NCBI RefSeq assembly: GCF_024171765.1
Contig: NZ_JAMTCI010000001.1
Span: 434,001-498,000, forward strand
DNA: 64,000 bases
Origin: Williamsia deligens
Lineage (GTDB): Bacteria; Actinomycetota; Actinomycetes; Mycobacteriales; Mycobacteriaceae
Direction: 5' to 3'
The notes below the pieces were generated by a model. The model had not been told where the DNA came from and did not search any database. It saw nothing but the letters and a program-made list of their open reading frames with translations. Shown here piece after piece: positions 1 to 64,000 of the stretch (positions within the stretch are counted from its first letter, which is position 1; the number at the start of each line of letters is the position of its first letter). Position numbers and translations under genes: made by a program.

Positions 1-2173
<2,173 letters not shown>

Positions 2174-2614
2174 TCACGATTGCGATCGGAGACTCATGGA
2201 CGTGCAGTCGGGGCAGGTGCCCCAGTAGATGACCTCGGCCTCGTCGATGGAGAAGCCGTGATCGTCCGAGGCGTGCAGGCAGGGCGCTTCGCCGACGGCG
2301 CAGTCGACGTCGGCGATGGCCCCGCAGACCCGGCACACGACGTGGTGGTGGTTGTCCCCCACCCGCGACTCGTACCGGGCAACCGACCCCGTGGGCTGGA
2401 TCTTGCGGACGAGCCCGGACGCGGTCAGCGCGCCGAGGACGTCGTACACGGCCTGTCGGGACACATCGGGAAGCGTGTCGCGCACGGCCGTGAAGATGGA
2501 GTCGGTGTCTGCGTGAGGGTGGGCGCCGACGACGTCGAGCACCGCCACCCGCGGTCGGGTGACACGCAACGACACCGAACGCAGTTGCGCCTCGGAGTCG
2601 TGTGGTGTGGTCAC
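2174..2614 (-). CDS. furA: FurA, Fur-family peroxide-responsive repressor
   Basis: Fur-family metalloregulator, 146 residues, expected to repress its own promoter and the downstream katG. The winged-helix part contains LRVTRPRVAVLDVV and PDVSRQAVYDVLGAL; the metal region contains DNHHHVVCRVCG and a second cysteine pair CPDC near the C-terminus. The start is ambiguous. GTG codons lie at 2623, 2620 and 2614. I chose 2614 because it matches the length of mycobacterial FurA upstream of the conserved AQLRS region, and because the upstream promoter-like hexamers would put the transcript start at about 2614 (a leaderless message). The GTG at 2623 has a Shine-Dalgarno-like GAAGGG six bases upstream and would add three residues. 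Confidence 0.93.
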   Translation of the reverse strand: MTTPHDSEAQLRSVSLRVTRPRVAVLDVVGAHPHADTDSIFTAVRDTLPDVSRQAVYDVLGALTASGLVRKIQPTGSVARYESRVGDNHHHVVCRVCGAIADVDCAVGEAPCLHASDDHGFSIDEAEVIYWGTCPDCTSMSLRSQS

Positions 2615-2621
2615 GGCCACC

Positions 2622-2650
2622 ACTATGGTCCCTTCTCTGGACTCAGTCAA
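2622..2650 (-). promoter_or_regulatory. furA-katG promoter with probable FurA operator
   Basis: On the minus strand TTGACT (2650-2645) and CATAGT (2627-2622) are separated by exactly 17 bases, fitting -35 and -10 boxes. Transcription would then start close to the GTG at 2614. Mycobacterial furA has a promoter and an AT-rich FurA-binding site in the same place, immediately upstream of the start codon; that this is a FurA site here is inferred from that precedent. Confidence 0.6.
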
Positions 2651-2676
2651 GAGTAGGACAGCCTCACCAGGCCGAC

Positions 2677-5600
2677 TCACCCCGCGAGGTGACCCCACCG
2701 TGCCGACAGGTCCGACCACGGTCCCGACTCCGCGATGGTGCCGTCGACGAGGACGACGACGCGGTCGGCCTGCGCGAGTGCTGCCCGCTTGCTCGTCGCA
2801 CCCAGCACCGCGGTCCCCCGCTCGCGCAGCGACCGCCACAGCTCGACCTCGGTCGCGGCGTCGAGCGCCGACGAGACGTCGTCGGCGAGAAGCAGTTCCG
2901 GCTCGCTCGCAAGCGCGCGGGCGAGCGCCAGCCGTTGCACCTGACCGCCCGACAAGCGCACTCCGCGGTGTCCGATCACCGCGTCGACACCGCCGGCCGC
3001 GGCGACGTCGGGTGCGAGGCGGGCGTCGTCGACAGCGCTGTCGATACGCCGGTCGTGGTCGACGCGGATGTTCTCGGCGAACGTCCCCGAGAGCACGCGG
3101 GGCACCTGCGCGACGTGCGCGACCTGGCCGGGCCGCAGGAACGTCTGGGTGTCGAGGACCGGCTCACCGTTCCACCGGATGACGCCCGTGTGGTCGATGA
3201 GACCCGCCAGCGCCGAGAGCAGGCTGGACTTGCCGGAGCCGACCTGCCCGAGCAGCAGGACCAGCTCCCCGGCGTCGACGCGCAGGTCGATGCCCGTGGC
3301 CCCGACGGTCCCGTCGGCGTGGACGGCGGAGAACCGTTCGACACTCACCGATCGCAGCGGGACGCGTGCCGGCGAGGCGGGTGGTGGCGAGGTGCCGTCG
3401 AGGAGGTCCACCGCCGACGGCACGGCCATCAGGTCCCGTCCGCCGGCGAAGCGGGCGGTGACGCGCTGCCAGGCTCGCGTGCCGGGCGCCTCGGTGATGA
3501 CAGCCCCGGCGACGCGGCCGAACCAGTCGAACCCGATGACCGAGCCCGAGACGAGAAGTGCTGTCGCCAGGCCCCATCCACCCGCCAGATAGACCGCCCA
3601 CGCGGCGACGACACCCGCGTAGACCAACACGACGGGCACGCCGATGAGGATCGACTGGATGCGGTGCTCCCGGACCGCGGCGTCGACGCGACCGCTGTCG
3701 GTGCGGGTGAGATGGCGGTGTGCGTCCTCGGTCGCGGCCGCGAGTTTGATGGTGCGGGCGCTCTCGAGCACCGACACGAGCGCCCGACCGAACGCGGCTC
3801 GCGTCGCCGACGCGGCCGCGGCCGACCGTCCTGCGAACGGCCGCCCGACGGCGGATGCCGCTGCGGCTGCGAGCATCACGACCATCAGCACCAGACCGGC
3901 CAGCAGGCTCCCCGCCAGGATCGTGGTGACGACGACGACGATCAGGCCGTTGACCACGTCGACCCACCGGTCGGCGTAGCGGATGAACCGGTCGGCGTCG
4001 AGGGCGCGCGCGACGATCTCGCCGGGCGGGGTGCGCGGGAGCCGGTGCTGGTCGGTCTGCGCGAGCAGCACCGACGTCCGTACGCGGAGCAGCCCGGCCA
4101 CCCACCACCGCGTGTAGCGCAGGCCGGCGCCGGCCACGAGCAGCGGCGACACCAGGAGACTCACGACGACACCGACCAGCAGCCACGCCGAGACGTCTCC
4201 GCGTCCGGCGGCGGCCACGACGTGACCCCATAGCGCTGCCGTGACGACACCGAACGCGCCGGTCAGTGCGGCGGTGAGGAACAGGAACGCACCGAGCAGT
4301 CCCCAGGTGGGGTGGATGCGGATCAGCGACAGCACGCCGCGACGCAGGGTGGGGCCGTCGTCGATCGCCCGTTCCGCGGGCGGATCACCCTGTCGCCGAA
4401 CACCTCCGACGGACCCGGGTGCCTCGTCGGATGCCGTGGACTCCTCCGGGGCGTCGCTGTCTGCCTGGGTGGCGGCCGCGTCGAGCAGCGTGCGGAACGG
4501 CCCCGGCCGGGCGGCGAGGTCGCTCTGGCGGCCGTGGTCGATGAGCCGACCACGGTCGAGGACGGCGACGGTGTCGGCACGGGCGACGGTCGAGAGCCGG
4601 TGCGCGATGAGCAGACCCGTGCGCTGCGCGAGCAACCGATCGGCTGCGCGCACCACCCGCGCCTCGGTCAACGGGTCCATGCGGGCGGTCGCCTCGTCCA
4701 GGACGACGATCCGCACGTCCCGCACCAGGAGACGGGCGAAGGCGACGAGCTGCTCCTCCCCCGCCGACAGCGTCGTCCCACCCGGGCCCAACGGGGTGTC
4801 GAGGCCCGCGGGTAGGCCGGCGACCCAGTCGGTGAGTTGCAGGTCCGCGACAGCGTCGGCGATGCGGTCGCGCGGCACGTCGCCGAACAGGGCGATGTTC
4901 TGTGCGAGTGTGCCCGCGACGATCTCGGTCTTCTGGGTCACCACACCGACCGCGGACCTCAATCCGTGGAGGTCGAGGTCGTCGACGTCGACACCACCGA
5001 GGTGCACGCTGCCGCGCGGCGGGTCGACGGCCCGCGAGATCAGCGCGGCCAACGTCGATTTCCCGGACCCGGTGCGTCCGACGAGCGCGCAGGTGGTCCC
5101 CGCCTCGATGTGCAGGTCGATGCCGGCGAGCGCGAACGTACCCTCGGCGTAGGAGAACTCGAGGTCGCGGATGTCGACGTCGAGCGGGCCGGCGGGCAGG
5201 GGGCGCCCACCCGTCGGCTCCGGCGGCGACGCCAGCAGCTGTCGCAGTCGGATGATGGCGCCCATCCCGGCCTGCAGGTCCGGCAGGTGCCGGGCGAGCT
5301 GGTTGATCTGTCCGACGAAGGTCGTCGAGACGAGGAACAGGGTGACCAGCGCGCCGACCTCGAGGTGACGACCGGCGACGAGCAGCGCACCGGCGACAGC
5401 GATCACGGCCATCAGCAGATGCAGCAGCAGTCCGGCGCGCACCGTCATCCGCGCCTGGATCCGCACCACCTGCAGGAACGCGCGATGCACCGCGGCGGCG
5501 AGTTCTCCGTTGCGGCGCACGACGAACGCCTGGCCCAGGCTGGTCCGGAGGTCGTCGCGGGCGGCGATGCCCTCCTCGAGCGCGGCGGCGTGATCGGTCC

Positions 5601-6201
5601 ACGCCATCTCCTCGACGACCTTGCGCTCGGTGAGGACACCGAGCAGCGGCCGGATGGACAGCAGCGTCGCCGACGCGACGATCGGGAACAGCAGCCACGC
5701 CGGCCACCAGGTGAGCCCGGCGACGATCCACATCGGGATGACCAGGACGACGGTCCGCAGGGCGTCCCAGAGCTGCAGTCGCACGAGCGACCCGACCTCA
5801 TGGGTGTCGTCGTCGACGCGGTCGAGGATCTCGCCGACCGCCGTCTCCGACAGCACCGACAGCGGTTGACCCAGCGACGCAGTCAGGAGGTCGTCGCGCA
5901 GGGCGCCCTCGGCGCGGTCGGACACCGACGTCCACACGGTCCGGCCGATCGCGTCGAGCACAGCGGACCCGACGAGCGTGACGCCCAGGACGACGACGAG
6001 CGTCAGCGTCGGGGTGTCGGCGACACGTCCGACGACCACCGTGCCCAGTGCCTCCGCGATCGACGCGACGACCAGCAGGACCAGGGCCACGGTCATCGCC
6101 CGTCCGCGCATCCGTCGCCAGTCGACGGTGGCCCGGGCGTCGTCGGCAGCCGCCACCGACGCACGGGAGAGCGTGCGTTCCGGAGCGGGTGCGAGAGACA
6201 T
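2677..6201 (-). CDS. fused ABC exporter with two TMD-NBD halves (Rv0194-like)
   Basis: A single 1174-residue protein carries a complete ABC exporter: TMD1 (about 30-310), NBD1 (about 345-575), a charged linker, TMD2 (about 640-900) and NBD2 (about 940-1165). This is the size and layout of the mycobacterial multidrug exporter Rv0194; the substrate is unknown. NBD1 has Walker A GRTGSGKST, Walker B VVLDEATARMD and a switch histidine (IAHRLST), but a variant signature LSAGE. NBD2 has Walker A GQVGSGKSS and a perfect LSGGQ, but Walker B reads LLLADDVSSALD (Asp in the catalytic Glu position) and the switch histidine is replaced (GATSKRAA). One composite ATP site is therefore canonical and the other degenerate. 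It begins with ATG at 6201, and its stop lies about 60 bp from the furA start, with both genes on the minus strand. Confidence 0.9.
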   Translation of the reverse strand: MSLAPAPERTLSRASVAAADDARATVDWRRMRGRAMTVALVLLVVASIAEALGTVVVGRVADTPTLTLVVVLGVTLVGSAVLDAIGRTVWTSVSDRAEGALRDDLLTASLGQPLSVLSETAVGEILDRVDDDTHEVGSLVRLQLWDALRTVVLVIPMWIVAGLTWWPAWLLFPIVASATLLSIRPLLGVLTERKVVEEMAWTDHAAALEEGIAARDDLRTSLGQAFVVRRNGELAAAVHRAFLQVVRIQARMTVRAGLLLHLLMAVIAVAGALLVAGRHLEVGALVTLFLVSTTFVGQINQLARHLPDLQAGMGAIIRLRQLLASPPEPTGGRPLPAGPLDVDIRDLEFSYAEGTFALAGIDLHIEAGTTCALVGRTGSGKSTLAALISRAVDPPRGSVHLGGVDVDDLDLHGLRSAVGVVTQKTEIVAGTLAQNIALFGDVPRDRIADAVADLQLTDWVAGLPAGLDTPLGPGGTTLSAGEEQLVAFARLLVRDVRIVVLDEATARMDPLTEARVVRAADRLLAQRTGLLIAHRLSTVARADTVAVLDRGRLIDHGRQSDLAARPGPFRTLLDAAATQADSDAPEESTASDEAPGSVGGVRRQGDPPAERAIDDGPTLRRGVLSLIRIHPTWGLLGAFLFLTAALTGAFGVVTAALWGHVVAAAGRGDVSAWLLVGVVVSLLVSPLLVAGAGLRYTRWWVAGLLRVRTSVLLAQTDQHRLPRTPPGEIVARALDADRFIRYADRWVDVVNGLIVVVVTTILAGSLLAGLVLMVVMLAAAAASAVGRPFAGRSAAAASATRAAFGRALVSVLESARTIKLAAATEDAHRHLTRTDSGRVDAAVREHRIQSILIGVPVVLVYAGVVAAWAVYLAGGWGLATALLVSGSVIGFDWFGRVAGAVITEAPGTRAWQRVTARFAGGRDLMAVPSAVDLLDGTSPPPASPARVPLRSVSVERFSAVHADGTVGATGIDLRVDAGELVLLLGQVGSGKSSLLSALAGLIDHTGVIRWNGEPVLDTQTFLRPGQVAHVAQVPRVLSGTFAENIRVDHDRRIDSAVDDARLAPDVAAAGGVDAVIGHRGVRLSGGQVQRLALARALASEPELLLADDVSSALDAATEVELWRSLRERGTAVLGATSKRAALAQADRVVVLVDGTIAESGPWSDLSARWGHLAG

Positions 6202-6406
6202 CGCTGCCGACCCTACGCAGGGGCAACGACATGCCGCGAGCGAGTTTCGTCCGACAACTCACCTCTCCGCGAAGGGCACTGTGAGGCAATCGTTACGGCA
6301 GGTGCGGCGCCGGTGACCCCTGCGTCACTCACGCGTGCGGGAATGGGTGTCGAGCGGGTGCATCGACGCATCCTGCGATCGCGTCCCATCGCTCGAGGAG
6401 TTCGAC

Positions 6407-7585
6407 ATGCCCGACCTGTTCTCGCCCCTGACCATCAAGGGCGTCACGCTGCGCAACCGCATCGCGATGTCGCCGATGACGATGTACCGCTCCACCGACG
6501 GGAAGATGGACGACTTCCACGTGAGCTATCTCGGCGCCCGCGCCGCCGGCGGTTTCGGCCTCGTCTTCCCCGAGCAGATCGCCATCACGCCGGACGGCCG
6601 GACGTCGACGTCGTGCGCCGGCATCTGGGACGACAGCCAGATCGAGGGCCACAGGCGCGTCACCGACATCATCAAGAGCTTCGGCGGGGTGCCTGCCATC
6701 CAGCTCGGCCACACCGGCCGCAAGGGCAGCGAAGTGCCGAAGTACAAGACCATCGACGGGTTCCCCGGCGGGTCCCAGCTCCCACCGGATCATGCGCAGG
6801 GCTGGACCTGTCGCGCACCGTCGGCCATCCCGTACGGCGGCGACCATTCGTTCGACGTGCACGAGCTGACCGTCGAGGAGATCGGCGACTTGATGCAGAG
6901 CTATGCCGATGCGGCACGCCGCGCCGCCGAGGCCGGGTACCAATGGCTCGAGATGCACTACGCGCACGGCTATCTCGGTGCCAGCTTCTTCTCACCGCTG
7001 GCCAACCAGCGCACCGATCAGTACGGCGGGAGCCTGGAGAACCGTGCGCGGTTCCACCTCGAGGCCCTCGACGCCGTCCGCGAGGTGTGGCCCGAGGAGT
7101 TCCCCCTCACCATGCGGTTGGGTGCCGACGACCTGCATCCCGACGGCACCCAGTTCGACGACTCCGTGACCGCGATCGGCTGGATGGCCGAGCACGGTCT
7201 CGACCTCGCCGACGTCTCGCTGGGCTTCAACACCGACGACATGCGCGAGAACATCATGGCCAAGCCCGGTTTCATGCTGTCGCGGGCGACGCGGGTCAAG
7301 CGCGAGATCGGGATCCCGGTCGCCACCAGCTGGAATCTCGGCGTCCCGGCCATGGCGGACAGCGTGATCCGCGACGAGCTCATCGACCTGGTGCTGCTCG
7401 GTCGACCCGCGCTGGCGAACCCGCACTGGCCCGTGTGGGCCGCCCGCGAACTCGGCCACGAGACACCGTTCGAGCTCGTCTGCGACGACTGGCGCTGGTG
7501 GTTGGAGAACTTCCGCGGCGACGACGACAGCATCGGCCTGCCGCCGGCGAAGGTCGTCGCCGACCGCGAGGAGAACGCCGCCTGA
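6407..7585 (+). CDS. YqjM-like NADH:flavin oxidoreductase (OYE family)
   Basis: FMN-dependent ene-reductase of the Old Yellow Enzyme superfamily, 392 residues, cytosolic TIM barrel. SPMTMYRSTDG near the N-terminus, IQLGHTGRKG, and the H-x-x-H pair (His184/His187 in LEMHYAHGYL) followed by SPLANQRTDQYGGSLENR fit the YqjM/xenobiotic-reductase subgroup rather than the classical H-x-x-N subgroup. The late segment LVLLGRPALANPHWP belongs to the FMN phosphate region. The ATG at 6407 has AGGAG six bases upstream; a longer in-frame start at 6335 lacks a ribosome site and adds a non-conserved leader. Physiological substrate unknown; alkene reduction of enones or xenobiotics is the family role. It diverges from the ABC exporter gene across a 205 bp intergenic region. 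Confidence 0.92.
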   Translation: MPDLFSPLTIKGVTLRNRIAMSPMTMYRSTDGKMDDFHVSYLGARAAGGFGLVFPEQIAITPDGRTSTSCAGIWDDSQIEGHRRVTDIIKSFGGVPAIQLGHTGRKGSEVPKYKTIDGFPGGSQLPPDHAQGWTCRAPSAIPYGGDHSFDVHELTVEEIGDLMQSYADAARRAAEAGYQWLEMHYAHGYLGASFFSPLANQRTDQYGGSLENRARFHLEALDAVREVWPEEFPLTMRLGADDLHPDGTQFDDSVTAIGWMAEHGLDLADVSLGFNTDDMRENIMAKPGFMLSRATRVKREIGIPVATSWNLGVPAMADSVIRDELIDLVLLGRPALANPHWPVWAARELGHETPFELVCDDWRWWLENFRGDDDSIGLPPAKVVADREENAA

Positions 7586-7586
7586 C

Positions 7587-8465
7587 TCACACCGATATGA
7601 CCGCGCCTTTGCCGACCCGTCGGCGGACATCGTCAAAGCGCAGTCGAAGTGGGACGCCGTCGCGCTCGGCGTGGATGTGCAGATGCGGCTCGGTGGAGTT
7701 CCCCGAGTTGCCGACCTCGCCGAGCACGACACCCGCGGTGACGTGTTGTCCCTGCTCGACCCGCACGCTCCCGTAGTGGAGGTGCGCCAGGACGACGCGT
7801 TCGCTGCCGGTGTCGATCACGACGTGGTTGCCGGCGGGATGGGTCGTCGTCGGCACGCCGTCGGCCAGGCCGTCGACGGCGCGCACGACCGTGCCGTCGC
7901 ACGGCGCGACGACCGGCGCTCCGTAGGCCGCGAAGTCACCGTCGGCGGCCTGTCGGAACCCACGCCGGGACCGACCGTTCGAGCCCAGCCGCACGAGATC
8001 CCATGCACCGCGTTGCGCGGGTACCGGCCAGTGGTGGTTGAAGATCCGCCCGTCGCCCTCGACGGCCAGCCACCGACCATCACGCAGCGGGAACAGCATC
8101 GGACGGCTGACCTCGTCGAGCACGCCCGTGAACGGCGCCACCATGGCGAGGGCGATCGCCCCGGTTGCCAACGCAGGTCCGACCCACGACGCCGGATCCC
8201 GGAAACCGCTGAACGGTGAGCCGTCGACCCATGCTCCCCGGACAGCGACAGCGGCAGTCGCGACCGCGCAGATCGGGGCCGCGGGTACTGGGGCGAGCAC
8301 GAGACCGGGGACCAGGAACCGCCACGCCATCACCAGGAAGAAGACGAGGGCACCAAGGGCTGCAAGCCAGCCGCCGGAGGTGCTGACAGTCGCGCCGGTC
8401 GCCGTGTCCGCCGCCACGATCACGAGCCAGATCACCGGCCACACACCGCTCAGTCGTCGAGTCAC
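7587..8465 (-). CDS. membrane-anchored M23 (LytM-like) peptidase
   Basis: A 292-residue protein with three or four N-terminal hydrophobic segments (to about residue 115) followed by an M23-type domain. The domain shows PVVAPCDGTVV, GNHVVID, the LAHLHYGSVRV histidine motif, GEVGNSGNSTEPHLHIH with the H-x-H pair, and an Asp in AWDL. The position four residues before that Asp is Arg rather than the usual zinc-binding His, so activity is uncertain. M23 enzymes cut peptidoglycan cross-bridges; some members are inactive regulators. The start is GTG at 8465 with no close Shine-Dalgarno; GATAAT lies six bases upstream, so a leaderless transcript is possible. It ends 1 bp from the convergent oxidoreductase gene. 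Confidence 0.8.
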   Translation of the reverse strand: MTRRLSGVWPVIWLVIVAADTATGATVSTSGGWLAALGALVFFLVMAWRFLVPGLVLAPVPAAPICAVATAAVAVRGAWVDGSPFSGFRDPASWVGPALATGAIALAMVAPFTGVLDEVSRPMLFPLRDGRWLAVEGDGRIFNHHWPVPAQRGAWDLVRLGSNGRSRRGFRQAADGDFAAYGAPVVAPCDGTVVRAVDGLADGVPTTTHPAGNHVVIDTGSERVVLAHLHYGSVRVEQGQHVTAGVVLGEVGNSGNSTEPHLHIHAERDGVPLRLRFDDVRRRVGKGAVISV

Positions 8466-8502
8466 CCGATCATTATCACCCCTAACGACCGACCGGGGAG
8501 TG

Positions 8503-9246
8503 TCAGACCACCTGTCGAACGAGCTCCGGGAGGGAGGTCGCCGCCGTCGACCGGACCGTGATGTCGCAGGCGTCGGAGAGGTCGGTCACCTGCGGGTTGA
8601 TCTCGACGATCGTCGCCCCTGCCCCGCGCGCGATGTGCGGGAGACCCGCGGCCGGGTAGACCACGCCCGAGGCACCCACCAGGATGACGACGTCGCACGC
8701 TTCGGCCCGCTTCGTCGCCTCGGCGAAAGCGTTGCGCGGCAGTTCCTCCCCGAACCACACGACACCGGGCCGCACTCGACCGCCGCAGTCGCAGGCGGGA
8801 GGGTCGACGCGTTCGCCGTCAGGTTCCACCGCATCGACGTCGCGGGAACGACCGCACGTGTCGCATCGGCAGGCGAACAAGCTCCCGTCCACGTGGACGA
8901 CGTCGATGCTCCCGGCGCGTTCGTGGAGGTCGTCGACGTTCTGGGTGACGACCCGGACGTCGGCCGACACCGCCCACCGCGCCAGCGCCGCGTGGCCGGC
9001 GTTGGGTTCGACCGCCTGCACCATCGCGCGCCGGCGTTGGTACCAGGCCCACACCAAAGCCGGATCGCGTTCCCACGCCTCCGGTGTCGCGAGCGTCATC
9101 GGATCGTGCTTGGCCCACAGGCCGGTCTGGACGTCACGGAATGTCGGCACCCCGCTCTCGGCAGACATGCCGGCGCCCGTCAGCACCGTGACGGTGCCGG
9201 CGTCGCGGACAGCGTCGACGACTGCGGTGATCGAGGAATCGGTCAT
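8503..9246 (-). CDS. cobB: SIR2-family NAD-dependent protein deacylase
   Basis: Sirtuin of 247 residues that removes acyl groups from lysine using NAD+. GAGMSAESGVPTFR (NAD binding), TQNVDDLH (catalytic core) and a late LVGASGVVYPAA segment are in the expected order. The WYQRRR segment carries the Tyr and Arg spaced as in class III (SIRT5-like) desuccinylases and demalonylases. Four cysteines (CRCDTCGRS, then ACDCGG) can form the structural zinc site. The conserved catalytic-loop histidine is in VHVDGSLF. The stop is 37 bp from the start codon of the downstream M23 gene on the same strand, so the two may be co-transcribed. Length is normal for bacterial CobB. Confidence 0.92.
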   Translation of the reverse strand: MTDSSITAVVDAVRDAGTVTVLTGAGMSAESGVPTFRDVQTGLWAKHDPMTLATPEAWERDPALVWAWYQRRRAMVQAVEPNAGHAALARWAVSADVRVVTQNVDDLHERAGSIDVVHVDGSLFACRCDTCGRSRDVDAVEPDGERVDPPACDCGGRVRPGVVWFGEELPRNAFAEATKRAEACDVVILVGASGVVYPAAGLPHIARGAGATIVEINPQVTDLSDACDITVRSTAATSLPELVRQVV

Positions 9247-9267
9247 GTCCCCATCGTCCTCTGCCGG

Positions 9268-9795
9268 TCAGACAGGGATGAGGCGAACGCGATCCAGGCT
9301 CTCCCCGTGCTGGGGCAGGGCGGTGACGGCAAGCTGCGCGAGGACGTAGGACCCGTCGGGCTGCGTCAGGATCACCGCATGTGAGTTGGAGACGAGCGGG
9401 CCGAACGGGGAGTCGAGCGTTCCGCGGAGCGTCGAGCCGCAGCTGTTGACCTGATCGGTGTCACGTGCGCGCAGTGTCCACCCGGTGACCCCGGACGTCA
9501 TCGCCTCGGCGAACTCGAGCAGATGCTCCGCCGGGACTGGAAGATTCGCGAGATGCCACGCGGTGGCCAGCGCGTTCGAGACGAACCGGTCGGCGGGATC
9601 GAGCTCGGCCTGCTTCTCGGCCTCGGCGACGTCGAGCCACAGGTCCGACACGGTCACGATCTCGGCGTCACGTCGCACCTTGCGCCACCCGTCGGGGAGG
9701 CCGTCGATGACGAGACCCGTTGTGCCGAAGTCGTCGACGAGTGTCACGGTGGCCATGGGGTGGCCGAGCGCACCGGGATCGACGGGTGCGCTCAC
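9268..9795 (-). CDS. unrecognised 175-residue protein, last gene of ESX-like cluster
   Basis: Not recognised. The 175-residue product has no signal peptide or membrane segment; it reads as a mixed alpha/beta cytosolic protein with one tryptophan-rich segment (DLWLDVAEAE) and a C-terminal part rich in beta-type residues (YVLAQLAVTALPQHGESLDRVRLIPV is its closing stretch in part). The GTG start overlaps the stop of the upstream membrane-protein gene by four bases (GTGA), with GGAGG upstream, so the two are translationally coupled. As the third gene behind a WXG-like protein and a membrane protein it could be a chaperone or immunity partner, but nothing in the sequence itself shows this. Confidence 0.75.
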   Translation of the reverse strand: MSAPVDPGALGHPMATVTLVDDFGTTGLVIDGLPDGWRKVRRDAEIVTVSDLWLDVAEAEKQAELDPADRFVSNALATAWHLANLPVPAEHLLEFAEAMTSGVTGWTLRARDTDQVNSCGSTLRGTLDSPFGPLVSNSHAVILTQPDGSYVLAQLAVTALPQHGESLDRVRLIPV

Positions 9796-10568
9796 GCTGT
9801 CCTGTCCTCCGGTTGCGCGACGATGCGGACGTCGATGCTCTCCCCCACCGCCACCTCCCGATCGGGCCTGAACAACAACATCTCTCGGATCAACTCCGGG
9901 CTGTAGCTCCGCCGCGTCTCCTCGTCGGTCTCCGCGAGGTGACGCAGCGTCGAGCAGACGGAGTTTGCCTCGAGTCCATAACTCATCGTCGGGTAGAGGT
10001 TTCTCGCCTTCGCGTTCTTCCTGGCCGTCAAGGTCAGGTAGGGAAACCCCCCTGCGCGCGCCGGCGTCATGTCGATACCGAGTCCGTCGTAGCTCGTCGT
10101 GTAGCTGTGTCCGACCCTGAGTTCGCTGCCTGTGATGCGAAGTGAACCGCGAAACCGCCACCACAGCGACAGAGTCAGGAGCGCCGCGATGTAGGCGCAA
10201 GCGACGACGAAGACGTACCGGATGCTGAGCGCACGCGACGAACTTTGCAGGTGCTCGGCGGTCATCAGAACGGCACCGATGCCGAACGCGAGCGGGAACA
10301 TGCAGTACGAGTTCACGAACCACCGCTTCTGCCGGACCTCCACGGCTGAATCGCGGATCTGCACGCGTGGTCCTGGTTTGACCAACGGCGGGACGGCCGC
10401 CACGAACAGCGCGAGGATCCCCGCTCCGTAGAAGAATTCGCCGGCGACGACGAACCCTGCACCGGGGATGACGGTGACGAGCGCCCATACGAGCGGGGCT
10501 CGCCAATCCCGGAGCCACGAGCGCGACGAGCGGTGCCAGCGAAAGTGCGGTGCCTCGGTCAGTCCCAC
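9792..10568 (-). CDS. membrane protein with conserved C-terminal domain, paralogue of 11903-12712
   Basis: A 258-residue integral membrane protein: two hydrophobic segments at about 25-62, two more at about 90-140, then a soluble C-terminal half. The C-terminal part (SYGLEANSVCSTLRHL, then REMLLFRPDREVAVGESIDV) aligns with the product of 11903-12712 (AYGIHPNTALSTIKQI, then AAMLSIPDQPDVAVKDSVEF), so the two are paralogues. The layout of TM pairs plus a PH-like beta region resembles actinobacterial DUF-type PH-domain membrane proteins, but I cannot name a family. The GTG start at 10568 overlaps the end of the upstream WXG-like gene by 10 bp, and its stop overlaps the next gene, so the three form one minus-strand operon. 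Confidence 0.8.
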   Translation of the reverse strand: MGLTEAPHFRWHRSSRSWLRDWRAPLVWALVTVIPGAGFVVAGEFFYGAGILALFVAAVPPLVKPGPRVQIRDSAVEVRQKRWFVNSYCMFPLAFGIGAVLMTAEHLQSSSRALSIRYVFVVACAYIAALLTLSLWWRFRGSLRITGSELRVGHSYTTSYDGLGIDMTPARAGGFPYLTLTARKNAKARNLYPTMSYGLEANSVCSTLRHLAETDEETRRSYSPELIREMLLFRPDREVAVGESIDVRIVAQPEDRTA

Positions 10569-11518
10569 AGGTCAGCCACCAAACCCGAGGCCCAGTCCGA
10601 GACCTGGCCCCCAGCGACTGCAGCGGCGATGAAGCCTGCGGCCGCCCCGACGGCGGTACCCGCGCCCGGCACAAACGATCCGGCCACTGCCCCGGCTGCC
10701 GCACCCGCGGCCAGACTCGCGCCGGCCGCGGCGCCTACTCCCGCCGCCGTCCCCACCGTTTCCCGAGTGATCGCCTTGGCGGCGGAATCGCCGTCGCCCA
10801 TGTCTTTCATGATCGACGGGATCATCATCGCGACGTTTCCCGCGATGCCCAGGCGGCTCGTCTTCAGGAAGCTGATCTCCTTGAGCCACGGCTTCAGACT
10901 GCTGTCGACGCTGTCGAGCGCCTTCGAGCCGTACTTCGCCAGGAGATCGGTTTTCGCACCGACAAGCGTCCCGACCACCAGCGAGTTGAGCGCCTCGCCA
11001 TTCGTGGAGAAGACTGCTTTTTCCGAGATCGTGGCCAGCTTGTGTGCGAGATCGTCGTCGACCTTGTTCGCCACCGTCACCAGGTTGTCGACGCGTTGCT
11101 GCAGCTCGCGTTGATCCTTCTTCAGTTGCGCGAAGTCGTCGTCGGACCAGTGCGCCGTGGAGACCGCGATCTCCACGGTGTTCGCCTTGTCGTCGATGCG
11201 AAACCCGTGGGCGGACGCCGCAAGACGAATGTCCACGAGCGTTCGGACCAGCCCTTCGATCAAACCCTCGAAACTCGAGGCCGCTCCACCGAGGATTCGT
11301 GTGCCGGCGGTGAACTGCTCGGCTTTGGCGGCGCTGTCGCGCATGGACCACTTGGCACTGCTGGCGCCACGGCCGGTCCAGGATCCGAACACGGGCATTC
11401 TCGGTAGCGGCTCGACTGCCTCGTCGACCGACACTGTTAGCTTCTTCGCCGTCTCCACTACTTCGCCGATCGACGAAGGGTCCCATTTCGCGATATCTGC
11501 GATGTTCAGACCGCCCAC
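10559..11518 (-). CDS. WXG-like ESX substrate with glycine-zipper tail
   Basis: A 319-residue, mostly helical protein without a signal peptide. The first 110 residues form a WXG100-like hairpin with FGSWTGRGAS at the turn. A central amphipathic region (KKDQRELQQRVDNLV) looks coiled-coil. The last 70 residues are almost entirely Ala/Gly/Val (GVGAAAGASLAAGAA, GTAVGAAAGFIAAAVAGG), a glycine-zipper type membrane-inserting segment. This suits an ESX-exported, membrane-active protein; target and function are unknown. GTG start at 11518 with GAGGGAG about seven bases upstream. It is the first gene of the operon running down to 9268 and diverges from the small WXG100 gene at 11614 across 95 bp. Confidence 0.82.
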   Translation of the reverse strand: MGGLNIADIAKWDPSSIGEVVETAKKLTVSVDEAVEPLPRMPVFGSWTGRGASSAKWSMRDSAAKAEQFTAGTRILGGAASSFEGLIEGLVRTLVDIRLAASAHGFRIDDKANTVEIAVSTAHWSDDDFAQLKKDQRELQQRVDNLVTVANKVDDDLAHKLATISEKAVFSTNGEALNSLVVGTLVGAKTDLLAKYGSKALDSVDSSLKPWLKEISFLKTSRLGIAGNVAMMIPSIMKDMGDGDSAAKAITRETVGTAAGVGAAAGASLAAGAAAGAVAGSFVPGAGTAVGAAAGFIAAAVAGGQVSDWASGLVADLWD

Positions 11519-11613
11519 GCCGGTTCTCCCTCCGTCCCAGACCCTCTCGACTCCTGCTGGCGACGAACGCTACCGTACCGACGTACACTCCTTCTCGGAC
11601 CGGAGGTTCCCCT

Positions 11614-11952
11614 GTGGATGGCGACGACAAGCTGACAGTCCGATCGTCCGACCTCTTTCAGGCCGCCGGCCAGGTGAGGGAAGCGCGCGATGCGATCCAC
11701 AACGCAGCGTCCGCTGCCTATGGCCAGTTCCGCTCCGAGACGAAGGGGTGGATCGGGGACTCGAAGCGGGCGTTGGAGAAGGCGGTGGCCGAGCTGGAAG
11801 CCCACTCGAAGAGCATGACGAACGAGCTCGAGGAACGCGCAGGGCGCATCGATTACGCCGGCCGTGAATACGCCGCCACCGAACGGCGCAATGCGGAGAG
11901 ACTCAGGGCGTCCGGGAGGTCGTCGGGTCCGGGCCTGAACATGGACCACTGA
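11614..11952 (+). CDS. WXG100-family ESX substrate
   Basis: Small 112-residue helical-hairpin protein of the EsxA/EsxB family. KGWIGDS at about residues 43-49 is the WXG turn; REYAATE near the C-terminus contains a YxxxE motif at 86-90, the general type VII secretion signal. It ends in SGPGLNMDH, close to the SGSGLNMAV tail of the WXG100 protein at 14682. GTG start with GGAGG seven bases upstream. It diverges from the minus-strand operon beginning at 11518 and overlaps the 3' end of the convergent membrane-protein gene by 50 bp. It is probably exported as a partner of a neighbouring WXG-like protein; the partner is not established. Confidence 0.88.
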   Translation: MDGDDKLTVRSSDLFQAAGQVREARDAIHNAASAAYGQFRSETKGWIGDSKRALEKAVAELEAHSKSMTNELEERAGRIDYAGREYAATERRNAERLRASGRSSGPGLNMDH

Positions 11953-12712
11953 CCCGTCTCAGAGCGGCACCTGCAGGCAGCACGAACTCGACGCTGTCCT
12001 TCACGGCCACATCGGGCTGATCAGGAATCGACAACATCGCGGCGACAGTGCGGAGAGAAACCGACACCCCGTGGTGCTTCCACGCCTGAATCTGCTTGAT
12101 GGTCGACAGCGCCGTGTTCGGGTGAATGCCATAGGCGCGCAGCGCCAGATACCGCTTCGGTCCACCCAGCAGAGTGCGGTTCGCCGCCAGTCGGACCATG
12201 TCGTCGCTGCGGACCCCGTAGTCGATCGACGCGGTGAGCGTCGCGAACGGGAACGTCAACTCTTTGGGAAAGATCACCGCGTCATTCGTGATGCGAAACG
12301 GCTGGACACGCCACGCCCACGCACCGAGAAGCACCCCGAGAACAGATATCGCACCGCCTACCGACAGCCATACGATGCTGCGAGCGTTTGCGTAGGCCAC
12401 CACCAGCACGAGGCCGGCAGCAACGACGCCCGCACCGAAGAAGACCGCCGGGTTACGGAAGACGGGTTGTCGTCGAACGTGCACCGCGGCCTCGTCCACC
12501 TCCAGCCGGAGGACGGCAGCGGTGAACAACGGCAACGTCGACGTTGCGAGGAACACCGCGAATGCGACTGGCGGCCACACTCTGTCGGACGCAGCGAAGT
12601 AGCCGATTCCACCACCGATGATCAGCCCCACCATTCCGAGCACGGCATGGCGCGACTGCACCCGATCGGTGTGCCGCGTCCACGTCATGACGGTGGGTTG
12701 CTCGACGTTCAC
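11903..12712 (-). CDS. membrane protein, paralogue of 9792-10568
   Basis: A 269-residue integral membrane protein with four hydrophobic segments arranged as two pairs (about 25-68 and 88-132), each followed by a short beta-rich region (LRLEVDEAAVHVRRQPVFRN; FRITNDAVIFPKELTFPF). The C-terminal 100 residues match the paralogue at 9792 (YGIHPNTALSTIKQI and PDVAVKDSVEF blocks). No family name can be given. I kept the GTG at 12712; an in-frame ATG at 12688 is equally possible because neither has a clear ribosome site. The 3' end overlaps the convergent WXG100 gene. The pair of paralogues brackets the WXG genes, which suggests a role in the same ESX-linked function. Confidence 0.8.
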   Translation of the reverse strand: MNVEQPTVMTWTRHTDRVQSRHAVLGMVGLIIGGGIGYFAASDRVWPPVAFAVFLATSTLPLFTAAVLRLEVDEAAVHVRRQPVFRNPAVFFGAGVVAAGLVLVVAYANARSIVWLSVGGAISVLGVLLGAWAWRVQPFRITNDAVIFPKELTFPFATLTASIDYGVRSDDMVRLAANRTLLGGPKRYLALRAYGIHPNTALSTIKQIQAWKHHGVSVSLRTVAAMLSIPDQPDVAVKDSVEFVLPAGAALRRVSGPCSGPDPTTSRTP

Positions 12713-12779
12713 GCGGCCGATTGTGACATCAACCGGACAGATGTTCTCGATCGGCCGCGTCGAGAGAGGGACGAGTTGA

Positions 12780-13118
12780 CTAGCTTCTGTTCAGCGCGAC
12801 AGCGGCCTGGACGAGCCCGGTGAACGCGTCGGGGTTGAGGGTGTCGGTCTGCTTGATGTCGACCGCGCGACGGGTGCCTGCGTCGAGGCTGGCGTTGAAC
12901 ACGTTCGACGGATCCGGGAGTGACGCACCCTTGGCGAAGGTGACCTTGATCTTGTCCTTGTAGGTCTCGAGCGTGCAGATCAGGCCGTCACACGAGAAGG
13001 TGGGCACACCATCGGGATTCGACGCCTTCTTCCACTTCTGTTCCTCGGTGATCCCGCTGTCCGCAGCAAGGATCAGCCCTCGGATGCTCTCGACGGTGTC
13101 CGCACGCCAGTCACTCAT
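12780..13118 (-). CDS. DUF1801-family protein
   Basis: A 112-residue soluble protein. The order EQKWKKASNPDGVPTFSCDG, then ICTLETYKDKIKVTFAKGA, then DAGTRRAVDI is the DUF1801 (YdhG-like) fold, found in many actinobacteria with no agreed function. Length is normal for single-domain members. ATG start at 13118 with AAGG seven bases upstream. It is followed on the same strand by a 67 bp gap and the membrane-protein gene at 12712, and preceded by the secreted-protein gene ending at 13140; there is no obvious functional link. Confidence 0.88.
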   Translation of the reverse strand: MSDWRADTVESIRGLILAADSGITEEQKWKKASNPDGVPTFSCDGLICTLETYKDKIKVTFAKGASLPDPSNVFNASLDAGTRRAVDIKQTDTLNPDAFTGLVQAAVALNRS

Positions 13119-13139
13119 GGAGCGACCTTAGTCCGGTGA

Positions 13140-14498
13140 TCAGCGCGGCCGGTAGTCCTCGGCGAAGCACAGCGACCGCAGGACGTTGTTGTACGTGGTG
13201 ATCCCGTAGGTGTTGGGCGCGTTGATCAGACCCCACGGCGAGGGCACCAGGTTCCACACGTTCAGCCCCCCGGTGGCGGGTGAGAGCGCGGCCCCGATCC
13301 CGCTGCCGATGTTGCCGGTCACGTAGGCCAGGATCTGCGTCGTCACCGCGTATCCGTATCCGACGCCAGTGAGCGCGTCGGCGACAGGCAGGTCCGCCAG
13401 CGGGACGATCCCGCGACGGTTCGCAGGCCCTAGGTTCCTGTCCCCCAACCCGACGATCGCGTTGGTGATCGGACCACCGATGGTCGGCGCGAACGAGAAG
13501 ACGGTGGCGAGCACGGTCTCGACGGTCGTGAACTCCGCCTGATCGGTCGGGATGATGGCGCGGTTGATCTTGGTGGTGCGCAGCGTCGACATGATGCGTC
13601 GCTCGGCGTCGGTCACCCGCGGCGCGGACTTCTTGTCGGAGCGGCGCAGGTAGTCGGCGGTCCGGGTGACGATGCGCGACAACGGTTGCACGCCGATGGA
13701 CGGACAGGATGACCGGTCGGCGAGGCGGACCTGGCTCGCGAGGTCGTACAGCATGCGCGGTACGTCCTTGGTGAACCGCAGGTCCGTCTGCTGTGCGCTG
13801 TGGACGTCGTCGATCTGTTTCTGGGTCTTGCGTGCCAGACACGCCGACGCGAGCCGATCGCTGAGCTGGCCGAGGATCAGGCTCATCCCCGTCGCACCCA
13901 GCGACAGCGGGAGGGTGATGAGCGTGCCCAGCCCGATGCCCATCACCGGGAACAGCGGGGGCACGGTTGCGGAGATGATCGACGCCGGGACGATGAACGT
14001 CACGTAGATGTAGAAGTACGCGGTCTCGACGGCTTGCGACAGGGTCATCTGGTCGAGCCGGATCCGCGCGCCCGACTTGCCTTCTCGCGCCCGGATCAGC
14101 TGCGTGACGATGAAGGTGCTGACCGGATCTCGATAACTCGGGTACGGCGACGTCGCCGTGGCGCCGAGTTCGGACGGATGCTCCGAGATGGTCGTGTCCG
14201 AGACACCCATCGACTTCAGTTGCTTCAGCACACCCGGGCGACTCGCGAGCGCCTGCGCACGCGCACCCGCCGGCAGCGACGGCGCCAGGGACTCGACGAT
14301 GGCGTTGTAGACCTCGGGCAGCGTGACGTCGGCGGATCCCACGCACTTCACACCGGCGTCCCGGGCGGGTGGGGCCGCGGACGCGACGACGGGCTGGACG
14401 AGTCCGACGACGGACGCGACGAGCGTTGCGATGGCCAGGAGACGAAGGGTCCGACGTACCGGCGATGACCGACGCCGTTCAGCGCCGAGGGGCCTCAT
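13140..14498 (-). CDS. unrecognised exported protein (452 residues)
   Basis: Not recognised. The N-terminus is a good Sec signal peptide: positive MRPLGAERRRSSPVRRTLR, a hydrophobic core, and a VASAAPP cleavage region near residue 42. The mature part has a hydrophobic stretch of about 60 residues (TAYFYIYVTFIVPASI to LGATGMSLILGQL, about residues 155-215) that may enter the membrane, then a second part with conserved-looking GPITNAIVGLGDRNLGP and a C-terminus with a single cysteine. Cysteines at about 52, 219, 268 and near the C-terminus could pair. ATG start at 14498. It diverges from the seven-gene ESX operon across 183 bp, so the two may share regulation. Confidence 0.8.
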   Translation of the reverse strand: MRPLGAERRRSSPVRRTLRLLAIATLVASVVGLVQPVVASAAPPARDAGVKCVGSADVTLPEVYNAIVESLAPSLPAGARAQALASRPGVLKQLKSMGVSDTTISEHPSELGATATSPYPSYRDPVSTFIVTQLIRAREGKSGARIRLDQMTLSQAVETAYFYIYVTFIVPASIISATVPPLFPVMGIGLGTLITLPLSLGATGMSLILGQLSDRLASACLARKTQKQIDDVHSAQQTDLRFTKDVPRMLYDLASQVRLADRSSCPSIGVQPLSRIVTRTADYLRRSDKKSAPRVTDAERRIMSTLRTTKINRAIIPTDQAEFTTVETVLATVFSFAPTIGGPITNAIVGLGDRNLGPANRRGIVPLADLPVADALTGVGYGYAVTTQILAYVTGNIGSGIGAALSPATGGLNVWNLVPSPWGLINAPNTYGITTYNNVLRSLCFAEDYRPR

Positions 14499-14681
14499 CG
14501 GTCGAATGTTAGATCGTTGACCGCTCTCGGCAACCGCTAGCGCAGATTTGGTACGACGGACTTCCGTGACGATCGCGCGATTTGTCCGTTTCTCGCAGGT
14601 CAGAGTGGCTCGTTCGCCACGCGTATCGTATTCTCGGGCTGCCTATTCGCACGCCTGACCAGGCCCGCCAGAGGGGGATCG

Positions 14682-14993
14682 ATGCCCGAACTCGCCGTCA
14701 CCCCGGCCGAGGTCACGTCCGCCTCGCAGGGCATCCGTTCCGCCGCCGACACTCTCGACGATCGCGTCCAGGCACTCAGCTCTCGCGTCGAGGCACTCCT
14801 CGGCAGCGGGTGGAAGGGGCAGGCCGCGGACGCATTCCGGCGCGACTGGGAGCAGTGGCTCCACGGGGCGAAGGAGGTCGTCGACTCGATGTCCGCATTG
14901 TTGGCGTCCACCGCGCACGACTATTCGCGCCAGGAATCGTCGAACGCCGCGGCCGTCGGGCAGTCCGGCTCGGGCCTGAACATGGCGGTCTGA
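14682..14993 (+). CDS. WXG100-family ESX substrate, first of a pair
   Basis: A 103-residue EsxB/EsxA-type helical hairpin. GSGWKGQAA at about residues 43-50 carries the WXG turn; HDYSRQESS contains YxxxE at 81-85, the general type VII export signal. The C-terminus SGSGLNMAV resembles the tail of the WXG100 protein encoded at 11614. ATG start with GAGGGGG about five bases upstream. Only three bases separate it from the next WXG100 gene, so the two very likely form a co-exported heterodimer. It is the first gene of a seven-gene operon with almost no intergenic space; ESX core machinery is not in this window. Confidence 0.92.
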   Translation: MPELAVTPAEVTSASQGIRSAADTLDDRVQALSSRVEALLGSGWKGQAADAFRRDWEQWLHGAKEVVDSMSALLASTAHDYSRQESSNAAAVGQSGSGLNMAV

Positions 14994-14996
14994 CCG

Positions 14997-15287
14997 ATGG
15001 CCAAGCAGTTCACCGTCGCCACCGAGGAACTGGCCGACATCGTCGCCGACATGGCCCGTTTCGACTCCGACGCCGAGGCTGTCTGCCGTGACGCCGACCA
15101 GACCGTCACCCGCCTACACGGCTCGTGGACCGGCGAGGCCGCAGACGCCCAGCGCGCCGCCCACGAGAAGTGGACGCACGGCGCCGCCGAGATGCGCTCG
15201 GCCGTGGCCGATCTGCGCAAGGCCGGCGACACCGCCCACACCAACTACACCGCCGCGGTCAAGGCCAACCAGGAGATGTGGGGCTGA
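14997..15287 (+). CDS. WXG100-family ESX substrate, second of a pair
   Basis: A 96-residue helical-hairpin protein with HGSWTGEAADAQRAAHEKW around residue 43, the classic WXG turn followed by the helix-2 pattern. There is no YxxxD/E in its tail (NYTAAVKAN), whereas its partner at 14682 has one; this one-signal-per-dimer arrangement is usual for EsxA/EsxB-type pairs. It starts with ATG three bases after the stop of its partner and its stop codon shares one base with the ATG of the next gene (TGATG), indicating coupled translation. The heterodimer is inferred from gene order and family. Confidence 0.92.
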   Translation: MAKQFTVATEELADIVADMARFDSDAEAVCRDADQTVTRLHGSWTGEAADAQRAAHEKWTHGAAEMRSAVADLRKAGDTAHTNYTAAVKANQEMWG

Positions 15288-16945
15288 TGCCGACGCTCGT
15301 CGTCGACCCCGCGCAGTACGCGCACGCCGCGGACTCGATGGCCTCGGTCGCACAGGCCGCGCACGCGGCCGTCTCGTCGCTGTCCGGTGAGCTCGGCGCA
15401 TCGTCGGGCATGGGCGGTTCCGACGACGCCGGCACAGCGTGGGCGTCGGGCTACGACGACGGCGCCCGTGCCGCACTGAGCGCTGCGGCGTCCGCGGTCG
15501 GCGCGGTAGGGAACATCGCGACCCGGTTGCACGCCACCGGTGAGAACCACGCGCACGCCGACGCGTCGTCGACGATCGGCGGCGGAGGCGACGCCGGGAT
15601 GCCCGGAGCACCCACTCCCCCGACCATGTCTGCCCCATCGCTCCCGTCGGCGGCCGGCGGCAGTGGCGGTGGTCCGCCCGGGTGGTCGTTGGTCGAGGGG
15701 CTCGTCGGCTACGTCTGGCCGAACGGTCACCAGGACAGGCTGCACGCAGCCGACGCAGCGTGGAAAGCCGCTGCGGCACAATTGCAGGACGCCGCGGGGC
15801 CGACCAGCGCTGCGGCATCTGCTGTGTCCGCGCAGCAGAGCCCCGAGGTGGCTGCTGCCGCGCAGGCCTGCACCGATGCGGGTTCGCACCTGCGGGACCT
15901 GTCGTCGGTGTTCACCGAACTCGGGTCCTCGTGCTCGGAGTACGCCGCTCACCTCGACAAGGCGCACCACGAGATCATCCACGAACTCGAGGTGCTGCTG
16001 GCGCAGACCGTCGCGATCGAGGCTGTCAGCGCGATAGCCGGATTCTTCACCGCCGGCATCGGCGAACTCGCCGGCCAGGCTGTCGAGACCGCTCGACTCA
16101 CCGCTGCCGCCAACCGCATCCGCGAGATCATCCAGGCGCTGATCGCTGCTGCGCGAACGGCAGCGGCTGCAGTCGGCCGGGTGGCGGCCGAGGCAGGTCG
16201 CGTTGCGGCGGAGGCCGCGAAAGCAGCCGGATCGCAGGCGTCACGTGCCGTGGCCGAAGCTGCCGAGGCCACCGGCACGCAGGCAGCGAATGCTGCACGT
16301 TCGACAAGCGCGATGACGTCTAAGGCCGTGGACGCCGTACGGTCGACCGGCGCCGCGGCGGCTTCAAAGGCAACCGACGCAGCTCACACCGCGGGCACGC
16401 TCGCGGCGAACACGGCCCGATCCACAGGGGATCTTGCCTCGAAGGCTGCGGGAGCCGCACCCGGATTCGCGAAAAGTGCTGCGCGCGCGGCACCGATGAA
16501 TTTTGCGACAGGGGCCGGGATGGAGTTCGGGAAAGAGTCCGTGGAATCCGTCGCTTCGGGGCAGAACAAGCTCGACCCGACCAAGATCGTTGCGCAGGGC
16601 GCGATCAACTCCGTGACATCCCCCGTTGCAAAGGGGCTCAGCGAGCGGGCGCTTCCGAAGCCGATCGCCGTTCCCGGCGCCAAAGCACCGGATGAGAGTC
16701 TCTTGACGAAGACTGGGCGCACCGCGCTCACGGTGGGCGCCAATTCGGCGCTCAACAACGGTCAGCAAGCGCTTCATTCGAGCATCAGTCCCGACTCTGC
16801 CGAGCAGGTCGAAGGTACATCTCTGGTCGGGACGGTCAAGGACGTTCCCGCGGCAGTGCAGAATGCGCCCAAAGCGTACGACCAAGTACGCGATGCCGTG
16901 GAGAAGGCAGTGGAACCAAGGCCCACCGACGGAGAGGGACGATGA
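15287..16945 (+). CDS. large ESX carrier / polymorphic-toxin-like protein
   Basis: A 552-residue, Ala-rich helical protein without a signal peptide. Residues 1-95 form a WXG-like module with AWASGYDDGA; a Pro/Gly linker follows; residues about 120-260 form a second module starting PPGWSLVEGLVGYVWPNGHQ, as in N-terminal parts of actinobacterial ESX polymorphic toxins. A long Ala-rich coiled-coil (about 275-400) follows, then a last 130 residues with ATGAGMEFGKESVESVASGQ and DPTKIVAQGAINSVTSPVAK. I see no nuclease, ADP-ribosyltransferase or peptidase motif at the C-terminus, so the effector activity is unknown. ATG overlaps the upstream stop by one base and the stop overlaps the next start by four. 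Confidence 0.82.
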   Translation: MPTLVVDPAQYAHAADSMASVAQAAHAAVSSLSGELGASSGMGGSDDAGTAWASGYDDGARAALSAAASAVGAVGNIATRLHATGENHAHADASSTIGGGGDAGMPGAPTPPTMSAPSLPSAAGGSGGGPPGWSLVEGLVGYVWPNGHQDRLHAADAAWKAAAAQLQDAAGPTSAAASAVSAQQSPEVAAAAQACTDAGSHLRDLSSVFTELGSSCSEYAAHLDKAHHEIIHELEVLLAQTVAIEAVSAIAGFFTAGIGELAGQAVETARLTAAANRIREIIQALIAAARTAAAAVGRVAAEAGRVAAEAAKAAGSQASRAVAEAAEATGTQAANAARSTSAMTSKAVDAVRSTGAAAASKATDAAHTAGTLAANTARSTGDLASKAAGAAPGFAKSAARAAPMNFATGAGMEFGKESVESVASGQNKLDPTKIVAQGAINSVTSPVAKGLSERALPKPIAVPGAKAPDESLLTKTGRTALTVGANSALNNGQQALHSSISPDSAEQVEGTSLVGTVKDVPAAVQNAPKAYDQVRDAVEKAVEPRPTDGEGR

Positions 16946-17640
16946 CCGGGGCGACGGACAAACGTGACATCGATCCGTTCAGTCGGCAGCGCGGCTCGTC
17001 GCTGCTCGCAGGTCAGAGTCGGCCACCACACCTACGCGTTGTCGACAAAGGACGCGTGGTCGAGTGGCCGATTCCCTGCTATGGAGGCGGACCAGGCAAC
17101 GTTCCGATACCCGTTGTGTGGATTCGCCACCCGGAGTATCCGCGCAGCCAACCGGTTCTCGTGTTCGCGGGTCTCGACGACGCCGAGCCGATGTACACGT
17201 TGGCGAGGCCTCGGCGCGGGAGTAGAGCAACGGAGGTTCGCCGCCGCGACGGCTCGGTCGCAGCGGTTGTCAAGGCTCACCGCCTTCGCAGCGCTGTCCA
17301 CACTTACTGGTCGGTTGAGAATGACCGCGGCTCCTCGCTTTTCAGCTTGTCCGAACGTGGTCGAGACGCCCTGTGGCGAAGATCGCTCGGCATGCCGAGC
17401 CGGCTCGAGGGCGACGGCTTCGTTCTGGCCATCCCTGGATTTCTCGCAAGCGTGTTCCGAGGCCCGAACCAGATGCGCCTGCGGGACGGTACTGGTGGTG
17501 CCATCGGCACCGTCTCGTTCAGCCCCGGCATCTTCAGTCCGCGCGAGGATTTCGCCATCTACCTCGACAATCAGCCGTTTCCGCTCACAGACATCCTCCT
17601 CGCCGCGTGCGTTCTGGCCGCAATGCAGCGCACATACTGA
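16942..17640 (+). CDS. DALWRR-family protein, first of three paralogues
   Basis: A 232-residue protein of no recognised family. Its C-terminal 140 residues share a pattern with the next two genes: a TYWSVEN-type Trp-Ser/Thr-Val segment, DALWRR at residue 142, a short hydrophobic patch (FVLAIPGFLASVF), GGAIGTVSF, and a closing segment DFAIYLDNQPFPLTDILLAA. The beta-rich repeats with RDGS turns suggest an all-beta barrel, perhaps LURP/Tubby-like, but this is a guess. ATG overlaps the stop of the carrier gene (ATGA). Its place right behind the effector-like gene is where immunity genes usually sit. Confidence 0.8.
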   Translation: MTGATDKRDIDPFSRQRGSSLLAGQSRPPHLRVVDKGRVVEWPIPCYGGGPGNVPIPVVWIRHPEYPRSQPVLVFAGLDDAEPMYTLARPRRGSRATEVRRRDGSVAAVVKAHRLRSAVHTYWSVENDRGSSLFSLSERGRDALWRRSLGMPSRLEGDGFVLAIPGFLASVFRGPNQMRLRDGTGGAIGTVSFSPGIFSPREDFAIYLDNQPFPLTDILLAACVLAAMQRTY

Positions 17641-17655
17641 CGGGGACACGATCAA

Positions 17656-18393
17656 GTGGAACGTCACCACACTCGCGATGCAGGCGTCACGCTCTCAGGT
17701 GCTCGCCGGATCATCGAACGCGCCAGGCACGGACGTCGGGTGCCCGGCGAGCTGCGCAATTCCCGGAGTCGACCACATCTTCGGGTGGTCGCCTCATCGA
17801 GGCGACCCGCCGAAAGACTGCCCGCACTGACGTCTTCAGGGGCCAACAGCTCTGCGGACTTCCTGTGGCTCGAGCAGCCTGCCGACAATGACGATGGCCC
17901 GGTGCGTTGTTACGAGAACGAGTGTTCAGCGGAACCGGTCTACGAGGTGCTCAGACGGGCGGACGACCCGTTTGTGCGGGAGGTCCGTCGCGCAGACGGC
18001 GAAATCGCACTGACCGTGTTTCGGATCTCTGGGTGGCCACGGACGAAGTGGACCGTGAACACCCCAGGACATGTGGACGCGTACTTGATCGCAGAGCGAC
18101 GCCGGGATGCGCTGTGGCGACGCACCATCGGTCGTCTGACCAAGATCCAGGACTCGTCGATCGACATCGTTGGTCTGGTGGTGGCAGCCATCGCATTTCC
18201 AGCGCTGTTGATGCCCGCGAACCGTCTCGAGATCACCGACCGCTCCGGTGGCCGCGTCGGACTGGTGACGATCCCTCCGTCGCTCAGCAGACCGCGAGAC
18301 AGCTACTGCTTGTATCTCGATTCTCAGCCGCTGCCGCTGTCTGACGTCACGTTTGCGCTCCTCGCCATCGCCGTGGTCCAGGACCTCAAGTGA
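17656..18393 (+). CDS. DALWRR-family protein, second of three paralogues
   Basis: A 245-residue paralogue of the preceding gene product. After a basic, low-complexity N-terminus (about 50 residues) come EVLRRADDPFVREVRRADG, TKWTVNTPGH, RRRDALWRRTIG (Asp at residue 151), a hydrophobic segment IDIVGLVVAAIAFPALLMPA that could be membrane-associated, GGRVGLVTI, and YCLYLDSQPLPLSDVTFALLAIA. GTG start 15 bases after the preceding stop, with only GGGGA as a weak ribosome site. The end overlaps the next start by four bases. Function unknown; a duplicated immunity or adaptor role is possible from position only. Confidence 0.78.
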   Translation: MERHHTRDAGVTLSGARRIIERARHGRRVPGELRNSRSRPHLRVVASSRRPAERLPALTSSGANSSADFLWLEQPADNDDGPVRCYENECSAEPVYEVLRRADDPFVREVRRADGEIALTVFRISGWPRTKWTVNTPGHVDAYLIAERRRDALWRRTIGRLTKIQDSSIDIVGLVVAAIAFPALLMPANRLEITDRSGGRVGLVTIPPSLSRPRDSYCLYLDSQPLPLSDVTFALLAIAVVQDLK

Positions 18394-19352
18394 TCACCTC
18401 GCCGAGAAGTGCTGCCCTGGCGGACGCCGTCGCGACGGTCGACCACATCGTCGGACTCCTGCGGACTCATGGTCCGGACTCGTGCGGCACCGCCCTGCAG
18501 ACCATTGCCGACATCGGTCGTGAAGGCCTCACCGGAGCCGCAGACCCCGTCGACGCAGCGATCGAGATGAGGCGACGCTGGGGTCATCTGGGGCGCCCGT
18601 TCTCCGACGTCGTCATCCACTCCGATGAGCACGACGAGCGGACTCGCCTCAACAGCGAGCTCGAGTCGCTCAAGATCCAGTTCGATCGCGCCGTGACGTC
18701 CGTGATCATCAACAGGGACATCGGCGAGGAGTCACGCGATCACCTGACCGGTGAGACCACCGGGTACGAGGTGGGCACGTTCACGAGCACCTCCGGCGCG
18801 CGTAGACCCGTCATCAGGTCCACCGAGGCCGAAGTGGTCGACTTCTGGGTCGGCTTCGATGACGCAGGCCGGCAAGTCGACCTGTTCGGCGGACGTCACG
18901 CGGAATCCTGTGTCCTACGCATCTCCGGAGACAGGCGACGTCGACAGGTGGTCGACTCTGCGGTCGACGTCGCAGTCCACCGCGTGGAACGCATCTCCGC
19001 TGCCTTCCGTACACGGTGGTCTGTGACAGACGCGACCGGCACCGAGATCTTCCGGCTCGTCGAGGGCATCGGTGACGCACTGTGGCGTCGCCTCGTCCGG
19101 CCTTTTCCGCGGGCGTTCAGCGGCGGCGCGCCTGATGTGTTCGGCGCGATCCTGTTGTCGCCTCTACTCCTGCTCGCCAGGGTCAGACCGTATTGCCACA
19201 TGTCTGTCGCCGACAGTGCCGGTGGCATCGTCGGAAGAATCACCTTCGCGTCCGATGTGCGGTCGGCTCGCGAACATCTCCTCGTCACGAGCGAGGTGTC
19301 GTCCATCGATGTCTTGGTCGCGGCGCTGGCTGCGGTATCGGTGATGCGCTGA
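18390..19352 (+). CDS. DALWRR-family protein, third paralogue with extra N-terminal domain
   Basis: A 320-residue paralogue. The first 130 residues are an additional helical region (ALADAVATVDHIVGLLR; SELESLKIQFDRAVTSVIIN). The shared domain follows: FRTRWSVTDATG, IGDALWRRLVRPF (Asp at residue 229), a hydrophobic GAILLSPLLLLA segment, GGIVGRITFASD, and IDVLVAALAAVSVM at the end. The closing QPxPLxD segment seen in the other two copies is degraded. GTG start overlaps the previous stop (GTGA). Divergence among three tandem copies argues for old duplication followed by specialisation; function unknown. Confidence 0.78.
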   Translation: MITSPRSAALADAVATVDHIVGLLRTHGPDSCGTALQTIADIGREGLTGAADPVDAAIEMRRRWGHLGRPFSDVVIHSDEHDERTRLNSELESLKIQFDRAVTSVIINRDIGEESRDHLTGETTGYEVGTFTSTSGARRPVIRSTEAEVVDFWVGFDDAGRQVDLFGGRHAESCVLRISGDRRRRQVVDSAVDVAVHRVERISAAFRTRWSVTDATGTEIFRLVEGIGDALWRRLVRPFPRAFSGGAPDVFGAILLSPLLLLARVRPYCHMSVADSAGGIVGRITFASDVRSAREHLLVTSEVSSIDVLVAALAAVSVMR

Positions 19353-19353
19353 C

Positions 19354-19692
19354 GTGACGAGCATCCTGGGCGACGGGCCCCCGTACTCCCCTGAGGTCAG
19401 CGCTGCGATCGTGTGGGCTTACACGCACCGGCGAGAGCGAGGCGGTCCTCCAGGCGTCACTCCAGACTGGGTACTCGAACGGTGGGGTGACGACTTTGGC
19501 AGCCGCGTCCTTGCCATCATCGAACGTCTGCAGAAGCAGGCCGACGACGTCGAGGTCCGCATCGACTGGGCGACCACCACCCTGGCCGACGGCCAGCGCC
19601 TCGTGCAGCATCACCTTGTCGACACGAATCCGGGGTTGAGCGAGCACGCGGCGAACCTGATCGCCCGATGGCTCTCGTTCCAGGTCAGATGA
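19354..19692 (+). CDS. small helical protein closing the ESX operon
   Basis: Not recognised. A 112-residue acidic, helical protein (VLERWGDDFGSRVLAIIERL; ADDVEVRIDWATTTL) with no signal peptide or WXG motif. Its GTG start is one base after the stop of the DALWRR paralogue, so it is part of the same operon. Size and composition would suit a chaperone or adaptor for an ESX cargo, similar in role but not visibly in sequence to EspG-type helpers; that is inference from context. It ends about 120 bp before the OYE-type reductase gene. Confidence 0.7.
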   Translation: MTSILGDGPPYSPEVSAAIVWAYTHRRERGGPPGVTPDWVLERWGDDFGSRVLAIIERLQKQADDVEVRIDWATTTLADGQRLVQHHLVDTNPGLSEHAANLIARWLSFQVR

Positions 19693-19811
19693 TCGCCCGT
19701 GAAGACACGCGAAGCCAATGGGTAGAACGCACGGCAGACCGTCAGTTAGTAGCTGCCGTGACCTGCATCTCACTCGGGACTGTGGTCCGGTTCCGACGCG
19801 TTCACTCGTGC

Positions 19812-20906
19812 ATGACCTACCGCCTGAATTCTGATTCGCCACTGCTTCAGCCGTTCGAGTCGGGTGTCATCCGCACACCGCATCGCGTGTTCATGGCGCC
19901 GCTGACGCGCCTGCGCGCCGAGTCGGACGGCACTCCCACCGACCTGCAGACCGAGTACTACCGCCAGCGTGCGGGTGCCGGCCTCGTGATCGCCGAGGCC
20001 ACCCAGTCGAGCGCGACCGCCGGCGGCGCGTACATGAACACCCCCGGCATCCACAACGACGCCCAGCAGGCCAAGTGGAGCGAGATCGCCGACGCCGTCC
20101 ACGGCGAGAACGGTCAGATCTTCGTCCAGATCTGGCACGTCGGGCGCGTCGCCCACCCCGATCTCCCCGGTGGCGATCCTGTCGCCCCGTCGGCCATCGC
20201 CGCCGACGGCAAGGCGCACGGCCCCAACGGCAGCGTTCCCCTGGTGACGCCCCGCGCGCTCGAGACCGATGAGATCGCCGGCATCGTCGACGCGTTCCGC
20301 AGCTCGGCTCGTCGCGCGGTCGACGCCGGACTCGACGGTGTCGAGATCCACGCCGCCAACGGTTACCTGCTGCACCAGTTCCTGGGTGATGACACCAACC
20401 AGCGCACCGACCAGTACGGCGGCTCGCCGGAGAACCGTGCCCGGATCGTCGTCGAGATCGTGAAGGCCGTCGTCGACGAGATCGGCGCCGACCGCACCGG
20501 CATCCGCCTTTCCCCCGGCCACAAGGCCAACGGCATGAACGAGGCCGACACCGTCCCCGTGCACGAAGCTCTCCTGAGCGCGATCGCGGACATCCCGCTC
20601 GCCTACGTGCATCTGCTGATCGAGCCGCAGGACCCGGTCCTCGCGGCCCTGCGCCCGCACATCACGGTGCCGTTCCTCATCAACACCGGCTTCGCCATCG
20701 AGTCCGACTTCGCGCAGCTCGAGAAGCTCGTTGCCGACGGAACCGCTGACGCCGTGGTTGTCGGTCGCTGGTACATCGCGAACCCGGACCTCGTCGAGCG
20801 TCTCAAGGAGGGCGCCGAGCTCGCCGAGCCGAACCAGGCGACGTTCTACGCGCCCGGCCCCGAGGGGTACATCGACTACCCGACGCTGGCTACGCAGAAC
20901 GCGTAA
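19812..20906 (+). CDS. NemA-like N-ethylmaleimide reductase (classical OYE)
   Basis: FMN-dependent ene-reductase of 364 residues. APLTRLRAESDG near the N-terminus, FVQIWHVGRVAHP, GVEIHAANGYLLHQFLGDDT (His180 and Asn183, the classical H-x-x-N pair), NQRTDQYGG and DAVVVGRWYIANPDLVERL are all in the expected order for the NemA/OYE group. It therefore differs from the H-x-x-H type enzyme encoded at 6407. ATG at 19812 chosen because the conserved barrel begins ten residues later; in-frame codons further upstream lack conservation and ribosome sites, and 19812 itself has only a poor one. Followed by a strong hairpin terminator. Substrate unknown. Confidence 0.93.
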   Translation: MTYRLNSDSPLLQPFESGVIRTPHRVFMAPLTRLRAESDGTPTDLQTEYYRQRAGAGLVIAEATQSSATAGGAYMNTPGIHNDAQQAKWSEIADAVHGENGQIFVQIWHVGRVAHPDLPGGDPVAPSAIAADGKAHGPNGSVPLVTPRALETDEIAGIVDAFRSSARRAVDAGLDGVEIHAANGYLLHQFLGDDTNQRTDQYGGSPENRARIVVEIVKAVVDEIGADRTGIRLSPGHKANGMNEADTVPVHEALLSAIADIPLAYVHLLIEPQDPVLAALRPHITVPFLINTGFAIESDFAQLEKLVADGTADAVVVGRWYIANPDLVERLKEGAELAEPNQATFYAPGPEGYIDYPTLATQNA

Positions 20907-20918
20907 CCGCCCGACCGA

Positions 20919-20974
20919 CACCGAAGCCGGTGCTGCGCAGCGATACACGTCGCTGTGGCGCACCGGCTTCGGTG
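20919..20974. terminator. bidirectional hairpin terminator between convergent genes
   Basis: Perfect 15-bp inverted repeat: CACCGAAGCCGGTGC at 20919-20933 pairs with GCACCGGCTTCGGTG at 20960-20974, and the inside (CAGCG with CGCTG) can extend the stem. It lies between the stop of the NemA-like gene (20906) and the stop of the convergent secreted hydrolase gene (20991), so it can serve both. There is no long T-run, as is common in actinobacteria. Confidence 0.75.
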
Positions 20975-20990
20975 CGTTCGTAGGCAGGCG

Positions 20991-21515
20991 TCAGACCGCG
21001 CTCCACGGCGCGTACGCCCACCCGACGAAGTTCCAGGTGCCCAGGTTGGGCGACGGGAGGATCTGGATGTCGGTGCCGTCGCCCCAGCCGGGCGCGAACC
21101 CCTGCACCCCGCCGCTCTCGTACTGCCCGCTACCGAGGGAGATGTCTACGTGGTCGCCGTCCTCGCCCTGCGAGAACACGAGCGCTCCGGGTGGCGCGGG
21201 CAGCGAGCTGTGTCCCTGTCCGCTCGCCTCGAGCTGGCGATAGAAGGCGAGCGCTCCGTCGTGCGGGATGCCGGTCGCGGTGGTCTTGCCATAGGCGGCG
21301 TCGACGAAGTCCTCGCAGCCGTATTCGCCGAAGTCGTTCGTGTGCAGCATGGTCGCACCGCGGACCGAGGCGACGCCCCCGTTGGCGATGGACGCGATGT
21401 CATTCAGCGTCGGGGAAGCCTGCGCCGTTGGGACCGTCGCGCACGCGATCGCGACGGCCGACCCGACCGTCACCATGAGTGCGGCAACTCTTTTCGACCA
21501 CAGTGCAGAACGCAT
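20991..21515 (-). CDS. secreted NlpC/P60-like Cys-His hydrolase
   Basis: A 174-residue exported protein. Residues 1-35 are a Sec signal peptide (MRSALWSKRVAALMVTVGS to TAQASP). The mature part has EYGCEDFVDAAYGKT (candidate nucleophile Cys at the start of a helix), APPGALVFS and GDHVDISLGSGQY (candidate His), the Cys...His order of NlpC/P60 and CHAP peptidoglycan hydrolases, with an N-terminal LNDIASIAN segment. It may cut cell-wall peptides, but the match is to motif order rather than a close family. ATG at 21515 is taken because it starts the signal peptide; a longer frame upstream adds a non-signal leader. Confidence 0.75.
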   Translation of the reverse strand: MRSALWSKRVAALMVTVGSAVAIACATVPTAQASPTLNDIASIANGGVASVRGATMLHTNDFGEYGCEDFVDAAYGKTTATGIPHDGALAFYRQLEASGQGHSSLPAPPGALVFSQGEDGDHVDISLGSGQYESGGVQGFAPGWGDGTDIQILPSPNLGTWNFVGWAYAPWSAV

Positions 21516-21639
21516 ACCTGCACAGTCCCACCGAATGTTGAGCTTTGCGCTGTGGCGACGTATACCGGCAGCCGGTTGCCATCGGGTGATCAGGAATCTG
21601 GTGGTTCTGAGCAGAATGTCCGATCGACCCGCTACTGAC

Positions 21640-23424
21640 TCACGTGCGATCGCCGGCTTTCGACGACGCATCGGTGTCGTCGGTGGTGTCGAGGTTCAGT
21701 CCACCAAGCACCGGTGGCGCAGTGTCAGGCAGGTCGCCGGCGATCTCCTCGCCGTTCTCCGTGTGCTTGAGATACTTGGCGGCCCTGTGCTCCTTGCCCT
21801 CTTCACCCTTCGCGCCGGCACCGCGGGCCCCCATCGGGCCACCCGCAGCGGGACCAGCCGGTCGAGCAGCAGTCGCACCCTGCTGACCCGCCATCGCCTT
21901 CTCCGCCGCGCTCAACGCAGAACTGTTGCGCGACAACGCACTCTCCGCAGCCGCTGCACCACCCAGACCGCCCACGCCGCCGAGCTTGCCTGCGCCACCT
22001 CCGGCTCCGCCTCCCCCACCGCCAGCACCCTTCATGGCGGCGGCAGCCTTGCTGGCGGCGCTCTTCTCCGCCTCGCTCATCGCACCGAGACCCGATGGAC
22101 GCGTCATCGACCCCGCACCCGACCGAGACCCACCAAGACCCTTCGCCGACTCCCCCGCCTTCGACACCGCTTGCTGCGCGGCCGCAGCCGGGTTCTGCGC
22201 ACCCTGCGACGCCGCATTCTTCGCAGCAGTCCCGGCAGGATCGCCCGTCGCCTGACGAGTCAACTGGCCCGCAGCATCCGAACCCGTGCGAGCACCCGTC
22301 GGACCGCCGCCACCGCCGCCCCCACCACCGGAGGAGCTTCCGCCCCCGCCACTACCGGCGCCGGACGAGGCGGTTGATGCTCCCGAACCTGCACCGCCGC
22401 CGCCACCCGACCCACCGAACCCCCCGATGACCAACGGCACACCCGTCGACCCGGCTGCCGGATCACTGAGGTTCGACAAGCCCGACGAAATCGCGGTGAC
22501 CCCGGGGTTGTAAGTGCCGAGCATCTTGAAACGAGCCATCGTGTCGATCTCGTTCTGCAACGTCGCTCGCGACTCCGGCGGCGCCGTGGCCATCGCTGCG
22601 GTGCGCGACGAGCTCAGACTCTCCATGTACGACTTCGTGTCACCCAACGCACCAGCCCAGCCGACGATCGCAGCCGCATTCGCACTCGCCTGCGCTGAAA
22701 TCTCCGTGGACGTCCTTACCAACTTGTGCGCCGCGTCGCCCACGGCCTTACCCGACGAGCCAGTCCAACCACCGGTCGCCATCTTCGACTGAACAATGTT
22801 ATGAAAGACGGTGATCGAGCTGGTCAGATCGGCTCCGAGCTGTTGCCACTGTTGAGCCAACATCGACAGCCTCGAAGCTTCCGCCGGCGACAAGTTCGCA
22901 ACACAAGTATCGAGCGTTAGTCCGCCCACCGACTCCGGTGATGCCCCACATGAAAATTTCCCCGCGGCGTCGCCGGACGCTGACGGTAGAGGCGGGAGGC
23001 CGGACGACACGCCGGAAGTCATGATGTCGATCGGGTTTGGACCACTCGGGATCGCGACGGGCGACTGCTTGCCTGACAGCAATTGGCCAATACCAAGAGG
23101 GTCGGACGAATCGCCTGCGCCCGCTTTAGCAATCTGCTTCTGGTTCTCGGCTTCCTGCTGAGAAATAAGCCCACCTGCAGCGACGACCGACTGCAGATAC
23201 TCGTCCACTGCGTGCCTTAACCGGGATGCAGCTTCGGTCGCAGACTGACCGATGTCGTGAAGCGCCTCGTCGATGTGAGTTCCCGACGGGAAGCTCCCAC
23301 TCCCGCCCGCTCCGAGTAATTGACGCGCCACCCTAGAAAGGGAAGTGACCCCTTGCAACAGACCTTGGCACGCACCAGCAACCGCAGCCGCAGTGGATGG
23401 AGTAAAGGTGAACGGCCGGCTCAC
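21640..23424 (-). CDS. PPE/WXG-like glycine-rich ESX substrate
   Basis: A 594-residue protein without a signal peptide. An N-terminal helical hairpin (about 1-90), a linker, and a second hairpin with TGGWTGSSGKAV near residue 243 give two WXG-type modules. Residues about 345-560 are low complexity: runs of Gly, Ser and Ala, including a stretch of nine Gly. The end is PPVLGGLNLDTTDDTD. This matches the layout of long mycobacterial PPE/ESX-exported proteins with Gly-rich tails; function unknown. The start is GTG at 23424, overlapping the stop of the upstream lipoprotein gene (GTGA); a longer frame to 23502 lies inside that gene and was rejected. Confidence 0.82.
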   Translation of the reverse strand: MSRPFTFTPSTAAAVAGACQGLLQGVTSLSRVARQLLGAGGSGSFPSGTHIDEALHDIGQSATEAASRLRHAVDEYLQSVVAAGGLISQQEAENQKQIAKAGAGDSSDPLGIGQLLSGKQSPVAIPSGPNPIDIMTSGVSSGLPPLPSASGDAAGKFSCGASPESVGGLTLDTCVANLSPAEASRLSMLAQQWQQLGADLTSSITVFHNIVQSKMATGGWTGSSGKAVGDAAHKLVRTSTEISAQASANAAAIVGWAGALGDTKSYMESLSSSRTAAMATAPPESRATLQNEIDTMARFKMLGTYNPGVTAISSGLSNLSDPAAGSTGVPLVIGGFGGSGGGGGAGSGASTASSGAGSGGGGSSSGGGGGGGGGPTGARTGSDAAGQLTRQATGDPAGTAAKNAASQGAQNPAAAAQQAVSKAGESAKGLGGSRSGAGSMTRPSGLGAMSEAEKSAASKAAAAMKGAGGGGGGAGGGAGKLGGVGGLGGAAAAESALSRNSSALSAAEKAMAGQQGATAARPAGPAAGGPMGARGAGAKGEEGKEHRAAKYLKHTENGEEIAGDLPDTAPPVLGGLNLDTTDDTDASSKAGDRT

Positions 23425-24140
23425 GACGAGGCGCGCATCTGTGAAGGACTCCGAGGCGCTGAATTGACGATGGTCTTTGCGGCCGAAAGGGCGATGTCGC
23501 ACGTGCTGGGCTTAAAGCCGGAAAAATCTTGATAGCTAACGACGATTGCACCGAAGAAGGTGCCCCATGCGATATCACAGCTTTCAATAGCAGTTTCGTC
23601 GTCAGGACTACCTGGAATGGACTTTTTCACAGTCGCATCCACGCGGGGCGAGATAGGCACCTCTTGCTGCAGAACCTGCACCTGCTTCGGATCCAGAACT
23701 TCTCGGATGTTATTAGTGTAAAAGGAGACGTCCAAAGACTTAGTCGGCGTTCCTTGCGCGTCGCGGCCCTGCATGTCGCACGTCTGAACAACTAGCTGTG
23801 TGCCGCGGAACGCCTTCAATTTGGTCACGAGACCAAGTTCTTGTACCAAACGATCTGGCACGAAATTACATACATCCGGAAGGTGCGCCGCGTAAGGACT
23901 CTGCCCGAACGGAACGGTCGTGACGACGCCGGTCATGTCCTTCGTCGAGTTCAGATCTTGAACAGAGTCCTTCTGGACTCCCGGGGGGACCGACTCGGAC
24001 GGGAAAGCCGGCGACGCGGAGGCGCTAGAGGATGCTGACTCCACCCCCGCCGTCGAACCGGAGCTGCAAGCAGAGACCGCGAGACCCACGCTCAGCGCGA
24101 TTGCCCCGATGGAGAGAACGGCCCGACACCGAGTCCTCAC
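23421..24140 (-). CDS. DUF3558-like lipoprotein
   Basis: A 239-residue lipoprotein: signal peptide with lipobox LAVSAC (Cys about residue 25), a Ser/Ala-rich spacer, then a domain with DVCNFVPDRLVQELGLV, a cysteine in VVQTCDMQG, and IESCDIAWGTFFGAIVVSY, the spacing seen in DUF3558 lipoproteins of Mycobacteriales. Four cysteines in the mature domain may form two disulfides. GTG start at 24140 with AAGGAG seven bases upstream. It is translationally coupled to the PPE/WXG-like gene by a four-base overlap, so it probably acts at the envelope together with that exported protein. Confidence 0.85.
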   Translation of the reverse strand: MRTRCRAVLSIGAIALSVGLAVSACSSGSTAGVESASSSASASPAFPSESVPPGVQKDSVQDLNSTKDMTGVVTTVPFGQSPYAAHLPDVCNFVPDRLVQELGLVTKLKAFRGTQLVVQTCDMQGRDAQGTPTKSLDVSFYTNNIREVLDPKQVQVLQQEVPISPRVDATVKKSIPGSPDDETAIESCDIAWGTFFGAIVVSYQDFSGFKPSTCDIALSAAKTIVNSAPRSPSQMRASS

Positions 24141-24270
24141 GGAAGTGCTCCTTAGCGTTCAGAACGACACGACGGGGTCAGGGTATGCGACATCCGCGCA
24201 CTGCTCAGACGTCGAGCCCGACGACTGTGGAAATCCCCATCGAGTGACTGTACAGAAGCACAGGGACAGC

Positions 24271-24307
24271 ACAGCGCCCCCGCTCCACAGGGGAACGGGG
24301 GCGCTGT
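24271..24307 (-). terminator. hairpin terminator downstream of msrB-msrA
   Basis: A 12-bp perfect stem: ACAGCGCCCCCG at 24271-24282 pairs with CGGGGGCGCTGT at 24296-24307 around a 13-base loop. It lies just after the msrA stop on the minus strand, separating it from the lipoprotein gene that starts at 24140. Confidence 0.8.
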
Positions 24308-24319
24308 CGGTGAAGCGAA

Positions 24320-24868
24320 TCAGCTGGCTGTCGCCTCGTCACGCTTGGGCAGGACCCAGTTCGGACGGACGTAGTGGCAGGTGTAGCCGCCGGGGTTACG
24401 AATCAGGTAGTCCTGGTGCTCCGGCTCGGCCTCCCAGAACGGGCCCGCGGGCTCGATCGTGGTGACCGCCTTCCCGGGCCACAGGCCCGACGCGTCGACG
24501 TCGGCAATGGTCTCGCGCGCGACCTTCTCCTGCTCGTCGCTCTGCGGGAAGATCGCCGACCGGTAGCTCGACCCCACGTCGTTGCCCTGACGGTCCTTCG
24601 TCGTCGGGTCGTGCGCCTGGAAGAAGAACGCCAGGATGTCGCGGTAGGTGGTCTGCGTCGGGTCGAACACGATCTCCACCGCCTCCGCGTGACCGGGGTG
24701 GCGACGGTAGGTGGCGTGGTCGTTGCTGCCGCCGGTGTAGCCGACGCGCGTCGCGATGACGCCGGGCTGGCGGCGGATCAGGTCCTCCATACCCCAGAAG
24801 CACCCGCCCGCGAGGACGGCGGTCTCGGTGCCGGTACGGGTGGTGACCTGGCCGGTGTCTGTGCTCAT
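24320..24868 (-). CDS. msrA: peptide-methionine (S)-S-oxide reductase MsrA
   Basis: Repairs methionine-S-sulfoxide in proteins; cytosolic, thioredoxin-dependent. The 182-residue product has the catalytic motif [17 protein letters not shown] near the N-terminus, then [40 protein letters not shown], and [18 protein letters not shown] at the end, all standard for MsrA. Its ATG overlaps the msrB stop by four bases (ATGA), so msrB and msrA are translated as a pair and cover both sulfoxide stereoisomers. A strong hairpin follows at 24271-24307. Confidence 0.96.
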
Positions 24869-25335
24869 CGTGCGTTCTCCTCAGTGGTCGTGGTGGTGAA
24901 CAGGGCGCGGTACTCGCCGTACCCCTGCTCCTCGAGCTGGTCGGCGGGGACGAACCGCAGCGCAGCACTGTTCATGCAGTATCGCTGCCCGCCCGCCGAG
25001 CGGGGGCCGTCGCCGAACACGTGGCCCAGGTGGCTGTCGGCCGACGACGAGCGCACCTCGGTCCGCTTCATCAGCAGCTTGCGGTCGGTCTTGGTGGTCA
25101 CCGCGTCGTCCTCGATGGGGCGGGTGAAGCTGGGCCAGCCGGTCCCGCTGTCGTACTTGTCGGTCGAGGAGAACAACGGCTCGCCGGACACCACGTCGAC
25201 GTAGATGCCGGGCTCGTGGTTGTCCCAGTACTCGTTGTGGAACGCCGGCTCGGTGCCGTCCTTCTGCGTGACCCGGTACTGGTCGGGGCTCAACGCCTTC
25301 ACGGCCTGGTCGGTCTTGCTGTAACGCGCGTTCAA
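24865..25335 (-). CDS. msrB: peptide-methionine (R)-S-oxide reductase MsrB
   Basis: Repairs methionine-R-sulfoxide. The 156-residue product shows [39 protein letters not shown] and the catalytic [11 protein letters not shown]. The usual zinc-binding CxxC pairs are absent, so it belongs to the metal-free MsrB type. I chose a TTG start at 25335 because GGAGGAGG lies just upstream and the product then begins [15 protein letters not shown], which is where family similarity starts. A longer upstream frame is not conserved. First gene of the msrB-msrA operon; oxidative-stress regulation is likely but not visible. Confidence 0.94.
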
Positions 25336-25483
25336 GAGAACCTCCTCCGACGACGCTGGCTGCGTCGTCCTACCCTTCAACGAACGACGCCCCGGTTTTG
25401 GTCCCGTCAGGTCCTCAGCGCTGACGGCGTCCATTCCGGCCACCTCGGCGTTCCCACCAATCGGCCACGATCGAACCGGGCGA

Positions 25484-25753
25484 TCACCCGGAAGGCGTCC
25501 CCCGCCTCTCCACAACTGCCCCGTCGACGCCAACCTCCACGAACGGGCGACGCTCGTCGGCGAATGCGCAGGCAAGATCGATGGTCTCGACGCGCCGATG
25601 GATCTGCTCAGCCCATTCCGCCCGCACGGCGGCTTGCGCCAGTGGGGTCAGCGAATCATAGTCGCGGCGACCGGCGAGAACCTGCTCGATGTCGCGCGTC
25701 TCCAAGTATCGCGACGCCTCGAGTTCAGGACCGATCAACGCCCAGTTCGCCAC
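25484..25753 (-). CDS. small uncharacterised protein, possible second gene of a pair
   Basis: Not recognised. An 89-residue acidic soluble protein ([54 protein letters not shown]). GTG start at 25753 without a convincing ribosome site. A candidate 84-residue gene ends 22 bases upstream on the same strand. Two adjacent small genes next to a defence island look like a toxin-antitoxin-type arrangement, but neither protein matches a family I know, so this is only an observation on layout. Confidence 0.55.
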
Positions 25754-25775
25754 CCGCTACGACGCACTCCGGTTC

Positions 25776-26030
25776 TCAACCTAACCGATGAATTTTGGCG
25801 ACAAAACACAGGTCGTCGTCGATCCGCGCTGACGACATCACAGCGACGCCAAACCTCTCGGCATGCGGTGCTAATGCCTCCGCAATCTGCCACAACGAAC
25901 GACGACCGCGCGGGATCACCCACGCGGGTAACCCGACCGCCGGGTCTCTCGGCGTCCGCAGTCGAGCCGAGGCGGTCCGCGCGAGCACTATTACCAACGC
26001 CGCAAGCCGCGGAAGGATGGCGTTGATCAG
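25776..26030 (-). CDS. possible 84-residue protein with CTG start
   Basis: Low-confidence gene. The frame reads LINAILPRLAALVIVLARTA to DDDLCFVAKIHRLG with codon usage like its surroundings. A perfect AAGGAG (26043-26038 on the minus strand) stands seven bases before a CTG at 26030; there is no ATG or GTG in a better place, though in-frame TTG codons occur later. Its stop is 22 bases from the start of the next small gene at 25753. It could also be the remnant of a longer gene, since the frame stays open back to 26204. Function unknown. Confidence 0.35.
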   Translation of the reverse strand: MINAILPRLAALVIVLARTASARLRTPRDPAVGLPAWVIPRGRRSLWQIAEALAPHAERFGVAVMSSARIDDDLCFVAKIHRLG

Positions 26031-26287
26031 AGCTTTTCTCCTTGTAAGCGCCTCCGTCCCGCACGACTGACCGGCACCGACGCGATGACGTCTAGTTGCA
26101 GACGGAGGGGTAGAGTTCGCTCGCGGTAGCTTGCATAACTGGGGCTTGGGAAATCGACAGTACCCAAAATGTTGAACCATGAAGGCGTTCCCATAAAGCC
26201 CCAACGCGAGCGACAGTCGCGACTTCAGTTGCGGCCCACGCGCTTTGTCATACTCAAACGCTCCCGCATAATCGAACCCACATTAAA

Positions 26288-27892
26288 CTATCGCAGCACA
26301 GGAATGCGCGCAATAGCAATTCCGAAGCCCAGCATTCGCAACTGACGCCCTTGTTGCATTAAGTTCAACTTGCTGAAGAAAGGGAGCCAGTCCCGACCAG
26401 GCTTTTCAGAGTTAGCAACGACAGCGTACGTAATGCAGTAATGAGACCGGTCGACACTTTCGTCGCCGGCGGGGATCAAGTCAGTCCAGCTGGCGCGTTG
26501 CGCATCCGGCAGCTGCTTTTCGATCAGCTCGCGAACACGCGCACGGAAAACTCCATCATTAACAAAGGTGAGAGCAGAAACGCCACCCTGCGCGAATAAA
26601 TGACTAAGGGTTGAGGATCGTGATTTTCTCTTGATATGAATTAAGTCGCCATTCTTCGACAGCAGGTCACAGAATTCGATCCCGCTACTCGCTCCTCCGG
26701 GACGCCGGATTCGCGCGTCAAGGTTGATAATTTCGTCCGGAAAGACACTTGCCACTCGCGCGTTATAGGCGGACTCGATTTCACCAGATCTGGCAGGCGG
26801 AAATGTGAGCCGCGCGCCTGGAAGGGACTCTGCGAACGCGTCAACTTCCTGAACTAACGTAGAGCTTATTGCGAACCAGCGGCCTTCGATCAGGACGTGC
26901 AGCTTGTCTTCAATCCGCTGCTCCGACACGAGGCACCGGTAAATGCTTGACCGTTTATCGAAGTTTCCGGATCTCCCAAAACGCACCGATACGTGACGTG
27001 ACTTGAGAACCGACAAAGAGATAACCGCGCAGTCCGCGCCAAGACGTTCGAGATACTCATCAAGGTCTAGTTCGTCGTAAATGTGATCTCGCGTCCCCCC
27101 CAGTGTGAATCCGTCGACATCCGCCCATTCGATTGACTCCGGCAGAGCAAGGTGCGAACTCGCCGCTGCCCCGGATCGCAACTCGTCTACGAGAAGCTGG
27201 TCCAATGTCGAAACCACTCCTGGGTCTCGCACCTGGGACAATTGATCGATCCATCCAAAGTCCGTCTTGTAATCGTCAGCACCGAATGCGATGAGCAGGT
27301 CATCACAGATTTCGGGCAGTTTGGACACTGGCTCCTTTACACCCATGATAAGCGAATCGGATCCAGCGATCCGTGTCGCGAAGTCCCGGTCGCGGGGCTC
27401 GCCAGTGACTGCTCGCAATATGTCGGTGGCGATATCGACACCGAAGGTCGGTAGCTCTGCGCTTTTGCTCGCTTGAGTACTAGTCGACACAACTAGGTCT
27501 TCGAACGTTTTCGTGTCGAGGCCGCGGATCTGACGGGGGTCGATCCGATTCAGTGCGACCCGCAGGCCAAACTGGTACTCGATTTTGGACAAGTCGAGAA
27601 GCGATCGACCATAGCCAAACGTGAGCGCAAACATGCGTCCAGACGTTCTAAGAAGCAACAGTCCCGCCGTCGACGAAGAACGCACAGTCACCAAATTGGC
27701 TTGCAGTGCGGGCTGCACAAATCCCACCCACCGTGGTACCGATGGCCGGGGCTCGGTGTAGTAGAAGCGCCCGTCGATACCGGAAGAAGGATCGAGGTCA
27801 GCGATAAGGCCGGGCTTGTCGGGGTCGCGAGCATCATCAAACTCGACTACGCCGTCCCTCAGCAGATGGAACGTCAACCGCATCGTGTTCAT
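26288..27892 (-). CDS. TIGR04141 / DUF6119 family defence-associated protein
   Basis: A 534-residue cytosolic protein. The order LLLLRTSGRMFALTFGYGRS, LLDLSKIEYQFGLRVALNRI, then FGVDIATDILRAVTGEP, and the late GDLIHIKRKSRSSTLSHLFA segment with GGVSALTF, fits the sporadically distributed TIGR04141 family (DUF6119), which is found in restriction and phage-defence islands. Its biochemical role is not established; the late K-rich block looks like part of a nuclease-like or nucleic-acid-binding fold. ATG at 27892 chosen over a TTG nine codons earlier. Base composition is visibly more A+T-rich than the flanks. It diverges from the DUF4145 gene across about 400 bp. Confidence 0.82.
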   Translation of the reverse strand: MNTMRLTFHLLRDGVVEFDDARDPDKPGLIADLDPSSGIDGRFYYTEPRPSVPRWVGFVQPALQANLVTVRSSSTAGLLLLRTSGRMFALTFGYGRSLLDLSKIEYQFGLRVALNRIDPRQIRGLDTKTFEDLVVSTSTQASKSAELPTFGVDIATDILRAVTGEPRDRDFATRIAGSDSLIMGVKEPVSKLPEICDDLLIAFGADDYKTDFGWIDQLSQVRDPGVVSTLDQLLVDELRSGAAASSHLALPESIEWADVDGFTLGGTRDHIYDELDLDEYLERLGADCAVISLSVLKSRHVSVRFGRSGNFDKRSSIYRCLVSEQRIEDKLHVLIEGRWFAISSTLVQEVDAFAESLPGARLTFPPARSGEIESAYNARVASVFPDEIINLDARIRRPGGASSGIEFCDLLSKNGDLIHIKRKSRSSTLSHLFAQGGVSALTFVNDGVFRARVRELIEKQLPDAQRASWTDLIPAGDESVDRSHYCITYAVVANSEKPGRDWLPFFSKLNLMQQGRQLRMLGFGIAIARIPVLR

Positions 27893-28288
27893 AAGCCATC
27901 TTTCAGAAGACGGTGTCAATTGCTAAGCGCGATTTGCGCACCCACGGCGATCGCAGGCCGGTTCCCTTGCGCTTTGGTCTGGCACCCGTCTGCGATGAAG
28001 ATCATACCGGCCGTTTTACCTACCTACTAGCCCCAGTGTTACAGCCCTGGATTCGCCTCATCGCCCGCGTAACAGCAGCACCAGTTCCTCGAGGCACCTT
28101 TTGTTGACCCGAGCTCGCAACATTCGAGCCGCTTCAAAAGCATTGCCGCCCCCAAGGACAGCCTGTCAACTAGCATCGTTCATCAAGTGCGCAGCCCATC
28201 GACTCTGCGCGTGCTCTAGGCCGAGTATCCGGCTGATGGCATGGCCCGCCATGTCGCGGCTGGGTCTCATACGCGGAAAGAAGCGTTG
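27893..28288. other. 396-bp divergent intergenic region
   Basis: Lies between the divergently transcribed TIGR04141 and DUF4145 genes and must hold promoters for both. I see no convincing gene on either strand. AT-richer patches such as CGTTTTACCTACCTACTAGC, and TTGACC near 28103, are possible promoter elements, but none has a clear partner box. Confidence 0.4.
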
Positions 28289-29023
28289 ATGTTAACCGAC
28301 ATCCGAAACTTGGCGAGGTGGTTCGACTCTGATGAGTGGCCAGCGCTGCCGTGCCCCCGGCCAGATTGCTCCGGTCGACTTTCAATGCCCGCCGACGAGA
28401 TCCGGCACGACAAGTGGGACTACACGCACCAGAACTGGCAGGACTGGGGCGACCCGACCGATATCGAGGCCGTGTTCGTAGGCAGACTTCAGTGTTCGCG
28501 GGCGAAATGCCAAGCCGTTGTAGCCGTCAGTGGTCTCTACGGCGTTCAGTACGCCGACATCCGTGGCAGTTACACAGATGTGCTGCGCGTGCGGACGCTC
28601 TTTTTAGCGGTGCCGCTCTTCGAAACTCCGCCCGGCACGCCAGGCAGCGTTGCCTCGGAACTGCTACGCGCAGCGCAGCACATTTGGCTAGACCCAGGTG
28701 CGGCTGCAACATCACTCCGTCGCAGTCTCGAGGCTCTGCTGACGGAGCAGGGTGTACCAACACAAAAGGGCCCATGTCTTTTACGGCTCCACCAACGCAT
28801 TCTGTTGTTTCGGGATATGTCCCCAGAAGTCGGCGATCTGGTTGAGGCAGTTAAGTGGGTGGGAAACGACGGGACCCACGCCAGCGGCAGTCGGATGACG
28901 GCCGACGATGTACTTGACACTGCCGAGATGATCGAAGTGGCTCTAGGCGTGCTTTACGCAACAAATGCGGCCATCCACGCCCGAGCCGCCCGAATTGTAG
29001 CCGCAAAGACTCTTGTCCCGTAG
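28289..29023 (+). CDS. DUF4145-domain protein with N-terminal Cys pairs
   Basis: A 244-residue soluble protein. The N-terminal part carries LPCPRPDCSGRL and a later LQCSRAKCQAVV, two CxxxxC-type pairs that could bind zinc. The C-terminal 110 residues fit DUF4145: ATSLRRSLEALLTEQGVP, a long helix, then VEAVKWVGNDGTHASG and a final helix. DUF4145 domains occur in many restriction and anti-phage islands, often fused to or beside nucleases, and are thought to be regulatory or adaptor modules. ATG at 28289 has GGAAAGAAG upstream; a longer frame to 28241 lacks one. It diverges from the TIGR04141 gene, which may be its partner. Confidence 0.8.
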   Translation: MLTDIRNLARWFDSDEWPALPCPRPDCSGRLSMPADEIRHDKWDYTHQNWQDWGDPTDIEAVFVGRLQCSRAKCQAVVAVSGLYGVQYADIRGSYTDVLRVRTLFLAVPLFETPPGTPGSVASELLRAAQHIWLDPGAAATSLRRSLEALLTEQGVPTQKGPCLLRLHQRILLFRDMSPEVGDLVEAVKWVGNDGTHASGSRMTADDVLDTAEMIEVALGVLYATNAAIHARAARIVAAKTLVP

Positions 29024-29271
29024 GGGTTCTGGAGCGTCGTGCCAATGAGACAACTCAGCAAACCAGCGCCCGAGCGTCTTGCCCGTCTAGCAGTGTTGCA
29101 ACTAAGCCCCGAAACACAAACGCTGGCGCCTAGCCGCGCACTCTCGCGTTGACCATAGTGCGTGCGCCAGTGTAATAATTAATTGAAGATAAGCGCCAAA
29201 CACCGCTTCATCCTATCGGCCGCTTTGCGGATTCGCTTTGGGCTTTGACCGCGCGGCGGCCGTTCCACAGC

Positions 29272-30477
29272 TCATAACCAGGCGGCTACCCCGCCGTGCC
29301 CGGAGCATGTACCCCGTCGGTGCTGGCTAAACGAATAGGTGCCGTCCTCGCACTGCGCGGTCGCGTCATCCGGTGCCGAGTTCGCGGCAACCGGGCTGTG
29401 AATGCAGTTGCCGTCAGAATTGACATACGAATTGCCACCGCATCCTGACCCGTAATCATTGCCGGCCGGGGGCGGTGCCTGATACGTCTTCGTGGGCGGT
29501 GGGACGTAAGCCTGGACCGGCGGAGGCGTCGCGCGAGACTGGGTCGTGGGCGGTGGGACCGGGGACGGGGTGGCTTTCGTCACCGGCGGTGTCGCACCGC
29601 AGCCGGTCAGAACGCGGATCATGGCGTCCTTCTCGGGCTGGGTCACCCAGAGCTTGTAGATCGCTTTGACATCGATCTGGCGCGAGACATAGGTGCACCG
29701 GTACGACGTATTCGACGGCAGCCACGTCGCCGCGTCACCGTCACTCTTCTGCTCATTCGTCGGACCGTCAGTCGCCTGCAGGTTGCGTGGATCGTTCGCG
29801 AAGTCCTGGCGCTGCGCAGCCGAAAGCTGCTGCGCGCCCGTCTGCCACGCATCCGACAGCGCCACCACGTGATCGATCTGAACAGCCGACGAAGCAGTTC
29901 CGCCTGTGAACGCGATTGTTCGCCCGGTATACGGGTCGGCCAGCGACCCGGTCAGCACAGTGCACCCGTGCGAGCCGGGCTTGATCGTGGTCGTGGTGAG
30001 GTCTCGGCGCAGGATGTCGTTGCGGGTGTCGCAGCCGTTGTGTCCGGACTTGACGTCGACGTCATCGGTCCAGGCTTGGCCAAACATCTCCCGGCCGTGC
30101 CCAGTCTTCGGCGCCCGGCCCTTCACCGGCAGCGACTCGAGCTTGGTGAGCGCAGCGTTTGCAGGCGCTGCGGAATCCACAGGCCTTGCGACCGGAGCCA
30201 CCGCCAACGTCGGCTCCGGGGTTGGTGCCGCCGATGGGGTGGTCATCGCTGGCGGCGTGCTCGAGGTGCTGACGGCGCCCGCCGATGCGGTCTTGGTGCT
30301 GGTGTCTGTCTCCTGCTTCGGGGCGACAAGCCCGATGATCAGGAAGGCCACGAACACCGCGGCCAGAATGAATGGCCACTTACGGCGCTTCTTTGGTGGC
30401 TGCGGCGGTAGCCAGCTGGGGAGATCGCCGGGACGGTCAAAGTTGAATCCGGACAGATCCGGCGGGGGCGCAGACAC
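29272..30477 (-). CDS. membrane-anchored HNH nuclease (DUF1524) with DUF3761 tail
   Basis: A 401-residue protein: proline-rich cytosolic start, one membrane segment (KWPFILAAVFVAFLIIGLVA, about 33-52), a Thr/Ser/Pro-rich linker, an HNH nuclease domain of DUF1524 type (about 105-290, with AVQIDHVVALSDAWQTGAQQ, then NDPRNLQATDGPTNEQKSDG), a Pro-rich linker, and a C-terminal DUF3761 module (CEDGTYSFSQHRRGTCSGHG). Topology places the nuclease outside the membrane, as in secreted actinobacterial HNH proteins; it may take part in DNA scavenging or competition rather than restriction. GTG at 30477 chosen because the conserved SAPPPDLSGFNFDRPG follows. Confidence 0.85.
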   Translation of the reverse strand: MSAPPPDLSGFNFDRPGDLPSWLPPQPPKKRRKWPFILAAVFVAFLIIGLVAPKQETDTSTKTASAGAVSTSSTPPAMTTPSAAPTPEPTLAVAPVARPVDSAAPANAALTKLESLPVKGRAPKTGHGREMFGQAWTDDVDVKSGHNGCDTRNDILRRDLTTTTIKPGSHGCTVLTGSLADPYTGRTIAFTGGTASSAVQIDHVVALSDAWQTGAQQLSAAQRQDFANDPRNLQATDGPTNEQKSDGDAATWLPSNTSYRCTYVSRQIDVKAIYKLWVTQPEKDAMIRVLTGCGATPPVTKATPSPVPPPTTQSRATPPPVQAYVPPPTKTYQAPPPAGNDYGSGCGGNSYVNSDGNCIHSPVAANSAPDDATAQCEDGTYSFSQHRRGTCSGHGGVAAWL

Positions 30478-31130
30478 GAATAGATGGCTTTCTGGCACGA
30501 GGGAGGCGGGACGCGAGGTGTCCCGAACACATGTATACGTGACGCCGCACACGCCGTTACATCAATTTGATCCGGATCACTCGGGCGCGCATGAGTGTGC
30601 AGCGCCTAAACCTTCAGGCCCGGCGACGACGCGCCCCGTGGCGGCACGGTTGGCCCGCAGCACCGCCGGGCGACCTACCGCCTTGAGGAAGTTCGAGTGC
30701 CGTTGCGGCTGCGAAGTTTAGTCGCGTCGTTCCTCGGCTTGCTCTACTGTCCGCTCGGCCAGCCGCTGCGACGCCGCCTTCAGAGGGCGGGCGCCAGCAA
30801 CTGGCGGCGCTGCAGGGTGTAGTTCGGAGGGCCCTCAACCGCGTGGGACGGAGGGCGGGAACAGCGGCGCGCACGGAGCCGTCGGCGCGGGGTGCTCGGA
30901 CGGGGAACTCGCGCAGCACGGTGAGCGTGGCGAGTCGCAGCGGGATCCGCATGGGGACGCTGACCCGACGCCTCATCGAACGTCCCTGGTGCCTCCAGAG
31001 CGGCAGCCTCCTGGCGAGAACACAATCCGAATTGGATTCAGGAAGGTTCGGTATCTGACTGGCGACGCTCCGACCGGACTGTCTTGCAGAAAGGAAATCG
31101 AGGCGTCGCCGACGGGTAATCGAGTCGGGT
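30478..31130. other. 653-bp region without a supportable gene
   Basis: Lies between the start of the HNH nuclease gene and the end of the McrC-like gene, both on the minus strand. Open frames exist on both strands (for example 30614-31276 minus and 30843-31058 plus) but their products are Arg/Pro-rich, show no motif, and lack ribosome sites. The central 350 bases are much more G+C-rich than the flanking island genes, so this may be a fragment of different origin or the remains of a gene. No inverted repeats of insertion-sequence type were noticed. Confidence 0.4.
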
Positions 31131-33326
31131 CTAGCGCTGTGTGGGTGAATCGGGTCCCTCGTACCCTTGCGTGGACAGCACCACGTCGAGCCAAGTTGTC
31201 GAGTAAGGCCGGCCTCGCAGCCAGCCCTCTGGGAGCAATCGCGAGATGTCGATTTGATGCAACCATGCCGGAGCATCCACCTCTTGGAGGCGGGCTACCA
31301 GATAGGCCTCCCCTCTCGGCGCTGGATACCCCAGCCGCTCTAGCGACTTGCGGGTGGCTCCCTCCCACACCCCGACGCGGGCACAAAGAGCCAACTGCGA
31401 GTCTTCGGCTGCGGCTCCGTATAGCAGCATCAAGGGACCGTCCAGCGCTTGCTCACCCCGAGCCACCGCGCCTCTACGCTCACCAGTTCGGACGTTGTAA
31501 AGGCCCGTATGGCGGATCCATCGCCAATGGGCATCAGACCGCACATAACCGAGAAGCACCCCCGTGTCGGCCGGAGGAAGCTCGCCGACTGGCGGCTGAG
31601 CAAGTGGGTTGTCTGTCCCCTCACCCGCATAAGCGAGCGCTGACCAGTAAGTCGCCCGTCGGTATCGGGTTCCTGACGCAGCAACATGTTGAATCGAGCG
31701 ATTGACGAACTCGGCAAGCCTAGTCGTGTCCTGACCGCTCTCGTCGGGCCGCAGGGGAAAGGCACCGAGTCCGGGTAAGAACTCACCTTCTGCGAAAGCG
31801 AACTCGGCCGCTCTCGAACCGGGGAAGAGAACGTAGGAGCCGGCCGACGCACGAATCGCGTCCCTATAGGCATGCATCTTCAAAAGGTCGGTCCGCTTAC
31901 TGGTCCCGCTACGGCGCTCCGAGTCTTCCTCCTCAGCCACTTCGCCCGTCTCAAACGGACTCGCCCAATCGACCCGATACTTTGCATCGAAGTGGAGCCA
32001 TGTCTCTTGGCCACCCGGAGCGCGAATGAGAAGGCTTGCGTCAGGTCGCATGGGACGAGTCCAGCTGGCCTCGCGAAATTCCTTGTTAAAGAACAAATCA
32101 ATGAGCACCGCCTGGCCCGCAACGACGGTCTCGAACTTGAGCCGCGTCATTGCGTCTGCCCTCAGCACCAGCGACATTCCGGTCCCTGACGCCGCAAAGA
32201 GCTCTGCTGCGACATCGCGGCCTCCGCATGCTTGCGCAACGGCGTCGGCAAGCCGAGTGAAGGTCCAGTATTCGTACAGGGAGGCAACGCTCCTGCGCGA
32301 CACGAGCAGCAAATCCTCGAGATCAACGTCTAGCCCGACGGTGCCTTCGACCAGTGCCCATGCTGCATATAGCTGTCGATACCCCTCACGGCGACGCAGA
32401 ACCTGGTTGTCACCCGGGAACACCGAAAGCGGCTCGACCTCTCGAAATAGCGGCACGGAGAGAACCTCATCAAGCAAAGCGACCAGATCGCCCGCTTGCT
32501 CGACGCCGCGGCGTTTGGCCGCGCCTCCTAGCTTGTCGGCTTTTCGAACCACTTCAACCGCGATCGCACGCCACCGCTCTAAAGCGAACCGGGCGAAGCG
32601 ATTTGCGATCGTGTCAACCGTTTCTTCCGTCCGGTCGATAAGCAGAGAACGGGGCATGGAAGAAAGTGGCCCGCGCGGCGTCAGTACCCGAGCTCCTGGC
32701 CGGCCGAGCTGACCCCCCAACCTAGAGGACCCGCGCAACGGACGTCCTGGAGGGCGAGGCTCCTGAACGGACTCCCAAGCCCGGTGTGGATCAGCAAGTA
32801 TTTGAGAGATGGCCCACAAAAGATCAGATCCGGCAAGCAAGGACTGCAGAACCGCAAATTGCTGGTAGAGCAAGCGCGGAGAGTCGCCCGCCGCGCCTCC
32901 ATACAATCCCGAGCTCGGCGCAAAGCCCTGGTGCATCGCCTCTATCGAAAGCTCCGCCAGATCCGCCAGCATCCGGCCGAACGCCTGTTCATCCGAGAAC
33001 TTTGCACTGCGTACGTCGAACCGCCCCCGATAGTTTTCACCTGATGCAGTAGTGACCATCACCGACACGACGCCGACGGACTCTCCTGGAAGGAGGCGGC
33101 CCGCGGCGAAAGAGTTGTCGTCGAAGTCAAATAGCTCGGAAGGCTCAACTTTGCTAATTTGCTCGGATAGGTCGAATTTGAACCGGTAGACACCGCCCTC
33201 TCGAAGAACGACTGCACCCGCGGCAGCAACCTCAGGGTTGAGATACGAAGCTCTCGGCAAGCTCGATATGGTTAGTCGACCGCTTAGGTCGCCATCCCCA
33301 ATCAACTCCACCACCGCTGGAATCAT
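31131..33326 (-). CDS. McrC-like DUF2357 restriction nuclease subunit
   Basis: A 731-residue protein that should be the nuclease partner of the McrB-like ATPase encoded immediately upstream (two bases between stop and ATG). Residues about 1-430 are a DUF2357-type region (LYEYWTFTRLADAV near residue 350 is characteristic). The nuclease site is of PD-(D/E)XK type: RPDASLLI followed by WLHFDAKYRVDW near residue 442, then a KMHAYRDAI helix as in DUF524 nucleases. The C-terminal 180 residues (GYVRSDAHWRWIRHTGLYNV) form an extra domain, possibly an EVE/PUA-type reader. Expected role: cleavage of modified DNA in a type IV system. Confidence 0.85.
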   Translation of the reverse strand: MIPAVVELIGDGDLSGRLTISSLPRASYLNPEVAAAGAVVLREGGVYRFKFDLSEQISKVEPSELFDFDDNSFAAGRLLPGESVGVVSVMVTTASGENYRGRFDVRSAKFSDEQAFGRMLADLAELSIEAMHQGFAPSSGLYGGAAGDSPRLLYQQFAVLQSLLAGSDLLWAISQILADPHRAWESVQEPRPPGRPLRGSSRLGGQLGRPGARVLTPRGPLSSMPRSLLIDRTEETVDTIANRFARFALERWRAIAVEVVRKADKLGGAAKRRGVEQAGDLVALLDEVLSVPLFREVEPLSVFPGDNQVLRRREGYRQLYAAWALVEGTVGLDVDLEDLLLVSRRSVASLYEYWTFTRLADAVAQACGGRDVAAELFAASGTGMSLVLRADAMTRLKFETVVAGQAVLIDLFFNKEFREASWTRPMRPDASLLIRAPGGQETWLHFDAKYRVDWASPFETGEVAEEEDSERRSGTSKRTDLLKMHAYRDAIRASAGSYVLFPGSRAAEFAFAEGEFLPGLGAFPLRPDESGQDTTRLAEFVNRSIQHVAASGTRYRRATYWSALAYAGEGTDNPLAQPPVGELPPADTGVLLGYVRSDAHWRWIRHTGLYNVRTGERRGAVARGEQALDGPLMLLYGAAAEDSQLALCARVGVWEGATRKSLERLGYPAPRGEAYLVARLQEVDAPAWLHQIDISRLLPEGWLRGRPYSTTWLDVVLSTQGYEGPDSPTQR

Positions 33327-33328
33327 TC

Positions 33329-35365
33329 TTAATCCGTGAAGCTCACAAATTGATTGATTTCGGCGGAACGTAGCATGCGCCTCAGCTTTGATGCGCTCAG
33401 CGGCAATGCCGCCATGTCTAAATCATTCAAGGCGAAGCCTTGATCCGCATCCGCATCCGGTGTAGCAGCGAACGCGGCTAAAGATTTCAACACAGGTTCG
33501 GCACGTCGCCGTGAGCCGTGAATCTTCGGCAGGATTTTCAGAAGGACTATGAGATCTAAGGCCTTATTCCGCTCAGCCACACCGAGCTGTTGGAGCGCTG
33601 CAGCGAACCTCAAAGCTTCATAGAACACGCGGTGGCCAAACTCGTCGTCTGTATCTGAGAGTCGTTTATGCAGATCGCGCAGTGCGGCTGACACTGCACT
33701 CCTCCGATTGGTCCCTTCTTGCCACCGGTCGTCCCGGACGAGCTCGACCATACCGCGTAGGTGCGCGACATCAGCGGACGGGATGGCGCTTGGGCGGACG
33801 ATCTCATCGGAAAGATCTTCGGTGCTGGTTCGAACCTCGAAGGTCGCCGCACGATCGAGCACTTTGGGTGAAAACTGATAGGTCGTTTCGTCCACGTTCA
33901 CAGTTCCAATTACGAAAATGTTGCGAGGAAGTGCTACCAGTCGTTCTTCCGAACTCTTTAACCGCCACTCACCATCCGGCCCCACCGCTAGATTCGGAAG
34001 AACCGCGTCACGGGATTCGAAGCCGGAAAGGAAGTCCGAGAAGTATCGTTCGACGTGCGCTAGGTTCATTTCGTCCAGCAACAACAGGTACGGCATATCG
34101 GGCTCTTCCACCGCGGACAGAAAGAAACGTAGAGTGTCGGGCACGAACCATGCGGCTCTACCATTCAACGGTGGACGCAACGCGTCTTCGTAACCAAAAA
34201 TCGCCTCGGGTCCAGTCCAGTCCGGACGGACCGCGACCGGCAGGAAACGTCGGCCGTTCGGCCCTGATCCAAACCACTCCCCGAGACGGAGGGCAAGCTG
34301 AGTCTTGCCACTCCCCGACATTCCAGCCAACATCACCAACGGTTTTGTCACCAACGCCGCGAGGAGCGTCAGTACGAGGTCGCCGTGCCCGGTACGAACC
34401 CGAAGGCCCGAGGCATCTACCGCATCTCGGAAGGCCGACGCAATCTGTGCAAGTGACGACACACCCCCTCGTTCCACCTTTGGCTTATTAGCATTGTCGA
34501 TGGCGCTGTCCGATAGATCGAGTACCGCATCAATATCACGAAGGATTTCCGCGTCGTCAGGCACGGATCCGCGGGCGTAGAATTTGTGGACGATTGTGCT
34601 GGCCGCGTAATCCCGCGCAAGAGTACCGTTCCCTAGCGAAATCGCGTTGTCCGCCATGAACGAACGACTGCGGAGATCCGGAGTTGCTAGAGCTCTTACC
34701 CTCGAGGCGGTCGCCTCAAGCTGCTTTAGCATGTGATCGCGTCCCAGCTTTTTTAGCTCTTGTGTTCCCTGCGCAAGTGTGACGTACACACCCGACATAT
34801 CCTCGCGGAAGAGGAGAACCGGGTAGATGCCACTTTGCGTTGTTTTAGTGACGCGGCCGTCTAGCAGAGCAATCCACGGCGCCGCGGCCCAGTTCCCGAG
34901 ACCTACAGATCCCTTCACTTTTACGTGCGGTCTAGCTATCAGCGGTCCACTCTGTCCAATCCGCTCTTGCAGCGATCGCAGCGTCGCCATGACTGGGTGC
35001 GACCCGCTAAAGCTCCCCGTGCGCGCTTCGCGGTACTCGTCCATAAACTGTTCGAGAAGTGACTGAACTGCCCTGCCGCCGGGCTCGGTCTTGAGGATGA
35101 CGTCGAAGCCAGCAGGTTTGTAGGCTGCGCGCAGTTGGTGTCCACCGTTGAACTCAGTGTTCTTCAGAGTGCCTTCGTCCGGATGGTCGAGTCCGTACGC
35201 GACCCCCGCTATGGCCTTGGGGTCGTACTCGCGGCCGTCGACCACAAGGGCGTAGGCCGTAGCGCGCCCAAACCCGTGTTTGCTTAGGAACGCGTCCCGG
35301 CCGAGGTCGTCGTACTCCCGAATCGCTTGCTCAATAGCGTCTCGCGACAGCACTCCGAGGGCCAT
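33329..35365 (-). CDS. McrB-like AAA+ NTPase with N-terminal DNA-reader domains
   Basis: A 678-residue motor subunit of a type IV (modification-dependent) restriction system. Residues about 1-95 resemble the head domain of Streptomyces McrA (EYDDLGRDAFLSKHGFG; YDPKAIAGVAYGL). Residues about 100-230 match the MrcB N-terminal DUF3578 domain (KVKGSVGLGNWAAAPWIALL; YVTLAQGTQELKKLG). The AAA+ core has Walker A AGMSGSGKTQ near 350, Walker B LLLLDEMNLAHVERYFSDFL, and the sensor VIGTVNVDETTYQFSPKVLD, where McrB proteins show their GTPase motif. ATG at 35365 chosen; GTG at 35386 or TTG at 35392 are alternatives. It is operonic with the McrC-like gene. Confidence 0.87.
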   Translation of the reverse strand: MALGVLSRDAIEQAIREYDDLGRDAFLSKHGFGRATAYALVVDGREYDPKAIAGVAYGLDHPDEGTLKNTEFNGGHQLRAAYKPAGFDVILKTEPGGRAVQSLLEQFMDEYREARTGSFSGSHPVMATLRSLQERIGQSGPLIARPHVKVKGSVGLGNWAAAPWIALLDGRVTKTTQSGIYPVLLFREDMSGVYVTLAQGTQELKKLGRDHMLKQLEATASRVRALATPDLRSRSFMADNAISLGNGTLARDYAASTIVHKFYARGSVPDDAEILRDIDAVLDLSDSAIDNANKPKVERGGVSSLAQIASAFRDAVDASGLRVRTGHGDLVLTLLAALVTKPLVMLAGMSGSGKTQLALRLGEWFGSGPNGRRFLPVAVRPDWTGPEAIFGYEDALRPPLNGRAAWFVPDTLRFFLSAVEEPDMPYLLLLDEMNLAHVERYFSDFLSGFESRDAVLPNLAVGPDGEWRLKSSEERLVALPRNIFVIGTVNVDETTYQFSPKVLDRAATFEVRTSTEDLSDEIVRPSAIPSADVAHLRGMVELVRDDRWQEGTNRRSAVSAALRDLHKRLSDTDDEFGHRVFYEALRFAAALQQLGVAERNKALDLIVLLKILPKIHGSRRRAEPVLKSLAAFAATPDADADQGFALNDLDMAALPLSASKLRRMLRSAEINQFVSFTD

Positions 35366-35688
35366 CAGATCAATACCGTCCAACACATGCAAACAACCTT
35401 ATGTAGGTCGCGGCCATTTGTGGGTCGGCGCGCCACATGAGTAGAGCCTCTTCAACTCGTGGTGGTACGCAAGGAAACGCGTAGACGCGAATCGGTCGAG
35501 GACCAGGCCCGCTCGGCATTTGCTCCGTGTGCGCCTCCGTCACGTGCGCAGCATTCTGTTCCGATGAAAGGACAGGTCCAGCAGGGGCGTTGGGTCCAGA
35601 AGCACCCGACCTGACCAGCCTGAGTCAGAAGTCGCCCCTGTGTCGCTAACCTGAGTGCTGCGGACCGACGGGCTTCCTTCCAGCGTCG
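35366..35688. other. 323-bp divergent intergenic region
   Basis: Lies between the McrB-like gene (minus) and the nuclease-helicase gene (plus), so promoters for both must lie here. I saw no gene, repeat or clear terminator. Open frames opposite the helicase start are Arg-rich shadows without support. Confidence 0.4.
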
Positions 35689-37617
35689 ATGCCACCGGAC
35701 ATGCCCCCACCGCACGAATCCTTTCGTGCTGCCTTGGGGACATCAAACGTGACTTTGCTGCGGACCACCGCCGATCGTGTAGCGCTCGCCGATCCAGACT
35801 CTCTGGTGGAGCAACTCTTGGAGCAGATGGTGCACCAGCGGGGGTACAAGCCAGCTCCGGCAGAGCAACAGTCATGGCGGCGGTCGCTGCCCGTTCTCGC
35901 GGGGGACCTCCGTGAGGCGGGACTCGGCGACGTCGAGATGCTCGTCGAATATCACCTGCCGTTGACTTCGCAACGAGCCGACGTCGTCCTAGCCGGTACC
36001 CACCCGACGACCGGCCGGCCTTCGTACGTGGTTGTCGAGTTGAAGCAGTGGTCGGCAGCGGCCTCATTCGAGGGAAACCCGGAACTCGTGGCGGTCCCCG
36101 GAATGCCCGGCGGCCCGAAATTGCATCCCGTTCTGCAGGTGCGCGGATACTGCAACTACATTGCAGACTTCGCGCGTGCGCTCGAATATCAGCCGGACTC
36201 GCTCGCGGGCATGGCTTATCTGCACAACGCTAATGACTCCACAGCAGTCGTGGACTTGACCTTAGTCCCGGTCTCGACAACTGGGCGGTTCTTCACCGGG
36301 GCAACGCGTGGAGCAATGATCGCCTTCCTAAAATCGCGACTGGCACCATTACCCGGCCGAGCGGCTGCAGACATCCTACTCAACTCGGCGGTCGCGCCGT
36401 CGCAGCAACTTCTCAAGGTCGCAGCGGACGAGGTTCGCAATCGCGAACAGTTCCATTTGATCGGCAACCAACAGCTCGCAGTCGACCTGGTGGTGCATGC
36501 CGTCGACCGTGCACGGCGCGCAAACTCGAAGCAAATCATTGTGGTGAGTGGTGGTCCGGGGAGCGGCAAGAGCGTGATCGCGTTGTCGTTGCTTGGGGAG
36601 CTGTCGCGGCAAGGCCGGACCGTACTGCACGCGACCGGGTCGCGATCATTTACGCAGACGCTCCGGAAAGTTGCAGGCCACCGCGACAAGCGAGTCCAAT
36701 CGATGTTTAAGTACTTCAACCAGTTCATGGACGCCGGCACAAACGATCTCGATGTGTTGATCCTGGATGAAGCGCACCGTATCCGCGAGACTTCCGTGGA
36801 CCGGTATACGCGGGCCGCGCTGCGAACCGGTCGTCCGCAGGTCGATGAGCTTATTTCAGCCGCTCGTGTTCCCGTCTTCCTTCTTGACCAGCACCAGGTA
36901 GTTCGGCCAGGCGAGATGGGGACGCGCGAGCAGATCGAGGCATATGCGGCCCGACTCGGAATCACTGCCCATCACGTGGAACTTGGTGAACAGTTCCGCT
37001 GTGGCGGTAGCGAGGAGTACATGCTCTGGGTTGCAAGATTACTCGGGCTGCGCGACGAACCCCCCAGTCGTTGGCAGGGAGATCCCCAGTTCGAGGTTCT
37101 CGTCGCCGGCAGCCCAACCGAGTTAGAAGCTATTTTGCGCAGCAAAATCGACGACGGTTACTCGGCACGTATGACTGCCGGCTATTGCTGGCCTTGGAGC
37201 AACGCCCGGGATGACGGAACGCTCGTCGAGGACGTTGAAATCGAGGATTGGTCCCGCCCATGGAACAGCAAGAGCGACCGCCGAATAGGCGATGCCCCGC
37301 CTGCGCCTCTGTGGGCGACCGACGACGGCGGGTTCGGTCAGGTCGGGTGCATCTACACCGCGCAGGGCTTTGAATATGACTGGAATGGCGTGATCATCGG
37401 CCCCGACCTCCTGTGGCGTGACGGACGGTTCGTTTCGGTGCGACACGCCAACCGCGACCCCGACTTCAAGAACTCGGTAAAGGTCCCCGACGAACACTTC
37501 GACGTCCTAGTCCGCAACGTTTACAAGGTGCTACTTACACGCGGAATGGTGGGTACCGTCGTCTACTCGACCGATCGCAGAACACGAGAAGCCCTCCATC
37601 AGTTGGTAACTAGTTAG
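35689..37617 (+). CDS. nuclease-helicase, PD-(D/E)XK fused to DUF2075 helicase
   Basis: A 642-residue protein. The N-terminal 250 residues contain a PD-(D/E)XK-type site: QRADVVLAG (Asp98) and YVVVELKQW (Glu117, Lys119). From about 265 there is a DUF2075-type SF1 helicase: VVSGGPGSGKSVIALSLLGE (Walker A about 288-295), DVLILDEAHRIRE near 358, VFLLDQHQVVRPGE, and the late GCIYTAQGFEYDWNGVIIG and VYKVLLTRGMVGTVVY motifs V and VI. This nuclease-helicase layout recurs in stand-alone phage-defence genes. ATG at 35689; a second ATG four codons on is possible. Its TAG stop abuts the convergent SOUL gene stop without any gap (TAGCTA). Confidence 0.85.
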   Translation: MPPDMPPPHESFRAALGTSNVTLLRTTADRVALADPDSLVEQLLEQMVHQRGYKPAPAEQQSWRRSLPVLAGDLREAGLGDVEMLVEYHLPLTSQRADVVLAGTHPTTGRPSYVVVELKQWSAAASFEGNPELVAVPGMPGGPKLHPVLQVRGYCNYIADFARALEYQPDSLAGMAYLHNANDSTAVVDLTLVPVSTTGRFFTGATRGAMIAFLKSRLAPLPGRAAADILLNSAVAPSQQLLKVAADEVRNREQFHLIGNQQLAVDLVVHAVDRARRANSKQIIVVSGGPGSGKSVIALSLLGELSRQGRTVLHATGSRSFTQTLRKVAGHRDKRVQSMFKYFNQFMDAGTNDLDVLILDEAHRIRETSVDRYTRAALRTGRPQVDELISAARVPVFLLDQHQVVRPGEMGTREQIEAYAARLGITAHHVELGEQFRCGGSEEYMLWVARLLGLRDEPPSRWQGDPQFEVLVAGSPTELEAILRSKIDDGYSARMTAGYCWPWSNARDDGTLVEDVEIEDWSRPWNSKSDRRIGDAPPAPLWATDDGGFGQVGCIYTAQGFEYDWNGVIIGPDLLWRDGRFVSVRHANRDPDFKNSVKVPDEHFDVLVRNVYKVLLTRGMVGTVVYSTDRRTREALHQLVTS

Positions 37618-38256
37618 CTACCTGACCGGGACAACCACCTCGTTGCGGCGTCGGAAGGGAAGGGTCCACGGCGGGTCGTAGAACCAGCTGACCGGGTCGC
37701 CGGTCGTCTCAATGCCATTCGCCGACAGGGCGTCGAGCAGCTCCCTCGTCTTTGATGTGACCGCATCGGGGCTGCGAGAACCCGTGAACCTGATTGCGGC
37801 GACGGACTCTTCCGGCACCTCGACGAGATGCACGCGATCGTCTTTCGGCGTCGGGAGCGTCCCCATCGTCCACTTCGACGGCATGAAGAAGCGGATGACC
37901 CAGCCGTCGGCGTCGCTCGACGTCGAGACCGGCGCCGTCATCGCGATCTTCTGACCGCTTGTCGCACCCTGGCTGACGGGAGCGGTCATCGCGACCTTCT
38001 CGCCCGCCTGGTTGCCGCCGAAGATGTAGCCGGCCAGACGACGGAACCCGTCGGACCGCGCCTGCTCCTCGTCGACGCCCTGCACAGTGGTCTCCGCAGC
38101 GATCCGCGGACCGTACCGACGGATCTCGACGCTGTCGGTCAACCGGCGCGTGGTGTGCTTCGGCTCCTCGGTCAGCACGCGCACGCCCACGATCCCCAGC
38201 GCGGCGTCGGCCACCTGCTCGGCAACGTTCACGACTCTCGACAACACGTCGCTCAT
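37618..38256 (-). CDS. SOUL-family haem-binding protein
   Basis: A 212-residue soluble protein. EIRRYGPRIAAETTV, the repeated KVAMTAPVSQG and KIAMTAPVSTS segments, RFFMPSKWTMGTLPTP, and ALSANGIETTGDPVSWFYDPPW are the signature blocks of the SOUL/HBP family, which binds haem in many members. The N-terminal 35 residues form a helix (RVVNVAEQVADAALGIVG). ATG at 38256 chosen for conservation; GAGGGG lies directly against it, which is too close for a normal ribosome site, so an upstream start is possible. Codon use is typical of the chromosome rather than the island, although the gene sits within it. Confidence 0.9.
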   Translation of the reverse strand: MSDVLSRVVNVAEQVADAALGIVGVRVLTEEPKHTTRRLTDSVEIRRYGPRIAAETTVQGVDEEQARSDGFRRLAGYIFGGNQAGEKVAMTAPVSQGATSGQKIAMTAPVSTSSDADGWVIRFFMPSKWTMGTLPTPKDDRVHLVEVPEESVAAIRFTGSRSPDAVTSKTRELLDALSANGIETTGDPVSWFYDPPWTLPFRRRNEVVVPVR

Positions 38257-38388
38257 CCCCTCGGTCCTGTTCCGGATATCTCTGAGTTTCTGAACGATGG
38301 CCGGCCCGGGTTCGTTCCTCCCGCTACCGACCGGCCACGCCGGACCACGAACCGCCTGATGACCCATTACGGGCGCCGACCACAGTCG

Positions 38389-39175
38389 TTACAGCGCAGC
38401 AGCGACTGCCTGCTGCCCTTTGATACTGAGCTGCTCCTGCAAGAAGGCGTTCATCCGAATGGGGTCGGATGCGAGGAGATCCGCAGGCTGAAGTTCGTCC
38501 CACGTCTCGAAGTCGGCTGGGTCCTCTGCGGTGATGACGCCGATGCCGTGCTCTGCGGCGATTGTCACCACAGATGCGAGTTGCTCCTGTTTCGCGTCAC
38601 CGAGCTCCTGGGGCACTTGAAAGAGCGTGTACGCATGCGTCGCGGCCCGGCTGTGGGAGAGCGCTTCGTATACCGCAAGCACGTCGATGTTCATGACCCT
38701 CTTGACTTCAAAGGTGATCAGTTCGAATCGGGGCGGCACCAACTCGAAGTGGCGGAACCCCACGACGACCAAATCGGGCCGGGTCCAGCGACCGCCCGTT
38801 CGGCGCTGTCCCCCAAATGCCGTTGTCTCGCAGGCGAGTGGCCTGAAGACCGCGGTTCTCACTCCATGCCGTCTCAAGGGTGTCGCGGAGTTTCGCGTAC
38901 ATCGCCGGCTCCGGTGGAGGTTCTGACCCGCGACCATCACCCGGCTCGGTTCGACGCAAGGTACCGCCTCGGCCGACACCCTTGATGACGACTTGCTTCT
39001 CGAGTAGACCCTCTCGCGCTCGCGCATAGCGGGTCCTCGGCCACCCGAGTCTCGACCGGAGGGCGCCGTTGCCTTCGGTCTCGCCACCCACGGGCAAAAG
39101 ACACATCAATTTGAACTCGTCGTCCGTAAGTTGCACGTCAGCCACAGTTCGAGAGTGCACGAATAGGTGGGCCAC
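38389..39175 (-). pseudogene. winged-helix / PD-(D/E)XK nuclease gene broken by a +1 frameshift
   Basis: Two overlapping frames make one protein. The first (from GTG 39175) encodes an N-terminal winged-helix region (LTDDEFKLMCLLPVGGETEG; RSRLGWPRTRYARAREGLLE) as far as DNGIWG, about residue 120. The second encodes GGRWTRPDLVVVGFRHFEL and FELITFEVKRVMNIDVLAVY, a PD-(D/E)XK-type nuclease motif, to the stop at 38389. The frames join at a run of five G on the minus strand (38810-38814). With four G the protein reads IWGQRRTGGRWTRPDL without interruption, and the 787-nt span becomes 786 (261 residues). It may be a recent inactivation, a phase-variable tract or a sequencing error. Confidence 0.75.
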
Positions 39176-39239
39176 GTTGGACTAAACGACGAGACGCGGG
39201 TATCTGGGGATCGAGGCCGGAATAACTAGCACGCTCGTA

Positions 39240-40040
39240 CTACTCGGTGTCCGACGGGCCGATCCATCGAGGGTATTGAGGAACGTCCGGGGCTATCGGA
39301 CCACCAGAGGGTCGAACCATTTGATTGCTGGTCGACGACTTGACCGCGTCGGGAAAGACTGATCCCCACCACGCGGCGCAACTCGCCGGAATCTCCTGAG
39401 CCTCAACCGAACGGAGTTGTGTGATCGACCAGGGCGCGAAGACATTCCACGTCGGCGCTCGTCCTTTCTCCCCGGTCGCGTACGTTCCGGAATCTTTCAC
39501 CCCCGACGTCCCGGCAGAAGCGTTCGCGGCCTTCTCAAGCGTCACGAAGACCGCACGAAAGAGGTACTTGCCGGCCTCAGACGGATACGGGGTCAACCCG
39601 TAGCTACAGACTTTCGCGTCGATGCTTGAGGCGTCGCTTCGCAGCTCGGTCAGTCGGTAGTAGATCACCGAAAATTCCGGAACGCTGGGGTCGAAACCTT
39701 CGGTGGCGTAGCCAAAATTCTTGTTCCTCAGGCGCGGGTCACCGTATGAAAAATCGAGAGGACCGATCGCTTGTTGGTAGCCGACGAACGAGTGGTCAGG
39801 CCCATGGGCTTTCGCGAGCAATCCAGCCTCCACCGAAGCCCTCACCAACTCGGCACCACGCGTGAAGAGGTCAATTCCGGTTGACGCCGACCACACGTTG
39901 GACCAGGGCACGTCTGCACTGTTCGCCACCGATGCAGACGGTCGCGGTGGCTTCGCGGGTTTACCGCTTCCACATCCTGTTGCAAGGACGGCCATCGTAA
40001 GGAGGACCACGATCGCCTTGACAGCGCTACTTCTTGTCAT
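39240..40040 (-). CDS. lipoprotein of an ESX-like cluster
   Basis: A 266-residue lipoprotein: signal peptide with lipobox LATGC (Cys about residue 23), a proline-rich spacer, and a mature domain with WSNVWSASTGIDLFTRGAEL, EFSVIYYRLTELRSD and WNVFAPWSITQLRSVEAQEI. Two mature cysteines may pair. No named family. Its ATG overlaps the end of the 757-residue WXG-protein gene by 14 bp, so it is the third gene of an operon beginning at 42623. The pairing of a lipoprotein with ESX-type proteins repeats the arrangement at 21640-24140, though the two lipoproteins do not look alike. Confidence 0.82.
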   Translation of the reverse strand: MTRSSAVKAIVVLLTMAVLATGCGSGKPAKPPRPSASVANSADVPWSNVWSASTGIDLFTRGAELVRASVEAGLLAKAHGPDHSFVGYQQAIGPLDFSYGDPRLRNKNFGYATEGFDPSVPEFSVIYYRLTELRSDASSIDAKVCSYGLTPYPSEAGKYLFRAVFVTLEKAANASAGTSGVKDSGTYATGEKGRAPTWNVFAPWSITQLRSVEAQEIPASCAAWWGSVFPDAVKSSTSNQMVRPSGGPIAPDVPQYPRWIGPSDTE

Positions 40041-42300
40041 CGTGCCGATACTGGACGACGGTGTCGTAGGCCTCGTCGAAGGACGTCGAGTCTCGACGGT
40101 TGTTCAGACTGTTGAACATCTTCTCGAGTCCATTCGTGACATCCGTGTCGTTGACGCCCGACGATCGCATCTCCTGATAACTGCGAAGCGTCCCGTCCTC
40201 GTTGACTGCCCAGGGGAATTCGTTCGTTACTGCAGGATCGAGCTTTCCCGCCCCCTGCAGCACATTCCAATAGTTCATATTCACGCGCGGCCCGAGCGGT
40301 TCGGGTGCGTCAGGGCTCGGGCCGCTGTCAGGCTTGGAACCGATCAGTGCATTCTTCAACTGGTCGCCACCCATGTTGAGCGCCGTCTGAGCCTCGTCCG
40401 ACCCCACGGGCAAATGCGAGATGCCGAGACCGGCCAAGTTGTTCATCTGATTGAACGCCTGCTCTTTGCGCTCGTACGCTTGCTGGACTGCCTGTTCGCC
40501 GTACTCGTCGCGCGCCGCGAGATACGTACCTTCGTCGACAAGACCTTGCACCCGGCCGGCACCCACCAGATCTGCACCCGAACCAGGCGCAGTCGGGTTC
40601 TGTCCGTAGGTGTGCTCCAGGCCAAGCTGATGGTTGTAGGCGGCGGCGTCGAAGACTTGTCCCGCCTGGTCATCAGTGTTCATGAGCGCGAACACGTTTG
40701 CAGCGCCCACATACTTTCCATTTCCATCGTCTGCCCAGTCACCGGTGCTGAAGCCTGGGGAGTGCGCCGCTCCGGCCAAGTCTGAAATGTAGGGCGCCAT
40801 GCTCTTGGACAAGGTCCGTAGCAGTTCCGGGTTCAGCTCGCCGACTGATTTGCCGTCGGTTCCCGGGATGGACGACAGCGTCGCCCATGCGTCGTTACTG
40901 CTGGAGGCGCGCGCCACGGCCTCCATGATCTGGCCGGTACGCGGATTGTCGAAATCGTTGTCGCCGAACGTGAACAGTCGGCCCACCGCTTTGCCGTCGT
41001 CCGACCAGCCGTGTGTCTGGACGTCGTTGACAAATTGCATTCCCGTGTGAGGGTCGTTGACCATCGACGCGACAACGTTCTTGTCGTCGCCGATGTTGGA
41101 GAAAATCGATTCGGTCAGGGCGTGTCCCGGCTCCGCACCGTGTCCGTCGACCATCAGGCTGGCGTGCGGCGACTGCTCCACCTGAACCTGAGCGTGCAGG
41201 TACTTTGCGCCGACATCCGCCAGAGACCGGTCCAGATCGCTACCCGCTTGGAGTCGGTGGTCGCCACCTCCCGCGATTGCGGCGATCGCTTGGTTGTTGG
41301 CGACCCCAGACAGTGCGAACTGTTTGTCCGCGGCGCCGGAACCGGGCGCTCCGACCCGACCAGGAGTGGACGTTCGAACGAGGTCGTCGCGGGTCAGCGA
41401 GGCCTGCATCTGCTTCGGCAGCAGCGCCATTCCGCCGTTCGTGGGCACATCCTTGTCGCCCACCACGCTGGCGGTGACCTTGCTGTTGGACCCGATCTGC
41501 AGCGCGTTGGCGACGGCTGACCGCGACTCGGGCGGCATCTTGTCCATCGCCGCCTTGATCTCCTGCGGGCTTTTCCCGTCCAGCGACCTCGACAGCGCGT
41601 TGATGTACTCCATCTGCGACGCGGGGATCGCCGCGGTGTCGCCCGCCTGAAGTCGCGCGATCTGGTCTGGCGTCAAACTGCCGGCATCTTTGAGGCGCTC
41701 CTGCTCCTCGGGGCTCAGATCGTTCGGATGCTCCACCAGCTGACGGCCATCGCTGGTTCCCTGCTGGCCGCTGAGCGTGGCCGCGTTCGTGAACGTGGCG
41801 ATGAGCCCGGATCGAAGTCCGTCCAATGTCTGCTTGGTTGTGAGATCGGCATTGAACGCGGCGATCGCCGCGTCGTTGATTGCCGTCTGCCAGCTGACGC
41901 GTGCCGCTTCGCGCGCACCGTCCGAGGGCGGCCCGGCAATGAGGTCGGTGACGGTGAAATCCTCGCCAACACTGAACTGATTGCTTTCAGCACCCTGAAT
42001 CGCACTCTTCGCGGCTTTTACGTGGGCGTCGATCGCGTGGTAGCCCTGTTCGGCCGTCGACGCCAGGTTCTCGAGTGTGTCGACGACCCTTATGGCGGTC
42101 TTCTTGTCTGCGGTCGCGCGTGACTGAGCGCTCTCCGCCGCGATGCCCTCCCAGTACGACCCGCTGGTCTGATTCACTGCGTCGACGTATCGCGAGAAGA
42201 GCGACTCGATCGACGCCCCGGTTTTCCGCCAGGACGCCGCCATCGTCTCGAGCTGCTCAGGCTGCCATGACTCCAGCTGCGACCGGGTGAGTCCGCTCAA
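40027..42300 (-). CDS. large WXG100-like ESX protein (TPR-repeat-region type)
   Basis: A 757-residue protein without signal peptide. The first 110 residues form a WXG-type hairpin (ESWQPEQLETMAASWRKTGA, then SGSYWEGIAAESAQSRATAD with the WEG turn). The rest is helical and hydrophilic, with MEYINALSRSLDGKSPQEIK, then PHASLMVDGHGAEPGHALTE and GLEKMFNSLNNRRDSTSFDE. This resembles mycobacterial proteins annotated as TPR repeat region-containing, usually next to ESX-like small proteins; no toxin motif was recognised. TTG start at 42300 overlaps the stop of the upstream gene (TTGA), with AGGTGGGA before it. Middle gene of a three-gene operon. Confidence 0.82.
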   Translation of the reverse strand: MSGLTRSQLESWQPEQLETMAASWRKTGASIESLFSRYVDAVNQTSGSYWEGIAAESAQSRATADKKTAIRVVDTLENLASTAEQGYHAIDAHVKAAKSAIQGAESNQFSVGEDFTVTDLIAGPPSDGAREAARVSWQTAINDAAIAAFNADLTTKQTLDGLRSGLIATFTNAATLSGQQGTSDGRQLVEHPNDLSPEEQERLKDAGSLTPDQIARLQAGDTAAIPASQMEYINALSRSLDGKSPQEIKAAMDKMPPESRSAVANALQIGSNSKVTASVVGDKDVPTNGGMALLPKQMQASLTRDDLVRTSTPGRVGAPGSGAADKQFALSGVANNQAIAAIAGGGDHRLQAGSDLDRSLADVGAKYLHAQVQVEQSPHASLMVDGHGAEPGHALTESIFSNIGDDKNVVASMVNDPHTGMQFVNDVQTHGWSDDGKAVGRLFTFGDNDFDNPRTGQIMEAVARASSSNDAWATLSSIPGTDGKSVGELNPELLRTLSKSMAPYISDLAGAAHSPGFSTGDWADDGNGKYVGAANVFALMNTDDQAGQVFDAAAYNHQLGLEHTYGQNPTAPGSGADLVGAGRVQGLVDEGTYLAARDEYGEQAVQQAYERKEQAFNQMNNLAGLGISHLPVGSDEAQTALNMGGDQLKNALIGSKPDSGPSPDAPEPLGPRVNMNYWNVLQGAGKLDPAVTNEFPWAVNEDGTLRSYQEMRSSGVNDTDVTNGLEKMFNSLNNRRDSTSFDEAYDTVVQYRHDDKK

Positions 42301-42623
42301 GGCGTCCCACCTGTGCTCCAGTCGCCTGTCGCCGCACTGAAGGAATCCGCGATCATCTGGCTGTTCGCACCGTCGCGGTCCTGGTACTGCTTCGCTACGG
42401 CGACCATGATCTCGCCGGTTTCACCCAACCGCTCCTCGATTGCCGGGACCAGTGCGCCGCCGATGATGTCGCTGTCGATGGATGTGGCCTCGCTCACCGA
42501 CTGCATGGTGCTTGCCGAACCGGCAGCATGCTGGGTTTTCAGTCCCGCCGCCTCCGACGACAACTGCTGCAGCGTTCCCCCCAGCGCATTGAGATGATCG
42601 ATGTCCGCCTTCACCGAATCCAC
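42297..42623 (-). CDS. small WXG100-like ESX partner protein
   Basis: A 108-residue helical protein (MDSVKADIDHLNALGGTLQQ; ALVPAIEERLGETGEIMVAV). It has no WXG turn but carries YQDRD at 80-84, the YxxxD type VII export signal, and an aromatic tail residue in TGDWSTGG. It therefore looks like the signal-bearing partner of the WXG protein encoded next. The start is GTG at 42623 with GAAGGGA eight bases upstream; a longer frame to 42668 is not supported. First gene of the operon 42623-39240. Confidence 0.8.
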   Translation of the reverse strand: MDSVKADIDHLNALGGTLQQLSSEAAGLKTQHAAGSASTMQSVSEATSIDSDIIGGALVPAIEERLGETGEIMVAVAKQYQDRDGANSQMIADSFSAATGDWSTGGTP

Positions 42624-42809
42624 AACCAAATCCCTTCGACGACGCCAATCGGGCATATCGTCACCCACTTCGCCTTATCTGTGCAAACGAACAGCCGACC
42701 TACCTGTGGACAACTCACCGCTGCGACGTCCGCGACGTCCGTACCCGCAAAGCTCGAGCTGAGTATTTCCCCGCTGTTCGGCAGACGTCCGTAGAGATCG
42801 AATGAGCGC

Positions 42810-43130
42810 ATGGACACCATCGCTGTTCCGACCCGCCGCCAACAGATCGCTACGGCATGCTCCGCCGCTGCCGTCGTCTGTGCACTCATTGCGCCGATCC
42901 CGCTGATCGGACCGCTGACGAGCACAGAGTTCGCCTCCGATTTCGAGAACGGGACCCACACCGCGGACTACAGCGGGGTGGTAGCGGCCCAATGGATCGC
43001 GGTCGCGACGATCGTGTTCGCCGTTGTCGCGGTGGCGCTCGACGACGCCCGGGCACGCACCATCGGCGCGCTGATTCTTGTCGCACCGGCCATGCTCGTG
43101 CTCGCAGGAGCGCTCGGTCAGATCATGTGA
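42810..43130 (+). CDS. small membrane protein
   Basis: A 106-residue protein with three predicted membrane segments (about 12-35, 57-78 and 83-105) and a short acidic extracellular-type loop (TSTEFASDFENGTHTADYSG). No family recognised. ATG start at 42810, divergent from the ESX-like operon at 42623 across 186 bp, and ending 10 bp from the convergent lipoprotein gene. Function unknown. Confidence 0.75.
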   Translation: MDTIAVPTRRQQIATACSAAAVVCALIAPIPLIGPLTSTEFASDFENGTHTADYSGVVAAQWIAVATIVFAVVAVALDDARARTIGALILVAPAMLVLAGALGQIM

Positions 43131-43140
43131 GCAGCTGCTG

Positions 43141-43866
43141 TCAGCCGCTGATGCGCTTCGCGGCCGCGGTGACCACCTGACGGAAGACGGACTCGTCGGG
43201 CTGGCCCATGAAGTTGGAGACGCTGACGAGCACGGCGCCGTTGGGGATGGGCAGCAGGGCGACGTACTGGCCGGTGGTGCGCGTCGACGAGCCGGGGATC
43301 TGCGCGACGGTCTCGGTCTTGACCACGACGCTGCCGCTGACACCCGGGGTGTCGATGTCGAGCGTCGTCGCCTTCTGTGTCGCGGTGACCGTGTTGCCGC
43401 CGACGGTGGTGGTGATCTGGTGGGTGGCGCAGTCGCCCAGGTTGTAGCGACGGAACTGGTCCACCGAGCCGTTGGCGCCCGACGCTGTGGTGCTGACGGC
43501 GTTCACGATCGCGGCACCGGTCGAGTTGTCGGCGAACAGTGCCTTCGGTGTCGAGAGCGCCTGCTGGGCATCGAACTTCGAGAGATCAGGCTGACAGGAT
43601 GACGGGCTCACCTTCGCGCCCTTCGTCGCGTCGGTGAGCGATCCGACGGCATCGCCCGCACCCGGCGGCAGTTGCTGCTGCTGGAAACCGCTCGGGACGT
43701 CGGACTGCTGCAGCAGGTACTCAGTGAGGGGCTTCGACGACGCATTGCCGGACGCGGACGCGCCCGCAGCTGCGCCCTGCGTGGTCGACGTCGTCGTCCC
43801 GGAACTGCAGGCCGCGGACGCGAGGACCGACACGGCCACGATCCCGCTCAGCGCAACTCTCTTCAC
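43141..43866 (-). CDS. lipoprotein with conserved extracytoplasmic domain
   Basis: A 241-residue lipoprotein: signal peptide with lipobox LASAAC (Cys about residue 20), a Ser/Thr/Ala-rich spacer, then a domain with LTEYLLQQSDVPSGFQQQQL, a cysteine in SPSSCQPDL, a cysteine in LGDCATHQI, and a C-terminal beta-rich half (TGQYVALLPIPNGAVLVSVS). Similar sensor-like lipoproteins of unknown function are common in Mycobacteriales. The start is GTG at 43866 with GGAGGG seven bases upstream; the longer frame (43881) begins inside this ribosome site. Confidence 0.82.
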   Translation of the reverse strand: MKRVALSGIVAVSVLASAACSSGTTTSTTQGAAAGASASGNASSKPLTEYLLQQSDVPSGFQQQQLPPGAGDAVGSLTDATKGAKVSPSSCQPDLSKFDAQQALSTPKALFADNSTGAAIVNAVSTTASGANGSVDQFRRYNLGDCATHQITTTVGGNTVTATQKATTLDIDTPGVSGSVVVKTETVAQIPGSSTRTTGQYVALLPIPNGAVLVSVSNFMGQPDESVFRQVVTAAAKRISG

Positions 43867-44024
43867 GACAACACCCTCCACTCATTCGTCGGCGTACGGA
43901 TACTAGACGGACGTCAGAGAGCGACGTCGCGCCGACCACCTGCGGATGTCGTGGGCCTGATCACGAACGTGAGGACCTCGCACAGGACTGCAGACCACCA
44001 CCTGACGGGATTCGACGAAAGTCG

Positions 44025-44636
44025 ATGGAACCGGATCGAGCCTCTGTGCATCCAATGAACATGAGACTCGACGAAAGGCAGCGGGTGGTCGCCGAGATAC
44101 GCGGCGACGGTATCGGTCTGGACCTGGAGGGGATGGGGCTCGAGGGGTGCCTCACCATCGGGGTCCGGAGAACACTGATCGGGGGCGGTCGGCTTAGGGT
44201 CCTGCCTGATCTCGGTGCACTGGAGGTGCGGCCGGCCGACGACGTCGGACTCGCCGGGCGCGCCGAGTTCCTGGTCCCGGTCTGGCGCGGGGACGCCGTC
44301 TGGCTCGACTTCACGGCGACGGCCCCCGCGACAGTGCCCGTGCGGGTCTCGCGGGACGACGGGCCGGAGACGCTGTGCCTCGTGCCGCACGACCCGTGGA
44401 TCGAGCGGTGTCGTCGGCTCGACGGCTCCACCCGCCAGCTCACCGCTCCCCCGCAGGGGGCGTCCCGCGTCGACATCCGCATCGGGGGGTCGGATGTCGA
44501 CGGCGGCGAGACGCTGTCGCTGCACCTCGTGGACGCGATGCTTCTCGCGCAGGCCGGGCTCGAGCTGCCCGAGCACGACCCGCTCGAACGCATCGACTAC
44601 GCCGAGCACAACCTGCTCTGGCCGTTCCTCGACTGA
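44025..44636 (+). CDS. uncharacterised 203-residue protein
   Basis: Not recognised. A soluble, beta-rich protein with two parts: residues about 15-130 (DDVGLAGRAEFLVPVWRGDA; VWLDFTATAPATVPVRVSRD) and about 130-203 (ASRVDIRIGGSDVDGGETLS; closing DYAEHNLLWPFLD). No signal peptide or membrane segment. Several ATG codons (44025, 44055, 44061) could start it and none has a strong ribosome site; I give the longest. It ends 16 bp from the convergent GNAT gene. Confidence 0.65.
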   Translation: MEPDRASVHPMNMRLDERQRVVAEIRGDGIGLDLEGMGLEGCLTIGVRRTLIGGGRLRVLPDLGALEVRPADDVGLAGRAEFLVPVWRGDAVWLDFTATAPATVPVRVSRDDGPETLCLVPHDPWIERCRRLDGSTRQLTAPPQGASRVDIRIGGSDVDGGETLSLHLVDAMLLAQAGLELPEHDPLERIDYAEHNLLWPFLD

Positions 44637-44652
44637 CTCGGCTCCAGGCCGC

Positions 44653-45243
44653 TCAGGGCTGCAGTGTTCTCCGCATGATGAGGCGCGGCATCTTCGAGGC
44701 GACGGCGTCGGTCTGTCCGACGACCTCGAAACCGACTGCCTCGAACATCTTTCGCGTGCCGACGAACGCCATGGTCAGGTCCATGCGGCCCGGCGGGTCG
44801 ACGGGGTAGGACTCGACGGCGGGCGCGCCGTGCGCGGCGGCGTAGTCGACCGCGCCCTGGATGACCTGGCGGGCGACACCCTGCTTGCGGTGACCGCCGC
44901 GCACGACGACGCAGATGATGCTCCACACGGGCGTGTCGTCGAGCGGGCGTATGAGCTTGCTCTGCACCAGGCGCGGGGTGTCAGCGCGCGGGTTGATGCT
45001 GCACCAGCCGACCGGCACCCCGTCGCGGTAGGCGACGACGCCGGGCGGGTGGTCCCGCTCGCAGAGGGCTCGCGCGGCGCGCTCCCGGGAGCCCTGGCCG
45101 AGCTCCTCGATCTGCCTCGCCTGCAGTCGATGAGAGAGACACCAGCAGTGCGTCGTCCGACGGTTGGGGTTGATGACGTCGGCGAAGTCGTCGAAGCGGT
45201 CCGGCGTGACCGGATGGGTCTCCCACGTCATGGGGGTCAGCAT
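44653..45243 (-). CDS. GNAT-family N-acetyltransferase
   Basis: A 196-residue acetyl-CoA-dependent transferase; substrate unknown. TTHCWCLSHRLQARQIEELG near the N-terminus, PVGWCSINPRADTPRLVQSK, the core strand WSIICVVVRGGHRKQGVARQ containing the acetyl-CoA-binding R-x-x-G-x-A motif, and FEAVGFEVVGQTDAV at the end are typical of this actinobacterial GNAT group. ATG at 45243 is chosen because conserved MTWETHPVTPDRFDDF follows within four residues; ATG at 45231 is equally possible. It diverges from the SNF2 helicase gene across 76 bp. Confidence 0.9.
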   Translation of the reverse strand: MLTPMTWETHPVTPDRFDDFADVINPNRRTTHCWCLSHRLQARQIEELGQGSRERAARALCERDHPPGVVAYRDGVPVGWCSINPRADTPRLVQSKLIRPLDDTPVWSIICVVVRGGHRKQGVARQVIQGAVDYAAAHGAPAVESYPVDPPGRMDLTMAFVGTRKMFEAVGFEVVGQTDAVASKMPRLIMRRTLQP

Positions 45244-45319
45244 CGCGCAGACGTCGGGGTGCGGCAAGAGACATGGGGACGCACAGCGATCTGGGGACAA
45301 CGTCATCGAAGGGGGTCGG

Positions 45320-48300
45320 ATGGAGATGGATCTGTCGGGGGTGCGCAGCAGCGTCACGTCCATGTTCCCCGAGATCAGCGGCCCTGCCGCACATCAGGAC
45401 TGGCGTTCACGGCTGACGCCGGCCGTAGACGACGACACCGCATCCCACCGGCCGCTGACGCTGGTCCTCGAGCCCGTCCATGACGAGACGGGAATGTGTG
45501 ATCTGGCTCTGCGGATCACCGTGCCGAGTGAGTTCGGGCTCCGAGGCCGGCGGGAGATCGACTGGGACGAGGTGTTCGCTGTCGGTGGTCCCCACGACAT
45601 CTTTGCGACGAACCTCGAGGAGATCGACCCCGAGCATCTGGCGGCGGTCCGCGCGCTGGCCGCGGTCACGTGCACGGGCAGGGCCCGACATCGTTCGGTG
45701 ACCGCGAGCCTGGGCCGGTCGTCGCCGCAAGTGTGGGAGTTCTTGCGACGGGCCGTCGACGCCGGGGTGACCATCGAGCCGGACAGGTCTCTTCAGGTGT
45801 ACGGCGTCGAGGTCGTCGACCCGGTGACGCCGGGCCTACAACTCGTGGCGGACGCCGACGGCGGTGTCACCATCCATCCGTCGGTGACGGTCCCCGCCCC
45901 GCACCGCGGCACGTCGTCGGCGATGAGGTTCGGGGATCGGCCGCACGGCGTCGCCGTCTTCGGGACGACCACGCTGTATCTGGCCGGCCTCCTCGACACC
46001 GATCCGCTGGTCCGCGACCTCATCGCGGGCAACCCGGTCCACGTCCCCCGCCGGGACGTCGACGAGTTCGTCTCGTCGTATCTCCCCGCGATCCGCGAGC
46101 GGGTGCACGTCCGGGTCGATCAGTCCGTCCAGGGCGAGGTGATCTCGCCACCGACACCCGCTCTGGTCGTCCACGTCGCGGTGGACGGCACAGCGCGGAT
46201 CGAGTGGACGGTGCGCTACCTCGTCGACGAGCGGTGGCGCGAATTCGACGCCCGGTACGAGATCGACGAGGACCCGCTCCGGGACGTGGCGGCCGAGCTG
46301 ACCCTGTGGGACTCGGTGCGCGACGCGCTCGAGCGGACGGTCGCCCTCGCCACGCGGTGGTGGGAGCAGGCGGTCCGTCACGAGCAGCAGGACGTGTGGG
46401 CGTCGAGGACATGGATGGAGCGGCTCGACCCACTCCCCCGCGACATCACACAGGCGCCGACGTCGGTGCTCGCCCGCGTCTACACGCTGTCCCCGGTCGA
46501 GGCGGCTGTGCTGATCGGCGAAGTGGTGCCCGAGCTCCGAGCGCGAGGCGACATCCTCGTCGAGGTCCACGGGGACATCGGTCGGCTCCGACCGGCGCGA
46601 CGTGCGGCTGTCGTGTCGTTCGGGCTCGGCGCCGACGACGTGCGCACCGACTGGCTCGACCTGTCCATCGACGTCGACATCGACGGTGAGCCCGTGCCCC
46701 TGCCCGACGTCCTGTCGGAGCTGGCGCGCGGCGCGACGCACATGCTCCTGCCGTCCGGCGTCTACTTTCGGCTCGACACCCCGGAGCTGCGCCGCCTGTC
46801 CGAGCTGTTGGCCGAAGCACGAGCCCTCGGCGAGATCCGCGACGGTCGCGTCCGTCGAGACTCGATGAACGCATCCCTGTGGGATGAGGTGCTGGGGATC
46901 GGCGTCGTCGACGAACAGCTGTCGGAATGGCGGGGCCGCATCGCGAACCTCGCCTCGGCGGAGCCGCCGACTCCGGTGGCGGTCCCGTCTGCGGTCAGGG
47001 CGGAGCTGCGGGACTACCAGCGTCGCGGGCTGGACTGGCTGACGTTTCTGTGGCGCAACGGGATCGGTGGCATCCTCGCCGACGACATGGGCCTGGGCAA
47101 GACGCTGCAGACCCTGGCGTTCATCGCACACGCGGACAGCCCCTCGCCGTTTCTCGTCGTCGCGCCGACCAGTGTCGTCGGGAACTGGTTGTCGGAGGCG
47201 GAGCGCTTCGTCCCGGATCTCGCGACCGTCGGGATCCTGGGTTCGGAGAAGCGGTGTGGGCGAACGGTCGCCGAGTCGGTGGCCGGCGCGCGAATCATCG
47301 TGACGTCGTACGCCCTGTTCCGGCTGCAGTTCGCGCAGCTGTCGGCGATCTCGTGGGCGGGAGCGATCTTCGACGAGGCGCAGTTCGTCAAGAACTCCGC
47401 GAGCAAGACCCATCAGTGCGCACGCCGGCTACAGACTCCGTTCACCCTCGCGATCACCGGCACGCCGATGGAGAACAGCCTGTCGGAGCTGTGGGCGTTG
47501 TTGTCGCTGACGGTCCCAGGGTTGTTCCCCGCGGCCGAGGTGTTCACGCGGTACTTCCGCAAGCCCATCGAGGTCGGTGGCGACCCGACGAGGTTGTCGT
47601 TGCTGCAGCGTCGGATCAAGCCGGTGGTCCTGCGACGCACGAAGTCCGAGGTCGCGGCAGACCTCCCACCGAAGCAGGAACAGACGGTGGTGCTCGCCCT
47701 GCATCCCGACCACGACCGCATCTACCGGGCACGGCTCAACCGGGAGCGGCAGCGGCTGCTCGGCCTGCTCGACGACTTCCAACGCAACCGCATCGCGATC
47801 CTCAGCTCGCTCACCATGCTGCGTCAGCTGAGCCTGCACGCCGGGCTTGTCGACGACGACCACGCGGGGGTCGCGTCGGCCAAGGTCGACCACCTCGCCC
47901 GCGTCGTGCCCGAACTCGTCGAGGCGGGCCACAGTTCGCTGGTGTTCAGCCAGTTCACCGGATTCCTGCGCATCGTGCGTGACCGTCTCGAGGCGGAGGG
48001 ACTATCGGTGAGGTACATTGACGGCTCGATGTCGGCGCACGCCCGGGCGTCGGAGGTCGAACAGTTCCGCGTCGGCGGACCGTCGGTGTTTCTCATCAGC
48101 CTCAAGGCCGGCGGGTTCGGGATGAACCTCACCGAGGCCGACCACTGCTTCGTCTGCGACCCGTGGTGGAACCCGGCGGCCGAGGCGCAGGCCGTCGACC
48201 GCGCACACCGCATCGGTCAGACCCGGCCCGTGAGCGTGTATCGCCTGGTCTCGGCGGACACGATCGAGGAGAAGGTCGTCGCGCTGCAGGAGCGCAAACG

Positions 48301-48388
48301 CGCGCTTTTCGACGCTGTTGTCGGTGACGCGGACGTGTTCGGATCGGCGATCGACGCCGGCGACATCGCAGGGATGCTGGGCGGATGA
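45320..48388 (+). CDS. SNF2-family DEAD/DEAH-box helicase
   Basis: A 1022-residue double-stranded-DNA translocase of the SNF2 superfamily. The first 540 residues form the SNF2-associated region found in bacterial members (DPLPRDITQAPTSVLARVYT; LDTPELRRLSELLAEARALG). The motor has RDYQRRGLDWLTFLWRNGIG, Walker A DDMGLGKTLQT near 590, the motif II box FDEAQFVKN near 685, ITGTPMENSLSELWALLSL, then the C-terminal lobe VFSQFTGFLRIV, SLKAGGFGMNLTEADHCFV and DPWWNPAAEAQAVDRAHRIG. No nuclease domain is visible. Role unknown (repair or defence). ATG at 45320 with GGGGG upstream; a longer frame is not conserved. Confidence 0.92.
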   Translation: MEMDLSGVRSSVTSMFPEISGPAAHQDWRSRLTPAVDDDTASHRPLTLVLEPVHDETGMCDLALRITVPSEFGLRGRREIDWDEVFAVGGPHDIFATNLEEIDPEHLAAVRALAAVTCTGRARHRSVTASLGRSSPQVWEFLRRAVDAGVTIEPDRSLQVYGVEVVDPVTPGLQLVADADGGVTIHPSVTVPAPHRGTSSAMRFGDRPHGVAVFGTTTLYLAGLLDTDPLVRDLIAGNPVHVPRRDVDEFVSSYLPAIRERVHVRVDQSVQGEVISPPTPALVVHVAVDGTARIEWTVRYLVDERWREFDARYEIDEDPLRDVAAELTLWDSVRDALERTVALATRWWEQAVRHEQQDVWASRTWMERLDPLPRDITQAPTSVLARVYTLSPVEAAVLIGEVVPELRARGDILVEVHGDIGRLRPARRAAVVSFGLGADDVRTDWLDLSIDVDIDGEPVPLPDVLSELARGATHMLLPSGVYFRLDTPELRRLSELLAEARALGEIRDGRVRRDSMNASLWDEVLGIGVVDEQLSEWRGRIANLASAEPPTPVAVPSAVRAELRDYQRRGLDWLTFLWRNGIGGILADDMGLGKTLQTLAFIAHADSPSPFLVVAPTSVVGNWLSEAERFVPDLATVGILGSEKRCGRTVAESVAGARIIVTSYALFRLQFAQLSAISWAGAIFDEAQFVKNSASKTHQCARRLQTPFTLAITGTPMENSLSELWALLSLTVPGLFPAAEVFTRYFRKPIEVGGDPTRLSLLQRRIKPVVLRRTKSEVAADLPPKQEQTVVLALHPDHDRIYRARLNRERQRLLGLLDDFQRNRIAILSSLTMLRQLSLHAGLVDDDHAGVASAKVDHLARVVPELVEAGHSSLVFSQFTGFLRIVRDRLEAEGLSVRYIDGSMSAHARASEVEQFRVGGPSVFLISLKAGGFGMNLTEADHCFVCDPWWNPAAEAQAVDRAHRIGQTRPVSVYRLVSADTIEEKVVALQERKRALFDAVVGDADVFGSAIDAGDIAGMLGG

Positions 48389-48434
48389 GCGGGGACTGTG
48401 TTTCACCGAGGCCGGAGGTGAGCACACTGGTGAC

Positions 48435-49139
48435 ATGGCCCGCGACACCGTCTCCTACGGCTCCCATCCCGATCAGTACATCGACGTCACGCGACCCACC
48501 GGCGACCCGCGGTGGACCGCGGTGCTCGTCCACGGCGGGTATTGGCGGTCGCCGTACAAGGCCGACCTGATGGAACCGATGGCGGAGGCACTCGCCGCCT
48601 CCGGTGTCACGGCCTGGAACGTCGAGTACCGCCGGCCCGACGCGCACGGGTGGGAAGCGACGACGTCCGACCTCGCCGCGGCACTGGCCGCCGTGGTTCC
48701 CGACGGGCCTGTCGTTGTCATCGGGCACTCGGCCGGTGGGCAGTTGGCGCTGCGAGCAGCGGCCGACGCCGCGCCGGCGCCCGCGCTCGCGGTGTCGCTG
48801 GCGGGGGTCATCGACCTCGAGGAGGCGCACCGGCTGCGGCTCGGCGACGGCGCTGTCGAGAACGCGCTCGGGCACCCGTGGGACGCCGGCAACCCCGACG
48901 ACGTCGCGTCGTCACCGCGTCACCGTCTGCCGCTTCGGGTCCCGCAGGTCATTGCGTGTGGCCACGACGACGACCCGCACCTGCTCGCGATCAGTCGGGA
49001 CTATGCGCGAGCAGCGGGGGAAGCCGGCGACGACCTGGTGCAGGTGTCGGCGCCCGGCGACCACTTCGACATCATCGCTCCCCAGCACCGGCTGTGGTCG
49101 CAGGTGCTCGCGGCGATCGAGCACCGCGTCGCGGGGTAG
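48435..49139 (+). CDS. alpha/beta hydrolase, probable kynurenine formamidase
   Basis: A 234-residue cytosolic hydrolase. VLVHGGYWRSPYKADLMEPM carries the HGGxW oxyanion motif typical of arylformamidases, VVVIGHSAGGQLALRAA the nucleophile serine, and VSAPGDHFDIIAP the catalytic histidine; an Asp in ACGHDDDPH fits the acid. Formamidase activity (N-formylkynurenine to kynurenine) is supported by the neighbouring convergent kynureninase, which uses the product; esterase activity is the alternative. ATG at 48435; GGAGGTGAG lies further upstream than ideal (about 13 bases). It follows the helicase gene by 46 bp. Confidence 0.85.
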   Translation: MARDTVSYGSHPDQYIDVTRPTGDPRWTAVLVHGGYWRSPYKADLMEPMAEALAASGVTAWNVEYRRPDAHGWEATTSDLAAALAAVVPDGPVVVIGHSAGGQLALRAAADAAPAPALAVSLAGVIDLEEAHRLRLGDGAVENALGHPWDAGNPDDVASSPRHRLPLRVPQVIACGHDDDPHLLAISRDYARAAGEAGDDLVQVSAPGDHFDIIAPQHRLWSQVLAAIEHRVAG

Positions 49140-49144
49140 TTTCT

Positions 49145-49180
49145 GCACGCTCGGCGGGCGGTTTCGGCCCGCTCGGCGGG
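49145..49180. repeat. two copies of the 22-bp repeat, also a hairpin
   Basis: GCACGCTCGGCGG at 49145 and GCCCGCTCGGCGG at 49167 are spaced 22 bp, the same core and period as the eight-copy array at 50433-50596 on the other side of kynU. Together they make a small stem (GCGGGC 49154-49159 with GCCCGC 49167-49172), which could terminate the convergent hydrolase and kynU transcripts. Confidence 0.75.
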
Positions 49181-49182
49181 GT

Positions 49183-50388
49183 TCAGCCGAGGGCGAGAGC
49201 CAGGGCCTCGATGCCGCGTTCGACCTCGTCGAAACTGGTGCTCAGCGGGCTGAAGCCGAGGCGGACGCCGCTGGGCCGGCGGAAGTCGGGGATGACTCCC
49301 TGCTGCCACAGACGCGCGACTGCCTCACGCGCCGACGGGTGGTCGATGGTGACGTGACCACCGCGCCTGTCGGGATCGCGGGGTGAGGCGAGCGTTGCCC
49401 CGAGCGGACCCAGGACGCTGTCGGACAGCGAGATGGCCAGCTCCGTCAACGCGACGGACTTCGCGCGGATCGCGTCGATGCCCGCCTGCTCGATGACGTC
49501 GAGCATGTCGGCGATGGGCAGCATCCCCAGGACGGGGGGCGTGCCTGTGAGCATCCGTCGGATGCCCGGCGCAGGAGCGTAGCCGTCGCCCATCTCGAAC
49601 GGTTCGGCCGCGCCCATCCACCCCCAGATCGGTTGCGACAGTTCACCGATCACCCGGTTCGTCACATAAGCGAATGCCGGCGCGCCGGGGCCGCCGTTGA
49701 GGTACTTGTAGCTGCAGCCCACGGCGAGGTCGACACCCCACGAATCGAGCTGCATCGGAACGGATCCCGCGGAGTGGCAGACGTCGAGCAGCAACAGCGC
49801 GCCGCGGTCCCGCGCGATCCGGGCCGCCGTGGGGGCGTCGAGCAGGAACCCTGATCGATAGGCGACGTGGCTGACGACGACGAGAGCGGTGCGTTCGGTG
49901 ACGGCTGCGTCGAGCAGGTCGACGGTGACACCGCTGTCGTGGTCGGTGTCGATCCAGCGGATCGTCGCGCCGGTCTCGGCCGCGATCCCCTCGATGAGAT
50001 AGCGGTCGGTCGGAAAGTTGTCGCGGTCGATGACGATCTCCGTGCGACCCGGGCGCATCGCCAGGGCGGCGCGGGCGAGCTTGTAGATCAGGACGCTCGT
50101 CGAGTCACCGACGACAGTCTGACCGGCGGCTGCTCCGAGGACCGCGGCACCGATGCGGTCGCCGAGTGTCGTCGGCATGTCGAACCATCCCTCGTCCCAG
50201 CCGCGGATCAGACGTCCACCCCACTCGCGCTCGGCGAACTGCCGCACGTTCTCCCCGGTGACCTTCAATGGTCGGCCGAGTGAGTTGCCATCGAGGTACG
50301 CCGACACCCCGCCACCGTCGACGAACGACGCCCGGTGCTCCGCCAGGACGTCGGCGGCGTCGAGCTCGGCGGCGTCCGGACGGGTCAT
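49183..50388 (-). CDS. kynU: kynureninase
   Basis: PLP-dependent enzyme that splits kynurenine to anthranilate and alanine; 401 residues, cytosolic. YLDGNSLGRPLKVTGENVRQ, VVVSHVAYRSGFLLDAPTAA, LLLLDVCHSAGSVPMQLDSW and the PLP lysine motif AVGCSYKYLNGGPGAPAFAY are in the family order; WGWMGAAEPFEMGDGYAPAP and RRMLTGTPPVLGML follow. ATG at 50388 chosen because RPDAAELDAADVLAEHRASF begins there; longer frames run into the upstream repeats. It converges with the probable formamidase gene, and both flanks carry copies of a 21-22 bp repeat. Tryptophan dioxygenase is not in the window. Confidence 0.95.
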   Translation of the reverse strand: MTRPDAAELDAADVLAEHRASFVDGGGVSAYLDGNSLGRPLKVTGENVRQFAEREWGGRLIRGWDEGWFDMPTTLGDRIGAAVLGAAAGQTVVGDSTSVLIYKLARAALAMRPGRTEIVIDRDNFPTDRYLIEGIAAETGATIRWIDTDHDSGVTVDLLDAAVTERTALVVVSHVAYRSGFLLDAPTAARIARDRGALLLLDVCHSAGSVPMQLDSWGVDLAVGCSYKYLNGGPGAPAFAYVTNRVIGELSQPIWGWMGAAEPFEMGDGYAPAPGIRRMLTGTPPVLGMLPIADMLDVIEQAGIDAIRAKSVALTELAISLSDSVLGPLGATLASPRDPDRRGGHVTIDHPSAREAVARLWQQGVIPDFRRPSGVRLGFSPLSTSFDEVERGIEALALALG

Positions 50389-50432
50389 GGAGGCCAGTGT
50401 CGCACCGGAACGGCACGCGTGGCACAACTTCT

Positions 50433-50596
50433 GCACGGTCGGCGGACACTTTCGGCACGCTCGGCGACTATTTTCGGCACGCTCGGCGAGCACTTTCGGC
50501 ACGCTCGGCGGGATCTACTGCACGGTCGGCGGGATCTACTGCACGCTCGGCGGGATCTACTGCACGCTCGGCGGGATTTGGTGCACGCGCGGGGAG
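50433..50596. repeat. eight-copy 21-22 bp tandem repeat array
   Basis: The core GCACGCTCGGCG (variants GCACGGTCGGCG and GCACGCGCGGGG) starts at 50433, 50455, 50477, 50499, 50520, 50541, 50562 and 50583, giving steps of 22, 22, 22, 21, 21, 21 and 21 bp. Spacers are of two types: ACTTTCG-like in the first copies and GGATCTACT in the later ones. The array fills most of the space between the photolyase-family gene stop and the kynU start, both on the minus strand. The two-helical-turn period suits a protein-binding array, but it may only be a minisatellite. Confidence 0.9.
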
Positions 50597-51850
50597 TCAG
50601 CGGGGAGCGCCGACCGCCTTGCGCCAGGCGCTGAACGAACGCACCGGAGCGCGTTTCAGGTGGACCAACCACGGCCACGGGTGGACCTCGGTGGGCTGCA
50701 CGCGGTCGGCGATACGACGCCATCCCGGCACCGGCGCCCACGTAGCGGCCAACGACATGCCGTCGAGTTCGTCGGCGACGACTCCGCGCCGCACCTGCAC
50801 CTCACGACGCTCCGCGAGATCGCCGAGGCACTCGGCGAGGAAGACCAATCGCTTGCCCGACAACCGGAGTCGGCGCAGGAGCGGTTCGTCGAAGACAAAG
50901 ACCGCAGGGCGCGTTTCGTTCACCGCCAGAGCAGGATCCGCGTCGCCGAGGGACTCCGCCGTCAGCCACACCGTGTCGGCGGTGCCGCTGTTCTCGGGCG
51001 CGTCGGGACCGGACGGGATGTCCTCAGGGCCGAGGTAGGGACCGTCGACGGGTGCGCCGTGATCGTCGGACGGCCAGTCCTCGATGGGACAGTTCGTGTT
51101 CAGCGCACACTCGTCGCACAGCTTCGGCGACCGCTTGCGCACCTGCCACCGGCTGAACCCGTACGGCTTGCCCGACCCGGTACCGACCGTCCACTGCCAC
51201 CCGAGGCGGTTGGCGGCGCGCGACCCGTCGAGGAGATGCGCGAACATCTCGTCCTCGCCGTCGCGCCAGGTGGCGCCCACACGCACGGTCCACTGCGAGG
51301 CGGCCCACATGCGGGTCTGATTCACCAGCCAGCCGTTCTCGTGCAACTCCTCGACGACGAGATCCATGCACCGCATCTCGCGCGGCCAGGGGTCACCCCC
51401 GAACGGCCGATCGCCAGCGGGCAGGTCGCGACGAGGCTGTTCGTAGCGCAGCGCCTGCCCGAGATCCGTTCCGACACGGGCATACAGGTGCCGCGCGTAC
51501 TCCTGCCACAGCAGCTCGTCGCGGTACTTCGACCGGTCGCGACCGGGCGCGTCCGACACCGAGTCCCACACCTCACGCAGTGGCGTCAGCCCGTGCCGGA
51601 TGTACGGCGACATCCGACTCGCACCACGACGACTCTCCGGCAGCACCTCGTTGCGGCGTGCCGCGTAGCCGGTGATGTCGAGGCCACCGAGTGCGATGTC
51701 GGCGGCGGTCTGACCGCCGGTGAACGCGCCGGCCGCGATGTCCGACGGGTCCTCGCGAGCGAGGTCGCCGAGGTGCTCGGCCACCCACGCGATCGACGCG
51801 GAGTGGTCACCATCGGGCGTGGGCGCCGGGGGCGTCGGGAGGGTGGTCAC
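50597..51850 (-). CDS. cryptochrome/photolyase-family FAD protein with inverted domain order
   Basis: A 417-residue flavoprotein. The FAD-binding helical domain of photolyases comes first: SRMSPYIRHGLTPLREVWDS, DELLWQEYARHLYARVG, MRCMDLVVEELHENGWLVNQ, WQWTVGTGSGKPYGF. A cysteine cluster follows (KLCDECALNTNCPIEDWP), and after that AVFVFDEPLLRRLRLSGKRL and FLAECLGDLAERREVQVRRG, which normally belong to the second half of the N-terminal antenna-type domain. The order is thus reversed relative to ordinary photolyases, and the first half of the antenna domain is missing or diverged. DNA repair or light sensing are the family roles. GTG at 51850 has GGGAGG directly against it, so the start is uncertain. 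Confidence 0.8.
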   Translation of the reverse strand: MTTLPTPPAPTPDGDHSASIAWVAEHLGDLAREDPSDIAAGAFTGGQTAADIALGGLDITGYAARRNEVLPESRRGASRMSPYIRHGLTPLREVWDSVSDAPGRDRSKYRDELLWQEYARHLYARVGTDLGQALRYEQPRRDLPAGDRPFGGDPWPREMRCMDLVVEELHENGWLVNQTRMWAASQWTVRVGATWRDGEDEMFAHLLDGSRAANRLGWQWTVGTGSGKPYGFSRWQVRKRSPKLCDECALNTNCPIEDWPSDDHGAPVDGPYLGPEDIPSGPDAPENSGTADTVWLTAESLGDADPALAVNETRPAVFVFDEPLLRRLRLSGKRLVFLAECLGDLAERREVQVRRGVVADELDGMSLAATWAPVPGWRRIADRVQPTEVHPWPWLVHLKRAPVRSFSAWRKAVGAPR

Positions 51851-51869
51851 CCTCCCGACAACACCGCGC

Positions 51870-52874
51870 TCAGACCAAACGCTTCCCGGGGCTGGTCGTG
51901 AGGTTCGGATCGGTGATGATCGCGTCGCCGAGAGCGGCGTCGATCTTGGCGAGGACGTCGGAATCGAGCGTGACCTCCGACGCCTTCACGTTCTCGGTGA
52001 TCTGCTCGGGGCGCGACGCACCGACCAGCGCCGCGGCGATGTTGTCGTTGGCGAGCACCCACGCGACGGCGAGCTGCGCCATCGTGATCCCGAGGTCGTC
52101 GGCGACCGGCTGCAGGTCCTGCACGCGGGTGAGCACGTCGTCGGTCAGGTAGCGCTTGATCATCTCGTCGCCACCCTTCTCGTCGGTCGCACGCGAACCG
52201 GCGGGCGGCGCCTGACCCGGCTTGTACTTGCCGGTCAGCACGCCCTGCGCGATGGGCGACCACACGATCTGGCTGATGCCGAGCTCACGCGAGGTGGGCA
52301 CCACGCGCTCCTCGATCACACGCCACAGTGCGGAGTACTGCGGCTGGTTGGAGACGATCGAGAACCCGGCCTGCCGGGCGAGGGCCTGGCCGGCACGCAA
52401 CTGGTCGGCGTTCCACTCCGAGACGCCGATGTAGAGCGCCTTGCCGGCGCGCACGACGTCGGCGAACGCGGCGATGGTCTCCTCGAGCGGCGTCTCGTGG
52501 TCGTAGCGATGCGCCTGGTACAGGTCGACGTAATCGGTGCCGAGGCGGCGCAGCGAGTTGTCGATGCCCTCGTGGATGTGCTTGCGCGACAGACCCGTGT
52601 CGTTGGGGCCGCGCTCGCCGACGGGGAAGTAGACCTTGGTGAAGATCTCGAGACCCTCACGTCGCTGACCCTTCAGCGCGTCGCCGAGCACCTGCTCGGC
52701 GGCGCCGTTGGCGTAGACGTCGGCGGTGTCGAACGTGGTGATACCGGCGTCGAGGGCCGCGTGCACACACTTCGTCGCGACGTCGTTCTCCACCTGCGAT
52801 CCGTGGGTCAACCAGTTGCCGTAGGTGATCTCCGAGATCTTCAGACCGCTGTTGCCGAGATACCGATATGCCAT
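51870..52874 (-). CDS. aldo/keto reductase (potassium-channel-beta-like)
   Basis: NADPH-dependent aldehyde/ketone reductase of 334 residues, TIM barrel. MAYRYLGNSGLKISEITYGN, DTADVYANGAAEQVLGDAL (catalytic Asp and Tyr), EIFTKVYFPVGE (Lys), DYVDLYQAHRYD (His), WSPIAQGVLTGKYKPGQAPP and AALVGASRPEQITENVKASE (cofactor loop) are in family order for the AKR group near the Kv-beta subunit. Substrate unknown. ATG at 52874 chosen because conservation begins exactly there; the frame stays open far upstream without support. It ends 19 bp before the photolyase-family gene, and the two may be co-transcribed. Confidence 0.94.
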   Translation of the reverse strand: MAYRYLGNSGLKISEITYGNWLTHGSQVENDVATKCVHAALDAGITTFDTADVYANGAAEQVLGDALKGQRREGLEIFTKVYFPVGERGPNDTGLSRKHIHEGIDNSLRRLGTDYVDLYQAHRYDHETPLEETIAAFADVVRAGKALYIGVSEWNADQLRAGQALARQAGFSIVSNQPQYSALWRVIEERVVPTSRELGISQIVWSPIAQGVLTGKYKPGQAPPAGSRATDEKGGDEMIKRYLTDDVLTRVQDLQPVADDLGITMAQLAVAWVLANDNIAAALVGASRPEQITENVKASEVTLDSDVLAKIDAALGDAIITDPNLTTSPGKRLV

Positions 52875-53175
52875 CCGTGTACGTCCGTTCCGTCTGTTGT
52901 CGCCGACTCGTGTCGATCGCGTCCTCTGGTGCAGCGTGCCGGGTCGGGCGGTTATTTCGTCCCGGAAAGTAGCGGTCGGGCCGTTATCATTCTCTCTCGC
53001 CGCTTTCCCCTGCACACTCCGACCGCTCTGTCCGTTCTGTCCGATCCGGTCTGTAGCGTTCCGACCCGAGAGGACACCCCCGATGCCCGCGCTGTCGATG
53101 TGTCTCGGACGCGACAGAACCACGCGCGCGACCGAGTTCGTCGACCACGCGCCCCATGAGAACGGACCCGCCTAG
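52875..53175. other. 301-bp divergent intergenic region
   Basis: Lies between the aldo/keto reductase gene (minus) and the HNH-like gene (plus). It must hold promoters for both. A short frame ending in TAG directly before the ATG at 53176 (product ending HAPHENGPA) has no ribosome site or conservation that I can see. No repeat or terminator recognised. Confidence 0.4.
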
Positions 53176-53937
53176 ATGAGTGGACTGCCCCGTGCCGCGG
53201 TACCGGTCACCCACGTCGTCGTCCGGGAGGCGGACGCCGTCCGATACGACCTCCCGATGTCGGTGGAGGTCGGGCATCGCGTGATCGGGGTCGTCGCCAG
53301 CGCGAACTGGGCCATCGAGGGCGTGTACGACGTCGTGACGTCCGACCGTCGTCGGGACGGCGTCAGCCTGACCGTGGGCGACCCGGTGGTGCCGCACTGC
53401 GGTGTCGCCATCGCCGCGGTGGAGCAACGCGCCCGACGGACCTTCCCCCGGCACTTCGCCACCCCCGCCGTCGAGCGTGCCGCGGCCTACATCGCGGCGA
53501 TCGAGGCCGAGACGATCTCACCGACACCCTGGCACCGCGTGGATCACCGATGCGCGGGGGAACGGCTGACACTGCACGATGCCGCGGTCGCGCGGACCTG
53601 GGGTTGCAACACCTGCGGACGGGATCCGAGCACTGAGTACGCGCCACGGTTCGAGGCCCATCGGACCGACATCGAACTGGATCCCCGGATCGACCTGGGC
53701 ATCACCATCGCCGTGTGCCCGTCGTGTCACGAGATCCTCCACCAACCGTTGGCCCCGACGGTCGACGAGTTGATGTACGGACTCCGCCCCGCGTGCCCGG
53801 AGTGCGGTGCGCGCCACGCCGACATCGTCAGCGTCGCCGACACCTCCGTGCCCGCGCCGGTGGGGGTCATCGCCTTCTCGGGAACCCACGACCCTGCCCC
53901 CGACTTCGTCTGCGGGTCCTGCGGTCACGAGTGGTGA
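53176..53937 (+). CDS. HNH-like zinc-binding protein
   Basis: A 253-residue soluble protein. The centre has an HNH-type arrangement: GCNTCGRDPSTEYAPRFEAH with the first CxxC and a histidine, then TIAVCPSCHEILHQPL with the second CxxC and the ILH histidine. A further pair of CxxC motifs (ACPECGARHADIV; FVCGSCGHEW) ends the protein, forming a separate zinc ribbon. The N-terminal 110 residues (VREADAVRYDLPMSVEVGHR; GVYDVVTSDRRRDGVSLTVG) are beta-rich and unrecognised. It may be a nuclease related to McrA-type HNH enzymes, or a non-catalytic zinc protein. It overlaps the convergent dehalogenase gene by 13 bp. Confidence 0.72.
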   Translation: MSGLPRAAVPVTHVVVREADAVRYDLPMSVEVGHRVIGVVASANWAIEGVYDVVTSDRRRDGVSLTVGDPVVPHCGVAIAAVEQRARRTFPRHFATPAVERAAAYIAAIEAETISPTPWHRVDHRCAGERLTLHDAAVARTWGCNTCGRDPSTEYAPRFEAHRTDIELDPRIDLGITIAVCPSCHEILHQPLAPTVDELMYGLRPACPECGARHADIVSVADTSVPAPVGVIAFSGTHDPAPDFVCGSCGHEW

Positions 53938-54614
53938 CGGCGCAGCTCCGGCCCCAGGTCGGTGAATGAGCCGACCGTGTGGTCCGGCGCGGTGAACGCG
54001 GTCGGGAAGTCGGCGCCGTCGCGGTTGATCCAGGCGGTCTGCAGTCCGACGCGTCGGGCACCCTCGAGATCCCAGGGATGTACGGCGACCATCAACGCCT
54101 GCGCCGGTTCGACGCCGATGGTGCGCAATCCGTACTCGTACGACGCGGGTGCCGGCTTCCACGCGCCGGCGTCGGCCGCGGACAGGTAGCCACTGACCGA
54201 CGGGCCTGCGTCGGTCGCGCCGAGAAGCCTGCGCGCGACGTCGGCCGAGCCGTTGCTCAGCGTGTAGACGTCGAGCCCCGCCTCGGCGAGGGCGACGATC
54301 CCGGGTACGACGTCGGCGTGTGGTGCCGCGTCGACGAAGGAGCGCAGCAGACCGGCGGCGACCATGTCGGCCGACTTCTCGTCGCGGCCCGGGTCGGCCA
54401 GACGCAGCATCGACCGCAGCTGTCCCTGGGCGAGGTCGGCGAAGCCGGGGTTGTCGCCGAGGACGGTGAGCGCGAAGCCGTCGCGCAGCACCGACAGGTA
54501 CCAGGTCCGGACGTCGGCGGCCTGCAGTCCCGAGTCGGTGAAGGCGGGTTCGACGGACGCGAGATCGGAGAGCGTGTCGTTGACGTCGAGGAACGCGACG
54601 GTGGGGCGGGGCAT
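53925..54614 (-). CDS. haloacid dehalogenase type II (HAD superfamily)
   Basis: A 229-residue HAD-fold hydrolase. The nucleophile motif VAFLDVNDTLSDL is at the N-terminus, motif II is in VYTLSNGSADVARRLL, the lysine in AGAWKPAPASYEYGL, and motif III in MVAVHPWDLEGARRVGLQTA. This pattern and the LRDGFALTVLGD cap segment fit L-2-haloacid dehalogenases, although many such proteins act on phosphates or are of unknown substrate. ATG at 54614 with GAGAGG upstream; the longer frame is not conserved. Tail-to-tail overlap with the HNH-like gene suggests no functional link. Confidence 0.92.
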   Translation of the reverse strand: MPRPTVAFLDVNDTLSDLASVEPAFTDSGLQAADVRTWYLSVLRDGFALTVLGDNPGFADLAQGQLRSMLRLADPGRDEKSADMVAAGLLRSFVDAAPHADVVPGIVALAEAGLDVYTLSNGSADVARRLLGATDAGPSVSGYLSAADAGAWKPAPASYEYGLRTIGVEPAQALMVAVHPWDLEGARRVGLQTAWINRDGADFPTAFTAPDHTVGSFTDLGPELRRHHS

Positions 54615-54711
54615 GGGGATCCTCTCGATGGGCTGCCACCGGTCTACCCGTTCGCGATCACCGCGACCGCAACCCGGGCGCGGAGCGACGCGGCGTCCTA
54701 CCCTCGGTGCC

Positions 54712-55695
54712 GTGCTGCCGCTCATCTCGCTCGCCGATCTCGACACGCCCGACGGCCGGGACCGTCTGGCCGAGGTGTCGCGGACTGTCGGTTTCTTCTA
54801 CCTCACCGACCACGGCGTCCCCGTGACCCTGCAGGAGCAGATCATCGACACCGCGCGGCGCTTCTTCGCGCTGCCGCAGGCGGAGAAGGACGCGATCGCG
54901 ATGGTGAACAGCCCGCACTTCCGCGGGTACAACCGGGTCGGCGGTGAGCTGACGAACGGTCGCGTCGACCGGCGCGAGCAGATCGACATCGCACCGGACC
55001 GCGACCCGATCCCCGACGCCACCGGACCGCTGCGTCTTCAGGGCCGCAACCAGTGGCCGGCGGCGCTGCCCGAACTGAAGACCGCCGTGGCGGCGTATCA
55101 ACACGAGCTCGCGCGGGTGTCCCGGACGCTGCTGTCGCGGTGGGCGCAGGCGCTCGGGGCGGCGCCCGACTTCTTCGACGACGCCTTCGCGCTGCCCGCG
55201 ACGCTGATGAAGGTGGTTCGCTACCCGGCCCGACCCGCCGACGACGCGGACACCGCGGGCGATCAGGGCGTGGGTGCGCACAAGGACTCGGGTGTTCTCA
55301 CCGTGCTCCTGGCGCAGGAGGGGTCGTCGGGTCTGCAGGTCGAGCGCACCGACGGGACGTGGATCGAGGCACCGCCGCAGCCCGGCGCGTTCATCGTGAA
55401 CATCGGCGAGATGCTCGAGATCGCCACCGACGGACGGCTCGTGGCCACGCGGCACCGCGTGATCACGCCACCGGGTTCGCCCGAGCGCCTGTCGATCCCG
55501 TACTTCTACGCGCCGTCGCTGGATGCCGTGATGCCGCGCATCCCTCTGCCCGACGGCCAGGCGTCATCGGTCACCGCCGACCCCGACAACCCCCTGTTCG
55601 ACACCTACGGTCTGAACACGTGGAAGAGCCGCACCCGCGCACATCCCGATGTCGTCGCGCGGTGGTACCCCGACGAGGTCGTCGCGCGGGTGTGA
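54712..55695 (+). CDS. 2-oxoglutarate/Fe(II)-dependent oxygenase (isopenicillin N synthase-like)
   Basis: A 327-residue non-haem iron oxygenase. VGFFYLTDHGVPVTLQEQII, FFALPQAEKDAIAMVNSPHF and FRGYNRVGGELTNGRVDRRE form the N-terminal DIOX region; GVGAHKDSGVLTVLLAQEGS supplies the His-x-Asp iron ligands, and TDGRLVATRHRVITPPGSPE the third histidine with the RxS motif in ERLSIPYF. Substrate unknown. GTG start at 54712: there is no Shine-Dalgarno, but TACCCT sits seven bases upstream, as in leaderless actinobacterial transcripts. It diverges from the dehalogenase gene and ends 7 bp from the convergent lipase-like gene. Confidence 0.93.
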   Translation: MLPLISLADLDTPDGRDRLAEVSRTVGFFYLTDHGVPVTLQEQIIDTARRFFALPQAEKDAIAMVNSPHFRGYNRVGGELTNGRVDRREQIDIAPDRDPIPDATGPLRLQGRNQWPAALPELKTAVAAYQHELARVSRTLLSRWAQALGAAPDFFDDAFALPATLMKVVRYPARPADDADTAGDQGVGAHKDSGVLTVLLAQEGSSGLQVERTDGTWIEAPPQPGAFIVNIGEMLEIATDGRLVATRHRVITPPGSPERLSIPYFYAPSLDAVMPRIPLPDGQASSVTADPDNPLFDTYGLNTWKSRTRAHPDVVARWYPDEVVARV

Positions 55696-55702
55696 CCGGT
55701 TC

Positions 55703-57019
55703 TCAGCAGCGGCCGAGATCCGAGGTGGGCTCGCGCACGGGGTCACCTGCGGTGATCGCGCGGTCGGTCGGGACGGGATCAGCGCCGCGCAGCCGCGGCA
55801 GCAGCCACGCGTAGACCTCGTCGTTGTTGAGCAGCGTGAAGTGGTTCGCCGAGCTGATCGCGAACCCGTCCTCGTCGCGGAACCCGATGTGCCGCTTCTT
55901 GTTCTTGCCCACGGCACTGGGCACCAGCACGAGACCGTCGCCGATGACACGGCCGATCGGATGCTTGGCGCTGCGGGTGACCGTCGCCGAGACGAAGTAG
56001 TGCGTCGCGTCGGCCAGCAACGGGACCTCCTGCACCGCAGCGACTCTCAGGGCGTCGATGTCACGGCCGGACCAGTCCTCGTCGACGAGGGACCCGTGGA
56101 AGAGATCCCGCACCCCGGAACTGCGCCGGCGCAGGAGGTGGGCGAACGGTCGCGACTCGGGGACCGCGCCGAGTGCCGCGGTGAGGTAGTGCACCGACCG
56201 TGCCAGCGGTGCGCCGAGGTGCGGCGTCCCGAGACACACGACGTGGCGGACGAGTCCTGTCCAGTCGGCCCCCTCGAGTTCGCCGCGGTGGCAGGCGGAT
56301 CGGGCGACGAGTCCGCCCATCGAGTGGCCGACGAGGGTGATGTGGCGGACCGGTACCGGCCACGCGGTGGTGATCTCGGTGAGCAGCCGGTCGAGCTCGC
56401 GGCCGTTCTGCGAGATGTGGCGCCCGGTGTTGTAGCGGAGCTGCACCTCGGTCGCGCCGAGGTCCTCGGCGAGTCGGGTTCCGTAGGTCGGCCGACCACC
56501 GATGCTCCAGGCCGCCTCGGTCTCCATCAGACCGTGCAGGAACACGACGAGATGTCCCGTCGCCGTCGGGAACGCGTTCGCCAGTGCGTTCCGCATCGGA
56601 GGGATCGCGACGCCGTCGAGACGGATGCCCATCGGCTCGGCGAGCGGACTGCGCGCCTGGTGCAACTCGTCGCCGATGAGGCCGTTGATCGCCGCGATCA
56701 TCGCGCCGCCCCTGACGGTCTGCGACGGAGGCCGCCCCCACCCGTCGGCGGCCTGCGAGGCGACCTCCGACGCGGTGTCGCAGACGGCTGTGATGGTGGT
56801 GTAGGTGCCGCCGGCGATCGCGTCATGCAGGAGCTTCGCGGGACGGACGAACTCGTCGAGCCCGACGGGACGCAGGCCGACGCGCAACCCGGTGAAGATG
56901 TGCTCACTGAAGGCCGAGTGCACCTTGGCGATGCCGGTCGCGGCGTCTCCGAGCTCGGAGAACGCGAGTCGGCCCATCTCCCGCAGCTCGTCTCGGCGCT
57001 GCCGCTCGAGGGTGTCCAT
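55703..57019 (-). CDS. lipase-like alpha/beta hydrolase
   Basis: A 438-residue hydrolase with no signal peptide. The first 190 residues form a helical region (FSELGDAATGIAKVHSAFSE; QTVRGGAMIAAINGLIGDEL) seen in actinobacterial PGAP1-like esterases and PHB-depolymerase relatives. The catalytic part has HLVVFLHGLMETEAAW (oxyanion), HITLVGHSMGGLVARSACHR (Ser), and a candidate histidine in ISSANHFTLLNNDEVYAWLL. The remainder (VCLGTPHLGAPLARSVHYLT) is typical of triacylglycerol-lipase folds. Physiological substrate unknown. ATG at 57019 chosen over a longer frame to 57094 that lacks conservation and a ribosome site. Confidence 0.88.
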   Translation of the reverse strand: MDTLERQRRDELREMGRLAFSELGDAATGIAKVHSAFSEHIFTGLRVGLRPVGLDEFVRPAKLLHDAIAGGTYTTITAVCDTASEVASQAADGWGRPPSQTVRGGAMIAAINGLIGDELHQARSPLAEPMGIRLDGVAIPPMRNALANAFPTATGHLVVFLHGLMETEAAWSIGGRPTYGTRLAEDLGATEVQLRYNTGRHISQNGRELDRLLTEITTAWPVPVRHITLVGHSMGGLVARSACHRGELEGADWTGLVRHVVCLGTPHLGAPLARSVHYLTAALGAVPESRPFAHLLRRRSSGVRDLFHGSLVDEDWSGRDIDALRVAAVQEVPLLADATHYFVSATVTRSAKHPIGRVIGDGLVLVPSAVGKNKKRHIGFRDEDGFAISSANHFTLLNNDEVYAWLLPRLRGADPVPTDRAITAGDPVREPTSDLGRC

Positions 57020-57116
57020 GCCACTCAGAGTACAGGTGTTCACTGAATCTGCGGGGCGTGCGACATACCCCACATCGAGCGGGACGACGACCATCTCGGC
57101 GCGCTCAGGGGACGGG

Positions 57117-58067
57117 TCAGGCGAGGTGCTGACCGAACCAGCCCAGCGCGCGGCCCCACACCTGGGATGCCGCGGCCTGGTCGTACCGACCGCCCGTGTC
57201 GTTGAAGAAGGCGTGGTCGACGTTCGGGACCGTGAGGACCTCGTAGGTGAGGCCGGCTGCCTTCAGTGACGCCTCCGCCTCACCGCGCGAGGCGTTCACG
57301 CGGTTGTCGAGGCCGGCGTAGACCGCCAGCACCGCGGCGTCGCGGGAGCCCGCGAAGTCGTGTGCTTGCGGGAGTGGTCCGTACAACGGGATGGCTGCGC
57401 TGACCTGGGGCGCGCCGGACGCCAGCAGCGACCACACCTGTCCCCCGCCGAAGCAGAAACCGATCACGCCGACCTTCTTCCCCGGCACACGGCGCTGCAG
57501 TTCGGCGATGGCCGACTTCTCGTCGGAGACGAAACGGTCGTTGGAGATCGTGCCGAGTGCCGCGGTGGCGCGGGCGGTGTCGTCGAACGTCGACGTGCCC
57601 CCCTCCTCGGAGAGGAGGTCGACCGCCAGCGCGCTGTATCCCGCGCCGGCCAGTCGCCCGGCGATCGACGCGATGTGCGGCGTCAGTCCCTTGTTCTCGT
57701 GGATGACCAGCACGACGCCGCGCGGGTTCGCCGCCGCCGCATAGGCACCCTGCAGTTCCCCCCGCTGCCCGGGGAACGTGATCATGCGGGTGGCGACGGC
57801 CCCGGACGCACCCGGCGCATCCGGGGATCCCGACGACGTGGTGGTGGCCGCACCCGACCCGCCCGACGACCCTCCCGACGACGAGGCCGAGGACGACGGC
57901 GCACCCGCGTCGGAGCTGTCGGTGCTGCAGGCGGCGAGGACGCTCGACGCCACCGTCGCCGACAGGCCGAGCAGTCCGAGGCGTCGCATCGCCTCGCGAC
58001 GGCCGAACATCCCGTCGGCGTGGTCGAGGGCGATCTCCTCGGCGATGTACCGGGTGAACTCCGCCAT
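57117..58067 (-). CDS. exported dienelactone-hydrolase-family protein
   Basis: A 316-residue alpha/beta hydrolase. After a cytoplasmic helix (MAEFTRYIAEEIALDHADGM) comes RREAMRRLGLLGLSATVASS and a lipobox VLAAC, so it is exported (perhaps by Tat, given the double Arg) and lipid-anchored. A Ser/Gly linker precedes the hydrolase domain, with NPRGVVLVIHENKGLTPHIA, the Cys nucleophile in GVIGFCFGGGQVWSLL, the acid in LAVYAGLDNRVN and the His in TVPNVDHAFFND. Family enzymes open dienelactones or cut small esters. ATG at 58067. It lies near the lipase-like gene on the same strand, separated by about 100 bp. Confidence 0.9.
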   Translation of the reverse strand: MAEFTRYIAEEIALDHADGMFGRREAMRRLGLLGLSATVASSVLAACSTDSSDAGAPSSSASSSGGSSGGSGAATTTSSGSPDAPGASGAVATRMITFPGQRGELQGAYAAAANPRGVVLVIHENKGLTPHIASIAGRLAGAGYSALAVDLLSEEGGTSTFDDTARATAALGTISNDRFVSDEKSAIAELQRRVPGKKVGVIGFCFGGGQVWSLLASGAPQVSAAIPLYGPLPQAHDFAGSRDAAVLAVYAGLDNRVNASRGEAEASLKAAGLTYEVLTVPNVDHAFFNDTGGRYDQAAASQVWGRALGWFGQHLA

Positions 58068-58395
58068 GCTGCACTCACTTTCACCGTCACCGGATAGATC
58101 GTGCGGGCCGGTCACGGCCCGTGCCCACCACGGTGCCAGAAGGGGCGGACCTGCGCGGATGCTCGCCGAGACCCGCCCCGCATGACGCGCGGGCGATGCC
58201 GATTCGTGACCTGGCCACGCCGGGCAACACGATCTGGTGGAGGTCGGCGCGTGGGGGTTACCTGCCTGCGCTCACACGACAACACTCAGAGGGCAAGGCC
58301 TTCATCGGCGGCGGCGAGACACGGCGCCCCTGTGATCTCGGCCGGGCACCATCAGCTCGGCCCAGCGGGCCGGGTGCACGCAAAGGAGCGTCGCC
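58068..58395. other. 328-bp divergent intergenic region
   Basis: Lies between the dienelactone hydrolase gene (minus) and the GlsB-type gene (plus). The right end has AAAGGAG, the ribosome site for the GlsB gene. A short GGCCC-AGC-GGGCC hairpin stands about 40 bp before that start. No gene is supported here; the open frame running through it on the plus strand has no start signal and an Arg-rich product. Confidence 0.45.
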
Positions 58396-58671
58396 ATGAT
58401 CGGCACCATCATCAGCGCCATCGTCGTCGGATTGATCGTGGGCGCGCTCGCCCGCCTGATCCTCCCGGGCAAGCAGAACATCGGGGTGATCATGACGATC
58501 ATCCTCGGCATCCTGGGGTCCCTGATCGGATCGTGGGTGACCTACAAGGTCGGTTACGACAACGCCAACGGTGGCTGGGAGGTCGTCCCGTTCGTCGTCG
58601 GCATCGTCGTCGCCGCGATCCTCATCGGGTTGTTCGTCGCCGCCACCGGGCGCCGCACCGCCAGGCGCTGA
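58396..58671 (+). CDS. GlsB/YeaQ/YmgE-family membrane protein
   Basis: A 91-residue protein with three membrane segments: MIGTIISAIVVGLIVGALAR, IGVIMTIILGILGSLIGSWV and VVPFVVGIVVAAILIGLFVA, with the family's LARLILPGKQNIGVIMTIIL loop. Members are small transglycosylase-associated or stress-induced membrane proteins of unclear function. ATG start with AAAGGAG eight bases upstream. It precedes the TY-Chap-like gene by 38 bp on the same strand. Confidence 0.93.
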   Translation: MIGTIISAIVVGLIVGALARLILPGKQNIGVIMTIILGILGSLIGSWVTYKVGYDNANGGWEVVPFVVGIVVAAILIGLFVAATGRRTARR

Positions 58672-58709
58672 CACCTGCCCCACCCCCGACCCACCAGAGA
58701 AAGCCGGCC

Positions 58710-59918
58710 ATGGACACGAGCACGCGGTTCGACAGCGAACTCGATGCCGCCTGGCTGACCTTCCGGGCCGGACTTGCCGATCTCCTCGTCGACCTCGATG
58801 TCGACGAGGAGATCGTCGTCCGACGCTCGCACGATTCCAGCGCGGCATGGTCGCCGCTGCTGTCGTTCGTCGTCACCGGCGCCCACCGCGTCCGGTGCAC
58901 CCTGCTGCACGCCGCACTCTCCGACGATCAGGTCGCGGTCCTCCGGGGAGACGGGTGGCGTCGTCTCCGTGACGGCCGCCTGATCCTCGAGCTGGGACAT
59001 CGCCGGGTCGACGAGCTGTGCGCAGCCGCAACAGAACTGCTGCGCGAGACCGCAGACGTCCTGCACCCCGCGTTCCTCGCGCCGCTGGACCCCGATCCCC
59101 GCTCGTACGACGCCGACTCACCGCGCCGCGAGCTCCCGCCCGTCGCCGCCTCCGCGTTCCCCGTCGTCGACACCGACCACCTGCGCGAACTCCTGCTCGA
59201 CACGCTCGCCGCCCAATCCGACGACGCGTTCATCGATGCCGACGGCGACATCCGCGCCCAGATCGGCACGCAGACACTGCAACTGCGCGTGCACCCGACC
59301 CGCCCCGTCGTCGAGTTCGTGGCCTGCATCGCCGCGATCTGCGTCGACGACCGCACCGTGAACGAGATCGTCCTCGCCGAGAGCGTCCGGTGGACCGGCG
59401 TCGCGGTGCACGTCCTCGACGGTCACGTCTGGGCGACCCAGCGCCTCGTGGTGCCGACGTTCGTCGCCACCAACATCGTCGCCGCGGTCGAATCGTGGCG
59501 TGACTTCCTCCGCGACGGCGCGCCCGCGATCACCGCGCGGATCGCCGACGCCGCCCGACCGATCGCGCAACGTCCGAGCCGGGAACCCTCCCCGGACCAC
59601 GTCGAGCAGTTGCTCGACACCCTCACCGCGCTGACGACGGTCGGCACCCCGCTCCCCGCCGAGGGTGTCGTACGCATCTGTGACGACAGCGCGGTCATCG
59701 CCCGTCGCTGCCTCATCACGGGCGCACGTCGTCTCCTGGCCGTCGGGTGGGAGAAGCGGCAGGCCGCCGAACGTGGCGACGTCACCGCCGCCGATCGGCT
59801 GGAGCACGATCGGCAGATGTGCCGGACCATGCTGATGTCGGTCTCCGGCGCCGTCGACCTGCTCCGCGAGCGCGACGCCCCCGCCTCCGGGACCCGGCAG
59901 GGCCGCTCGTCGTACTGA
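58710..59918 (+). CDS. TY-Chap-like protein (YbjN/CesT-type chaperone fold)
   Basis: A 402-residue soluble protein with repeated small alpha/beta modules. Residues about 10-125 (AAWLTFRAGLADLLVDLDVD, then HRVRCTLLHAALSD, GDGWRRLRDG, RRVDELCAAATELLRE) show the pattern of the TY-Chap N-terminal domain, related to type III secretion chaperones and YbjN. A second module (about 155-280) and a helical end follow. Its paralogue is encoded at 60983. By analogy it may bind peptides or exported proteins; ATG at 58710. The two TY-Chap genes bracket two small exported proteins, which suggests a possible client relationship (inference). Confidence 0.72.
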   Translation: MDTSTRFDSELDAAWLTFRAGLADLLVDLDVDEEIVVRRSHDSSAAWSPLLSFVVTGAHRVRCTLLHAALSDDQVAVLRGDGWRRLRDGRLILELGHRRVDELCAAATELLRETADVLHPAFLAPLDPDPRSYDADSPRRELPPVAASAFPVVDTDHLRELLLDTLAAQSDDAFIDADGDIRAQIGTQTLQLRVHPTRPVVEFVACIAAICVDDRTVNEIVLAESVRWTGVAVHVLDGHVWATQRLVVPTFVATNIVAAVESWRDFLRDGAPAITARIADAARPIAQRPSREPSPDHVEQLLDTLTALTTVGTPLPAEGVVRICDDSAVIARRCLITGARRLLAVGWEKRQAAERGDVTAADRLEHDRQMCRTMLMSVSGAVDLLRERDAPASGTRQGRSSY

Positions 59919-60015
59919 TCGACTGCCGGGCGGGACCACCGTCGGTGTCGTCTGGTCGAGCGAACAGTCGCAGCGCGAAGTAACACCGATCCGTGCAAGA
60001 TCCGACATCCCCGAC

Positions 60016-60444
60016 ATGACCCGTACATACGTCCTGTCGTCGTCGACGGCCCGTCGCCGCACGACCCTGCTGTGGTGGGTACTCATCGTGGTGTGGGCGG
60101 TGATCACCATCGGTAGCCTCGGCGCGTGTTCGTCCGGGGACGGCAGTGGAGCAGCATCCTCGTCGGCGGCAGGGTCGACGACATCGGCGGCGTCGTCCAC
60201 CTCCGCGCCATCCACCTCAGCGTCGTCGGCGGAAGCCACCGACGGTCCGGCGCCACACCAGGATCCGGTCACGACGACCGCGGCACCCGCGCCACGGGAC
60301 GAGGTCGCCCCGACCGGGGTCGACTACTCGCGTTGCACCAACCAGACGAACTACGCCGCCGACCCCCGCTCCAACGCCGAGATCAACTCCATCGGCGAGC
60401 GCACCGGGTCGTGCCCGCCGGTGATGACCGCAACCGAGAAGTAG
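60016..60444 (+). CDS. small exported or lipid-anchored Ser/Thr-rich protein
   Basis: A 142-residue protein. The N-terminus has Arg residues, a hydrophobic core (TLLWWVLIVVWAVITIGSLG) and GACSS, which could be a lipobox (Cys about 38) or simply the end of a membrane anchor. A Ser/Thr/Ala linker of about 45 residues leads to a short conserved-looking end with two cysteines (YSRCTNQTNYAADPRSNAEI; GSCPPVMT). No family recognised. ATG start at 60016. It is 10 bp upstream of the next exported-protein gene. Confidence 0.72.
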   Translation: MTRTYVLSSSTARRRTTLLWWVLIVVWAVITIGSLGACSSGDGSGAASSSAAGSTTSAASSTSAPSTSASSAEATDGPAPHQDPVTTTAAPAPRDEVAPTGVDYSRCTNQTNYAADPRSNAEINSIGERTGSCPPVMTATEK

Positions 60445-60454
60445 AGGACGGATC

Positions 60455-60904
60455 ATGAAGCGTCACAAGACGTTCGTCACGTCACTCATGGCCACCGTCG
60501 CGCTGGGCACAGGGCTCGTCGGCGTGACCACGGCGACCGCCGCGCCCGCTGCCGCCGCCACGCAGGTGGTGAACCTGGCCAACCCGGGCAACGGCAACCC
60601 CGGCATGCGGGTCGACGCCGTCATCGATCACGGCCGCGGCACCGTGACCGTCCTGCAGCGGTTCATGAGCGAGCGTTCGCGGCTGACCGCCGCCTGGGTC
60701 AACCTCCGCACGGGTGCATCCGGACGCACGGGGCTCCCCGAGGCGCGGCCGGCCACCTACCCGTCCTATCCCGATCGCGCGGCGGTCCTGCCCACCGGGA
60801 CGGGCCCCGTGGTGGTCGTCGTCTACGGCCCCACGCCGTCGCAGACCGGTCTCATCCCGACGCTGAACGCGATCCTCCCGCTCCCGCATCTGCTCACCGT
60901 CTGA
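60455..60904 (+). CDS. small secreted protein
   Basis: A 149-residue secreted protein with a Sec signal peptide (MKRHKTFVTSLMATVALGTG to AAPAAAATQ, cleavage near residue 35). The mature part is beta-rich (MRVDAVIDHGRGTVTVLQRF; RLTAAWVNLRTGASGRTGLP) and has no cysteines. No family recognised. ATG start at 60455, 10 bases behind the previous gene, so the two are probably co-transcribed, and both lie between the two TY-Chap-like genes. Confidence 0.75.
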   Translation: MKRHKTFVTSLMATVALGTGLVGVTTATAAPAAAATQVVNLANPGNGNPGMRVDAVIDHGRGTVTVLQRFMSERSRLTAAWVNLRTGASGRTGLPEARPATYPSYPDRAAVLPTGTGPVVVVVYGPTPSQTGLIPTLNAILPLPHLLTV

Positions 60905-60982
60905 CGGGGGCAGAACCTGTCGGACCCCGTCGCTACCGTCCTGTCATCGGCGCAGCGTGCGCGCCACGAGAGGAGGGTCGTC

Positions 60983-62272
60983 GTGGAGGATTTCGACGCC
61001 TCGGTCGACGCGGGATGGCAGCGGATGGCAGCCGCCCTCGGCGATCGGCTGGCCACCATGGAGCCCGGTGACTCCCATGCGATCGACCTGGGCTTCCTGT
61101 GCGAGGACGGCATGGCCCGGGAGAACCTCCCGATCATCGTGTTCACCACACACGGCACCACTCGCGTGCGGTGCACCGTCGGCAACGCCACCCCCACCGA
61201 GGACACACTGCTCGCCGAGGCCGGCTGGCGTGAGCGGGGCACGCATCCGCGCACGATGGAGACCGGCCGACGCCGCGCCGACCACCTCGCGCGCTGCGCC
61301 GTCGCGGTGCTGCGCGATGTCTTCGACGTCCCCGACGCGTCCTTCGTCGACGGGACCACTGCCGCGCGGGTCGAGCCCGAGGTGTCACTCGCCGGCGTCC
61401 CCTCCGATCCCGACGAGCTGCAGGCCATGGTCGACGCAGCCATCGTCGAGATCTCCGGCCGTCCCGTGGAGCACGACGAGGACGGCGACATCCCACTGCC
61501 GACCGCAGTGCCCTCGTGGTTGCGGGTGAGCACCGAGGAGGCGGCGATCGAGTTGTTCAGCACCCGCATCGACGACTCCCGCGGTGTCACACCGGAGATG
61601 CTGTACGCCGCGGTCGACGGCTGGCCGGGTGTCGCGGTCACCGTGCGGTCCGGGGTGTTGGTGTCCCGCATGCGCATCGAGGCGACGGTGTTCGTCCGGG
61701 AGAACCTGCGGGCCGAACTGAAGCGGTGGTTCGCCTTCCTCGACCACGGGGTCGACGAGCTCCGTGCGGCGATCGCATGCCGGTCGCACTCGCACGCGGG
61801 ATCGGACGAGTGCGACCGGACGGAGGAGCTGCCCCCGACCGACGGGATGGGCCGCGGGGGCATCATCCGCACGACCGACGTCACCACCACGGCGGGCAGG
61901 GTCGTCTCACTGCCCGCGGCGCTGGAGACCCTTCTGCTCGTCGCGACGACCCAGTCCGGCGACCTCCGTCCCGACGACGTCGCCGCGATCATGGAGCGTG
62001 ACCGCGACGTCACGCTGCGGTGCCACCGCGTCTGCATCAGTCAGCGTGACGACTGGGAGACCGAGGCGGATGCTGCAGCCGACCGCGACGACGTCGAGGA
62101 GGCACACGCGTGTCTGGTCGAGTCGTGGCGGTGGGCCGAGGTCGCCCAGAGCCTGCGCTCGGCACTGCGTCTCATCGTGCTCGAGCGGCCGCGCCCGCAA
62201 GCGCGGTCCACCGAGCGTCGCACGCGCGACCACCGGCCGCCCCGCCTCAGCGATCCCGGCGACCGGCGATGA
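60983..62272 (+). CDS. TY-Chap-like protein, paralogue of 58710
   Basis: A 429-residue soluble protein. The N-terminal module matches the one at 58710: DASVDAGWQRMAAALGDRLA, TTRVRCTVGN, AEAGWRERGTHPRTMETGRR, and a helix ending in LRDVFDVPDASF. A second module (about 145-250) and a C-terminal helical part with a few cysteines follow. GTG start with AGGAGG six bases upstream. The 3' end overlaps the convergent DUF1023 gene by 26 bp. A peptide-binding chaperone role is inferred from fold similarity only. Confidence 0.72.
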   Translation: MEDFDASVDAGWQRMAAALGDRLATMEPGDSHAIDLGFLCEDGMARENLPIIVFTTHGTTRVRCTVGNATPTEDTLLAEAGWRERGTHPRTMETGRRRADHLARCAVAVLRDVFDVPDASFVDGTTAARVEPEVSLAGVPSDPDELQAMVDAAIVEISGRPVEHDEDGDIPLPTAVPSWLRVSTEEAAIELFSTRIDDSRGVTPEMLYAAVDGWPGVAVTVRSGVLVSRMRIEATVFVRENLRAELKRWFAFLDHGVDELRAAIACRSHSHAGSDECDRTEELPPTDGMGRGGIIRTTDVTTTAGRVVSLPAALETLLLVATTQSGDLRPDDVAAIMERDRDVTLRCHRVCISQRDDWETEADAAADRDDVEEAHACLVESWRWAEVAQSLRSALRLIVLERPRPQARSTERRTRDHRPPRLSDPGDRR

Positions 62273-63773
62273 CCTGACCCATCGCGAGTAGTGACGGCGT
62301 CCCGGGATCCCAGTAGCCCGAGTGGTTCTCGACGCCATAGCGGCTGTGCGCGTCCCAGGGCGTGGCACCCGGCGACGACGGGAGATGCCGCGCACCGAAG
62401 CGGACGCCGTCGGGGTCGGGCCCGAGGACATACGGTGCCGCCAGTCGGATCGGGTCGCGCGCCGCGGTGACCGTCCAGACGTGATCGGCGACCTCCGAGG
62501 AGTCCAGGCCGCGCAGACGCAGGTCGCCGACGCGCGCGGCGCCGCCGGTGCCCGGGCTCGCGACGAGGACGACGTCGTCTGCGGCGAGGGCATCGGAGCC
62601 CGACGCGGCCGTCGTCACGACGGTGCTGCCGTAGCTGTGGCCGAGCACCGTGAGGTGCGGACCCTGGTCTTCCCCATGTGTGGCCCGCAGGCCCGAGACG
62701 AACTCACGGAGATCCGGTGCAGCGGTTCGCGCCGCCGGGAGACCACTCGCCGCGACCAGATCGGCGGGGGCGCCGTAGTCCTGCCAGACCACGACACTGA
62801 CCCCGCCCTCACCACCGGCGGTGGCACCCGCCGCGCGCATCGCGTCGGCGCGGGCGAGATTCGTCCGCACCGATCCGAGCGAGGTCCCCGTGCCCGGCAC
62901 CATCACGGCGACGTGCGCGGCGCCGTCGGGGTCACCCGCCGCGACCACCGCTCGACCGTCGTCGCGCAGGGTCATGAGGAACCGGCCCGGGGTCGCCAGG
63001 GCGCGCCGCAGGGCGAGCTGACCCGCGGTCGGAGATCGGATCGCGGACAGGCGCATCCGATTGATCCGGTCCCGATCGGCCGCCGGGACACCCGCGCGGT
63101 TGCCCAGTCCGGGGTCCGCGGTCGCCCAGGCGATGCGCTGCGCATCCGACGTCGACCCCCACACCGCTGCGACGTGGACCGCAGAACCCGTCGGCGCCGC
63201 GCTTGTCGCGGGATCCGATCCGCCGCCGACCACCACCGAGCGCAGGGCGACCGTCGCCGCGTCGATCGACGCAGCCAGGTCCGCGTCCGCGCTAAGGGCA
63301 CCCTCGAGCAACCGCCGCAGGCTCTCGGTGTGCAGGGCCGCGTTGGTGTCGGCGATGTGCAGTGCCAGTGCGGCACTCGCGTCTCGCGGGACGTCCGCGG
63401 GACGGTGGCCCGGCCGGTGGGTGACGCCCCCGTCGTCGGCGACCTCGTAGCCGTCGTGGACGAGTGACGCCGCGAGTGCCGACGCTGTCGACGCCGCATG
63501 GGCCAGGTCGGGTCCACGCCGGGCGATCGCGTCGGCGACGCACTGTGCCGCCATCGCGACGCGGTTCGCCTGTGTCCTGCGCGTGTGCGCGGCGGCCCGT
63601 CCTGCGTCGGCTGCGGGTCCCCGCCACGTGTCGACGGTGGTCTCGGTCGCCCGCACGAGGGTCGCCACCCGCTCGTCGCAGCGGTCGACGGCGCCGTCGA
63701 TGTCGGTGGCGATCTCGCGGAGTCGGTGCGATGTGACCGCCCATCCCCCGACGGTCCCGACCCCCGCAGGCAT
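62247..63773 (-). CDS. DUF1023 alpha/beta hydrolase with WXG-like N-terminal domain
   Basis: A 508-residue protein. Residues 1-125 form an ESX-type helical hairpin with TVDTWRGPAADAGRAAAHTR, where WRG is the WXG turn. From about 240 follows a DUF1023 hydrolase: HVAVMVPGTGTSLGSVRTNL, VVVWQDYGAP, the nucleophile elbow LTVLGHSYGSTVVTTAA, an acid near DHVWTVTAARDPIRLAAPYV, and a histidine in YGVENHSGYW. DUF1023 proteins are actinobacterial and often lie next to ESX-related genes; substrates are unknown. ATG at 63773; 63794 (GTG) is an alternative. The EspC-like gene upstream ends 39 bp away. Confidence 0.87.
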   Translation of the reverse strand: MPAGVGTVGGWAVTSHRLREIATDIDGAVDRCDERVATLVRATETTVDTWRGPAADAGRAAAHTRRTQANRVAMAAQCVADAIARRGPDLAHAASTASALAASLVHDGYEVADDGGVTHRPGHRPADVPRDASAALALHIADTNAALHTESLRRLLEGALSADADLAASIDAATVALRSVVVGGGSDPATSAAPTGSAVHVAAVWGSTSDAQRIAWATADPGLGNRAGVPAADRDRINRMRLSAIRSPTAGQLALRRALATPGRFLMTLRDDGRAVVAAGDPDGAAHVAVMVPGTGTSLGSVRTNLARADAMRAAGATAGGEGGVSVVVWQDYGAPADLVAASGLPAARTAAPDLREFVSGLRATHGEDQGPHLTVLGHSYGSTVVTTAASGSDALAADDVVLVASPGTGGAARVGDLRLRGLDSSEVADHVWTVTAARDPIRLAAPYVLGPDPDGVRFGARHLPSSPGATPWDAHSRYGVENHSGYWDPGTPSLLAMGQVIAGRRDR

Positions 63774-63812
63774 CACGTCACCACCGCCGTCCACCGACCG
63801 CGTCGGTCGCCC

Positions 63813-64000
63813 TCACGGACGCGCCGAGCCGATCGCCGCCGCGATCGCCGCGTCACTGCCGGAGAACGCCGGGCCGGCGCCCGCGGTGCGCTGTGCGAGC
63901 CGTTCCACGTCGTCCGCGACGGCTGACATGGCGGCGAGGACCGCCTCGATGGCCCCGGCGATCGATGCGGAGGTGCGAGAACCCGCGAGCTCGTCGGCGG
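63813..64000 (-). CDS. small ESX-associated (EspC/DUF2580-like) protein, N-terminus cut
   Basis: Only the last 62 residues are in the window, from ADELAGSRTSASIAGAIEAV to a GAGPAFSGSDAAIAAAIGSA-type end, closed by TGA. The small, Ala-rich helical layout and its position directly upstream of a DUF1023 hydrolase with a WXG domain fit the EspC-like/DUF2580 type VII secretion target family. The start and any export motif lie beyond the window edge. The two genes are 39 bp apart on the same strand and probably operonic. Confidence 0.65.
   Translation of the reverse strand, partial: ADELAGSRTSASIAGAIEAVLAAMSAVADDVERLAQRTAGAGPAFSGSDAAIAAAIGSARP

Follow-up and report, generated by a model that had tools for sequence, protein, structure and literature searches.

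Two WXG100 genes directly upstream of a toxin gene, a toxin N-terminus of around 300 residues built from two WXG100-like modules, a C-terminus that is exchanged among relatives, and an immunity gene that tracks it: this is the layout given in PMC10654092 for the PEST3 cassettes that Mycobacterium abscessus prophages carry and for the EsxF-EsxE-CpnT operon. A second group of described systems comprises the polyimmunity loci and proteins (PMC3482391) and, in Staphylococcus aureus, the arrays of EsaG and TsaI (PMC10765036, PMC7456083), where tandem, non-identical immunity genes of mixed families follow a toxin, and where a single polyimmunity protein can combine two domains.

The locus described here, within a window of 64,000 nucleotides from Williamsia deligens, shares the PEST3/CpnT layout (for the tracking of C-terminus and neighbour, 5/5 versus 0/3, in a small sample), and has both the tandem tail and one two-domain protein. 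It differs in being chromosomal, unlike PEST3, and in having a toxin domain of no known family, followed by three paralogous and two unrelated immunity-like units. Working from sequence, we read it, with a probability of roughly 85%, as a polymorphic toxin-immunity cassette of the type VII (ESX) class that lies on the chromosome and ends in a polyimmunity tail, its toxin probably secreted against rival bacteria by an environmental actinobacterium, and with several downstream genes that probably protect the producer from both its own and its rivals' toxins. The cassette layout is already known, but the families of both the toxin and its protectors look new. The module does not stand alone: it is an allele of a polymorphic toxin locus that is widespread.

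Table. Features of the cassette, with positions counted from the first letter of the window
Feature	Position	Strand	Basis or remark
WXG100 partner 1, 103 aa	14682..14993	+	Pfam WXG100 3e-16; WxG and YxxxE motif (YSRQE) by pattern
WXG100 partner 2, 96 aa	14997..15287	+	Pfam WXG100 2.5e-11; without YxxxD/E
Polymorphic toxin-type effector, 552 aa	15287..16945	+	N-terminus conserved, C-terminus swapped among relatives
Effector secretion module 1, residues 1-128, WXG100-like	15287..15670	+	hhalign 75% to family of partner 1
Effector secretion module 2, residues 133-256, WXG100_2	15683..16054	+	PF25547 2.8e-12
Effector Ala-rich linker, variable length, residues 301-400	16187..16486	+	Alignment; identity drops here
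Type-A C-terminal domain, residues 401-543, presumed toxin	16487..16915	+	5/8 Williamsia genomes; alignment; no known family
P4, first paralogue, 232 aa, presumed immunity protein	16942..17640	+	4-base overlap with effector gene
P5, second paralogue, 245 aa	17656..18393	+	Tree sister of G004 partner protein (support 86/89)
P6, third paralogue, 320 aa, two domains	18390..19352	+	
P6 N-terminal domain, residues 9-95	18414..18674	+	tblastn L070/L077 6e-15, L079 6e-4
P6 paralogue domain	18900..19349	+	Tree sister of G002 partner protein (support 100/99)
P7, 112 aa, presumably an orphan immunity protein against a different type of toxin	19354..19692	+	L080 gene: 39%, 1.5e-21

A first-pass annotation of the same DNA had placed seven plus-strand genes in one unit, and all of its coordinates and junctions hold: seven ORFs run from 14682 to 19692 with junctions of, in order, +3, -1, -4, +15, -4 and +1 bases, and form one operon. 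Its WXG100 pair and its two-module WXG-type protein are likewise borne out, the latter because PF25547 covers the second module and a profile match to the family of the first gene covers the first. Over the first 300 residues the effector is 50-98% identical per 50-residue block among five same-genus copies, after which identity drops sharply; six further copies, including some from outside the genus, show lower N-terminal identity. Past approximately residue 300, relatives carry TNT (5.4e-17), GH-E nuclease (6e-18), DUF6883 (6.9e-12) or unknown ends. The YxxxD/E motif, which one of the two WXG100 partners carries, is a secretion signal.

One ESX system was found in the genome, with EccC at 712-715 kb of the contig and EccB, EccD, EccE and mycosin at 716-723 kb, set against 434-498 kb of the same contig for the window. 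The first-pass annotation was right that no ESX core genes lie nearby, and its reading as an effector joined with an immunity module is supported, but the module is not self-contained, since it would need ESX machinery some 260 kb away. A location on a mobile element was considered and rejected: neither the effector N-terminus nor P5 matched any phage (50,697) or plasmid (72,556) record, and we call the cassette ‘PEST3-like’, rather than a PEST, for this reason.

The C-terminal domain, here termed type A, was found in 5/401 family genomes when scoring took in the 7-14 best candidates of each genome, with one weak extra match (E 0.008) left uncounted; at that depth no counted match fell outside Williamsia among the 401 family and 296 class genomes, a depth at which diverged copies of type A or of the P4 family may be missed. 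Matches in these wide searches to sequences that were themselves profile rows arise by construction; type-A relatives were also detected independently of the profile (E 4e-22 to 2e-7), as were members of the P4 family, and the type-A domain sits on two different N-termini. Reading the C-terminus as a known toxin was tried and dropped, in agreement with the first-pass annotation: WXG100_2 was the sole Pfam match of the full effector, which had none in NCBIfam, PHROGs or PADLOC, and the type-A profile had no credible match among PDB sequences (best E 0.07). The far end of type A is a variable tail, and nowhere along the domain is there a window of strong hydrophobicity.

A P4-family gene lies directly after the type-A effector in all five of the Williamsia genomes that have one (remotely related in one of them), and after none of the three same-genus effectors with other ends, a small sample in that it comprises eight genomes of one genus, related to one another, with one of the three other-end effectors (that of G003) seemingly damaged. 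The C-terminus does vary between strains together with the paralogues, which the first-pass annotation had named as support for its reading. The remote partner, at L087, was missed by tblastn with P4, P5 or P6, and was matched by a profile built without it (E 5.7e-7, or 1.2e-4 using just the six closest). Large-protein homologues that routinely lack the paralogues had been held to count against such a module; these exist for the N-terminal part, because that part travels with many toxins, but type A was never found without the paralogues. Paralogues in unrelated contexts with a known enzymatic function had been held to count against it too, and here P4-like domains do occur away from ESX effectors (L085, L108), but with no known enzymatic function. 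Toxin-partner co-divergence (r = 0.73 for P4, 0.75 for P5 and 0.50 for P6) is confounded by relatedness, and with 5, 5 and 16 of 120 permutations respectively reaching as high, it does not single out the cognate gene.

The pairing also bears on whether the effector is a toxin stub, in which type A would be a linker or pre-toxin segment without a catalytic end, and the tail a relic or pure defence array. The variable tail end of type A, its lack of a known catalytic domain and the orphan-like character of P7 and the P6 N-terminal domain would all fit; we nonetheless consider it improbable, as open homologues in five genomes retain type A behind one or other of two N-termini, along with a neighbour of the same class, and as the other-end effectors of G006, G031 and G013 have no type A ahead of their own ends.

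With P4 sharing 31% identity with P5 and 27% with P6, the ‘three divergent paralogues’ of the first-pass annotation stand, with the amendment that in the third a paralogue domain is fused to a different N-terminal domain. The family is not ‘triplicated’, however: in 0% of 200 bootstrap trees did the window's three proteins group together, and local triplication was rejected, with two of the three grouping with partners from other strains. Scoring the best 7-14 candidates per genome, we found the family in 6 Williamsia genomes among the 401, with weak, uncounted matches in 3/401 at E 1.6e-4 to 3.8e-3 (other genomes) and in 3/296 class genomes at E 2e-5 to 1e-3.

P7 has its relative in a gene adjoining a different effector, and the P6 N-terminal domain resembles stand-alone genes that follow other effectors; relatives of the P4/P5/P6 family, of the P6 N-terminus and of P7 each lie beside different effector types, which corrects the earlier view of P7 and the P6 N-terminus as parts of one module. 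The tail reads as a mixed (heterogeneous) polyimmunity array, its immunity function being putative. None of P4-P7 has a Pfam match above cut-off, or a match in NCBIfam or PADLOC; in PHROGs, P7 alone matched, weakly (E 0.18). The families differ from those named in the accessible text on polyimmunity loci and on the EsaG and TsaI arrays, and neither ‘LURP’ nor ‘scramblase’ nor ‘tubby’ appears in the accessible part of PMC3482391. The array suggests that Williamsia strains may gather immunity alleles from their rivals, much like staphylococci with their EsaG and TsaI.

As to remote relatives of the P4 family, its profile had a best PDB match of E 0.76, judged to be chance, and 0/10 members had an above-cut-off match in Pfam, LOR and scramblase families included. 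Against a combined scramblase and LOR profile it scored 81.4% (10 rows), 86.2% (6 rows) and 41.5% (9 rows, untrimmed), with 24.7%, 51.1% and 6.2% against scramblase alone, and 9.4%, 2.0% and 1.8% against LOR alone, for the same row sets; shuffles and 12 other families scored far below the combined profile. The LOR alignment held 8/9 loci, the partial one being left out, and the scramblase alignment 11/20, all plus-strand, with four further plus-strand and all minus-strand loci omitted for convenience and not by score. The similarity to scramblase (PF03803) and LOR (PF04525) spans roughly 100 columns that keep their order along the chain, and a remote relationship is possible on this comparison; the P4 family is unlike them in its extra hydrophobic segment and operon context. 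The LOR/scramblase (Tubby-like) fold is a closed β-barrel around a C-terminal helix. A PH-like reading of the N-terminal part of the L108 proteins (DUF4429) was dropped, Pfam being empty there.

Such a relationship, alongside a type-A domain without a known catalytic domain, could be taken to mean that the large protein is a carrier, with P4, P5 and P6 exported as lipid-acting, scramblase/LOR-like cargo. We regard this as very improbable: sister loci with TNT or GH-E ends have other, often presumed immunity, genes at the position of the P4 family, P4-family proteins have no WXG100 match, and three different copies within a single genome suit an immunity array better.

Returning to the toxin-immunity cassette, we propose a model in which the WXG100 pair would form an export-competent complex with the effector's two-module N-terminus, to be exported through the genome's one ESX system, such that type A, as the toxic payload, could reach related bacteria. 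P4, or another of P4, P5 and P6, would neutralise type A in the producer; the remaining members, the P6 N-terminal domain and P7 may then shield the producer from toxins, variant or unrelated, that rival strains deliver. The membrane or envelope is a tentative first guess for the target of type A. We speculate further, and with greater doubt, that P4, P5 and P6 could be a new class of T7SS immunity protein, a Tubby/LOR/scramblase-like, lipid-associated barrel with a membrane-dipping segment, which would counter a new helical, membrane-attacking toxin (type A) by protecting at or through the bilayer and not by plugging an active site. TelE-TipE and TspA-TsaI, membrane-acting T7SSb toxins described in PMC10434224 and PMC7456083, may serve as a model, likened by description only: in them a T7SS effector has a helical C-terminus that is not enzymatic, and a specific neighbour protects. 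Were the scramblase/LOR relation true, a lipid-associated fold would join the immunity repertoire, and would point to a membrane target. The locus would add to the ESX toxins of CpnT/PEST3 type a chromosomal example from an environmental actinobacterium, and with it a putative toxin-immunity pair that lies outside Pfam and NCBIfam.

Lastly, a promoter and terminator scan gave no promoter-like and two terminator-like sites, none of them on the plus strand, and no more than in shuffles. GC content is lower from effector residue 331 through P7 (64-66% versus 72%), and P4 and P5 fit host codon usage poorly, in that a codon-usage gene caller recovered only parts of them. The 552-residue effector ORF sits within a longer open frame that starts at 15125.

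We consider it most likely that the effector, the 552-residue product of gene 3, would be exported by the genome's ESX system together with its two small WXG100 partners, that its C-terminal 'type-A' domain (residues 401-543) would poison related cells, that one of P4, P5 and P6 (the products of genes 4-6) would shield the producer by neutralising it, and that the remaining tail genes may guard against the toxins of rivals. The cassette anatomy, the swapping of effector ends, the pairing of type A with the P4 family (P4, P5, P6 and their relatives) and the ancestry of the paralogues are all shown by the sequences.

The seven genes and six junction lengths claimed in the first-pass annotation agree with the window sequence; genes 1 and 2 encode WXG100 proteins as it proposed, and its two-module description of the effector stands, with a Pfam WXG100_2 domain at residues 133-256 and a WXG100-like first module (first 128 residues against the gene-1 family, 75% by profile comparison). 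P4 to P7, the last being the product of the final gene, match nothing in NCBIfam and nothing above cut-off in Pfam. The window spans 434-498 kb of a 3.08 Mb contig and, in line with the earlier statement that ESX core genes are not nearby, the only EccC above the family cut-off lies at 712-715 kb, with EccB, EccD, EccE, a mycosin and two WXG100-like genes just beyond it, ~260 kb from the operon. Three other genes of T7SS type fall within the window (see table).

The large protein is matched at E ≤ 0.001 in 19 of 61 genomes, its own included, and its top three named relatives are all Williamsia. Across five same-genus copies, the N-terminal 300 residues show 50-98% identity per 50-residue block, followed by a sharp fall. 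The ends then differ: TNT (5.4e-17) in a second copy in Williamsia herbipolensis (G004), which directly follows the first cassette and precedes a 206 aa gene without Pfam match; a GH-E nuclease (6e-18) in G014; DUF6883 (6.9e-12) in G035; a weak ADP-ribosyl-cyclase-like match (E 0.005, under cut-off) in G013; and no Pfam match in G006 or G031. A conserved N-terminus with many kinds of end is the anatomy of a polymorphic toxin. The published PEST3/CpnT cassette, as set out in PMC10654092, comprises two WXG100 genes and then a toxin whose N-terminus has two modules and spans roughly 300 residues. Our locus shares these features; whereas PEST3 is phage-encoded by name, that part does not carry over, because the N-terminus of the large protein has no match in phage or plasmid records. 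The same flanking gene families border the changing part in G002 and G006, and in G004 with one gene fewer; the downstream one is presumably an Old Yellow Enzyme homologue. GC content falls from 72% over residues 1-330 to 64-66% over residues 331-552 and P4-P7, which agrees with exchange of that part.

Type A is present in five of eight Williamsia genomes, with no counted match beyond the genus among 401 family genomes (one at E 0.008 was left uncounted). In four copies it follows the usual N-terminus and in the fifth (locus L087, G003) a different one, also with WXG100_2 (7e-17). At all five loci the gene directly after the effector belongs to the P4 family, overlapping it by four bases in the window, L076 and L087, and separated by 76 bases in L074 and 57 in L078. 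The L087 neighbour, the remotest of the five, is missed by tblastn with P4, P5 and P6; it is found by a family profile built without it (E 5.7e-7) and by a profile made from the six closest members alone (1.2e-4), unrelated proteins scoring 0.2 or worse, and by hhalign (91%; 100 shuffles far lower). None of three same-genus effectors with other ends (G006, the second G004 copy and a G003 copy that appears damaged) is followed by such a gene, and in G004 the P4-family gene lies between the two effectors, immediately after the type-A one. This bears out, in a small related sample, the earlier expectation that the C-terminus varies together with the paralogues. An exact test by hand gives 1/56, the strains being few and related; pairing on two different N-termini is the stronger argument. 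In Williamsia sp. CHRR-6 the effector locus looks damaged: no second WXG100 gene was found there, and the effector frame starts late.

P4 is 31% identical to P5 and 27% to P6. A tree of ten sequences makes the G002 partner the sister of the P6 C-terminal domain (support 100/99) and the G004 partner that of P5 (86/89, below the level that the tool stars), and P4, P5 and P6 come together in 0% of 200 bootstrap trees; the 'triplicated' family of the first-pass annotation has thus to be given up, and the three are best read as alleles, separately retained or acquired. A lone P4-family gene occurs in G001, which has no type-A match, among what we take to be haem biosynthesis genes, and two tandem G003 genes (562 and 458 aa) carry the domain at their C-terminus, their long N-terminal parts having no Pfam match. 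These copies lie away from effectors of the large-protein kind, and count against the family being linked to immunity alone.

At its N-terminus P6 has an additional domain, homologous to stand-alone genes that lie downstream of effectors of other end types (L077/L070, 6e-15; L079, weakly, 6e-4), and P7 is 39% identical (1.5e-21) to the gene directly after the L080 effector, which has another end. Relatives of P7 occur in three other genomes of 201 (G013, G003 and G039); the G003 copy stands alone, and the one in G039 is a weak frame that contains a stop. PMC10765036, PMC7456083 and PMC3482391 describe immunity genes that are tandem but non-identical, polyimmunity loci of mixed make-up, and polyimmunity proteins with two domains, a pattern that the P4-P7 tail fits. 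Four small genes follow the G031 effector, the first resembling the gene after the G006 effector and the last the P6 N-terminus; this looks like another mixed immunity-like array.

Against Pfam, none of ten P4-family members scores above cut-off, and the few weak matches are mutually inconsistent. When the family was compared with an alignment that joined 8 LOR to 11 scramblase sequences, all taken from the host's order, hhalign gave 81.4% (score 41.9) for the ten members and 86.2% (44.2) for the six closest, dropping to 41.5% (36.7) for nine members with two untrimmed; column shuffles reached at most 19.1 (200 shuffles) and 18.1 (100), and twelve other Williamsia families, scored on that profile too, 20.4. 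For the ten, six and nine members in turn, the values were 24.7%, 51.1% and 6.2% against scramblase alone and 9.4%, 2.0% and 1.8% against LOR alone, with 94.5% for LOR against scramblase as positive control. A relationship of the P4 family to scramblase/LOR seems fairly likely. Nine of the ten members contain a 19-residue window with mean hydropathy of 1.6 or more, P4 itself peaking at 1.26. From this neighbour family, and from the TspA-TsaI and TelE-TipE precedents, we would guess that type A targets the membrane; the most hydrophobic windows of the large protein all lie outside type A, which counts against this.

Literature searches returned no paper joining scramblase, immunity protein and polymorphic toxin, none joining Williamsia, type VII secretion and toxin, and, for LURP-one/scramblase/tubby with toxin or immunity, nothing relevant among the matches listed. 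The kind of system is already known; the candidate type-A toxin and P4-family immunity families look undescribed within these searches and the libraries scanned.

Coordinates of features in the window and at related loci
Feature	Location	Remark
WXG100/EspC-like protein	window 11614-11952	
EspA-like TPR_23 protein	window 40027-42243	
Abhydrolase_8 protein	window 62247-63794	weak WXG100 match
Putative island	window 25800-35800	
DUF6119 ORF	window 26288-27919	family match
DUF2357 plus PDDEXK_7 ORF	window 31131-33326	family match
MrcB_N ORF	window 33329-35392	family match
TNT-ended effector, G004	L071:8501-10692	L071 same place as L076
CHRR-6 effector locus	L077:6932-9518	same as L070
Lone P4-family gene, G001	L085:6692-7315	
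Tandem fused P4-family genes, G003	L108:4257-7366	
Four-gene array, G031	L079:7407-8898	

Between 25800 and 35800, a codon-usage gene caller trained on the window calls almost nothing, yet ORFs there match the families listed; the stretch is probably a foreign, McrBC-like defence island.
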